Origin: Tubulanus polymorphus
Lineage: Eukaryota; Nemertea; Palaeonemertea; Tubulaniformes; Tubulanidae
Direction: 5' to 3'
Assembly: GCF_964204645.1 (NCBI RefSeq)
Contig: NC_134028.1
Location: 4,872,501 to 4,936,500 of the forward strand
Length of the DNA: 64,000 nucleotides
Shown here: positions 1 to 64,000 of the stretch, in pieces
Layout: each line of letters opens with the position of its first letter
Position numbering within the stretch: position 1 is the stretch's first letter
Made by a program: the position numbers and the translations under genes
The notes under the pieces: generated by a model
The model's database searches: none
What the model was told of the DNA's origin: nothing
The model's input: only the letters and a program-made list of their open reading frames with translations

Positions 1-3000
1 ATATCTAAAATTCTCACAACATCATCCTGCACTTCAAATACTCACAATCTGTAGTTCATCGTCCGAGCGGGTTAGGGCCTTTTATCCGAATCTAAACCAA
101 AAACAAAAGATTTATTTATTTTTATTTTTCCCACCATCCTATAAAGTCGGGTTGAGTTGGAGCCTTCCATTCTCTATCCCGATTTTGCAGGATCATTGAA
201 CTCAGTATTTCACTAAACAAACTGCCAATATGTGCTTCAATAGTATGTTTTGGGTGTGTTGACTCTTCGCCTCTGAGTGTGTAGTGATAAAAATATTGAG
301 GTGCACCACGCAAATGCCTAAGGTTTCTATTGGTTTTTGTGCAGAACGGCTAAGATAAACCAAACCCTATCTAATTCACCGGGTACACTTGAAATCGTAT
401 GGATTTCCGTGCTTCATGAAATAGATTTTTGCCAAAACGCAGAAATTCGTATTTCTCTATCACTTATTTCTTTTCCCCTGACAGCCATATTGGACATTTT
501 TACTGAGTAGAATAAAATGACATATACAACACTAACCTCAGGCGATCAAATATTTGAATACATATGACGGCTAATTCTCTGAATATGGTGCGTATTGCAG
601 TCAAAATGAAAAAAATTGTGTCTTCCTAGAATGCGAAAGCCAGCATTTGAATAATTAAAAAATCTAGATTTAACGCTGTGAATTTGCTAATCTGGTAATT
701 ATCTGCCTGGCGGCCTTATTGAAAAGGTAATATTCAAAATTTTACTCACAGATAATTAACTAAAAATTGATATTCACGTGTGATGATTTTATCGCGTTTC
801 GGTGCGCTCTTCAAACGCCGCTTCGACTGAAGAAAATTAGTAAATTAATTGCATCATCCGCGGCAATATTAATCGTCGATAATCAAATCAGTTTTAATGC
901 GTCGTTCTTAGGAGTTCTCATCGGTCGCCCGAGGGTCATTTCTTCATTTTGAAAATATCTCGCGATTCTTTAGACGTGATTGATAGAACACGAAGTCTTA
1001 CCGTGTCACGTCGCCACCGTGTCGAGTTTTACCATAAACGGATGTGACAAGAATTCATATGAATTAAGAAAACAAGAATTCGCGTTGTCGGTTGTTGCGT
1101 CGCGGCGCTTGTGAAATAAATCAAAACTAATTGAAATTTCATACGCAACATCTTGGAATTTGTTGAACAATAAGCGCGATGTTACAAATTAGATTTAACC
1201 GAACATAACGACACGTGAAGCCGCCACAATAACAGACGGATTTATCTTGAGACATGTTCTAGCCACAAGTTCGACTCGGTAATATATAGACCGACCGTAG
1301 ATGATAAGAAGTCAAGTGCCTAATCGCCCGGTACCCAATCTACAGTTCAGATCTAAAAATAAAAATTGTTTTGGAATCTTAAAAAGTGTATTAAACATCA
1401 GATTCAAATCTGGCGTGATTTTATTTTGCTTTTAACGTATTTTATGCTTTCTCTCCATATTTGTCGCCCATCGTAGAATCGTGTGAGCTTATTGATGCAG
1501 TAAACCTATATATGTATATACCGATCTCCCAGTGGAGGATTCTCAAACAAACTCGTTTGCCTCGTATCAATCTTTATCTGTGAAAGGCAGACCGGGAGAC
1601 GGGTACATAGTGGACACCGGATTCAATCACTACTGACACTGTTCGTTAATCCACCATCTATTAGACTTAATCTACGAGACATCAACGACAAATTATTCTT
1701 ATCGCAGCCCGACGGGAAACAAAATAACAATACATCCATCTAAAACACCTATACACGCATAGAATTCTTTATCAGTAACTAGTCTTATACAGGACTTGCT
1801 TTCTGAGCGTATTGACGTATATTACATTATGATATGATTCCTAAAAACGGTTATGTCCAAGCCAAAGTTTTTTTTATGACGTAATCTATTTTCTTTCCAC
1901 ATGAAACAAGAAAATAACCAAAACGTTTGCTTTTATATGAATCCGATCAAAAAAGATTGTTCCGACGATACTCGCAGGAACATTAAGAAATATCTCATGG
2001 ATCCATCCTGTCTAATATTGATGAATGAGGGCCGTGTTTCTTTTTAGATCGCTGAACGAAGAATATTTACACGCACTGAGTCTGATAGTCGAATACTGAG
2101 TGAAATCGTTATAGAAATAAACGCATATCGTTTTTTTCAACAATATTACACGAAGAGAGGCCTCGTAAAGTGAATCGAAAAACACTGTTAGTCGAGCAAC
2201 AAATGGGCCTAAGTGCGTCTCTTCATAAATAAAACGTTATACTAGTAAGTGCTCCTACTTGATACTAATTGACGCGGTGGAATCTCGTAACATTTTTTTC
2301 TTGACGTGAGAAAAATATGAACATTTAAAGAGATAGCTTTGAATTGATCTAATATTTTCAGACATTATTTGGATAATACATCCCTGCAGTTAAATTCAAT
2401 TAGTTCAACTGAAATTATCTTATATCAAAGCATTCATGTTACTACTTTTTTTCAGTTTCTCTCAAAGTTGTAGTCAATCTAGATGCTTTACTTCGGGCGA
2501 TTATTATTTGATCATAGAATTGGCAAACATATAACTTTTCGATTCTAAAATAAGGTTTTCAAAGTAAGCTTAGAATAAGAGCTTTCAAATATTCAACGTA
2601 TCTTATTGATTTGTCGTATTTGTTTATAGATAACACTGTCCCCGCGGTTACATATAACCTGGATGTCTTCAGAATCAGACCCGCCGACCGGTCCCTCCAA
2701 AGTATTTTCATTACACTATCATATATTTCGTGAAAACTATTATCTAATTTCTACAAAAATAATATCTGCATTCTAGTACCTATATGCATATATCGATACC
2801 TATACCTACATGTTTTTAAACTGTTTATTTCAATTAGCAGAAAACATTACAAATTTGCATTCGATGGTTATGCAAATTACAGCAGTTTTGTAGCGTGCAT
2901 ATTTTTCAGTGGAGTGTGGCCCGTCGCCAATGGTGTCAGATCTTGACCGTCATGTCCTGCCCCTATGCCTATCAATAGCGGTGAAAATGTGAACTAACGC

Positions 3001-6000
3001 GACTGCGCAACGTTCCTACTGCGGCGCGCAAGTGATAAATTAGTTCACATATTCACCGTCAACGATATATATAGGGGCAGCACTTGAGGGTAAAGATTTT
3101 ACAGATATAGATATTGACTATGGCATGCGAGTAATACCGATAATTCACCATTTTACCATTTAAACCATTTTACTTAAAGATACATAATTCAATAATTTAT
3201 AAATACTAGAACCTTTTTAAAGATGACTCGGTTTATTTTTCTAATGAGTTTTAGGCAACGTTTAGCCTGGTTCGCTTCGCGTCAGCGAATGCATTCAACA
3301 GTCCCACAGACTGGCCTTCGTTTTTTTTTTATGTCAGCGACTCTCGACTATGGTAATTATTGAATGAATTGGATCTGCATAAACATGACGCAACACTTCA
3401 GTATCCCGAGCACAAACTGTCCTTTCATGATTTTCACTAATAGCTATGTAGCCTCAGAGCGTCTGATTGCTTCAAGCCATGTAAGACGTACACTTGAGTA
3501 CAACTGACCGATTGATTTAGCCGAGAGAACCCTCTCTTTCCGACCATCTATCCATACTGATTCCACCACAGCAACAGTCGCCGCCGATATATCGAAAATA
3601 TTCCCCTCGTCTAATAGTGTCAATACTTTAGTCTATGTATGTAGCCCCGTTACGAGCGGTCGTCAAAGCGGTCAAGGGACGAATCGTGTCCCATAAAGTA
3701 TATATATACGTGTATTTACACATTGATGACGACTTGAATAATTCATACAAAATACATAGAATTGGCATCATCAACAGATTGCCAATACGTATGTGTTCAA
3801 ATGCAACATCCAAAATGTTCGCAATACAATTTTTGGCATGCTGTTCTACTGTTACCATTCAACACTAGTGTAGGGTAAAACATCGGAAATGAATTAATTC
3901 TAAATACTTAGCGGCCAATATGACGCGTTCTGACGACCGTCCCCACGCGGCAAGTGTGATATAGGAAATCTCGACCGTAAAATACATTATCATTGCCAAT
4001 CAAGTGATGGTCTCCAAAACGAAATTGCCTTTAAGCTTATCGTTGCGACAGAAGAGCGGAATATCCGCTGCGAGATGGGCAAATTGTTATGACATGCATT
4101 GAGCAGGCAGTAGTAGACTAGATGCCTGCGAGCGGTGTCTCAATACCCTCGATACACGGCACAATATAGTAGTAAAAAATCACAACCGTGGACGGGAATG
4201 AATACGAGAATAGCCAATCAACAGGATCAAATTTACCGGCGACCAGGGACCCGAAAAAAACGGTGCCGTGCGGTCTCATGTGAACGCACTGTCTGATCCG
4301 ACAAAAATTATCACATAACTTTTCTCTATTAGCGAAATAGGTCCACTAGAATAATTTACGGGGCACCGGAACCAGTTATCGTGAATTTAATGAAATTTCC
4401 AAAATTCTGATTAGAATTTTTGGTTAATCGATTCTACGTTCCTAAGTTCTATATACAATCTACGATTCAGACATCCGCCCAAACTCATCTTGAAATACAC
4501 AACCTGCTAAATCACAACAAAGATATAATTGTTTATACATATATATCTAGTCAATAAGCCAGTGTATTTCATTTTAAAGATCAGTCGTTTTGAATTTTCC
4601 AGAACTTTACTGTTTTCAAATGATTAAGTGAATGTCTACTTGAAATGAATTCAAAACAAGCGATGATATTCATAGTTCTGACGTTGAATTCATATTTCCC
4701 GCAGTTGCTTTGTTCAGCATGTATGTTGATTAAATCTGTTTTGTTCGGATGATCGGGCCGGGAGGTTTTTGTTGGTTAGCATTATTTTCTAAGAAAACGT
4801 TAACCAAGCCACGTTCTGTAAAACATAGTTCTAGACGCGATGGAAGTGGCCGCATTTCATACAAGCAGGAAAATATTCCTGTGTCCCACAAGAATTTAGA
4901 AACAATTATTGTTTACACACTGACTAACGTCGGCGGATCGCCAGCGTTACTGCCACCGTTAAGACTAGACTATAAATATAGAAAAGGAGAGTACTTGATT
5001 CTTTCTATTTCCATTCCAAAAAGGGTTGAACGACTGAATAAAAAAGACTTTTTCAATTTATCGGTGAGGTTTAATCCCCTGAAGGCTACACAAATGCAGA
5101 GGAAGTTCCGGACGATTACAAAAATATCATATTCCAAACTCGTAGATACAAAACGAGTATTTAATCATTTATAGAGTTTAAGCTGCATCGTTTTGGTGAA
5201 AACCTTCATCTTCTTAGAGAAAATATCAAATCAGTTTGATATATCATATATCAAATCAGAATAAGAGAAATACAGATCGAGGTCGGTGATAAAAGTATCA
5301 GTTTACAGATGGTTATCCATGCGTTTCGTAATATGTTTTTCATCACGGTTATGAATTATCCACTACACTAATTACACCAATATGAAATAGAATATTTCAC
5401 CACTTCATCAAAAATTAAGAATAAAATAAAAACCCAGCTACTTATTCTCGCAGATTGCGGGCCAAATAACAACTGTGAATCATAGAAATATATATTTTTA
5501 ATACCACGGCTTCAGTAAGAGAATGATTATGCCAATATTCGGACAAAAGATCAGTTCGCAGTTCCTCATAACTATTTTCTAAATGATCCAATTATAGCAA
5601 TTAATCGAACATTGACTGTATCAATCAGACTCTGTACTCTACTGACACTATAACAGACACCAGATACTGACTGAGAGATCGCGAGGCCGAGCTGTTTTAT
5701 GCACAGTTATGATTTACGAATTGCCTGCGTTAAAACCATAAAGCTATGAACATCTATCGCAACATGTTGTGCCTCAAAAATGATTATTCGAATTCACGCA
5801 CACCGCACGCGATGCAACTCTTCGACTGAATTTATGATCCCAACTATAATGAGCAGATGGTATGCGTGGGAAATTCTGAAAAAAATCGAAATACATCGGA
5901 GGCATTTCCTTCTCCTTTACCGAGCAAAATATATTCTCAGAGTAGATTTGCACTGATAAATGTGACATTATACGTATAAAATCCCGAAATGAATAAATAC

Positions 6001-7100
6001 CAAATACACACTCCCGGCAAACTCGTTCTTTTTATATTCTACAAGCAAATAAGTGTTTTATTGATTCTGTGATAAAAGTTTGGAGTAAAACACATATCCT
6101 GTCATATTTTGATAAAAACCTGATCAACCGTGCTCTATTACTCACCGAAACATACATGCGATGTTTTTCAAGTTGGGTTTTTGAGTAGCATATGCCTGTC
6201 GGAAAAGAACACTTTATACGTTTTGTGCCGGTCTACGCCTAAAAACAGGAAATTGCAAATGAAATACAATCTTTGCCTCGTCGGTCGTCAATAAAAGGTT
6301 GTTTTTGAATAAAGACATGCACGTAGAACCGTGTGCGCCACATATATCTTTGCTGTCAAATGACATCGATTTATTTAAGTGGAATATCTGTTTTGAATAG
6401 TTCAGAGCGGAGAGAGAAAGATGCGGGAGATGAGGGCTCAGAGACAGTTTCATCACAAATACACGGCGAACATAGATATAAAAACAAATAGCCGCGCTGA
6501 CTGAGATTAAGTGGAGTGTCAAAGCTTACTCCAGTTAGTCAGATGGTGCCCTTTGATAAATCTATTCTGTAGGCCTGTTGCCAATATAATTGTAGGCTGT
6601 CTATTTGGGCGTATTTAGGGCACAGCGCCAAAGGTATATAAATAACACGTTTTCTATCCAATAATTATTGATTTGATATTAAATGATTTCCAGCTCTTTC
6701 ATTATGAGAAATAAATTCTAAACCGAGTCAGACGCAGTGGAATTGGATATAATTACTATACAAGTGAGCTCGAGGGATGTTACTGACAACATTAGAAAAG
6801 ATGAACGTCACACTCACAGTGACGTCTGGTCGTATACGTATGATAGACAGCCGTCATTCTGTTTTAAGTCATTCACGTTTCTCGTCATCAGTTTGGGCGT
6901 TAACGCGTTAATGCATTGTTAAAACAGTTGATTACTATCTCTTGAAATAAATAATGATGCTGATTTTTAACGCTGACTGAGTCATATACTAAATTAATGC
7001 TTTTAGTTTTTTAGTTGGGCAAATGATAATTCGACCAAAAAGTATGATTCAATAAGGATTCAATCAGATTCCCATACCCAAGAACCCATCATGAACCCAT
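1..7100. other. Intergenic, no gene recognised
   Basis: No exon series, RNA gene or recognisable protein domain was found on either strand. The sequence is AT-rich, with scattered short open stretches of up to 141 codons (4749-5171) that resemble no family I know and have no splice-linked neighbours. It could contain regulatory DNA or distant non-coding exons of a gene outside the window, which cannot be judged from sequence alone. Confidence 0.6.
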
Positions 7101-7211
7101 GGCTCAGTTGCACAGTCGTGACTTAGGACTGGTCTTGTTGTTAGATTTGCTATTGAATTAATTTGATCTTCAACTGGTTTAAATCTAAGCCATGACTGTG
7201 AAACTGGTGCC
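7101..7211. mobile_element. Small TIR element, family A copy 1 (MITE-like)
   Basis: About 110 bp with imperfect terminal inverted repeats of about 25 bp. The left end reads GGCTCAGTTGCACAGTCGTG and the right end TAAGCCATGACTGTGAAACT, which pair as reverse complements with a few mismatches. The interior (TGGTCTTGTTGTTAGATT) recurs at 17347-17527 and, on the opposite strand, at 62940-63069. No coding capacity, so this is a non-autonomous DNA-transposon-like element. The exact ends and target-site duplication are not certain. Confidence 0.6.
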
Positions 7212-7280
7212 AAGATTCAAGACTGTCATAAAACATTCCAAATGCCGGTGCACTATCACTCGGAACTCCTCTGCCGCTCT

Positions 7281-8254
7281 AACTCTTTTGTATATTTATT
7301 TTATTATTGTGACATGTAGTTATAAGTCTTCTTTACCAACACATAATATATACATTTCAACACTACCCAGCCCTCAACGGGCTTATAAGTCACCATTAAT
7401 TAGATTTATTTATAAATATATTCAAGTGGCACTGAAAGTACATGAACTCCTTTTACTCCAACATTGTTCAATAAAGGTTGCTAGAGTTATTTGATAGTTA
7501 GCCATTAATATTTGAAACTGTTGTTGTTTTGTTAGTTCTTGGAAGTCATGCACCTCCTGTGACATGTCTATAAAAAGTTTATACCGTTCTTGTTCGTATT
7601 TCTTACATGACATAATAAAGTGAAATTCATCTTCAACGCATGCTTCAGGTCTACAAAAGTTACATACGCGTTCCTCAACCCTTTTACCCCTAAACCGAAC
7701 AATTCTATTTCCAAACCCAGGACACCACACCTTAGCTGTGCTAATAAGCTTCTCTTCTTTCTTGACATAAAATTCATAATATAACTTTCAGCCCCGAAAG
7801 TATTCTTAAATGTAATATACGTGCGTAATTTTGGTTTATTATTAACTTCAGAAATCCACTGCTCACTAATTGATAATTTTGTACACCTTTGTGCGTACTT
7901 CATATCAACTCGTTGTAAATTATCTATAAAATTAGTATTTAAACCGAGGCTTCGACATAAGTTACCAAAATCTCGGAACCAACCAATATTCAAATCACGT
8001 AATTGGAGAAATATACGTTTAGTGAGTCTATCATCCGCCATAGCGATAAGTCTATTCCAAAGACGGAAAATTTCAAAATAACGCTTATACTTAGCTGGAT
8101 AGCATCCAAAGTCATGCATTGCCGCAATGGGGGTTAATGACCCCACACCGAGAAAAAATCTAATGGCTCTAGTTTGCACCCTTTCTATCAGTTTATTATT
8201 CTTAAAACCCCACACACCGGCTCCGTAACTAAGTAGGGTCCACAAATGATTCAT
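7281..8254 (-). mobile_element. Decayed LINE (non-LTR retrotransposon), C-terminal end
   Basis: Read on the minus strand, 8254-7740 encodes the region that follows the reverse transcriptase core in many invertebrate LINEs, recognisable by GVWGFKNNKLIERVQTRAIR and the tract NRLIAMADDRLTKRIFLQ. The terminal zinc-knuckle-like region (CNFCRP, then H and C residues in EFHFIMSCKKYEQER) lies in a different frame at about 7720-7420. The copy therefore carries at least one frameshift near 7720-7740. The catalytic reverse transcriptase and endonuclease regions are absent, so it is 5'-truncated near 8290, as is usual for LINE insertions. The stretch 7420-7281 is AT-rich with AATAAA-like motifs and may be the element's 3' UTR. 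Not functional. Confidence 0.85.
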
Positions 8255-11200
8255 ATAGTTTAGTGAACGTTTTATATCATTTATATTGTATCTTTTATCA
8301 GATCGGAGAATCCGTTTGCCTCCAATCGTACTCTTTTATTGGTCACGTGACTTTTTGGAGTCTCCGAATCCTCCTTTCTGTCGAGGTAGTGTGATTCGGA
8401 TTTTGTGTGGAGCCAACCGGAGTACGACCTATGGGCGTACTCTTTTATGACCTCAGAAGTCTCCGTCCGAAATCTCGTTTGGGTACACCTCTCGCTCGGC
8501 ACCTATCGGGAATCTCTCAGCAGCTGTGTCATCTGAAGACCGACCGACACGTGCACTTATCAACCCAGTTCAATCTCAGGTTAAACATTTCTGATTATTG
8601 ATGAACGTACAGACCATATTGTTCAATTGAACGTCTGAGAATTGATTAAGGCGTCTTCGTAAATGTGTGTCTTAGGTGTTGAAACAGGAATTTAGTGGCT
8701 GTAAGAATCAATGTTCACTCCAATAATCCTCGGTAATGGAATGCGTGCGCGATGTCTCAGACATCCTAGTTACACATTACCGGCTTCAGTCGAGCGTTTC
8801 AGAATTATCTTCAAAATCTATTGAAATCTCGTGAATTCGTTCGCGCTGCGAGATCATCGGCTAAAATCTATATTTCTCAACTTTCAACCACGTCTTCGAG
8901 TTCATTAGCGTAATTCGAGCCGAGGGTATGCCGTGGAGTCAACGAGGCTCATGGACCGCGTGCCCCCAACCCGGGTCGAATCTCGGGGAAATGAAGTTGA
9001 TATCGATACGACAAAGTAAACACAAATAGACTCATTTGGTTTTGAGCTTCCACCCAAAGCAAATTTTACTGATCAGATGACAAAAATGTGGCTTGTCGCA
9101 ATGTTTACGGTGCAATCCAGCTGTATACAATTGTCTATGGAATTGTATAGAGTTGCAATTGCCGGTTTAGTGGACATGGTGTTTATTGGAAACAGTCGAG
9201 GCCAAACACGGCTTCATTTTTTCGATAAATATCGAAGATGTCACTCTCGTACTGACGAATGATGAAAACCATAGAAATTATAGATTTTCGCAAAATGTTA
9301 TATTCACACACATATATGAACCAACAGTATCATCTATCTGAATTCACAGATAATATATGAAAATTCGACGATTGTTCTATCGATTCTCTCTGGAATTTTC
9401 TTTAATGCCATATTAACGCAATTTTCAGATGTCAAGATTTCTTCAACGTCGCAATTTGGGATTTAAACGGTCGAACGCATTTCACATGGAATAATAGATA
9501 TTAGATAATCCTACTACCAATGCTCTAGGGTTTTAGCATTTGTCAGCATTAGATTTTTCCTTTGTGAATTGAAACGGGGATATCCAACCACAGTTATCCG
9601 TGACGTTCTTCTTAAAGCAGCTTGGTTATCATTATTTGTGAAACAGGACTCGCCGCCGATATGGCGTGCGGTATTAAATGCATCGTCTGCCATGATTTTA
9701 CCTTTAAGGAGATTATGTTATCACTTTACATTTCGTTCGCAACGCATTACATTTACGCAACAATTCTCATCTTTCATCAGAAAGATAAAAATACATTTCT
9801 ATGAATTGAAATTAGAAAAAAAAGTTAAAGAAATACATTAAATTCAAAAGAATGCTCAATCGCTAACGAATGTTGCAAAGGCTGATATTGATATGAATGA
9901 GACAGTTTTGATGGCTTACGCGAAGAAAGAAAAGACAACACGACAAGATGACTCACCAGATTTTTACAATTCACACATCTTCCAATAAATGGCATCGCAT
10001 GTCAATGCTGTCTTATATCCGAATGAATGTTGAGGTTGGCCCGGCGAGACCTGCAAACAAATACCCTGTTGTTACGATTACTGTAGATGTATTTTTGTTG
10101 TGTGATTTCTAGTGGATACACAAGTTACACTCGGTGGCGGCGGCGCTCAGCGGCATCAGCTCGAATGTAACGACGACACGATGTCTCTGATAAACTGTGC
10201 GGCGTGTGGCTGTGTTTATATCACGGCTGTGTTTCGTATTGATCCCGCGCGCGCGGCAACGCAAAATCTGCGCTTAAAGACACACGACGAACAAAATACG
10301 AAATCATCGACTCCTCTCTGACCGCCTGTTCAATCTTTATCGGCTTAAAAGACAAATGAAAATTCTAATTGGTAATTGGAGTGGAAATAGTAAAAGAAAA
10401 AGATGAAATTGTAAAACTAGATCGCGTGAACTCCTCGCCGTATCGTACGAAGTATTCTTAAAGTAACGCTTTATTTTCGGTGCAGTACAAGGTAATCATG
10501 TTGCCAAACATTCATGGCCTTTATGTAACATAGATAGATAATACAAATATATTTATAAACGTATTAGTTTCGGACAACTTTTCTCTTTATAGATAATTGA
10601 AGCTGACAGGAAACAGACCTAGGCTTTTAATTGTAAAAGATAAATGAATTAGAGCTAACGTGTTTTGGGATTGACGGAAGGTAAACCGACAATCCTCGAA
10701 TATTCTCCAGGGGTTCAGCATGTATACATTCATCATTACGAGACCATTTGGGAGCAATATTGTATTTTACAGTATGAATACTACCGTACATATTGCAGCA
10801 GAGGGAACAGTGTTCAATTCATCATCGAAGAAAAACTTTCTGATCATCTCGATTTCACGGTCACATAAAATATCATTTCCTCACGAAAGCATTAGCTTTA
10901 TTCAATATACAGATAGCAGATAGCAGATAGACCGAGACAAAACGGAAAAATTATATCAAAGCCCCTCAGTCTACGTAAGTTCGATGAAGAAGCATTGAAG
11001 ATCCTGTATGGAAGACAAGAACAAATTAATCAGGTCGTAAGAGTTCCTAGAAGTATCAGTTCTCAGAAAAATCATGACCTTATTACATATATTTTTGAGA
11101 AAGATTATTATCACAAACTCGTAGAAAAAATAGGGACAAAATTCAAATAAAACGAATGATCTTTTGACTATTTCTTAAAAATCACTTCTTTGTATCTATT

Positions 11201-14200
11201 CTTTATTAACTGATTCCCTAAAACATTTGTTTGCATTTTCTGTGGACCAAGTTCTAAATGGTTATCGGTGGTTAAAGATTATACAATCGGGTAAGGATAT
11301 TTGAAATGAGAACTAATTTCAACGATGGGGGTAAAACCGATGACCATAGAACTGGGTTCCGGAATCGAAGTTGAGGTCAGGCCTTGTTGCGGTGGAAAGA
11401 CAGCAACAGTATCTGAATAAGAGAACCTGGTCTGGCATTGCAAAGATAAGTTACACCGAATTATGACGCGATTCCGGATTTGAAATCTTACGTTCTTCAC
11501 CGCTGACGATCCGGCGTATAATACTGAGCCGCAGCTCTCTGGGTATAAACATCAGTACACGGTAATCAATTCATTCAACGGGTCATCCATCAAAATCATG
11601 ACTGACACAGTGAAATCTGCGTCATTTAATCGAACGAGTAGATCATCGCTTTCATCGTCATTATCATTATCAGTTTCATCATCATCAGCATTAGAGTTAC
11701 GGCCGAATGCGATATTTCGATTTTGAAATCGCGCACGACGGTTAGGAGGAGACAGACAGTGAGTTTACAGAGATACGAGGAAGGTTTACTCAGATATTTC
11801 GAAGCGAACGAGCAATATGCAAATTAGGTGTCGTAGATCGATCAATCAAATGCGTTGATTTATGGCACGTGGTAGTTTACGGAAAATTGTTGGTGATTTA
11901 CGAGATTTTCTTTCTTTGAATGAAAAGACGTCAGGTAAAAATCATACGTGTCGTATGTGAAGAACCGAAGCCGATTTTAAAATGAAAAATTCATTTATAC
12001 CAGGATTTTTTCATCAATTCAAAAGATTTAGGCTCTTAGCCCGCGATCCTTGTCTGATGTTTCAAGCATGTAAAATTGGAAGGCAAACCCTAGCTGATGA
12101 CCAGAAATCGTTGGCAATGTAATAGGCCAATGAAGGGTTTGCAGCCAGAGTTTGTGTTGGCGTGAGCTTCAGCGGGCGGCAATCAAACCCAGGCAAGCGA
12201 GGATGTTAGATACCGGCTCCATGCAGATCAAAAAGTAAGACCTATTAGGTCAATTCATCTGACATTACATATTTGATGCTTGTACCAAAATGAATTAAAG
12301 TAACGAATCTAATGCATCTTCGGAGGGTAGAACGAAAAACGAATATTTTCGTCGATGAGAAAATTTCATTAGACCAAGACGAGTGACTTGTGACACGATA
12401 TTTTTTAAATTAGATCTATCCGCACTTCGCGTTGAAGATATCGAAAAGGCAAAAGTCCACTTTTCGTGATTAGATCAAGCGTTCGTTGTCGTTCATTCGT
12501 TTGTGTCTTCAGGGGGGATGGGGGAATGGCAAAAAGACGTGAGCCGTAAAGAAATTTTTGAAATAGAACATTATCTCCCATTATCGATCAGGCGCAGAAG
12601 CCAGAAACATCAATAGCAGTCACAAGTGATCACCATACATCTATTTTGCTTACTTACCGTAAAATTGAATCTGCAACGAGCGCCGTCCATTTGTGTATGC
12701 ATCTCTCCATACTATTAGCACACAGTCGACCAGAGCAGCTCTTGGATGGACCATCTCTCCTCTTACCGTACCCGTAATTGCTGAAGACAATCACGTCTTC
12801 GTGTATACATCATTATTACACTGAGTAGTGAGGTCTCGATGGTTTGGTCGATGTTACTAACTACAAAAATTGTGCAAATCTTTCCGTACAGTAACATCTT
12901 TGATAAAGGCGCCATGATAATAGTGGTTATGTCTCAGTGGAAGAGAATCGAGTTTTTGATAAAGAAAACATAGCCTCAGTTAGAAAAAACAAGAAGAAGA
13001 TGAAGCTGAATTTCAAATAATGATGATATGTATGAATAATGACAATATTCAACAATAATTGCAATAGATTATTTTTTTCGAAAACGTGGTTTACATGTTT
13101 CAAAACTGAAGCGATAGCCCGGAAAGCCTAGAATGGATACATGTACGTACATATCGTGTTTAAAGATACAATGCGATGACCAGGGGGCCGTGTCGCAGCA
13201 GTTTCATCCGTCACAGCATCACACAGATGAAACCTATCGTTTTGCGCGAAATGAGCCCAGAAATTTCGATGAAATTGAAATTAATTGCAGAACAAATTCG
13301 TCTGCAAATATATGCAAGGATGATTGAGATATGGCTGCAGCAAACTGTCGTGTCCATGTCAAACTCCAGAATCATCTCCATCATCAAATACCTTCGGAAA
13401 TATAGATCCTACACGTAAAGCTGATGATGATGTAAAATCAAAACAAAGAGACAATATTTACAAACCAATTCATTAGATTTCACGTAAACCGTTTGTTTGA
13501 ACAATCATTCGACGTGTATTTGCATTCCACGCGGCTCTTACTTTAAGGGCGCTTAAAATCCATTAGCGACAATTTCACAATCTAGTTCCACAGGAAACGG
13601 TTCGAATATTCCTAATCAATACCTTTTTTTATTCATCGATAAAAATGCATCATCGACTTTCATCCGAGAGTTGAATAATCACCCACCCGCGAGTAGCATT
13701 AAATTCAGGGTTCAATAAGTGTTACATTACAGAATATTGTAAAATATGGAATATTAAGTTTAGGTTCGATCAATTTGATCCATTAGAATCGTATCACTTT
13801 ATGTTTATTATCGGTTCAACACGGTTCAATTCAATTTGATATCAATAAATAGCTATTGAGCAAAAGTACCAAATGCTGAATGAATAAGTTAAGTAATATG
13901 ATGAATGAGGATCAATATATTAGCCTGGAGTAAATGATCATAATAATGTACTTGAATTATTTTCAGGTTTATGTAAACACGATGCAGAATCACGTATATG
14001 TGTTGTGTCATAAACAAATGTACTCTTTTGGTGTGATAAACTAATATCATTGATCATGACAATTTGGTGATCATAATCAGTTTAACGGAGACTCTCTCAA
14101 CGTTATAGAATAACTTTGAAGACGACACCAAATTCAAAAGTTGTGTTATACTATTCTGAACTTGTTTAACGCATTGCCGTGGAACTGCTTCTAGGGCCTC

Positions 14201-15210
14201 ATCTCCGGTTCCCTGATCATATTTTGTGGAGGAAGAATTGTTGCAATCTGAGAACCTAACAAAAAACTGGTATAATACAAAAACACGTCGTCACAAACTG
14301 AGATCTAATCTCTTTATATCAGCTGTAATTATGTCATTGATTCGGCTCCAGGTACTTCAAAGGGATATCAATTAGCCGCCCAGTTATTAATATATGAGAC
14401 AAAACTCAGATCAGCAGGATATTGGGTAACACCTTAATCACTCGTATTACTACTTTCCACAAGTTATTTGTTGATGAGGACAAAACCCGCGGCGGCACGA
14501 TTTTCCATGAGGATAACATTCGAAAAATACCACTGAAAGCAACCTAATACTTCTGGCAAGAATGTTTTTCAAACAGAAAACAGAAAATCAATTTTTAAGG
14601 CAATGCATCTTTTTTATTCATGAGTTATTTTATGAAGACCTGCGGCTAGTTTTATAGACCTGATGTCATTTCGATTATCGGTCGATTATGTTAACCCCTT
14701 AAGGTTTTCTGGCGTGTATTTCGGAGCTTTGAGTGAAAATTCAGAGGACAAAAACCCAGAAAACATTTATTCTAGAACTTTGATTCGATGATCATAGAAC
14801 TGGTAGGATGGATATTTTTACTTGAATTCGAAATTAAGCAGATTTAAAACAGTACCCGATCAAACAAAAGATCTATAAGAACCATAAACACCTCGCTAGA
14901 CCTGCTTTAAAACGGTTGAAAGCATTTTACAATGAAATCGAAACACTTATTCGACGTCGGGGGAGAATCGTTTGAATTTAATCCAACTAAAGCTAAGCCG
15001 CCTGCAACTGCGTTTGACAGTCAGGGACGGGAATTACAGATAAAATCTTTTGGCGTTTTATAATTGAATTTCTGATAATCTCCGTTAAAAACCAGATTGA
15101 AATCATTCGATTTGACAATAAATCATTATCATGCTGTATGGATAGAGCCGCCCGAGCTGCACGTTCCTCGAATAAGCTCAGCAAAAATCCAAAAGATACC
15201 TCCAGTTTCT

Positions 15211-15418
15211 TCTTTTTATTTCTGGAGGCTTTTCTTGACGGCTTATAATATGTATTCAAAAGTGATTTGATTGAAATATCTTATTTAACAAACAGAAACC
15301 ATTTCCCTTGTTCTTTTTATTCCTGGAGGCTTTTCTTGTCGGCTCATAATATGTATTCAAAAGTGATTTGATTGAAATTTGAAATATCTTATTCAACAAA
15401 CAGAAGCCATTTTCCTTG
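15211..15418. repeat. Two-copy tandem duplication, about 101 bp
   Basis: The block starting TCTTTTTATTTCTGGAGGCT at 15211 is repeated from 15312 with a few substitutions. The second copy has a short insertion (TGAAATT) before ATATCTTATTCAACAAACAG. Both copies share TATGTATTCAAAAGTGATTT. The duplication makes the minus-strand open stretches at 14993-15525 look like a repeated peptide, but nothing else supports coding. Confidence 0.8.
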
Positions 15419-16891
15419 ATGTTCTCAAAGAGGGTTCGAACTAAAGACCCTATGATCAAGGTTTTTGGAAGTTTTTCGAAGTTCCACAGAGTTCCAATAT
15501 AGTTTTTGTGGTGTATGTATGGCAATATGAGGTTTAGGGATTGTTGAATAATAGTGCAGAAGATCGAATAATAAACTGATGAAATGTTAACTTCAAAAGC
15601 GAAAAAACCTCTTGATCTCGTCGGGAAAATGCTTCAAAGATCTATTCTTGTTCACAGAGAATCGATATGAAAAATATCAATTAACCATTACAGCTGACTA
15701 AGCAATAGTCAAACGAGACTTATTGATTAGGAATGCAAAAAGACAGTTGACAAAAAGAACTATGAAAGGCCATATCAGAATCAAATAGCACCAAAGGAAG
15801 GTCTGGTCTTTTCAGGTGTTGGAAAAGCTTAAAGATGTATATTTGAATGTCTGTATCCGCCATACAAGTCAAAAATACCCTCGCGAAATATAGAAAATCT
15901 TTGATCCTTCAAAAGAGAATCTGATAAGCTTTCGACATCGAGTTCCCCGGACAGATGTTACTTAACCGTCGTTGAGCTGAAGAGCGCGAATATAGTCCAA
16001 TCTATTTTTGACGACGCAAATGAATTGGTTCGTGAACGTGGAGAGAAGCCATTCTGTACAGTATCTCTGAGATGGATGGTATAAATCTTGCCGATCCGAT
16101 GAACAGGAACGTTTTAACGGTGATTCCCATGCCGGTCAGAGCGTTAACGATTAAGCTTATAATCAGGTAACTTCCCGTCGCTCTAGCAGCAAAACGAGTC
16201 CGCTATGTGTGCTCCTAATTCGACGCGATAAGCATCGAATACTAATGCCACTTCCGAAACGGTCTTACAAAGGTCACTTAGGAATAGATTGTTTCTGTTA
16301 AGATGCAGTTACTCGCGACGCCGTTCCGTAAATGTAATCATCCCCAATCGGACAGCTCATTAAGGCGTGGAGAGAAAAGAGGCTTGTGTGTCGCAGCCAG
16401 GCGAGGCCAATACACGAGGCGAAATTCAGAATTACCACTGGCAGACTTTTTTGTCATCAAAATGCTGTAGGAACAACTCAGAAACATTTCTCAATTCCTT
16501 TTTGGTTTACGAGTTGATAAACACTTCTCTATCTCTTCATTCACGTAAAAGACGACCATCCAGCAACACAATGAAGTAGTATGGGGGATTCGGACAGCCA
16601 TGTATATATTCATATTAATCTGGGGTGAATGAGTTTAAGACTGTTTGAACAAACCAAATCATAAACTAAGCAAGTAGGATCTTCAAAAGAAAAGTTGAGC
16701 GTGTGGACCAGTCACTGAAATCAATATCCCAATCCTGGATGTTGTCTCAGTCTTTAAACGACCATATGCAATTCTAAAGAATTCATTTTAGATTTCACAA
16801 ATATGTATTAACGCAACGTTTTAGAATTTGTCTTTAATAACTTCACGATGTGTCTCATGATGATAAAGTCTAACTACATAAATAAATCATT

Positions 16892-16924
16892 ATGTATACA
16901 TGTATGTGTGTATGTATGTATGAA
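16892..16924. repeat. TGTA/TG microsatellite
   Basis: Short interrupted run of TGTATG and TGTG units following CATTATGTATACA. No associated gene. Confidence 0.7.
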
Positions 16925-17346
16925 GCAGGCTGATGTAGGATGCGTAGAATATTAGTTATTACTGGACGTAATGAGACGTGAAATGAAACTGCTGACAAAC
17001 ACAATGATTACATACAGAGAATCCGGTGAATAACGTGTCACCGGCAACGACCACGATCACTCCTCGTCTTCACAACACACAACATCAATTATCATCAGTA
17101 AACCTAGTTAGCATTTCACACGTTGATTTCCATCCGTGATCACGATAGGAACAATTGACTGCGCCGCATCGACGATAACAATTTGTGAAACACACAACGT
17201 TCCCGATAATTTCGAGTATCAAGTTTCTTCTTCGAAAATACCACACAGTCCGCCTATAACTTTAATGCTAAATCTCTTAATTTGAAGTCAATTCGAACGA
17301 GGGATTAATAGAAAATAGTTGACAATTAAACTCGTTATTTTCAAAA

Positions 17347-17527
17347 CCAGTATATAGTCGAGACTTGAGTCCAAAGCTATCTTAAATCTTAAGACTATGG
17401 GTCTTAAGTTGTTAGATTAGATTAGCTCTACGGTGTAGAACCAAAATTAGCTCAGACTGGTCATAAGTTGTTAGATTGGCTATTAGATATGGTCTAAGAA
17501 TGTTCTTTAGCCATGACTATGGGGCCC
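17347..17527. mobile_element. Small TIR element, family A copy 2 (MITE-like)
   Basis: Contains GGTCATAAGTTGTTAGATTG and ends in TTTAGCCATGACTATGGGGC, matching the copies at 7101-7211 and 62940-63069. The left end (ACCAGTATATAGTCGAGACT) is a diverged inverted version of the right end. An internal partial duplication of TCTTAAGTTGTTAGATT makes this copy longer than the others. No coding capacity. Confidence 0.5.
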
Positions 17528-18419
17528 AGAAACTTGTATATTTTCGTATATCTCTATTGAAGCCACGGGAATGACTCGCTACAGTATTGGACTATACCAG
17601 AATCTATAAATCAATGGCAAATTTCTCACGTAAACATGGAAGAATGATTTGAAATAATCATAGATCGATGAATGATGAGATTGTTAGTTTGAGTGAGTGT
17701 TTATAAACTAGTGCGAACACGAGAGATATCTATAAATGATTGATGATTGTGTATCTGGTATCAGGAGAATTTAGGAAACGCGAAATACCCACATCTCAGC
17801 GTTAGGAAATAGCGTGTTCTTCAATCTTCGTTAATATTCGGTGCTAATTGTAAAATGTGCAACACGTCATAATATAATCATCAGGATCCAGATCGGCACA
17901 GTTCTGACTTAAATTTGACTCTTGAGTTAAAACATTGAAAATAAGCTGATTTCAACTCTAGAGAAGGCAATCACAAGTATGGAACCAGGCCCTGAAGCAC
18001 TGGTGCCACACACGCGGGCTTAAAAATGCGATGATCTTACGATGAACTATCCATAAATAGTTTCTTTTCAATGAGAATCTTTCCAGCCGCTCTGGGTCAA
18101 TCATCCTACTGTACGTACTGTTGCATGTCAAAACATGTTTCTTAGAGATCAATATTTGCAGATCTTATAAAACACGGAAATAGTTTTAAGATTGAATGTT
18201 TTTGAAAATATTCAGTGCTTGAAGCATTCAAACATTCGGATTCCCGGCACTCCGTCAATATATTTGGTTTAGAAAAAATAGATCAAGCTTTCGCGGGTTT
18301 TTTCATTATCTTTACAAATGAATATGATTGAAGTCTAGCTTTCAGATTGAAATACTGTCGGTTCCGCGTTGCGCCGGGTCTCCGAAAATTGCCCGGTACG
18401 ATTCCGGCCAGACAAGCGT

Positions 18420-18605
18420 TTACCACGCTCTTACATGGTCTTTAATAGCGGGGATTCGACCTTATGGCAATTCTACTTGGACATCCTAAGCAACAATGTT
18501 ATAACGTAGTCAACTAAGAATCATCCGGCTCGAATCCCTGCCTGACTAACCGAATCTCTATAATGCTGTGCGCGACCGTACTAGTGCGCCACCTGGCTGC
18601 CTGTC
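18420..18605 (-). mobile_element. Probable tRNA-derived SINE
   Basis: On the minus strand, from about 18603 down, the sequence reads GCAGCCAGGTGGCGCACTAG followed about 50 nt later by GGGATTCGAGCC. These resemble a Pol III A box (TRGCNNAGYNGG-like, near 18595-18580) and B box (GGTTCGANTCC-like, 18537-18527). No cloverleaf tRNA can be folded, so a SINE head is more likely than a tRNA gene. It sits about 200 bp upstream of the RPL34 start codon. Confidence 0.45.
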
Positions 18606-18802
18606 GTCCTTTACTACTTCCGGTCTTATAGCAAGAATTATTGGGTACGAGAAAAATTAAATAAGTGTCTAAAATCCCTATTCATCGGCATCGAATGATG
18701 CTGTTCTGAAAAACCTTCAATTGTAGGGTTATTTTCCATGATTTTAAAGAGATTAGTTGTTTGTAAAGCGGTTATATATTGATATTTCAGCCCTGATCGA
18801 TC

Positions 18803-20313
18803 ATGGTTCAGAGATTGACTTTCCGTCGACGATTGTCGTACAACACGAAATCAAACGCGAAAAAGATGTAAGTTTACAATAATTCAGTTGAATCTCAGCG
18901 AATTGATTGCTTTATTCGTAATTCTGGCAGATAATTGATGTAGATGTGACTGCCTCTGATTCGAGGAGGCTCTCGCGTCACCTTCCTTCCTTCCTCTCTC
19001 ATTCGTATGACTTTTTTGTTTATAACAATTTTGTATTTTCTTTTTTTCATGTTTCGTACAGTTCAAAAACACCAGGTATGAATTTTCTAAATTACTGCCT
19101 GTTTGAATCTCTGAAGTTGAAATGTAATTTATTTTTATCTTTTTCTCAGGCGGTCGTTTGGTTTATTTATATAAGAAAAAAGCTGGATCGATCCCAAAAT
19201 GTGGAGATTGTAAGATCAAATTATCCGGGGTAAGTTCCTGTATAATTTTGTGAAATAGAATTAAGTTGTCAGTTATTTTTTCTTTCTAAGTGAAGCATTG
19301 AGCATAAAAACGGGTCATTTCTGATGTCAAATCTTGTGGAACTGAATCCTGTACTTTAACTTTGAAACTGGAATCAGAACTGTAGAACTGAAATAAGTTG
19401 TCAGTTGTTTTTTTGCAATTTAGATTCGAAGCATTAAATTTGCTCATTTTTTATGTTTTACCCAAGTTAAATCATAACTGACCGGAACTAGATCAGAATC
19501 TGAAGGATAATGAACTGTGGAATTATAGGTCCATATAATTCCTTAAAGTGATGCATTTATGTTGTTATTCAGATCACCCCAGCTCGACCAAAACAACTGA
19601 TGTCGATGTCTAAACGACACAAGACTGTAACGAGGACTTATGGCGGATCAAGATGCCACAAATGTGTGAGAAGCAGGTTCGTAATTAGATCCTTCAGTTT
19701 CACGCAGCTTAAAATGGTGCAGTTTTCATTGTAATACCAAGAGCGCCCACCAAGTACAGTGAAAGAGGGCATTAGCCGTAGCACCAAGTTGGGATTAGGG
19801 GTCATTCATTTATTACGTACGCATTAGGGGAGAGGGGTCAGTGCTATTGCGTACTGTAATGCTTAATGTATACGAAAAAATGGCCGATTTTGCGTACAGG
19901 GGGGAGGGGGGTTGAAAAATTCAAATTTTATGCGTATGTAATAAATGAATGATCCCTTAATTGACAATTTAAGTGATTTGATTACTTATCAGACGATTCA
20001 CTTAACCAAGTTAGACTGTATTTCACTGACCGAGTTTGGTGAAAATGAACCCACAGTCACATATTGGGAATCCCCTGGATTTTCAAGTAGAAAAGGGCCC
20101 AATCTACTAAATCTATGGCCCTAACTAGGGCATTGGCACCCCTCGACCTCCTATGGGGACGGGACTCCCGCCCATCATGAGTTGAGCAGGTTTTAATGTG
20201 ATTAATATTCGACGCTTTTATTTGATTTCAGAATTGTTCGTGCTTTCCTGATTGAAGAACAGAAGATAGTCGTTCGAGTGTTGAAGGCTCAACAAGCTTC
20301 CGCCAAGAAATAA
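18803..20313 (+). CDS. RPL34: 60S ribosomal protein L34 (eL34)
   Basis: Large-subunit ribosomal protein, 114 residues, the usual family length. Coding exons: 18803-18867, 19062-19075, 19150-19229, 19573-19676, 20232-20313, all with GT-AG introns; exon phases add to 345 nt including TAA. The protein begins MVQRLTFRRRLSYNT and ends in the family's typical FLIEEQKIVV...KAQQASAKK tail. Two CxxC pairs (CGDC near residue 47 and CHKC near 83) match the zinc-binding site of eL34. Exon 2 is only 14 nt. A pyrimidine-rich AG acceptor lies 12 nt before the ATG, suggesting a 5'-UTR intron and an unplaced upstream first exon. Intron 4 hosts a complete MITE. Tail-to-tail with the STAND gene. Confidence 0.96.
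19262..19462. repeat. Duplicated block inside RPL34 intron 3
   Basis: TAAGTTGTCAGTTATTTTTT at 19262 recurs diverged at 19394. Each copy is followed by GAAGCATT and a GGTCATTT/GCTCATTT tract, with an offset of about 132 bp. Between them lies a TGTGGAACTGAATCCTGTAC string that is also abundant in KAT8 intron 4. Confidence 0.55.
19798..19956. mobile_element. 159-bp MITE, PIF/Harbinger-like, in RPL34 intron 4
   Basis: Left terminus GGGGTCATTCATTTATTACG and right terminus TAATAAATGAATGATCCC form inverted repeats of about 26 bp (…ACGTACGCA against TGCGTATGT…) with only a few mismatches. The element is flanked by TTA at 19795-19797 and 19957-19959, consistent with the 3-bp TWA target duplication of PIF/Harbinger elements. 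The interior includes a G-run (GGGGGGAGGGGGG near 19900). It has no coding capacity. Both ends and the target duplication are intact, which suggests a relatively young insertion. Confidence 0.85.
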
Positions 20314-20340
20314 CTATTTATGTTTAGTATCAGGATTCGA

Positions 20341-20346
20341 AATAAA
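20341..20346 (+). terminator. RPL34 polyadenylation signal
   Basis: AATAAA 28 nt after the RPL34 stop codon, followed by an A-rich stretch; a short 3' UTR is typical of ribosomal-protein mRNAs. Confidence 0.7.
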
Positions 20347-20701
20347 AAAAATATTTAAATGATAATATTGCATCAGTTGTTTTCTGTGTGGATGGATAGT
20401 GATAGGATCGATTAGGAAGTTTTGTAAGTCTTCTTTATAACAAAATGTTACTTGAACCACTAGCAACAGATGTAGTAAATACAGGATTTGACGAAATAGG
20501 GACAGCAGCCATAGAGACTTGGAGAAAACAGTGATAGAGGAGACCAGGCCATCGGCATATTAGATGAGACTGGACAGTAGCAATAGAGGACAGTAAACAC
20601 TTGGAAGAAAAGACTAAGAAAAAAGAGATTTTGTTATAAATAATTATATTAACTTCAGTATAATTCTCCCTACAACAATGAATATATAAAAACATAATAC
20701 A

Positions 20702-20722
20702 ATATATATATATATATATAAA
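20702..20722. repeat. (AT)n microsatellite
   Basis: Run of about ten AT dinucleotides in the convergent region between RPL34 and the STAND gene, about 30 bp downstream of the STAND stop codon. Confidence 0.8.
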
Positions 20723-20751
20723 TAAGAGGACGGATGGAGTGTGTAATAGCT

Positions 20752-23700
20752 CTAGCTGCCTGAGTGAAATTCTTCAGGATGTGCAGATTTGTAATCTTCA
20801 ATAAATTTCTCGGTTTTGATTATCACCTGATACGTTTCTTCAATCTAGAAATTGATTCATGGTTCAGACAGTGAATGCGTACAGCATAAGAGAACGTAAC
20901 GATAAACCACAGTTCTGCTAATAATGCTAAACGTACCTGTTTTAAAGATTCCTCATCTGCTGCAAATAGATGAATTCCTCGTTCATAAACCCGTCTAGCA
21001 GTGTCTAAATCTCCAGATGAACATGCGAATCTAATTGCTAATGACATGTTATGAGCGTCTTGAGTAAATTCAATCAGTTTTAATAAGTACTTCACAGCCA
21101 TTGAATAATTCTTCTGCACACGATATGTATCAACGAGTTTGCCTAATATATGCTGCAATTCAACATTCAAAATCTTATAGTTAAGTCAGAGTACAGTGGA
21201 ACGTTATAATGAACTCAGATTTCATAAACAAAGTCAAACTATCTAACTTATTTTAAACTGGATACAAGAAACTAATACTACAAACTAATTTTCTCGTCCC
21301 CTGAGTTTGTTGTAACAAGGTTCAACTTATAATTCCAGTAATATGTGCTGTATAAAGGAAAATACCTGGTTATCAGGATGTTTGTCATGTCCATACTGTA
21401 ACACAGATATTGCGATATCAGGCAGTTCAGCTCCCATAATGAAGTCAAACAACTGAGGGAATACTGCTGGCTTTTCTGAATAAACTGATGACTTCAGAAA
21501 TGAAACAACCACATCCGAATCTCCAGTCGGCAATAATTCAAATTCCATTTTGCCTCTGATTAAGTAATCGCTCTCTGGAAATCTTACAATATGAAATTAA
21601 GATCAATAATTTTAGGTAACATAGACAGAGACAAAAACAATAATATGAGATCTTAGTGAAGAAAAAAGAACTAACTTTCACACATTGTCAACAGTTTCAA
21701 TTACCTTTCCAAACCAGCATCAATTGTATATTGATATGATCGCTCAATTTTTGAATCTAGTTTTCTATCAATTTGAATCAGCTGCAAGTAATGTATATCC
21801 TCTCCAATGTTATAAGGTATCATTCCCAGCAGAACTTTTCTCGCTTTCTCAAATTCCTGCGCTTCAAGGAAATGAGTGATCATAGATCCATGTATTGGTA
21901 TCACTTGAGCGTTGTATCCAGCTTTCAACCTTTCCTGCAGCATTTCAACTACACAAAAAGAAACTTAAATTTCAAAGGTATTCACGAATTTCATCTACTA
22001 TTCAGACTATACCGAGTCCAGTTGATTGAGTGGATCAATTTTTCAAACTTACATGTCAGCCAATATTGTTCTTCAGCCTCTTGCCATCGATTTGTTAACA
22101 TCATTATTTTGACTGCATTTTCCGTACTGTTATACAACTCTACCCAAGTAGTTGCAGTTGAATTCTACAAATAGACATATAGATTTTAATATAGAAAGTA
22201 AAGACTTGATAAAGCAAGTTATACATAGTAGGCCAACTTACCTTGAATATACCCAGCGCTTGTAGAGTATATTTTAATGCTAACTCAGAATCATTTTCCA
22301 TGCAAGCTATAACAGCGAGATTACTTAATGTCCGAGCAACATGTAGTGATTCACTTCCTAAAGCATTCTCACTGATCTGAAGAGCCCTGAAATGAATGTG
22401 ACGGGAATATATACAACAATTTCACCATTGTAAGTCCAATATGTTTTAAGCATCGTGGATAACAGGAGATATCATCAATTACAGCTCTCTGAAGTTCCCA
22501 AACCTAGGTAAGTACTAGGCAGTTATTTTCATTAATCACATAACTCAGAATTCATTGAATTTTCTACTCACTGCTCGTACAGCTTTTTCGCATTTTCCAA
22601 ATCTCCTTTCCTACGTTTGCACATAGCTAATGAATTGAGAGCGTTTCCGAGTTCCGGTGGTAGTTGACCGGGGTACGCTTCATTATACCACTATGGAGAA
22701 GAAATATTCAACAGGTTCAGTATCTCGATATTTTATAGGATACTAGAGGCATTAAAGTCTAATACAATAAGAGTTAAGTTTGAAGATGTGAGAATCTACC
22801 TGAACACTTTTTTCTAGGTATTCGATTGCAACTGATAAGTGAGGGTTGTCAGGCTCAGGAAGAGGTCCAGCTTGATCCAAAGAAACGACACCCAGGTTAT
22901 GGTATGTTAGAGCTCCTTCGCGTAAAATCAATGTTTTCGGCAATCTCTGGCATACGTCCAATGACTTTAAGAAGTATTCTTCAGCCTGCAATTCAATCAA
23001 AGTATGCTGGGCTGGACATAACAATCAATCAAGCACTCAGAACTACTGCAAATACACCAAAGATCTTTAGGAGAAAATGCATCCCTTACCTTATCAGAAA
23101 TACCCTGACGTAGATAGATTACTGCTAATCCATGGTAAGAGGAAGACAAAGCCTTGATTTCACTATCATTTGTGGCATCAAAACTGAAAATGGATATTAC
23201 CAACAGCATCAGTGAAATTCATTTATCAAACCCATTTTTCATTGTAGGAGCATCAAAACTAATTCTACCTTTCGCATTGTTTTAAGACTTTCTTATGCAA
23301 GATTTCGCCTTCATCATATTTCTCTTGATCAACAAGACATATCGCCAGTGCATTCATGTAGCTTGTGATAAGTTTCTCTTGTAAAGGATGATATGAAGTC
23401 CTCTGATAAAACAATTAAGGGTAAATATTCATCTTATAGTGTGTATTGTAGATATATCATACAGAAAACTCAGTCCATTACCAAAACTCAGTAGCATTAG
23501 GGCAAATGTAAATATTTCACGGAATTGAGAATAAGGAAAATGGAAGGTTCCCCTTACAAATTTCAGTAAAATCCACGGGCCCAAGACTTGAGCAGTTTAC
23601 TGAGTTGACCAGTACTGGGTGAAAGAGGAGTTGACTGTATTGAGAAGGATGATGATTGTTTCCAGTATAGCCTACCAATACTTACTGCACAATGAAGCAT

Positions 23701-26700
23701 CCCTCTTACTAATATCTCTTTACCGTGGTGCCATTCATTGAAATCAAAAAGATGCATCAATTCCAACATTACATATTCAATCTAAAAATGAATAAGAATA
23801 ATTAACAACCGATAAACTGATTGTATTCCCAGTCATGAAGATAATGAATACTTTAAAAATTGATGTGAAGTTTGTTCGTCAGTTTCGAGATTTATCTAAA
23901 TCTCATCTTCAGAAAAATAATAAGAGGTTTTACTAACTGTTTCTCTGAAAATGGGATTTAGATAAATCTCGAAACTTATTAGTTAGATAAATCTCGAAAC
24001 TTATTATTAATTTATAAGGGCTTTCTGATGTATGATAACTATTGAAAAGAATGGTCAGTAATGCTGTAGATATAAAGGGCCTGGTAAGAAAAAGTGGTAG
24101 CTTTTTATCTGTCTTTCAAAATAGTAAACCACAGTATTGAGAAAGATGATTACCGGCACAAGTGGACTGAGATCTTCATAATGTTCCAGTTGATCCACAT
24201 AACAATCAACAATCAGTTCATTCAGTTTATTTAAATATCGAACAGCTACAATTTCCTGTTTGAATTGCGTCTGCTTCCAATAATTACAAACCATAAATTC
24301 TTCTCTGAAATGAAGGAGAATACATAATACAATGCAAAAACACGAAAAATATATAAGGGCATTTCGATAAGAACTTACTCTTTGAATAATTTCATGAAGC
24401 AAAAATAATCAAGTAGAATTTCCGCCAACATGTCGGTTTTTCCAGCTCTAAGAAAGAGCCATGGAATTTCAAAAATCCAAACAGGCATGGAATCACTGAA
24501 TGACCTTGCTGGCTGAAAAGTTTATCCAAAACTGACTAACGTAATGGACATGATTACAGTATCAATACCTCAAATTAATCAAACTCACTGTTTTTTTGTA
24601 TTCCGCATACAAATACAAAGCAATTTTACCAGCAATTCTTTGTAACTTTTCTTTACTGGTCAAGTAGCGCTTTTCAATGGCAGTTGTTAACTTTGGAAAA
24701 CCAATGCTGTAATAAAGAAACGAATATGTATTACAATTCAGGCTCAGCCGCTCAGGTCTAAGCTTGAAATCGGCGAGAGTATACCTTAAAAGTCCATCTT
24801 TAAGAACGAGATATTTTTCGATAGCGAAATAAAGTGGGGACCAGAGATGTGACGGCAAATGAAACAATGCGACAAGCTGCATCTCAGAAATGCCTCGACT
24901 CATGATTGCTATCGATGTTAAAACGGTCTCGACCAGATTTGGGAATTCATCCGTGTTGTAATCTTGGTCGAGTTGTTCCAAATATTTCATGAACGCTTCA
25001 TCGATGCTAAAAACGAGAGAATACAAACTGATTAAATCTGACATGTACATTTTCTTCAACTACGTCGATGAAATGAAAAATACCTTTTTGCCTCTAGAAA
25101 ATTTTCAATCTTCTTTGTAATATGGAGATAATATCCTACAGTGCACAATCCATCCACCATGATATTCAGAAACATCGGATTTGAAGTCTGATCAGCTTGC
25201 AATACTAATTTCCTTTGTTCAGTAGAAAATTCTTTACTTCTCATGGTAAGGATGGCCTGAAATTAGTGACTCGATAATATCAGAATTGGTTAAGTTATCC
25301 AATTGAATGTATCAAATTCTAGTGATAATTCATACTAATTCTTTGAGTTCACTTGAAAAATAAATTCTTAACGCCTTACATCACATAATTCAGCCTTCTG
25401 CGCCAGTTCAAGAGGTTGTATATTCAGTGGTTTGTATTTACGGTTCTCGACTAATTCAGAAATTGTGGCTTCATCATCCGAGCGAGTTGAAACCAGAATA
25501 AAAACTCCATCACTACGAACCTTGGGAAGCCAATATAACAACTGAAACAAACACAATCACATTCCCAGAAGATAATTAAATAGACCCTCATTAATCACAG
25601 CACCCTGAGGTTTTGGTAATCAAGAGAAAAACTTTGAAAAACGTTTTGAAAAATTTGCCCATACCAATTGAATCAAAACATTACTGATAACTTACATAGT
25701 TTTTTTTCGATTGTCCATTTTTCTATAAATCAAAAGAAGGCACACGATTACCTTTGACGTTTTTCCTATATCTTCAACTCGGTCGATACCATCGATGATA
25801 ATATATATCGTCTTTCCATTTTCAGCAGCAGTATCGAATAGATTTTGCAGTTCTCTCAGATATTGTTCTATCTGATCGGTTTTACTAACTCTTCCATCTA
25901 AACTAGAATCCTTACCACTGTCATTAACCGCTATTCCTAATCCTTTTCCGATTGTTGATTTCATTCGAAATAGAATGTTCTGTTTATCTGTATTAAAGAA
26001 TAAAGTACAGATTTTCAATTTTCAATTTCCAATCTGAGAATGCATCAACTATGGTGTATGTATGTAATTTTTAAAATCTTTTTGTGATCAATCTTTTTTA
26101 TGGCTTGCCCATTATCACCTTTTTTTACATTTACTGCTATATGTACTTTACCTGTGCTATGCTGAGGAAATCCGACAAAATGATAAGCAATGATTGAATT
26201 GGAAACTGATTGCAGAGAATTCAGCCACATACTGATAGCTGAAGACTTTCCCGATCCTGATTCACCAAGAATCAACAATTTTCTATCGCCTGAAAGATTA
26301 ATGAATCATTATTTAATACATACTCTACCTCATACCCATAAAATAATCATATACGCAACATTTTCACCTGATGAAAAATGCTGTTTAATCTCATTTACAT
26401 AATTCAAATCTCTGACATAAAGTGTGCATCGACTATTTTTGAAAGCTTCGTGTTGTTGCCATTCCTGTTGAGCTGGAGTCAAATCGGGTGGTGCTACTAA
26501 TAGTACTTCATTTAGATATTTCCAAACAGAGTTGAACATGAATTCCACCCCCTATGAACAAATACACTATTATCATTAAAAACTGCTGTAAAATGCAAAC
26601 ATGTATCTAATCATCTAACTTACTTCTTTTGGAGTTTTATAAGCCATATTGATACCAATTGTCTGAAATCAGAAAATTTATGAATATACACGTAATATCA

Positions 26701-28020
26701 AACCCTGCATATTAAGAATGGAAAAGTGGAGTCCGAAAAGTTCCCTTGAGCTAATATTTACTCAACATTTCGACTAAGTCATCTACAGTAAGACTGAAGT
26801 ATGATAGGCTATACCATAGTCAAAATATCGAATAAACTACTAGCTCATGGAAACATTTCTTCTATTTTCAGTGTAGGAAGTATTTGTTAATACCTTTGAT
26901 TCGGAATGTTTTACTCTTTGTTTCAGATCATCCATATATGATTTCGCGTGCTCACTTTCAACCATATAAGCTTTAACTTCCCATTGATCTCCAGCCTCTA
27001 AAGCTTCTTGACGGTTCTTATCATCAAATGACTGCAAGTTAAAATATAATATGACATCAATTGAATATCTTAACCAAGGCACGATGCTGTTGCATTCACT
27101 ATCAGTGCTGAGTGCCAGGGTGCCTACATTTACACGATTTGCTTTCTTCCAGGATACCCTGCTGTTATTTCACCTCAGTATATAAAAAAGTCATAATGTC
27201 CTTATTATCTAAATCATCATTGTATTCAATTACATATTGATGTAAATTATTCAGGAAATAGAAGATAAGATATGATATGAGTGTTAAGCGAGTGCTGCGG
27301 CCTGCAGTTGTGTGCGGGAAACACTTTATCTACCTTGTCTCGAAAACAAATACAAGTAGCCATCGCGCCGGGATTGTTTAAATGACCATGTAGAAATTCG
27401 AGTTCAGTCACGCTGCGGTCACGGTACTTTTCCACCCATCTGAACAACGCGCTGGCAACATCGAAATTCTTCTGAAGGGTTGCATCATTTTCACCGTGCC
27501 AACCATAACGCTACAAAAAAGAATTTTTCATTAAATAATTTCCCGGCCATGAGTCTTGAATTTTGGATGTCGGCTTAGGCTTTACGGAGGTTATAAGGGG
27601 CCGCTAGTTGATGCGTGCCAACAATGTGCTGACAATAATTATGTTGACATTTTGTGATAGCCTAGTCGCGTTAAGTCAATGTTGACATAATCATTGTCGA
27701 CCTTATCGCTTCCATAAAAACCTCACCTGTCCAAAATATCCAATGAAGATATCAGATCGATCACATTCTCGAAGACAGATTTCAATAGTTCTAGCACTAT
27801 CAGCAGATTCTGTAGTGATCCCCCATCGCATATCTACAGGACAGAACTGTATCCCTCTCGATCGGCACAATGCTTGTATCTGCGGAAAATAAACTCGCCG
27901 AAACAGCTCCCTCTCATTTTCCATACCTCTAAACGGAGATGAGAAAAATATTCGACAAACTCGTGGATCTTTGAGACGTTGCGTCCTCCATGCCCCGGGA
28001 TTACCAGAATCGAGCTCCAT
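20752..28020 (-). CDS. DUF4062-NACHT-TPR STAND ATPase (NPHP3/TEP1-like architecture)
   Basis: A 24-exon gene of about 1269 residues, closest in layout to animal proteins named 'TPR repeat-containing protein DDB_G0287407-like'. Exons (5'->3'): 28020-27727, 27510-27334, 27031-26894, 26662-26624, 26551-26368, 26289-26152, 25987-25752, 25541-25380, 25256-25084, 25006-24785, 24706-24589, 24512-24379, 24304-24154, 23781-23686, 23402-23269, 23183-23090, 22985-22800, 22690-22572, 22386-22242, 22164-22053, 21948-21705, 21570-21366, 21152-20937, 20844-20752. Residues about 20-150: DUF4062-type domain (FFSSPFRGMENERE, VDMRWGIT, GYFGQRYGW). Walker A GESGSGKSS near 286-294; Walker B IYIIIDGID near 383-391; sensor-like VSTRSDD; NPMFLN motif; winged-helix region near 510-630. 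TPR-like helices run from about 670 to the end. The start is the first ATG; the frame stays open 9 codons upstream to an AG, so an extra 5' exon is possible. The acceptor of exon 22 is the least certain. STAND proteins act as nucleotide-switched scaffolds; the ligand here is unknown. Confidence 0.9.
23881..24003. repeat. Inverted repeat (hairpin) in STAND-gene intron 13
   Basis: AGTTTCGAGATTTATCTAAA at 23881-23900 pairs with its reverse complement within 23951-23976; the 26-bp arms have one mismatch, with weaker pairing continuing inward (CTTCAGAAA against TTTCTCTGAAA). A third copy of the right arm (GATAAATCTCGAAACTTA) follows at 23985-24003. Non-coding; MITE remnant or simple fold-back. Confidence 0.8.
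27081..27130 (+). mobile_element. SINE fragment related to the 61138 copy
   Basis: GATGCTGTTGCATTCACTATCAGTGCTGAG closely matches GATGCTATTGCATTTACTATCAGTGCTGCTGAG inside the SINE at 61138-61352. A second match (GTGTGCGGG) lies at 27310. It is a truncated, diverged copy in an intron of the STAND gene between exons 3 and 2. Confidence 0.55.
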
Positions 28021-28554
28021 CTTTCCCCAAGCCCTATGATTCTCCAACAGCCAGGCAGCCTCTTAAGTGAACCAACTAATATCAACTACCACAACAATCG
28101 TGGCTAGCCCAGATTTTAAGAACTGAAAAATAAATACACATAGTAAATAGAGCAATTTTTGATTGTGACTTTTGTGTCTGGCTCGTTCATGAAAACTGCT
28201 CCAGTCTCACAAACTGGACTCGAATTTAACAACATTGCTTACCACTCATATCAACTTTCATCTAATAGGAGTATGTGTGTGTGGACAAAGTGTCTTGTTA
28301 GGAAATGTCAATAAAATTAGATTGAACTTGCGTTGCGTGGGTAAAACTTTGACGACGACCTTCAGAATTTGGTCTCTTTTTTTATAGTTTTTTAAAAGTT
28401 TTTTTTAGTTTTTAGTTGTCTTGTCTGGTAGGTACACGACATTATTGACATGTATTGCCCATTTGTATTTGTATCATAAGGCGTTAATAATTATTAATTG
28501 AATTGAATTGTCAAACAAGTGCTGCCCCCTAGTTTCGTGGGTAAGTGAGTAAAA
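28021..28554. promoter_or_regulatory. Divergent promoter region, STAND gene and KAT8
   Basis: 534 bp separate the two divergent start codons, so the 5' UTRs and promoters of both genes must lie here unless the STAND gene has further 5' exons. No clear TATA box. A weak imperfect RFX-like half-site pair (GTTGCGTGGGTAAAAC, 28332-28347) is present, but the second half is poor and it is not claimed as a site. Confidence 0.5.
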
Positions 28555-31229
<2,675 letters not shown>

Positions 31230-31536
31230 ATTTATTGTGACTGCGTAATATTGTTTATTGTTAATGTAGCTTTCAGTGTATTCAATACATCCTCATTGAA
31301 GTTAGTCGTTCACTACTGATCCTTGTAAATGACGACGCGTGTAAATATAAATGCATTTTATAAAACAGAAATTTTCTTTCAAAATTTATGCCGTAGGATG
31401 CCTCGCTTGTATTGACTGAGAGATGGACAGAATTCCACAGATCTTCCTTTAAAGTTTTAATTTTCGGATTTAATTTTAATTTTCGGATTTAAAACAACGA
31501 AGAATAGCGAGTATATTACAGGATATTTGAGATGAT

Positions 31537-31542
31537 TTTATT
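31537..31542 (-). terminator. NME5 polyadenylation signal
   Basis: AATAAA on the minus strand, 128 nt beyond the NME5 stop codon, inside the 440-bp convergent region with KAT8. Confidence 0.55.
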
Positions 31543-31669
31543 AATTCTACTGAAAACGACCAAAACAAACTTTCACGTAGAACAATTTACATAACTGAAT
31601 TTTATATGTTTAATGTACAAGACTTGAAAAATATTTGTATATTTGTGCTGATGGACAGACTGCGAGTTC

Positions 31670-33139
31670 TTACACCGGTTCTTCAACTGTGGGTTCACGT
31701 ACTTTAGGTTTGTTAGGGTTATTTTCTAACAGCCAGTCTGCTAACCAAATCTACAAAATTAAAAAATAAATTACACAATTGTCATTTCGATATACTGGTA
31801 CCCTATTTAATTAACCCTGAAAATAGGATCATGTCAAATTATCTTCTCAAAACTTTTGGTTAAGCTGTTATTGCTTACTTCAAGTTTTCAATGAGGAAGA
31901 AAATTCAAACTTATACGATTTACGATTAAACTTGTTCGTAACACTTAACTTGGACCCAGTATCCCATGAGTTAAGATTTCACTCCGAGGAAACTGATGGA
32001 AAATGAAATGATTTTAACGCGACAGTTGGACAGATTGTATAACTGGATCGTTGTGCTATCTTTCTAATCTTACCACGGGATCTGCAGGTTTTTGTTTACA
32101 TAGATTCGTTAATCCCTTCAGTAACGTCGGATTAACAGCTTTAGCGAGATAATCGCGTGCAGCTTGACCGACGGGGATCGGCTCCACAACACTGTCCGGG
32201 AAGAAGAATCTGATTTCACGCTCGGCGGATGAGAAACAATCGCTACCATGCAATGCGTTCCTCTGGTCGTCCGTACCGTAAATAGCACGCAGGCTGAAAT
32301 TCATGAAAATTACAAGCTATCAGAAATAACAAAATTAAGATTTTTCAAACCAAAATGGTCAAGGTAAAAAGTACACGTGAATTACTATTTTTTTCTGTCA
32401 CTTCATCAGATTAATAATTCAGAGACAATAGATCAAGATGGTAGAGATTACTGAATGGGCTCTACTGTAACTTTATTGGTCAACGTAATAATTCACAGAA
32501 AAGAAACTAACCAATCAGGATGAGTCTGCCTTGCTTTCAGTGTATTCGTCGGTCCAATCAGTGTTCTCCAATGAGAAATAGCGCCCTCTTTAGCGATCAC
32601 CATAGGAATAATCGGTCCTTTACTCATGTAAGCCACTAAACTTGGGAAGAACATTTTACCAAAGTGTTCGGCATAGAAATCGCTGGCCTGTTCAGGGGTT
32701 AATTTAACCCTCCGCTTCTGCAAGCGAGACAATCAACAAATTAATGATATTGAAAATGATGGGTCTGTGATTGGACGCGAGGCTTCGATTGGTCTACAGA
32801 TTCTGGAATTTTCTTCTGGCGCTCCTTTCGTCCAGAATCTCTCCACCTATTCACCAGAATGGCATAATAAACCTGATAGAAGTGGCCGGTAGTGAGTTTG
32901 AAATCGGGAATTGATATTCTTAAACGGGAATACATACAATCAAAACCTGCCTAAAAAGAAAGGATGTTATTGTCAAGAGTCCATTAATGTACCTGTAAAA
33001 TAGTAAATCCTGATCTGGAAATGATATCTTCAATTTCATCAGCTTTATCAACAGCATCAGGTTTAATAATAGCCAGAGTTCGTTCTACGAAAACATCTGG
33101 AGCGGTGATTTTAATCGGTGAGTCTGTGGACCCGGTCAT
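31670..33139 (-). CDS. NME5: Nucleoside diphosphate kinase homolog 5
   Basis: Cilium/sperm-flagellum protein of the divergent group II NDP kinases, associated with radial spokes. Exons: 33139-32993, 32717-32512, 32293-32074, 31750-31670; 217 residues against about 212 in human. The NDK domain runs from residue about 18 (ERTLAIIKPDAVDK) to about 150, and includes the ALHGSD motif with the nucleotide-binding/phospho-histidine position (near 133). It is followed by the Dpy-30-like helix pair (LLKGLTNLCKQKPADP and WLADWLLENNPNKPK). That C-terminal extension separates NME5 from other NME proteins. The start chosen is MTGSTDSP; an in-frame upstream ATG at 33214 would add 25 hydrophobic residues unlike the family. 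Exons 2 and 3 join to give Cys where human has Ser (THPDCLRAIYG). Head-to-head with FBF1. Confidence 0.96.
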
Positions 33140-33655
33140 CTTCGTGTAATCTGTACAGAACCCGTATAGAAAGCTCACAGTACACAATACACCTAAACAA
33201 ACCCCTGTCAACATTCACTTCAGCACTGTGACATACGCGTCTTCGTTGCCACGGGTTACAACCACGTCTACAAAGTCGCGGAACAATCCCACTTCAATTC
33301 AATATATCTTTTATTGAATCCTTTGATTATCGGATTTCGCGTAAAAAATTATGAAATGTCATTTCATAGAAATGAATAATACGTCTATTAACAATTTATC
33401 TATATGTATCTCTATCTCTATAAATAAGTCTCAATTTGAACTTTAAGCGCGTAAAGACTGTGGGTTTCTTCACCTAGGAAAAATACCAGGTCTCGCCGGA
33501 TTAGTTGTTCCGCGACGTTCCATTTGTTTCAATATGGTTGACAGTAGTGACATTTCATAGATTTTTGTACAATTTTCACATTAAAATGCCGTCGTTGTCG
33601 TGAGTATTACTCGAATTTGTGGCATCGAGTATCGGGATATATAGAGCAGTTTACG
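33140..33655. promoter_or_regulatory. Bidirectional promoter of NME5 and FBF1
   Basis: 516 bp separate the divergent start codons of two cilium genes. No TATA box is evident in either direction. The X-box-like site lies close to the NME5 start. Some of this interval is 5' UTR of one or both genes. Confidence 0.7.
33245..33259 (+). promoter_or_regulatory. Candidate RFX X-box
   Basis: GTTGCC-ACG-GGTTAC: first half-site perfect for GTNRCC, 3-nt spacer, second half one mismatch from RGYAAC. X-boxes are the established binding sites of RFX factors that drive ciliary genes, and the site sits between two ciliary genes, about 105 bp upstream of the NME5 ATG. Confidence 0.6.
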
Positions 33656-36600
33656 ATGAATTCAGTAAGTATCAACAGAACCGCGTAAAATCCTGAAATA
33701 CACCAGAAATACTGACATATATACAGTTAAACCTCATCAAATCAATTTAAATTAGAATTTATTTGTTATCTTTCGGAATTCCTAAACAAACAAGCAAAAC
33801 AAATAAAGCTCAATCATTTTTCTTGACAGGACTGGAAACCAGGACAGAATAAAAACAAGAAAACTGGACGCTCATTTGATCAGTTAGATGATGCTTTAGG
33901 AGATTTACTTGGCGGAGGTACATTTATAATACAGTCCTTTTAATCACAGCAAAAACTTTGAATATTTTACTCTGAAAAGTACCGGTATTAGAAATAACTT
34001 CAGATTCATTTGTTACAATGTTGATTCATGATTTTAGATGATTCTCCACCTCCGGCTAAAAACGCTATTAGAACCACAGCATCATCTGTAAGTAAAAAAA
34101 TCATTGAATTCCTGCTCTTTAGATCTGGACATTTATCATAAATCACTTCAGCAATCTGTTATTGTTTTTGTAGGCAGCGAGAGGTTCAGCCATGAGAACT
34201 AAAGGCAAATCAAAGTAAGTTCATTCAAACCACAGTTTCACGAGAAAAAATTGTAGGCTTAATTCTCTGCATTCAAATATAGAAGATTTTCTTCTCAATA
34301 TTTCAGCCATCAAGATGCAGACTTTTACAGTAGTATGGCAGCTGTTAGCGAGGAACCATCAGATTTCTCAGATGCTGATCCTGCAAGCTTGGCTAAACAG
34401 TTAGAGGTCTGTGATACTGGACCAGTTAACATCCCACGCCAGAAGAAAATATCCACAATTATCAAGAAAATACCTAAGAGACTAATGACGATTCGACTCA
34501 TGAGCCTTTTTCTAAAGTCACAGAATTGAGTCTAAACAATCTCTATAGTTTCTTAATGATTTTGGGTTTTTCTCGAATTAGACAGTTCACTGTCTTTAGA
34601 AACCAATTTCAGACCCCAATCATTCAATCAAGTAAAAACTTTGTGATTTCAGGACTTGGATGACATGGATGCTCATTTATTCGGATCAGGATCATTAAAG
34701 AAACCGTTGAATAAATCTGGACCAGTGAAGAAGGAAGCGACGAGACCAGTGTCTGCACCAGACACGAAGAAAACTGTTACGTTTTCGCCACCAAATTCAC
34801 CACCTAAAACAGCAGGTTAATATCTAATAGAACACTTCAATAACAAACTGTGTAATAACTATTGATGGAACACTCAGACCTGTTATAACGATAGGCCTAA
34901 TATAAATTCGCCCATAAAGAATAAAAACAGTCTGGAGGTTCATCCTGATAGCCATCTTCAGGAATGCCAAATTTTGAAGATGTCTCTTACGATATCGTCA
35001 AAATGTCAAATCAATAAAAGCTCAGGTAGGTATTTCACACTATTTTTTATTCTAAGTGTGGCATTTTGTATTAATAGACTTCGTATCATCAATGTTGCAC
35101 TGTATGAGAGTGTAATGTATGTAATTATCTATATATGTATAGAGTATGCAGCTACATCACCTCGTCGTGGATCACTGAAATCACAAGCTAATTTACAGGA
35201 ACAAGTGAAAAAAGATGTTGAAGAACAATTGAAGGCTAAAACTATCGATTTTGGAGGTATAAATCAAAACCAGCGATACATTCACATTGATTGAAGTCAA
35301 GTGTTTTTAAAATCAGTTGTATCATTCTCGTATAGATATAGATGAAGATGATCCGTTAGCCGGATTATTATCAGATGATGAAGATATACCGAAACGAAAA
35401 CCTGCGAAAAAACCAGTTCCAACCACGTCGACCCCAGTTTCGCAAGAAGGTCGGTAGAAACATTGACATTCATGTCGGAATTTATGGATTTTTCATTTAA
35501 TCGAATATGAATTGATGGTGTTTTTTAGACAATCGTCCACCAACGCGAAGTGGACCGTCTCAGAGAACTTCACCCCGAACAGATCAGACTCCTACTCAAA
35601 AAGGTGCGGTGTTTGCGTCATTTTTCTGAGCAGATTTTCAAGACTGCAAAACTTCAAAACATTTGAATGATATTTTTCTGTGTAGATATTGAACCCGAAC
35701 GACCAAAAGCCGCGAAGAAAAGAGAAGAAATCATATTTAGTGATAACGATGATGATGTTTTAGGAGGTAAAATTCGTTCAAGTTATGAAATAAAAATCAC
35801 ACACTTAGAATTAGAAATAGAACCTGAAAAGAGTTCTTGAGCAAATTGACTTTATCCTAATAGCCATCTTCAGGAATATGTTCACTTGAATATTTGATCA
35901 ATTTGAATGATTGTTTGTAGGGATGGGCCTCGAAGATGACGAGCCGAAAAAAGTCGAGACCGTAGAGAATAAACCAGCTCGATCAGTATTCGACAATCTG
36001 TTGAAAAGTGACGTCGCTTCAAAACATTTACAAACATCTACGAAACAAGAGAAAAGAGATTTTATACTCGATAAAAAATACCTAAACAAATCACAAAAAG
36101 GTAAAAGTTTATCACCAGTGGTTTCTAGTTAACTTGGTTTTCTGTGTTCAATCTTTTTCAGTTTAAATCGAATGAACCTTTGGAGTTGATTGTTGATTTG
36201 TAATTTTTCACTTACAGAACCAGAGAAGAAAGAAATGACAGAAGAAGATTTTACATTTGGAAGTTATCGTCCGTCTTCAGCTGCCTCGTCTAGAACCGGT
36301 CGTAACAGGTTAGACTAGTCAGTTATTCATTAAGTCCAATTTTATTGAACTTTAGTGTTTCCTGGGAGAACGTTTTCTACTTTCAATTTCAATCATTGAA
36401 AACATATTATTTCAGAACTAGTCAAAGAGCTGATATGGCAGCATCTTTGGGATTCCTAGACGACGCAGAAACGAAACCGATGAAACAGGCTGGTCGAAGT
36501 CGCGGAGGATTGTCATCGACTCTTCCCGATGATTTCGGTGGAAATTCTTGGTTAGACATGGCGTCTGAATCGAAACCAACGAACGATTCCGCGGACACTA

Positions 36601-39600
36601 AACCTCCGAAATCACCGGTTACTAAACCGAGCAGTTTGACTTCTCCGCGTAGCGATGACTGGTTAGGATTGGGTAATGATGTCGTCGTGGACACGAAGCA
36701 TGAATCGACCGGTAGTAACTGGTTGGGATTCGCATCAAATTCTCCGCAAACTGCTCAGAGAAGAGCGAGTATCGCAGTCGAGGATCCGTCCTCGCCGAAA
36801 AAACAACCGCCGGAACAACCGCGTCGGATGAGTATCGCTGAAGAGAGACCGTCTTCTCCGCAGAAAAAACAACCCGATTTTACACCTCCCGCAAAACCGC
36901 CAGCGAAACTGGATTTACCGGCTGGGTTCGGTGATAAAAAACCAGAATATTTTACCGGTGATTTAGATTTAGACGGAAGTGTCTCGAAGTAAGTGTATTT
37001 ACTCTGTTCGCTATTATTTTGCTTCTCACTACAGGTACTATGATATTAGCCTGCTTTCTAACTGCATCTATCCCTATCAACTATTTATAGATCATTACCT
37101 ATAGCTGATACTAATGATAAACTATTTGAAGCTCCACCAAACTGGGAAATGTAAGTTTCTACAGAAGACACGTATTATATACATGTACTTGCACATTAAA
37201 CCCTGCTTCTTGTAGTGACTGAGACTTTTATTTTAAATGTTTGCTTAAAACAATATCTTGTATTTCTTAACATTGTAAGAAATTTCTCCCTCAACGTAAG
37301 ATTTACTGCAGGTTGACTGTTGTGATTTATGAAATAATTGTTATATTGTAGGAATAGTTTACCGTGGGATACAGGAAGCAGGAAACACCGTAGAGAGCTG
37401 GGTACTGCTGGACCATTAGAATCAACAGGTTCGTTTTATAAAACCATCACAATCATCCACAGATCGCTTAGTTTATTCATGATGAATATTTTATTCTAGG
37501 ACTGCGGCCGAGTTCAGCTGGTCAGCGGACACCTACAAAGCCTTCAACACCCGTCCATACGAACCAGTCTCACGATCTTACACCGAGTCTAACCCCGGGT
37601 TCACCAGCTACAGCCGCTGCTGGTCCCGATGTTCTCGTGGTTCAAATGCAGCAACAACTTCAACAACAACAACTCGATCTGGAACGGCAGCAGCAGCAAT
37701 GGTTGTCACAGCAACGACAGAAACAACAAGAAATACTCAAACAACAAGTGAGTAATTTAGTTTCATCAACTCTCTGATTATTACAAGTAATCGGAATTGT
37801 AAATATTTTCACAAATTATTGTTTACTACAGCAAATGCAAATGATGGAGGCCCAGGTATAATGTCTGTTTTATATCTAATTGAACAATCAAAACTTCAGT
37901 TAATTTTTTCTTTTATATAGCACTGTTATTTCTCTCCCAATAGTAGACCAAAATTTGGTTAATTATTCACTTGTTGATTCGTTGGTGTTTTGTGATTATT
38001 TGCACTAATTTTTTTTCCGTTCCGACCACATTGAACATTCACTTAGTTTCATTTCACATTATGAATCAATCCAATCATTCTGCACTAGCTTGAAAATAAT
38101 GATATCATTCTCGTGATAATAGAAAAGGAAATAAAATAAACATTTATTTTTCTAACCACGCAGCAAAGGCAGCATCAATTGATGTTACAATCACAGGTCA
38201 GTCTAACCACCCTTAACTCTCAAAAAACCCCTTTCAGATGAACAGATTTTTTTCTGATATTCGAAATTGATGAATATTTTCAGATGCAACTATCTAGTCT
38301 TCCTGCAGCAACAGCTCAACCAATGCCACTAGCAGCGATGGGTTTCAGTGGAATGAACACTACTCAGTATACAGAATTAGAGACCAAGGCAAGAATTGAA
38401 TTTAGAACCATGTACACAGAGCTAAGAGCGCTACAAATTAGGGAATCTTGATGTTAAAGACATTAAAATTTTTATTTTACCAAGATATTGTCAAAAGACA
38501 ATTAAACATATTATAAAACAACTTACTATGATTTCATTGTTTTGTGAACAGTTAGCAATTGTCAAACATTACTGATTACAACCGTTTTATTTCTGTGTGT
38601 TTAATAATGTAGATCAAAAGACTCGAGTTGGAGAAACAACACATTCAATCATTACTGGATTCATCTAAACAGCAGCATAACGACGAGATAGCTGCTTTAC
38701 AAGACGCTCACAAGTATGTATGAGGGTTCAGTTCTACAGTTCTTCGTTAAGCTTTGACTTCAGAGTTAGAACATTGAAAGTGAACTTATTTTAACTGTAG
38801 TGTCAATCAAGAACAATGAAATCTGGTTCTGGTTTGGCTAAAATCATAGCAATTTCAATTGATTTCTGGTCGCTCTATTTAGGAAACAAATGCAGCTTAC
38901 CGAAGACACATTTAGCAGACGGGAGAGGAGGTTTGTAACTTAATTCATCAGCGCCGTGAAACCGGGTTTTCGTTCGACAAATTTCTGACTAGATTTCAGT
39001 TTGTAATTTTAGACTGAAGGAAGAAAGCGATCAGTTAATACAACAGAACACCGATCGTCTGAAAAAGATGGAGAATGAACGATCGGAACTCGTGCTGTCT
39101 CATCAACAAAAACAAGAAGAATGGATGATGGAAAAACAGAGAGAAACTGAACGAATAAGAGAACAAAACAGGTACACCATACAGCAGCATTGCACAGACT
39201 TATGAGTTAAGATTAGTTTGTTTTCAACTGAATTAAACTCTTAGTCAAATAAAATCTCAGTGTCGAGATCCACAGCGAGTCAAATTTCAATGCTGAACTG
39301 GGGTTCGGGTTACAGAATGTTTGGCTGAGATAAGTTTTGATTTTTGAACCCCTAGCTCTTACACTACAGCTCAATATGTTAATGTATAATTGGTCGATTT
39401 AGGTTGACTATTGAGGATATGAAGAAGGATCACGATGCTATGATTGAACGCATTAAGAAAGCTAAGGATCAAGAACTTGAAGCTGTTACTAACGTACAAT
39501 CACACACTCGGTAAAGCTCTTTATTCGCTGCTTACTATTTTGCAAAATTCAGTTGTTTCAATGAATTCAATGGAACTTTTGTGTTCAGATCGTTACAGTT

Positions 39601-42227
39601 TGTGATGGATAAGATCGAAAGTAACACTCGTAATTTGGGTGATTTGAGTTTGAAAGTAGGAACGCAACACGTGAATAATCTGGATGAGAGAGAGTTATAT
39701 ATAACGAACAAGGAGGAAGAAGTGAAACGTCAGTATCTACAGCAGATTACATCTAAGAATAGCCATTGATTATTGACTGAAGACTTGTAGTTATTTTGGT
39801 TTCCATAGACAAGTGGCTGTCCAATATCAATAGTAATATCAATCAACTTGTAGTTATTTTTCTCTAAGGTTTAAGAGATCAACTTCAAAAACAACAGGAA
39901 GAAAATGAACGCGAGAGAAATCGACTACAAGATCTCATCTCGAAGATGGAACTTCAAATGAGAGAGCAAAGCAAACAGCTCGAAGCTGTAAGTAATGTGA
40001 CAAGTATTGAGATCAGTGTTCGTAGGATTTTGTTTTATTGATGTGTGATTCTAATCGCAGGAACGTTGGAAAACTAAACAGGAGCAGAATAAACTAGATT
40101 CGATGCAAATGGCGCTGGAAGAAGAAAAAAGAATGGTTTTAGAACAACTTAGTCGTGAAAGACAAGACGTTCAGAGAGCTAAAGTAACAAGACAAATTAT
40201 GTTGTAGATATTTATAATTTGCAGGGTTAGTTCTAGTACTAGGGAGTCTCAACAATTGACTGTATAATTGTAGGATAACATACTGGCTGAACAGAAGCAA
40301 GCGATGGTTCAACTTTACCAAGAACGTCGAGAATTAGCTGAAGAGAAAACGCAGTTTGCCGTACAGCAAAGAATGTTTGATGAGAAAACGCAGAAAGGAG
40401 CCGTCAGATCTATGCAGGTATGAGACAATAGTTAGAAGCATGGGCCAGCTCGGCATTTCAACTTAATTGCGCATGATGTGCAGTTTGTACTGCTAGATCT
40501 TAGAAATTTGTACTTCATGTAATTTGAAATATAACTTTTGATGATATAAAGCCACAACAAAATCACAACAATAACATACCCAGAAATCCATCCTTGAGAT
40601 TTGTATAATACATCACAATCAATTTCACTGAGTCACTTCAGCCTCATCTGGTATAAGTTATGAAATAAACTATGTACAGTATGATCATTCGACTCTGCCA
40701 AAAGTCTATTAATTTGAAATATGATTTTTGATTTGGTTAAATGTTAGCAAGTTAGAGTTACGTAATAACTACTTCCCCGCTCATATGGATATGGCAAGAA
40801 CATCCCTATGCTCAATCAATTGCTGACTACATCTAGACATTCAGGGAAGGAGATAATTTACTCACGACGAAATTGAATGTCGGACCTTAACTCGGGGGTG
40901 GTATGTTGTAGGCTGATGTAGAGTATGAAGCTGCTGTGAAGAGTATCGCTGACGAACGCAGTAAATTAACGATAACCAGCGACGAATTGAAACGTGAAAA
41001 AACTCGACTGATCGCTGAGAAATCGGATCTAGAAAAACAACAACGATCTCTGAATGAAGAGAAAACCAGATTGACCGCGTTAGCCGATCAAATGAAGAGT
41101 AGATCTGAGGAAGTTGAAAAAATGGCCGAGGTAAAGAACTTATCGGTAGTTTAAACTAACTGACTGAAAAATTCGAAATATTAATTTCGCTTTTAAAAGA
41201 ATTAAGATATCTTGATTATACTTGATCTAGTTCTACAAATTAACTCTGAGTCAACTCATTGCAAATGAACTAATTCAAGAGTTCACACAACTGGATCAAG
41301 AAAGAGACATGGGATTAGCCAATTTGTCAAAAACTGACATTAATCATACTCAAAGACTTAAGAATAATTGGTGCCTGCTTAGTTTATGGGTTTATAATGT
41401 GTTATTTTATTTATAGACAGCAGCTCACACCCGGGATGAAGGCCAGCAAGCACTCGCGTTGAGTCGTAAGATCGAAGCTGAACAGGCCGGTCGTCTACAA
41501 ACTATTCAGTCTCAATTAACGGCACTACATTCTAAAGAAAAACAAATTGCTCAGGTTTGTATTAGGCAATAAGAGATTCCTTGTGATTAAGAGTCGTTTT
41601 CTTGAGTGATCTTAATTCTCTGTTTTCATACATTACAGGAGCGTTTGAATCTTGCTAAAGAGATGAGAGAAATTGAAGATGCTCGTCATTCAATGTTATG
41701 CACGGCCTGTAAATCATCATTGCACAATCAGACCCCATTGAGTCAAGGAGTTCAAGGTAAATACAGCAGGGTTGATTAAGATTGATGTTCAATCTTTGTT
41801 TAGACAGGGATTAATTTCGAAACAATTACTTGGTTAAATTTGACTCAAATCATGCAAGTTAGATTAGGATATTTGCAATGCTTTACTGATAACCCTGGGT
41901 CTTGTTTATTTTGTAGGAAGCCAGAATAAATCGAATGGTCTAGTAGGAATGAATGGAGCCTGGTCTGTTATAGATCAGACTCAGTCTGTACACATCGGTG
42001 GTCAGTATTTATCCAGAACTATCGAATTAGATCGTGCTTTACGAATCTGGGAAATTGAGGCTGAAAAGGTGAGATTTAATATCTGCAAGTTTTAGATTAA
42101 TTCTGGTTTAATCTGAATTCGTAACTTGACAATTTTCTCCCATGTTTTTCAGGATAAGCATTTTCTCGATGATCAGGAAGTTTTCTTGGAAGCGATAAAG
42201 CGAGCGCCGTATCACAAACAGCCGTAG
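33656..42227 (+). CDS. FBF1: Fas-binding factor 1 (basal-body transition-fibre protein)
   Basis: Coiled-coil protein of centriolar distal appendages/transition fibres, required for ciliary gating. 32 coding exons, 1289 residues (human about 1130). Exons: 33656-33664, 33830-33917, 34038-34087, 34174-34214, 34307-34406, 34653-34815, 35143-35256, 35336-35449, 35529-35603, 35686-35766, 35921-36100, 36218-36308, 36416-36988, 37091-37150, 37352-37428, 37500-37747, 37832-37855, 38164-38196, 38284-38388, 38613-38713, 38883-38930, 39013-39171, 39403-39510, 39589-39728, 39869-39987, 40061-40183, 40274-40417, 40912-41130, 41417-41554, 41639-41756, 41917-42068, 42153-42227. The N-terminal half is acidic and disordered, with FDQLDDALGDLLGG and repeated LDDLL/GLL-type acidic motifs. 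Residues about 640-690 are Gln-rich and 690-1215 are coiled coil. The conserved C-terminus includes RTIELDRALRIWEIEAEKD. Intron 19 has a GC donor (38389). Exons 1 (9 nt), 17 (24 nt) and 18 (33 nt) are very short. Confidence 0.93.
34962..35025 (+). other. Possible poison cassette exon in FBF1 intron 6
   Basis: A 64-nt segment is bounded by TTCAG and GTAGGT. If included after exon 6 it reads 18 codons and then TAA in frame, so it would truncate the protein. Skipping it joins exon 6 to 35143 in phase. Its acceptor lies inside the dispersed string CCTGATAGCCATCTTCAGG. There is no expression evidence; a chance pair of splice sites is equally possible. Confidence 0.25.
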
Positions 42228-42896
42228 AGACAGGAGATCAGAGATACCCTACATACAACTACCAAGCTGCCAACTGTACCTGATTCTCAGAGTGGGATAT
42301 AGAACTAAATATAACGGATCTGGGAACTGTTTACAATGGAACAAGTTACGCAGGTTTATTCTGATGAGGATATTTGTAATGGAAATAATTTAGTCATAGT
42401 TTTTCCGGTCTTTAGACTAAGCCAAAAACATTGTTTTGGTGGACATCGATTGTAGTAAACCCTATAGGCCTATCCCGCATGTAGCTCAGTTAAGGTCTAT
42501 GTATTCGGATGTATATAAGAGCTACCATGAATGAATAATTGTTAGTGAATGTTTTAGAAATCTTGGGGTGTAGCATCAAACTATGATATGAAGTTCTTTC
42601 ATTTTTGCCCTGTGCCATACATATACAGTTGTTCTTCAAATTTTTATGGAAAAAATAATTTTGGGGTTTATATGATGGGTTGCTGCACCTCAGAAATCGT
42701 ATCTTCATTTATACTTATCTTCTTGGAGATATTTTGTACAATCAATTTTATTTATACCTAAAGAAATTAGAAGTAGGGCGTACAAGAAGTCTGGCGATTG
42801 GATGTATTTTTTATACTGTCAAGTTATTTGTTACTAGTGATTAATGATGCATGTATATCTGTTTTTATAATTTTTACTAAGATAGTCTATTCAGGA

Positions 42897-42902
42897 AATA
42901 AA
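42897..42902 (+). terminator. FBF1 polyadenylation signal
   Basis: AATAAA about 670 nt after the FBF1 stop, followed by a T-rich stretch (ATTTTCTATTGATGTTTTTA). It marks a likely 3' end about 400 nt before the PITPNC1 start codon. Confidence 0.65.
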
Positions 42903-43302
42903 AGTATTTTTATATCGGACAAAATCTATTTTCTATTGATGTTTTTATTTGTGTTCTTAGATGTTAAGTGATTATTTGTTCCCGGCGTGTACCGGTGTAC
43001 ATGTACGCCGTCATGTGGCACCCTCTGTGAGGCAGAAGACTATTTTGTTGGTGTATCATTCACTGATGTGGTAAGTTTGGATCCAATCGATCATGTGATA
43101 CACGGTCGAGTACAGAGCAGCAAATTCACCAACAGAATTACCTACCGAATGACGTCATTTATGGAATTCCCGGGGATGCCGTTGTTCAGTTTGACAGTTA
43201 CTACTTCACTCGCCTCAGTTCTGCTCCTGCTGCTGCTGTTACAGCATCGCTGCAGGTTATGCCATTGATGCTGGCGAGCATTAGTTGAAGGACTATTGAA
43301 AC

Positions 43303-46300
43303 ATGCTTCTGAAGGAATATCGAATATGTATGCCTTTATCGGTGGAAGAGGTAAAAAAGCACATTTTATTGTTGTCACTCAACCCTCAAAAGTTGCAGAA
43401 GACTAAGTAAGAGAGAGAGGATGGAAACTGGAAATAAGTTGGGGATCAAAGTTTTGGTAAAAGAAACAAAGAAAGGGCGACCAAGTCGAAAGACAGTTCT
43501 TCTGGGAGTTCTTGACAATCAACTCACTTTTATTCCCAATTGGCAATAGCCTTGTAACTTTGCGAAATTGACGTTTCTCAAAACTTGAATCATGTCTTAA
43601 AAGGTCTTTCTAATAAAAAGGACCATTAATTTCGAACTTGTTAAGTTAAATCTTTAAGTTGAGGTAAATTGTAAGAATGAAAACTAATTTCAAGCCAACC
43701 AGAACTGATAACTGAAATACAACAGACTCCATAAATTTGATAGTTGAATCAGTGTAATAATAATGCAGTGGTAATTACATTACAGTATCGTATCGGTCAG
43801 TTATACATGATCGCTAAACACAGTAATGAACAGAGCGCTAAAGGTGAAGGGGTCGAGGTCGTTAAGAATGAACCGGTCAATCATGAACAACACGGCAGTG
43901 GTCAATATACAGAAAAACGTATTCATCTATCCAGGTATTTATCATCTGATCACAGCTTTGAATGAATCGCCTCCTATTATAAAACCTCATTAGACGATAT
44001 TATTGTTTTCAGTCGGTTGCCGACTTGGATTCAGGGAATGATTCCTCATGTGTTTTACATCACGGAAAAGGCGTGGAATTTCTACCCTTATACGATCACA
44101 GGTAAACTGCTGTGCTAGAACAATCTTTTTCTATCTGTTTTAATTTTGGTTTTAAAGGATGATTTTGTGAATATTAATTCTTTTCTCTTATGTTTTTCAT
44201 GTGGAATTCAAATTTCTACAGAATATACAGTAAGTATTGTTTGTATTGTTGGTCTTTCTCCCGCCTCTCTCTCCTCTCTCCCTCTCTTCTCACCATCTCA
44301 CCTCCCTCTCCCCTCTCTCGCCTCCCTCTCCTCTCTCACCTCTCCTTTCTCTCCCCTCTCTCCTCTCTTCCCCCTCTTCTCCACCCTCTCCTTTCTCTAT
44401 CCTCTCCCCCACTCTCTCTCTCATTACTCTGGCGGTATTTTGATGTTAATGTCCCTGTGTATAATTTCTATTCACCCGCGACTGTATTTCACCATTCAAT
44501 GAGTTCTATTAGTTCGCAGTCACGAAGCCCATCATATTTTCTGATTAATTCTTTGTTGCTTCGACTGAGAAATCAATGAAAGAGAAACAAAGACAATTTT
44601 AATGAATAATTTCTTCATCACCGATATAATGCGCCAGTTCGAATATAATTTCCGCAGGAGAACATTTTCGGACCATACTTTATTTTCGATATACCGGGTA
44701 ATCAAAAGGCAACTTGAGGTTAGAGTTGTCTACTTATTTTAAAATTCTAGTACTGAGTATTATTATAAGGACCAATCAGGAATTGGAAAGAGTCCAATAT
44801 TCTCAATGATGCCCTTTTTTAGGGTGCATCACTTCATGAATCGGCCTCTGTTGAATCTGAACTCATCACCGTGGATTTGGTTCCAGTTGATCTATTTCCG
44901 GGAGCAGTAGCCGCCCTGGGTGGATCCATATTTCTAACATATGATATTTTGATCGACTTATCGATTTTTCGGTGATGAAAAATCACCCTCTCGATCAATG
45001 CCGCGACTGCCGCTGACGTAAAGGTCTTCTCCGCATCATCATATATGATGGTGTTGTTACCTTGACGTTGTAATTGATGTTGTGCGGATGATAGGTTCGC
45101 TGATATATTACACTGATATCATTGATCTCATGTAATCACCGCAGAAAGTGACAGCGGTGAATCAATTGAAATCTGATCTCGGTTCAGTCATTGTTTTATT
45201 ACACCGAGATCGAATGAAGCTTCTTATAACGATTTCTAGAGGAGTAGGACAGAAAACGGTAAACGCCCAGCTTTGCACTCCTCTCTCAGTGAACCACTAA
45301 CCTCTTGTAGTTACTGAATCGGAATTTTCAGTTTATGTCTGAGTTCGGGCTGTCTTTGATTTCCATACATTTGTTTGTGGGACATTCTTTAAAAACCTTA
45401 ATGTCTGGCTTCATGCTGTCTGACCTTAATACATACGGGAGTTAAAAATGTCATCTTACGGAATAACTCATTGTCCTTTAAGCCAATGACTGGTTCATAT
45501 CCTGCCGGAGTTGTCCTGATATTAAGCGCCCTTTCCGCGGTGGATGTTCAAAGATTTTCAGCTAATGCTCCTTCTCAAGCTGCTGCTATAATTGAATTCT
45601 TTCTTTTCAAGTGCGCGCGCGCTTATTGATAAGAACCACTCGATGATAACGGATTATTCTGTGAAGATTTCCAGCTCAATTTTCATGAAAATCTAGATCC
45701 ATCATGAACGTTAAACTGTCACATGCAATGACTGCCATTATGATTTAAGAGATTATATATTTCCGCGCTGTAAGATATCATCATACTCACGAAATCGGTT
45801 TTCTTTTATTTCAAACCGTAGCCGTATATGGACGGAGCAATGATTGAGGAGTTGATATAGCTATAGTTCAGTGTATTTGTACCAGGTACTGGTTAGTGTG
45901 ATCAGTCTAGAGACAATATTTATACAGAGCAGTTCATTTCTAATTATCCCTGATGAAGAAATCTAATTATATTCATCGTGAATCTTAATCTAGTGTTCAT
46001 TAATCTAATTTTCGTTCAGTGAAATATAAATGATTGTCGCTGATCTACCGGTAGATGTAAGTCCTATATATAGCTGATCAGATTTTTTGCGAATGTTAAT
46101 GGAGGATGGAAAATGTATCTTGTGAGTTTGATTAATAGATTTGCTAGCTGCATTTGAGGTACTTTTTGAGAGGTTGTTTTGGTTTTGTTGTTTCATTTTG
46201 TGAATTGAAATCGGGGCAAAAGCAACAACATAAAAGCAAGTTGCAGGAATAAGAAATTAGACTAGGTCTAATGGAGGTTTGAACAATTGTATTCGTTATG

Positions 46301-49300
46301 ATTAACAAACAAAATGTGCCCCATTCGTGGAAAGTGATTAGTTTTGTGTGGTGTTATTTTCATGTTTTTGTCCGGGTAGTCGAGGCTCGAGTGGCTGCGA
46401 GGAAATTCAATAAAAACCCTCATCTGCGGTTGAATTAATGTTCGGGCGCATTATCACACAACGGACGCATGTAAAGTGTTTCGCATAAATAGTGTTTATA
46501 GCCGGAAAATTGACTTCCAAAAATACCCGCGGGGCGCTCGCAAAATACGTGAGCAAGATGACAGACGGATGAAACAAATTCATCAGCGCTTCATGTCAAA
46601 AATATGAAGATCTATATACAATCGTATTCATGGATTATATGTTTGGAAACATTGGAAATGAGAAATTACTATTAAGCGATTTGAGCCATTGTGCGTTCAA
46701 CCAGTATTCCTTCAGTGTCTTCAGTATAAGGATATGTATGGGAACATTCGAAATGGGAAATAACTCTTTTAAGTAACAGAACTATTCAGTATTCCATCAA
46801 TGACTTCAGTATTCCTGAAGATGAATATTAGGATATACGATGTGCATGTATATTTGGTGACTGAATTGCACATCGTAATTTTATAGGCCGATTATTGTGA
46901 ATATGTCATCTTGTTTGTTCATATTTTCCACTGTCAGTTTATGATGAAATGAAGAATATAAAGGAAAGTCGTTAGGTGCTGTGTATGACACTGTATGCGA
47001 TATATCACCACCTCTTGTTTCATTATAGTTGATTTATACAGTGATTACTGATAACATTTTCCAATAAACTATTATCTATTAATCTACCTTTGACCTTCAT
47101 TTGTCATTCTAGTCTTATTGATAAATTGAAGTCGCTCATTATTCATGTCTTTATTTGATCGTTTAAATCATACAAATTGCTGCTGCCACAAGAGAATAAG
47201 TCCTTGAAACAAAGTCTTGATAATCTTCGTATCAAAATTTTTATTTACATCGGGCACCCTAGGGTTGGCCTGGTCAATAAACATGGTAACCCTGATCTGG
47301 TCACTAAGCATGGTAGGCCTAGGTTTGGTCTGGTTGATAAACATGGACATCCTAGGGTTGGCCTGGTTGTTAATATCAGGTGACCAGCTCTAGACCAATC
47401 AGAACCTAGTAAGCATGGGAACCCGAGGTATGGTCTATTTGCATGTGATCAGCTATAGACATATCAGAATGGTTTTTGGTCAGCCATGATGCGTTTATAT
47501 CAGTATGCAATAAAGATATTTTGCGTCAACTCTTGTATAGAGTTTGAAAATTAGAATGAATGAAGAGAACACTTAATCAGCCTTGAATCTAATACATTGA
47601 ATGACATTTAATTCAACTGTCAACTTATAACTCATAGAACAATTGTCAATTGATAATAAACCCGTAAATATAGAACTTTTGAATTTGCATATTTGATGCT
47701 GTAGTTGATATTTTGTCCACAGTTTTTCTTTTTGTTTTATTCATGAGATTTTAATGATTGAATATTTAATTCCTTGGTACGTTTTTAGAAATAGACACGA
47801 AGTGAACAACAACCTTTTGAATGTAAGAAATTCGCTATCAGTCATTTAAATGTAGAATCTTATAATCATTTCTGGATGATTTTAAAACAGGGTGAAATGA
47901 ATATATCTGATCTGGTGCGGTTTAGAAAATCAATGCCTCCTCAATCAGCACTGCACGGTACTTATTCATATTCAATTATTCTATAATTTCAATTTTGTCA
48001 GCTTAATTAGCTCTTGTTTCAAATTTAAATTTCATGAGAATAGCGTCTAATTTCGAGTCATCATTTGATATCGATATCGAAGATTCAAATTTACTTAGAA
48101 ATTTTCCGAAAGAACCGATATTTTGATCACCTGCCATATTGCAAGACTAAGCCGATAGTACCATCGAGAATACTGAGTACTCTCTCTTCTCTCCCTCCCC
48201 TCTCTCCCTCTCCTCTCTCCCCCTCTTTTCGCCGTGACATGAAATTTACTTTATCCATTTACTAAATTCATTCTGTCGTTGATTCTGTGAATATTTGTTT
48301 GACGTTCAACCTTTTACTACCAACTCTTATGTCGATAGCAGTGTGTGTGTGTGCAAGAGACACAAGTGAAAGCATCAGCAGCAGCAGCAGAAGTGATTAG
48401 TGACGAAACTAGTTCTCAGGTGCATGTATATAATTAGCCAGTATTCAGTTTGTAAAATAAGAAGTGGTCTCTGATTGAATCGATTGATTCCTGCGCTGTT
48501 GCTCGCGACGGTCGTCGTCCTCTCGCCGTCGTCGTTTTCTAAGAACGAAAACGACTTCGTCTTAAAAGCAATTTTCACTTCCGGCTTTATATTCAATCAA
48601 TAGGCGTTAAAATCGCGATGATGGTTTTATTGATTGAGGTTTAGTGGAAACTTTCTTTATCATTTTTGCCAGCAGCACCAGCAGCTGCTGTTGGTGCTGC
48701 CGGTACTGGTGCTGTGATGATATATTCATATTTTATTCTGATCTCTTTTGAAAGCAGTTTGTGGGAAGCTTCGTCGAACTGTTAAGTCACATCTGCTCAG
48801 AGAGGAGCTGAAGATGGGCTTTTGCACCTCTCTTTTTTTGCACCTCTTATTTTTTTGCACCTCTCATTTTTCATGAATGTTTCTCTTCAATTCAACGCTC
48901 AGTTGTTGTGGGCGGAAACTGGTTTTTTTCTGTAAATCCATTAGGAAGAAGTTAAAACCGGTTAATCAGTTGATCAGTCGATGTTCTATCGACCAGAAAC
49001 TGAAAATAGACATCAGTCAATGAATGATGTAAAGCTGAATGAACCGTGTGGGAGGCGGGTATCCATCAGAGCAACTGCGAGCAAATTAAGTATAATGAAA
49101 TATTTCGAAAGTAATGAAATTTCAAAATTAGATTTCATTGTCGGCGATTACTGCAAAATGCTGAATACGATCAACTCAAAGATTTTGTCGACTGAAAGAA
49201 TTAATTCAAGACTGAATTCTTAACATGGAATCTTCAGTGATTTACCGAGAGAGATTTACGCAATGTTTGTACGATGAGTATTCGCGAGTTAATTTCTCAA

Positions 49301-52034
49301 GGGATAACAACTCATAGCCTAATCCAACTACGCCATGGCGCGGTGCCACGTACATTCCCTTCACGGTTCGCTGTTTAATTCATTCAGACCAGAAGGAGGA
49401 ATATCTAGATTATTCAACTGTCGTCGCATGCGCGTAGCTGTATTCCGCTGTAGTTTTAGGCAATTCTTCGAGAAAACAGAATGTTCCATTCCATTACTGA
49501 GAGACAATAACGCTGTAATGATCTATTTATTACCGGCTACTTCTTACTTGAAAGGTCGCATATATTTGCTCTCGTTTCTTCTCCGCGTAGGATCGGCGTT
49601 TACGTTTTTTAGCTGCAGCAGCGAATTCGCTAGCTAGAGGTTGTAGATTGTTGTAAGCCTCGGGAAGACGTCGTTCCGTTCGCGGAGATATTTTCATTCA
49701 AGGAGATTCGTGATAGGAAAACAAATTCTCGTTTTCCAAATTGACGTTTTGCGTTGTTAAAAACGACTTATCCGCCGCACCACGCACCGGAGGTCTGGGT
49801 TTTACTGGTTTGACTGGTTTAACGCTGATGTGTCACGGCGTATCGTCTGAAGCTATTGGTCATGCATTATGAACAGCAATTACGCTCATTTCCTTTGGTA
49901 CGCATTGAGAAAATTACCAGCGGAAGAAGTTCAACATTTAGGGGGAAGGTTAATTTGGTTTGATTTATTGCCCCGTAATTTGTAACGGTCTGCTGTACTC
50001 ATGATGCTGATGGTGCTGGTGGTCTAGGTGGTAGCTCCTAGCAGGACAGTTTCATGAGGAATATCAAGATCTTTTTCAACTTGGTTATAATTGAACTGGC
50101 GTCCTCCCCCAGAAATATGTATTATCAGCTCTTGAGCAATTCCCATTGAAATAACATAGATCAAAATGAATGAAAAAATTCTGCTCCCACATTATATTGT
50201 TTTAGTTGTAAGTCTAACTTTTCAAGTTAATATTATCTTCTTATGAACTAATAATAAATGAAACTAAATCATTTGTGTCTATTAATAACCTGAGGGAACT
50301 GAACTGTGATATATGTTTATAGAGTGAAAAACCAAAAATATCAAACTGTCAGAGCTCTAGAATTTGAGTGGACCACTTTTCAATTTTATTGTCGCCAGAA
50401 ATCTGTTATTTGCGGTGATAAATTCTGTTTAACGGAGCTTTCCGTAATTCTTATGGTTTCATTGATCATTTCACATTATCCGATAATGATCCATCGTGAT
50501 TTCATCTCGAGGGAAAATCGTGATTATTTGAACAGTAGATTGATAGGTGTAAATCCCGTGATACGATCAACGCTCCCCAGACGCTCATTAATTGTGACGA
50601 ATCAAAGTTTTTTCACTCGACATTTAATATCATTAATAGGATTCATAATAAATGACTCTCAGGCTCCATTAGAGAATATTAGTAATAATTTATTTCATTA
50701 TTTCATCAGTTGTATATTCTAAAACCTACACAGTGACTGTACAATAGTCTGATATTGATGATAGGTTTTGAATTACCAGACTGCAATAAAGGCACTCCCT
50801 ATTTTTTTTCTAAATTGTTTAAATTTGTGAATACCGTTAGCTTTATAGGTTCTACATGTAAACTTAAAATAAGCTGTTGAATGATAGGGTTTGAATCCTG
50901 GTGGTTTCTTGGTCGAAGGTTCTTCTCTGGTCCGCCTTTAGTTGGGAAAAAGAATCATTGAAAGTGTCCAATGCATGGCACTCAGTGGATTGAGGGGAAA
51001 AAATTCTTTTCAAAAAGCATGCAAATTTTTTTAAATAAAAGTAGCTTTCGTAATTGAAACCTAAATATAGACTGAAATGCAGCCACTTTTTCTGTTTATG
51101 ATTTTCTCTGAATTCTGAAGTTATTTTTTAGGTTTGTTAATTTTACCACAGCACTAGTTTGAAGGTGCCCGAGGTCGTGTTATGCGGCTCGTTTCATTAG
51201 CGTCAACCCCCGTGAACATTATACCGTTTGTCTTCCCTGAAATATCTCAACAATCGATAGTATTACCCGGCAGGGCTGACGGCCTAACGATACTGATGTG
51301 ATATATCTGAGATGGCCTTGAATTAATGAGTTGATTATTCTGTCTAGGTGTTGACATTACCGGAAATTGTCTTCACTCACTCGACCTACCGGCCCCTCCG
51401 CGATCATCCATCAAGCATTTATTGCCAATAACTGCTTTATCTTACTGTATGAATATTTACAATACTTCAGACGAAGGTCAAGTATTTCTATATAAGGAGT
51501 TACTACTAGTACTACACAGTTTACTAATTAAAGGGGTCACTCTGTATAGTTTGCCGTACCGTAATTGATTTATCTGTTGAAGTCTCCCGGTTTGACTCTC
51601 CAGACAGACGTTACTCTAATGGCTTCACTGAATTCATATAATGACCATGTATAGATTTTCAGACAATTAAACAGGGTGGAGCAGTAGCCGCAGTACAAAA
51701 ACACAGACCTTTACCCTTTAATGTAGTCTGCAGTCTTTATAACCACTAACTACAATATGCCACTTCTATTCACTCTAGTTCATTTTTTGATGATATTTAC
51801 GCAAACATTTCTTCGATTGATCGACGCTTAATCTGCAGATCTTATATCTGAAAGTGATCAAAGTCTCCTGTGATCTTTCAGGAGATTTTCTCGATTAAAA
51901 AAAGTGAACATTTGAGACAGGTTCCAACATTCTGTGCCGATGTGGAGTTCCTTTTTTTACAAAGGATATTTCAGAAATCCCTGTCTCGCAAATCTACCTG
52001 TTCAGTTATTTATAGGATGACATTTAGCGGCAAC

Positions 52035-52065
<31 letters not shown>

Positions 52066-55000
52066 GATATACACTGTATATGGTAAATGATGGTCATTGC
52101 TGATCTGATGTTAATTTGGCCACAGATGAATCTGTAAATGATGCGTTAAATGCTATTTTGATGGGTTAATTCATCTCTTCCGATGATTATTACCTTCATT
52201 ACCTTCATTCCCCGGATTTAACGAAATCTGAGATACAAATATTTTTGCTTTCGTTCGAGATATTTACTTACACTGCGCACATGCGAGGACGACGACGCCT
52301 CAAGCTTTCATTGGCTCATTGACTTCAATACTGTCATTACTCATCCAACTGACTGTCAGGATGTTATGAAAATATTACAAATATGAAAATGATAAATCCT
52401 TGATCCAGTTTCACATCGACTACCGCCCTATCCACAGCTATGACTCTTGTTCCATACATCAACCAATATTGAATCCAACTAATCTTAGAATTAGTTGTAA
52501 CTGAACCTACAGTTAATCAATGATCTATTTTGATTTTGATGGTGCCATTTCCACCGGGGAACATACCGCCCCCCCCCCTTCCCCCCCGAGAGATGGAATG
52601 TTTACACTGGAATCATTCTATTTGACATCGTGAAAACATCATCAGCATTAACTGAACGAATAGAAATTATAACAATCGGTGATTAGCAGGTTTTAACTGA
52701 TGAAGCAGAGGTCGATGTTGATGTGATAAACTGAAGTGATAATTAATACACTGCAGGGGTTCATAGAAATATGAACAGTAGTGGACAGACAGACAGTGGT
52801 GTCCACACCAGCAGCTTGTGGACAGACAGACAGACAGACAGAGAGTGGTATCCAGTGGTATCCACATCAGTACCATGTGGACAGACAGACTGACAGTGGT
52901 ATCCACATCAGTACCATGTGGACAGACAGACAGACAGTGGTGTCCACAACAACACCATTTGGACTGTCAAACAGACACTAACAACCACATCACCACCACG
53001 TGGACGGGCAGATGGGCAGACTGACAGACTGATACATTATCTAATGAACCCTCGGTCCCAAAAGATATTTGCAGTCTGTCAATGATGTCATGATAAAGGT
53101 AAATCTAGACGGGAGTAACATGATTAGCATGTTCGTGCAGCTCGCCTTAAAAACAATGCACACACCGCAATCTCCACACGTCATGGAGGAACTCGGCTGA
53201 AAGCATTGAGATGTATGTTACAGAAAATAAACTCAACCGTGAACCCCACCGATTCACTTATGTCATTAGCCTGTGGTAGAAGGTCTCGTTGTGTTATATC
53301 TAATTCAATGCTTCACAACGATGTAGTTTTAAAGAATTATATTTTTCCGATCTCTTTCGTTTTCGCCGCCAAAACCATCTGTGGTTCCGTGCTGTTTTAG
53401 ATAAGACGCAGATTAGCTTCACTCCCTCTTCCAGCTTCCTCTCACGCATCTCTCTAGGGGAAGATTCTAACTTCAACAAAGTTGCGTTGTCATGAAATCT
53501 ACGATGTGGAAAATTTAGACGAGTCAAAGATGAGTTTTTTTTTTTAGAAAAACATCAAACAGAACCTCTATTGTCTAATTCGGTTGTTGAACTGCAACAA
53601 AAAAACCTGATTCACTGACATTTCAGATTTCAGATAGATTACTTCTATTCAGGGATCTATTTAAAAAGAATGGACAGTTTGTACATAGAAATATTTGTTA
53701 GGGGGTAGCTGTTGTAGATAGTTCAATAAAAATCAGTAATAGCGTCATGGTTTCGGTTGTCAGTGGTTAGCGTTGTTTGATACCGACAATTCCTTCAGAG
53801 GAATATTACATTCGCTTGACAACCGACCATGGAGAACGATCACGTGTATGAAGGTGGTGCACAATTTTTTCATATTTGCTGCTGGTCTGTCGTCTGTCCG
53901 TCAGCCTGTGTTTGTTGTAGATATTGTCATGGTGATATGAGTCTCGAAACAAACAATCGTTTCAGTTTTCTTCTATTATTGTCACATTTCTCACGTGTGC
54001 TTGTTGCCTGTAATTTCTCTCTCCTCTCTCTTTTTCTCTCTCCAGCTCACATCTCCTTTCACATACATTTTTCCCTGACGTTCTATCTTTCCCCTTTCCA
54101 TCATCCTCTCTTTCTCCCATGTCTTTCGCCGCTACTTCCTTCATGCTCCCATCATCAACTAGGGGTCTGTATCTGTATCTATGCTCACTCTCAACTTCTT
54201 CACTCACTTTCTCTCTCTCTCTCATCATGCTCCACCCTTTCACTCTCATCCACATTGTGTTCAGTAATGGTGTGTCTGAGATTGTGATCATTTGGGGCTG
54301 CTACATTACTCCATTACATTCCCGCATGGAAATCAACTTGATAAGATTTCAATCATCTTTTGTGTCAATCTTCTATATACTACATCACATTAGCCTGATT
54401 GTCGACTTGCAGTAGGGTAATTGATTATACAAATAGACTTCTTGTTTGCACTAATGTAGTAATTGTTTCCGGCATAAAATGGCCGATGACTGTCTGTCTG
54501 TTGCTGTGATGAAATCAACGAAAATCTCTCTGTAATAAAAGCCACAGATGTTTTTTGATAGCCACCATTCACAAGGGATTAAATATCAACACGCAGTTCC
54601 AATGCTCATGTGAATCTATTAAAACATTGGAACAGATTTTAGAGCTAAAACTGAACAGTATAGGGTTACGCACCCCCCACTAGTCTGACATCCTGGCCCA
54701 CTAGTTCGACATACCATTGAAATTTATTTCTGAACTGTCTTCAATCGACACTATCCGCCGTCAAATAGCCCTAGAAAATAATTTCTGCAGTAAGACCTGT
54801 CCCAAGGTCTTCTTTATAGCCCACCACCTGATAGGCCTAATAATTAATTGATGACGCCACACGACCTTAGAACAAAGTGAGTCAAGAATTGATGGCCCCA
54901 GAAGCCATGTTTTATCCCGGAATAACCTGAATTTCATAGGACCATGCCCTCCTGTGAACAAATTTTTGAATTGTCTCGTTGTATACTGAATGGATTTCTG

Positions 55001-58000
55001 TCACAATTTAATGGTGGGATGCGTGCATGCTAACGAGGTTTCGAAATTGTTGGGCGTTTCGGTTAAGGAATAGTAACAGTTGTCCGTAGTTGGTTCAAAA
55101 CCAGCGTTGAGTAAAATGGCCGCCACTTCGTCGTTGTACTGCTCCGTATATTGGACACCTGGATCTTCCTCATCATTTTTCGCTCGTTGTGTGCAAATCG
55201 TATAAATACTTCATCATTATTGTCGTTATTACCTCGTGTGATTGGTTCAGTATCAGACTATATTCGTGACCACTCCCGAACACCTCAAACACCCTCAAAC
55301 TAACCGAACACTTCAAACACCTGGTAATTGAGTAAATCATATCGTTCAATTTTCATCGTCGTGATATTGCGAACAGAACGATCAGCGTCGTCTGGTTCTA
55401 AGGTCAATGTCTGTCTGTCTACAAACTCAACATATACTTCAACTGGTTAATAATTCAATTTCTGTGACATGAAGCAAAGCCGTCGTCAGATAGAGATGTT
55501 TAACATCAGAAACAGGAGAGATTTGGAATATACCAATATTCCCTACAGATTTGACGCAACATCAGTAAGAGGTGTCCAGGGGGAAGACACGAGGAGACAT
55601 TCAGTAAGAGGTGTCGAGGAGGAAGAGGTGAGGAGACATTCAGTAAGAGGTGTCCAGGAGGAAGAGGTGAGGAGACATTCAGTAAGAGGTATCCAGGAGG
55701 AAGAGGTGAGGAGACATTCAGTAAGAGGTGTCGAGGAGGAAGAGGTGAGGAGACATTCAGTAAGAGGTGTCCAGGAGGAAGAGGTGAGGAGACATTCAGT
55801 AAGAGGTGTCCAGGAGGAAGACACGAGGAGACATTCAGTAAGAGGTGTCCAGGAGGAAGAGGTGAGGAGACATTCAGTAAGAGGTATCCAGGAGGAAGAG
55901 GTGAGGAGACATTCAGTAAGAGGTGTCCAGGAGGAAGACACGAGTAGACATTCAGTAAGAGGTGTCCAGGAGGAAGAGGTGAGGAGACATTCAGTAAGAG
56001 GTGTCCAGGAGGAAGACACGAGGAGACATTCAGTAAGAGGTGTCGAGGAGGAAGAGGTGAGGAGACATTCAGTAAGAGGTGTCCAGGAGGAAGAGGTGAG
56101 GAGACATTCAGTAAGAGGTATCCAGGAGGAAGAGGTGAGGAGACATTCAGTAAGAGGTGTCGAGGAGGAAGAGGTGAGGAGACATTCAGTAAGAGGTGTC
56201 CAGGAGGAAGAGGTGAGGAGACATTCAGTAAGAGGTGTCCAGGAGGAAGACACGAGGAGACATTCAGTAAGAGGTGTCCAGGAGGAAGAGGTGAGGAGAC
56301 ATTCAGTAAGAGGTATCCAGGAGGAAGAGGTGAGGAGACATTCAGTAAGAGGTGTCCAGGAGGAAGACACGAGTAGACATTCAGTAAGAGGTGTCCAGGA
56401 GGAAGAGGTGAGGAGACATTCAGTAAGAGGTGTCGAGGAGGAAGAGGTGAGGAGACATTCAGTAAGAGGTGTCGAGGAGGAAGAGGTGAGGAGACATTCA
56501 GTAAGAGGTGTCGAGGAGGAAGAGGTGAGGAGACATTCAGTAAGAGGTGTCGAGGAGGAAGAGGTGAGGAGACATTCAGTAAGAGGTGTCCAGGAGGAAG
56601 AGGTGAGGAGACATTCAGTAAGAGGTGTCGAGGAGGAAGAGGTGAGGAGACATTCAATAAGAGGTGTCCAGGAGGAAGAGGTGAGGAGACATTCAGTAAG
56701 AGGTGTCCAGGAGGAAGAGGTGAGGAGACATTCAGTAAGAGGTGTCGAGGAGGAAGAGGTGAGGAGACATTCAGTAAGAGGTGTCCAGGAGGAAGAGGTG
56801 AGGAGACATTCAGTAAGAGGTGTCGAGGAGGAAGAGGTGAGGAGACATTCAGTAAGAGGTGTCCAGGAGGAAGGCACGAGGAGACATTCCGTAAGAGGTG
56901 TCCAGGAGGAAGAGGTGAGGAGACATTCAGTAAGAGGTGTCCAGGAGGAAGAGGTGAGTAGACATTCAGTAAGAGGTGTCCAGGAGGAAGAGGTGAGGAG
57001 ACATTCAGTAAGAGGTGTCGAGGAGGAAGAGGTGAGGAGACATTCAGTAAGAGGTGTCCAGGAGGAAGGCACGAGGAGACATTCCGTAAGAGGTGTCCAG
57101 GAGGAAGAGGTGAGGAGACATTCAGTAAGAGGTGTCCAGGAGGAAGAGGTGAGGAGACATTTAGTAAGAGGTGTCCAGGAGGAAGAGGTGAGGAGACATT
57201 CAGTAAGAGGTGTCCAGGAGGAAGAGGTGAGGAGACATTCAGTAAGAGGTGTCCAGGAGGAAGAGGTGAGGAGACATTCAGTAAGAGGTGTCCAGGAGGA
57301 AGACACGAGGAGACATTCAGTAAGAGGTGTCGAGGAGGAAGAGGTGAGGAGACATTCAGTAAGAGGTGTCGAGGAGGAAGAGGTGAGGAGACATTCAGTA
57401 AGAGGTGTCCAGGAGGAAGACACGAGGAGACATTCAGTAAGAGGTGTCCAGGAGGAAGAGGTGAGGAGACATTCAGTAAGAGGTGTCGAGGAGGAAGAGG
57501 TGAGGAGACATTCAGTAAGAGGTGGCGAGGAGGAAGAGGTGAGGAGACATTCAGTAAGAGGTGTCCAGGAGGAAGGCACGAGGAGACATTCCGTAAGAGG
57601 TGTCCAGGAGGAAGAGGTGAGGAGACATTCAGTAAGAGGTGTCCAGGAGGAAGAGGTGAGGAGACATTCAGTAAGAGGTGTCCAGGAGGAAGAGGTGAGG
57701 AGACATTTAGTAAGAGGTGTCCAGGAGGAAGAGGTGAGGAGACATTCAGTAAGAGGTGTCCAGGAGGAAGAGGTGAGGAGACATTCAGTAAGAGGTATCC
57801 AGGAGGAAGAGGTGAGGAGACATTCAGTAAGAGGTGTCCAGGAGGAAGAGATGAGGAGACATTCAGTAAGAGGTGTCCAGGAGGAAGACACGAAGAGGCA
57901 TTCAGGAGGAGATCTATGTGTCCAGGAAGAGGTACCTGGGAGGAAGTGTCCAGCAGTGCAACCGATTTTCTGCTCATTGAATTATTGATATAAATTGAGA

Positions 58001-61000
58001 TTGAAGATCTAAACACGTACAGTACTGAGAACAGTACTGAGTACAGTACCGAGTACAGTACCGAGTACAGTACCGAGTACAGTACTGAGTACAGTACTGA
58101 GTACAGTACCGAGTACAGTACTGAGTACAGTACCGAGAAGAGTAAGAGGAAATTACAAACCGAATGTCACACATTACTGTTATATTTACTCGATCTCTAC
58201 TCGAGAGAGACAACATGTTATTAGATATTGATAAAGCCATTAAAACGATCTCTGTTTATGACGGGAGAAAAAAACATTAATCGCTGCGGAAATTCATTTG
58301 AGCCCTAACATTCTCTCATGACGTTCGTATTTGACATTTACGTCTGATAAAACTGTGTTTACCGTGTAACAATCCTAACAGGAATTCCCTCTACGAACTT
58401 CACCATTGTTCTACTTCATTAATTTATACGGACTCCTTGTATACGGAGACTGTTTGTTCTAGATATTTTATACTGGATCCCAATAATTGCTTTCTTTCAC
58501 CTCATCAAACGTGTCTCGAAATATAGCAGTAAATCTGAATGACTGATTTATTTGAAGTGATGCTAAAGATGTCGACCGAATGTAGCGCTATTGACTGATT
58601 ATGTTGACCAGCGACTGACTTTCTATCTCTTTCTCAATCGACTTTCAGACTAACCACTGACAAATAAGGCCCTTAATCAACTTATTGACGACGATGACCT
58701 ATCTAACATACCCGATACAAGGATTCTCGAAGGATTCGCAGAATAGAAGTCTCATTATTCGAATTCATTCTAGTGGTTTCTGCCGAACCGGTTGTTCCGG
58801 CCGGGGTATTGGCAATATCATCTTGAATTCAGAATATCAGTACTTCCTCTGTTTCTTACGTCGACTGAATAACATAGGAGACCTCACTCAAAAATGTTTA
58901 GAAATGAACTTATTTTGACTCAAGGTTTGACTCACAGTAGTACTGGGTCGGTCAAGAACACAGTTCGGTAGTTCTCAATTAAATTTTAAAGCTGAGATTA
59001 GTTTGTTTCAATGTTTTAACGCTAGAATTGAAATCTTTTAAGAGAACTAGCTCTAGAATGTGTCTACGAGATGAAGATCAGTTGTTGGCAGCAAATACCG
59101 GTACATATATACAATCAGAAAAATGAATCACGTCTTCTGTGTATGAAAATAGATGATATTTTTATGAGTAGATACCCAGCAATGGAAGGACAGGTGACAA
59201 TGATAAATACGTGATAAGCATAGCCAGCAGCATTCTATCTGATACTGATGGAATTTATAATGGAACGAAGATTACGTATTTGTTTCTCATCACGAGAAAT
59301 AAATACGACATGACAAGTGTATTTACTGAAAATATTCAAATGTCGTATACGGTTACCGCATATCAGTGGAGAGAGAGAGACTGTGTGTGGACTCGTTTGT
59401 GAGGAAGGGCGCGATTTATGCAAACATTTCTTGATGAAGACACGTTTTACGGCAGTAGTTCTTTTACAGTTTCATATAGTCATTAATCTGTGACAAAAAT
59501 GGATGCGTACGACGTCCGGGAAGTGGATCAAGGAGAAAATTATGCCGTAAATGGCAGGAGTTTGAAAGTGAAATTTCACCCTATCGTTCCTGTAACCCTT
59601 AAACCAACACGACTCATCTCATTAAATCTTTAGAACATCCGCGAAACATTCAACACTTTAATCCTCGGAATTAGCTTTAATTTCAAGATCTGGTAAATTG
59701 ATTCTGAAATAAGCTGATGTAAGATGTTCGCTCCTTGCGACTGAGTCTCGAGGTCCCCGGAGCTGGCTCATTTTCTCATCATGTCTTACGTCTGTCGTGC
59801 GTTTGGGATTAATTTTGAATAATGTTCTCATGTACGTTATATTATTTTTTCAGTGCTCATTTATTCCGAGGTTCCATATACATATAGAAACTAGATATGA
59901 AGACAATAATGGCTCATCAGAGAATGTACGTAGCACCTCACTTTAATCATATACAATATCATATTGCTTGACTCTGATGGTAAAAGAAGTATCTATACAT
60001 GTATATGCACCAGTGAGAGCAAGAAAGAGTTAGAGAGGGAGGGAGTGAGGGATGAAAAACTAAGAGCTCTTTTCAATTATTCACCAGCTGTTCAAACTCC
60101 AGAGGTTATGCAACAGTCTTTATCTTAAAATTGGAATGAACTCTTGATAAACGAAAAACTTTAAATAAATGCCAAATTGCCATGCCAGTTTTCAAAGCAT
60201 ACCTGAATCACATTTTACTGTGGATTGTTCTGTTTTTTTTTTCCAGAGACGCAAACATTTCTCCGTACTGTTGATCGTTTAAGTTGTTATGATTATTGCT
60301 CTGTTTCTCTGCAGTGTTTAACATTGACGGAAGAAGATTTAGAACAAAGAGAAGTTTTATCATTAGATATAGCGTACGATGATATACCTCCTAAACATTA
60401 TAAAGAAGAAGAGGTAAAATACATTGAACAACCTGCAGATACAACTCACAATCCCATTCCTCAGTTTCCAGTATTTTAACTGTTAAGTTGAATTTCAACT
60501 AAGATTGTGGATCTGTGTCCTGATTATTTACTGACCATTGAGCCAATATTTTCACTGATTCATTTTCGATGTGTCTTTCATTTTTTTCTTGCAGGATTGC
60601 AAAACTTTCAGGTCAGAAAAAACGGGTCGTGGTCCACTGCCACCGGGATGGAGGGTAAGTGAATAGTTAACCATTTCAGTGCTGACTAATTAATACCCTA
60701 TAGTGCTGGAGATAATTTGAAAATTTTTAAAAATTCCACCCTAGTGTGTTGAATAATGGGAATACCACCATAGTGCGTCTACACCGCGGCGCGGTTAGAT
60801 TGTTATCTATTACCACATGCACCAAGCTTTGAGTATATGTGATATAACTGTTCATGAATCTGATATTTTTCCCAGGATTTTCAGAAGCCGATAATGTGTT
60901 CATATAAAGCAGTGAAAGTTAAATTTGAGGTGTGGGGTTTACAAACAAAAGTAGAAGAATTTACGCATCGAGCAATACGTGATATATTACTGGTTGGTCA

Positions 61001-61685
61001 TAGGCAGGCTTTCGCTTGGATAGATGAGTGGTTTGGTGAGTTTAACTGGCCTCAACCGTGCTCATACTCAGTTCCACAGTTGTGAGAATGATTTAACTCC
61101 CGACAAAGTTAGTTCATATTCAATAACTTTGCCCCTAGCCGCCTCAGTAGCTCATTGGGATAAGGAGTGATGCTATTGCATTTACTATCAGTGCTGCTGA
61201 GTGACAAGCAGGTTCAAGTCTTGCTGGCTGCTTACAGTGTGCGGGCAACGCTTCAAAGGCTGTGGATCCGTCATGAGCCAATAGTATTGCGAAACCAAGA
61301 CCTGAACTACACAAAGCAAGATAAACAAACAAAAATAAAAAACTCAAAGCTGTTGAACTGTGTCCAGAGCATTAAGTATTCAACCCTTTACAATTTGGTC
61401 CCTAATTATTTTGACTCAATTTGAAAACAAACATTTTAAAAGAAAATGTTTATACCAAATGTAACACTTGTTTAAGACCTTTTCTCCTAGCTCAACTATC
61501 AACTGATTGCATTTTCTTTGTTTTTGAACGCAATTTCAGGAATGACGATAGGAGATATACGCGACTATGAAAATCAAATGCACACGGAAACAAACAAAAA
61601 AGTGTTACGACAGAATTCAAATATTAGTTCATCCGGATCACCAGAGAGGCCGCCACCGGATGAGGCAGCATTTGAAGCGCAATAA
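43303..61685 (+). CDS. PITPNC1: Cytoplasmic phosphatidylinositol transfer protein 1 (RdgB-beta)
   Basis: Single-domain class II PITP that moves phosphatidylinositol and phosphatidic acid between membranes. Nine coding exons: 43303-43350, 43786-43934, 44013-44101, 44222-44229, 59854-59925, 60315-60413, 60595-60654, 60876-61035, 61540-61685; 276 residues. The start MLLKEYRICMPLSVEEYRIG matches the family. T58 and K60 in GQYTEKR correspond to the inositol head-group contacts of PITPs. PIMCSYKAVKVKFEVWGLQT (exon 8) and the WIDEW membrane-contact motif follow. The tail is short, like the short human isoform, with no PITPNM-type extension. Exon 4 is an 8-nt microexon encoding the end of the TITEYT turn; without it the frame is lost. 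Intron 4 is 15.6 kb while the others are under 700 bp. Confidence 0.96.
44222..44229 (+). other. PITPNC1: 8-nt coding microexon of PITPNC1
   Basis: AATATACA flanked by TTTCTACAG and GTAAGTATTG, both strong splice sites. Exon 3 ends one base into a codon, so the microexon completes Glu and adds Tyr-Thr, and exon 5 starts in phase at TGC (Cys). The result (TITEYTCSFIPRF) matches the conserved PITPNC1 sequence without a gap, which strongly supports it. Confidence 0.92.
44253..44424 (+). repeat. CT-rich pyrimidine tract downstream of the microexon
   Basis: About 170 nt almost entirely of C and T (CTCTCCCTCTCTTCTCACC-type units), starting 23 nt after the microexon donor. Such CU-rich RNA is the kind of sequence bound by PTB-class splicing repressors. 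Apparent Ser/Pro/Leu-rich open frames here are by-products of the tract. Confidence 0.85.
47255..47370. repeat. Degenerate 33-36-bp tandem repeat
   Basis: Three to four units around AACATGGACATCCTAGGGTT followed by GGCCTGGTTGATA. Units vary by substitution (CTAGGGTTGGCCTGGTCAAT, CCTAGGTTTGGTCTGGTTGA). Non-coding, within PITPNC1 intron 4. Confidence 0.75.
48819..48872. repeat. TTTTGCACCTCT triplet repeat
   Basis: TTTTGCACCTCT followed by a T/A-rich spacer occurs three times at a spacing of about 20 bp. Confidence 0.75.
52039..52066. repeat. (TA)n microsatellite
   Basis: About 13 TA dinucleotides interrupted by a G near the 3' end, in PITPNC1 intron 4. Confidence 0.85.
52565..52590 (+). repeat. 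C-run (G-run on the minus strand)
   Basis: CCGCCCCCCCCCTTCCCCCC: two long C tracts split by TT. On the minus strand these are G tracts able in principle to form intermolecular quadruplexes; on the plus strand an i-motif. Also a likely assembly-error spot. Confidence 0.7.
52781..53029. repeat. 41-bp minisatellite (GTGGACAGACAGAC units)
   Basis: Six copies start with GTGGACAG or close variants at 52781, 52818, 52877, 52918, 52959 and 53000; the last four are spaced exactly 41 bp apart. The unit reads GTGGACAGACAGACNGACAG followed by a GGTATCCACATCAGTACCAT-type half. Unit ends GTGGA and TCCAC are inverted, so each copy can fold into a small hairpin. Confidence 0.9.
53990..54245 (+). repeat. Pyrimidine-rich tract
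   Basis: CT-rich low-complexity sequence (TCTCTCTCCTCTCTCTTTTT and similar) within PITPNC1 intron 4; third such tract in the intron. Open frames over it are compositional. Confidence 0.75.
55562..57901. repeat. 60-copy, 39-bp minisatellite in PITPNC1 intron 4
   Basis: Sixty head-to-tail units, no length variation (60 x 39 = 2340 bp). The unit is TCAGTAAGAGGTGTCCAGGA followed by GGAAGAGGTGAGGAGACAT. Main variants are CCAGG/CGAGG, GTGTC/GTATC and GAGGTG/GACACG/GGCACG. Units 1-11 and 12-22 carry the same variant order, so an 11-unit (429-bp) block was duplicated. Because 39 is divisible by 3 and the unit lacks stops, one plus frame (55469-57988) and two minus frames stay open for about 780-840 codons; the plus frame would give repeats of SVRGVQEEEVRRH. 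Almost all unit differences change the encoded residue, so there is no sign of protein-level constraint. Interpreted as non-coding satellite. Confidence 0.93.
57902..59853. other. PITPNC1 intron 4, last 2 kb
   Basis: Apart from the 12-bp repeat, nothing recognisable. A degenerate string AAGCTGAGATTAGTTTGTTT near 58991 resembles strings in FBF1 introns (about 39208) and near 17905, so it may be a dispersed repeat. Confidence 0.5.
58021..58140. repeat. 12-bp tandem repeat GAGTACAGTACC/T
   Basis: About ten units of GAGTACAGTACY starting just 120 bp after the 39-bp array. Each unit contains the near-palindrome GTACAGTAC. Minus-strand frames over it read as Tyr-Cys-Thr-Arg/Gln repeats, which is compositional. 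Confidence 0.9.
61138..61352 (+). mobile_element. tRNA-derived SINE in PITPNC1 intron 8
   Basis: The head reads GCCGCCTCAGTAGCTCATTG-GGATAAGG (A box TAGCTCATTGGG) and then GGTTCAAGTCT (B box), about 60 nt apart, as in a tRNA-derived Pol III promoter. The 3' end is A-rich (ATAAACAAACAAAAATAAAA). No cloverleaf is formed. A partial copy lies at 27081-27130. Confidence 0.75.
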
Positions 61686-61877
61686 TTCTTATTATAACTG
61701 AATCAAACCTGACATGCATCTTAGGAAGGTTTTGATTGGTCTTAACTGATTCCAAAATTTTCTTCGCGTGGTGCATTCCTTTCGATTAGAATACACTCTA
61801 CATATTCTGAAACAGCATAATCTATTAATTTCATAGAGAGTTGTAATCCGGAATATGTTAAATCAAACCTGCCTTAG

Positions 61878-62036
61878 TCTGTCTCTTAAAGTGAAAATCA
61901 TTTCTGTCTCTTCAAAGTGAAAATCATTTTTTTGTCTCTTCAAAGTGAAAATCATATCTGTCTCTTAAAAATTTGAAATTATTTCTGTCTCTCAAAGCGA
62001 TAATAATTTCTGTCTCCTTAAGTAAAAATAATTTCA
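61878..62036 (+). repeat. 26-bp tandem repeat in the PITPNC1 3' UTR
   Basis: Six degenerate units of TCTGTCTCTTAAAGTGAAAA followed by TCATT, starting 193 nt after the stop codon, so probably transcribed in the 3' UTR. Confidence 0.85.
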
Positions 62037-62087
62037 TATTTAAACTGGCTTTAACAACTTGTGTTCATAGGTACAAATGTTTTGCAG

Positions 62088-62156
62088 AAAACATCATTAG
62101 TGCCACTTGTACAGGAACGTGCTAGTCGACAATCTTGCCAACCAGAGGACATTTAG
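62088..62156 (+). other. PITPNC1: Possible alternative last exon of PITPNC1
   Basis: After GTTTTGCAG there is an open stretch of 22 codons ending in TAG (KTSLVPLVQERASRQSCQPE...). If exon 9 used the weak donor AAAAAA|GTGTTA (61602) in the middle of its TNKK codons, it would join this exon in phase. Vertebrate PITPNC1 also makes alternative tails after the TNK residues. The donor is weak and there is no transcript evidence. Confidence 0.25.
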
Positions 62157-62939
62157 AAGTTTTTTGATAGTTCACATATTTGGATTCAGTGATGATTCCC
62201 GATATCGACGTCTGCTCTGTGAGCCTTTAACTACCACATGTTATTAACTAGCGACAATTAAACGAACCAAGCATTTGACTAAAATTAGAAGTTACTGCCA
62301 GTTTAATATTCACAGTTCTAGTTTCGGAACTCTATAAAGATCTAAATATTACCGATAGCTTTCTATTGAGGTAGTTACGAAGATTCCTCTGTTTGAACAT
62401 TCCACAATCTATTTGAATTAGTTGAATTTATCTATTCATTTAGGGTACAATTATTAAGATAGATGTTTGTCCATCAAAATGTTGTTGTTGTTATCATAAT
62501 TATTATTGTAAATTAAACATGAATGATATTAATAATCATGATTATTATATTATTTATTCTTAGGCTTTAAACATAAAAATAATCGATTGTTATAAGATTT
62601 ATAAGTAATTGTTATCATTATATAGCGTGTGTATAGTCAAGTCAATCTTGGTGTTTTTTCAAGATATATTTTAGGATAGAACCCGAATTAGGGAGCTTTC
62701 TTTTATCTTTTTGAAGTGTTCCATTTGATTTTAGAATGTATCAAAGTGGATTCTAAGTGCAAATTTTAATGATTTTATTGAATTGTTTAAATTTCATGTA
62801 GATTGAAGCTTATTTCTGTAGGGTACATCATGTATGTACACTTCCTGGGTATGGGTATCGGTTCAGAAAATCAGAGGTGTTTCCAGATCAACAGCTTGTC
62901 AGGCCTGGTTTCATAGTTTGTTTAAATCTTAGACCCCTT

Positions 62940-63069
62940 GGGCCCATTCCATAGTCATAGCTTAATCACAACACCAGTCTGAGATCAACTTTATAGAAGC
63001 CAATCTTACAACCTAAGATCGGAGACCACTTTTGGACTTATTACGTCTTAGCTATAGAACTGTGGTCCC
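62940..63069. mobile_element. Small TIR element, family A copy 3 (MITE-like)
   Basis: Left end GGGCCCATTCCATAGTCATA and right end CTATAGAACTGTGGTCCC are imperfect inverted repeats. The interior is the reverse complement of the 7101 and 17347 copies (AGACTGGTGTTGTGATTAAG on the minus strand). Lies within the likely PITPNC1 3' UTR. Confidence 0.6.
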
Positions 63070-63355
63070 TGTTTTATAATTTCCGAAATTGATATGAATG
63101 AGATTTATTCTTGAGTAGCTTCATTCTTTTTAGGATATGTGTCATTTATGTATAATATATTGATAGTTTCCCTGTGTCTAACCACTGTTGAGGATGTACC
63201 CCTACTGGATGATGCATCCAAAGGTTGAGGATTTATTTGAAAACAGGCTTGTCTCCATTAGATCGATGTTTATCTAACATTCTCTATATTTCATGTATGT
63301 GAAATGTGTAAATTGAATAAGAAGATCGTGTAATTTTGTAAAGACTTTTACAGAG

Positions 63356-63361
63356 AATAAA
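63356..63361 (+). terminator. Candidate PITPNC1 polyadenylation signal
   Basis: AATAAA about 1670 nt after the stop codon, followed by a T-rich stretch (CTTTTTATTTTCG). Earlier weaker signals may also be used. Confidence 0.45.
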
Positions 63362-63384
63362 ATGTAAGATCGATGACTCCGTAA

Positions 63385-64000
63385 AATCTATTTTAGTCAG
63401 CTTTTTATTTTCGTTCGTGAGTCCTTGTGAGTCTGCACCGAAAACACGTCAGATATCTGGTCAGTTTCTAATCAATCACTAATTATGAATTCCGATGCGA
63501 TCGCCATCCATTTATTGGAATTTCATCGATCTGATGCTTGATCGAGGAAAATTCTAATAGACGGCGATTTAATGAAGTTCATAAGCCTTACCAACAATCA
63601 ATTCAGGAAAAGTTCCAATAGATGGCGATTTATTCTGTCCCGGGTTCAAACCCGCGGTCTATTGACACCGATTCTGAGCATTAGATAGGGGAAGAATAAA
63701 ACTGCCACAGGTTCGAACCCGATCTATTTTCATAGAATCAGTGTCGTGACAAACACTAAACTTAATGTGAATTTTCGATGTTAGAAAACGATTTATTGTA
63801 ATCTTAAAGTTTGAATACGTTCACCTATGTACACGTGCTGCATTTGAATTGTTTGCTTCAAACTGCGATAGCCGTAGTCAGAAACCTGACTGTGGTTTAG
63901 TTTCACGATCGGATATTTTCACAAACCACATAATATAAGCCCATCCGTATATATAAAAAGCTTACCACCAACGATTAGGGAACTAACTACGATAGCCGTG
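63385..64000. other. Downstream intergenic DNA
   Basis: No gene recognised. Two diverged direct copies of TCCAATAGATGGCGATTTAT occur at about 63550 and 63611. Two tRNA B-box-like strings (GGTTCAAACCC at 63647, GGTTCGAACCC at 63711) lack convincing A boxes. Confidence 0.5.

Follow-up and report, generated by a model that had tools for sequence, protein, structure and literature searches.

An 8-nucleotide coding microexon, probably the detached tail of an older exon, in a class IIB PITP gene

A complete gene was rebuilt from the DNA sequence around an 8-nt microexon on the + strand of the 64-kb window (the whole stretch of DNA analyzed here). This gene has nine coding exons, extends from 43303 to 61685 and encodes a product of 276 aa. 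Coding exon 1 (43303 to 43350; MLLKEYRICMPLSVEE) ends in phase 0, exon 2 (43786 to 43934) runs from phase 0 to phase 2, and the 89-nt exon 3 (44013 to 44101), which encodes RLPTW...YPYTIT and ends with an additional G, runs from phase 2 to phase 1. Exon 3 is followed by intron 3 (44102 to 44221; 120 nt) and then by exon 4, the 8-nt microexon (44222 to 44229; AATATACA), which runs from phase 1 to phase 0. Intron 4 (44230 to 59853; 15,624 nt) begins with a GTAAGT donor and leads to exon 5 (59854 to 59925; CSFIPRFHIHIETRYEDNNGSSEN), which starts and ends in phase 0. Exons 6 (60315 to 60413) and 7 (60595 to 60654) follow; exon 8 (60876 to 61035) ends in phase 1, and exon 9 (61540 to 61685) ends with a TAA stop. 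All eight introns, of 435, 78, 120, 15,624, 389, 181, 221 and 504 nt, have GT-AG boundaries. Intron 4 also contains a 39-bp minisatellite (55562 to 57888; 59.7 copies, 94% matches), within which three long ORFs (839, 836 and 782 aa) are found on both strands; these are probably not genes, their length being due to a repeat unit divisible by three. Elsewhere in the window, on the - strand at 20823 to 28047, there are pieces of possibly one gene, with a DUF4062 match (27703 to 28047) and a weak TPR match (20823 to 21170), that resembles nephrocystin-3-type proteins.

The full spliced protein matched the Pfam profile IP_trans (PF02121) with a score of 384.5 bits over profile positions 1 to 245 of 246. 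This was the sole Pfam domain in the 276-aa product, ending at residue 243 and being followed by a short C-terminal tail up to the stop at 61685. Five PITP loci were detected in the genome: three class I-like genes, one IIA-like gene (with RYRC) and the gene described here, which is unlike both. The class I genes are three diverged copies (C10:3431000-3446000, C8:15700000-15707000 and C2:23593000-23600500), compared with two in mammals. The PITPNC1 identity proposed in the initial annotation was supported, the assignment being based on similarity, including that to PITPNC1. Class IIB PITPs are defined by a PITP domain with a short C-terminal extension (PMC8266687); the gene model encodes this domain and only such an extension, and fits a class IIB PITP of the PITPNC1/RdgB-beta type.

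The bases around the microexon read AG (44220 to 44221), AATATACA (44222 to 44229) and GTAAGT (44230 to 44235). Joining of the last G of exon 3 to these 8 nt encodes Glu-Tyr-Thr (EYT), and alignment to the IIA paralogue indicated a gap of exactly three residues from YPYTIT to CSF. A small spliced aligner, blind to the microexon, was run with the IIA and class I paralogue proteins of the same genome as queries. The IIA query selected 44222 to 44229 at each of the intron penalties 14, 10 and 8 and placed EYT opposite RYR of the IIA paralogue without a gap. With the class I query, the microexon was missed, and the aligner gave instead a spurious 25-nt piece (52975 to 52999) combined with a shifted exon 5 acceptor. 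This result was put down to divergence, as identities over a 63-column stretch were 23, 18 and 24 for the class I copies versus 29 for the IIA paralogue in a hand-made alignment whose C2 row was only partly in register.

A strict pattern, consisting of [CT]AG, the EYT codons and GTRAGT, occurred once in the 15.75 kb separating exon 3 from exon 5 and was absent from 400 dinucleotide shuffles. For the loosest form of this pattern (AG-EYT-GT), 0.0175 occurrences were expected between these exons. Across the whole 268-Mb genome, the single occurrence of the strict pattern was the microexon site. Four frame-restoring microexon candidates of 50 nt or less with YAG and GTRAGT sites were detected between exons 3 and 5; EYT is encoded only by 44222 to 44229, and the other three were rejected as none encodes these residues. 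Extension of exon 3 or exon 5 was also rejected as the source of EYT, there being no EYT beside the exon 3 donor or the exon 5 acceptor. The initial annotation had placed an 8-nt exon at this position, bridging an exon 3 that ends in phase 1 and an exon 5 that starts in phase 0; its coordinates, sequence and phases proved exact. No described PITPNC1 microexon was found in the literature searched, a silence that does not show this exon to be undescribed. If 44222 to 44229 is an exon, an RT-PCR product would carry GATCACAGAATATACATGCTCATTT.

Skipping was predicted to break the frame, in agreement with the initial annotation. Joining of exon 3 to exon 5 in silico generated a 108-aa product ending in YPYTITVLIYSEVPYTYRN and a stop, in which the PF02121 match ended at profile position 98. 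The premature termination codon (PTC) is located at 59892 in exon 5. As this position is 350 nt upstream of the last exon junction, NMD is expected under the usual junction rule and the microexon-skipped mRNA is a predicted NMD target. Removal of EYT from the spliced protein lowered the PF02121 score from 384.5 to 371.8 bits, and retention of intron 3 led to an immediate stop (GKLLC and stop). The exon is thus a frame-breaking microexon, being coding, no longer than 27 nt, of a length not divisible by three and associated with a PTC on skipping. The frame of the microexon is open at 44146 to 44502 for ∼90 codons, through a CU-rich tract in intron 4, such that an unspliced or prematurely polyadenylated transcript would gain a long Ser/Pro/Leu-rich tail after EYT.

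The splice signals bore out only part of what had been claimed for them. The intron part of the microexon donor is a perfect GTAAGT, but the acceptor, described as strong, has 53% pyrimidines at −22 to −4 and is the second weakest among the eight acceptors of the gene. Further upstream, at −21 to −50, intron 3 exhibits the highest T (63%) and pyrimidine (77%) contents of the eight introns. The AG exclusion zone of intron 3 is 62 nt long, and a candidate branch A, guessed from the motif TTAAT, lies near −45. An 89-nt AG exclusion zone was detected in intron 4, yet no microexon follows it. Two features of eMIC-type exons, a long AG exclusion zone and a weak 3′ splice site (62 nt; pyrimidine fraction, 0.53), were present, while UGC was absent from the last 100 nt of intron 3, the nearest upstream TGC being at −109. 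There was no UGCAUG in the 1 kb examined (43901 to 44900). Downstream of the microexon, the proposed 15.6-kb intron (15,624 nt) was confirmed, as was the CU-rich tract, although the latter spans 44244 to 44441 and starts ∼14 nt past the exon end. This tract is an imperfect CT-type repeat in which 100-nt windows contain 90% pyrimidine or more. Runs of 35 nt made up solely of pyrimidines or solely of purines gave 199,681 overlapping hits genome-wide, or ∼48 per 64 kb; the 64-kb window contains two such runs, implying 27 hits versus the genome average of ∼48. As runs of this type are very common, the CU tract, while real, is by itself weak evidence for regulation and its regulatory role is putative.

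Comparison of the paralogues suggested how the microexon may have originated. Spliced alignment of the C8:15.7 Mb and C10:3.44 Mb class I genes placed a phase-2 intron at the residue where IIB exon 3 begins and a phase-0 intron at the residue where the microexon ends. In its own spliced alignment, the class I gene at C2:23.6 Mb has a phase-0 intron right after the EYT-aligned residues, and hand reading indicated that its exon also starts in phase 2, the automatic alignment being blurred at that exon. The class I exon is a homologous coding stretch with equal 5′ and 3′ intron positions and phases, but is uninterrupted in all three genes and split in the IIB gene (100 nt at C8 and C10 versus 89 + 8 nt). 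The phase-1 intron, intron 3, sits between CAG and A and is specific to the IIB gene among the paralogues of this genome. The IIA gene has no introns in this stretch, including those common to class I and IIB, and has either lost or never had them. As the class I genes share the flanking introns but are without the 120-nt intron, the microexon would correspond to the terminal 3′ part of an older exon, separated from the rest by a single intron that the IIB gene alone carries. This intron, now 120 nt long, would have split the ancestral exon at a point 8 nt short of its 3′ end. That the class I introns flank the same stretch, with the 120-nt intron absent from these genes, is new here. Searching the whole genome with the 120 nt of intron 3 yielded a match only to itself; a recent mobile intron was considered, but there was no sign of one, the intron being single copy. 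We consider it probable, from the DNA sequence, that the 8-nt exon is genuine, obligatory, most likely constitutively included and derived from an ancestral exon by an intron 8 nt before the 3′ end.

Other explanations were weighed against this reading. A chance match at 44222 to 44229, with EYT being supplied by another microexon or by an alternative donor or acceptor, would be in keeping with the choice by the aligner of other small pieces in intron 4 with the class I query and with evidence confined to sequence. This is scarcely credible given that, among the frame-restoring candidates of up to 50 nt flanked by good sites, none of the others encodes EYT, that neither neighboring splice site has EYT beside it, that the genome contains no second copy of the strict pattern, and that the IIA query picked this site at every penalty. 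A different origin concerns the intron rather than the exon: the phase-1 intron could be ancestral to all PITPs and have been lost separately in class I and IIA, making the microexon old rather than derived. Intron loss is probable in the IIA gene, which is without all introns of the stretch, including those shared by class I and IIB. However, a second independent loss would be required in the ancestor of the three class I copies, precisely keeping both neighboring introns, and we regard an ancestral intron as possible but unlikely. The intron pattern is explained by one gain or by two losses, and the choice of a gain was made by parsimony, with five paralogues and no outgroup. Either origin is compatible with constitutive inclusion.

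The initial annotation had also proposed that inclusion acts as an on/off switch. Under this proposal, the microexon would be included in some cells (e.g., neurons, via eMIC or via relief from PTB repression involving the CU tract) and left out in others, NMD thereby setting PITPNC1 output. An eMIC-bearing Srrm gene is probably present, as indicated by weak collinear SRRM_C matches (C2:27,842,320-27,844,731), and neural microexon control therefore probably exists in this animal. These matches read SPSHLDKRRIT and SARKRPIPYYRPSP and resemble an eMIC domain encoded by two exons. The weak proximal acceptor, the 62-nt AG exclusion zone, the strong upstream donor and the short upstream intron resemble those of fly eMIC exons (PMC8797185), the T-rich stretch beyond −20 and the long downstream intron may be compared with those of human microexons (PMC4317164), and the closeness of the CU tract to the microexon donor is suggestive only. 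The layout includes some features of regulated microexons. Against a switch, the microexon encodes core residues and has a length not divisible by three, there is no UGC near the 3′ splice site and no UGCAUG downstream, the donor is a full GTAAGT whereas in fly eMIC exons the donor is weak and both flanking introns are short (PMC8797185), and CU tracts are abundant in this genome. The switch was hence not supported and is improbable. It is similarly doubtful, and if anything more so, that a frame-breaking microexon made by lineage-specific intron gain now acts as a regulated valve that turns a phosphatidic-acid/PI transfer protein on or off, with the distal acceptor architecture and the CU tract in control.

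The closest known kind is that of constitutive frame-breaking microexons such as that of MPC1, and the structure is not unprecedented. Human frame-breaking microexons of 4 to 7 nt are constitutive, and the 4-nt microexon of MPC1 utilizes branch points at −63/−68 by a distal pyrimidine-rich region, an arrangement thought to relieve crowding between splice sites (PMC9929638). Like the constitutive microexons of MPC1, TNNI1, TMEM237, KSR1 and MUSK (PMC9929638), the microexon described here is coding, shorter than 10 nt and not a multiple of three, with skipping resulting in a frameshift. As in MPC1, pyrimidines are enriched some way upstream of the acceptor, and the branch point, here only a candidate, lies at a distance from it; MPC1 differs in having long introns on both sides, as opposed to a 120-nt upstream intron, and in that inclusion was measured for MPC1 and is inferred here (PMC9929638). 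Conserved plant microexons (PMC8831610) are also tiny, encode conserved codons, are often missed by annotation and are merged into longer exons in relatives without the flanking intron, but they occur in plant genes without homology to this one, and gain versus loss was settled there with many species. The neural microexons dependent on eMIC/SRRM3-4 (PMC8797185) are likewise small, with a short upstream intron, a long AG exclusion zone and a 3′ splice site that is weak close to the exon; the present exon differs in having no UGC close to its acceptor, a strong donor, a long intron downstream and a length that breaks the frame.

Short flanking introns ease microexon splicing by intron definition, and in C. 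elegans, PRP-40 is dispensable for microexons whose flanking introns are very short, consistent with intron definition (PMC8378409). The 120-nt intron 3 may be removed in this manner. A distant branch point and the T/C-rich stretch (∼−45 to −21) would give space for U2/U2AF, while U1 would occupy the GTAAGT donor, 8 nt away. With intron 3 gone, exon 3+4 would act as an ordinary 97-nt exon for removal of the 15.6-kb intron; we infer both this splicing order and the branch point position. Skipped mRNA would then be an error cleared by NMD and not a programmed switch. Comparison with other species was mixed. In human constitutive microexons, the flanking introns are generally short and the sites strong, unlike the weak proximal polypyrimidine tract and long downstream intron observed here, while human alternative microexons are richer in T beyond 20 nt upstream, a trait also of the present one (PMC4317164). 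Furthermore, 68.9% of Drosophila internal coding microexons are alternative (PMC8042270), which counts against constitutive inclusion.

Exons this small routinely escape annotation, and a missed 8-nt exon would leave a PITPNC1 model truncated at ∼100 aa or with part of the fold deleted. The paralogue comparison provides a concrete, testable origin, in which one intron would have landed inside an old exon, 8 nt from its end, and a microexon born of such an intron must then always be recognized by the splicing machinery. If included everywhere, this exon would be a natural test case for the recognition, via a short upstream intron, of an 8-nt exon whose proximal acceptor is weak.
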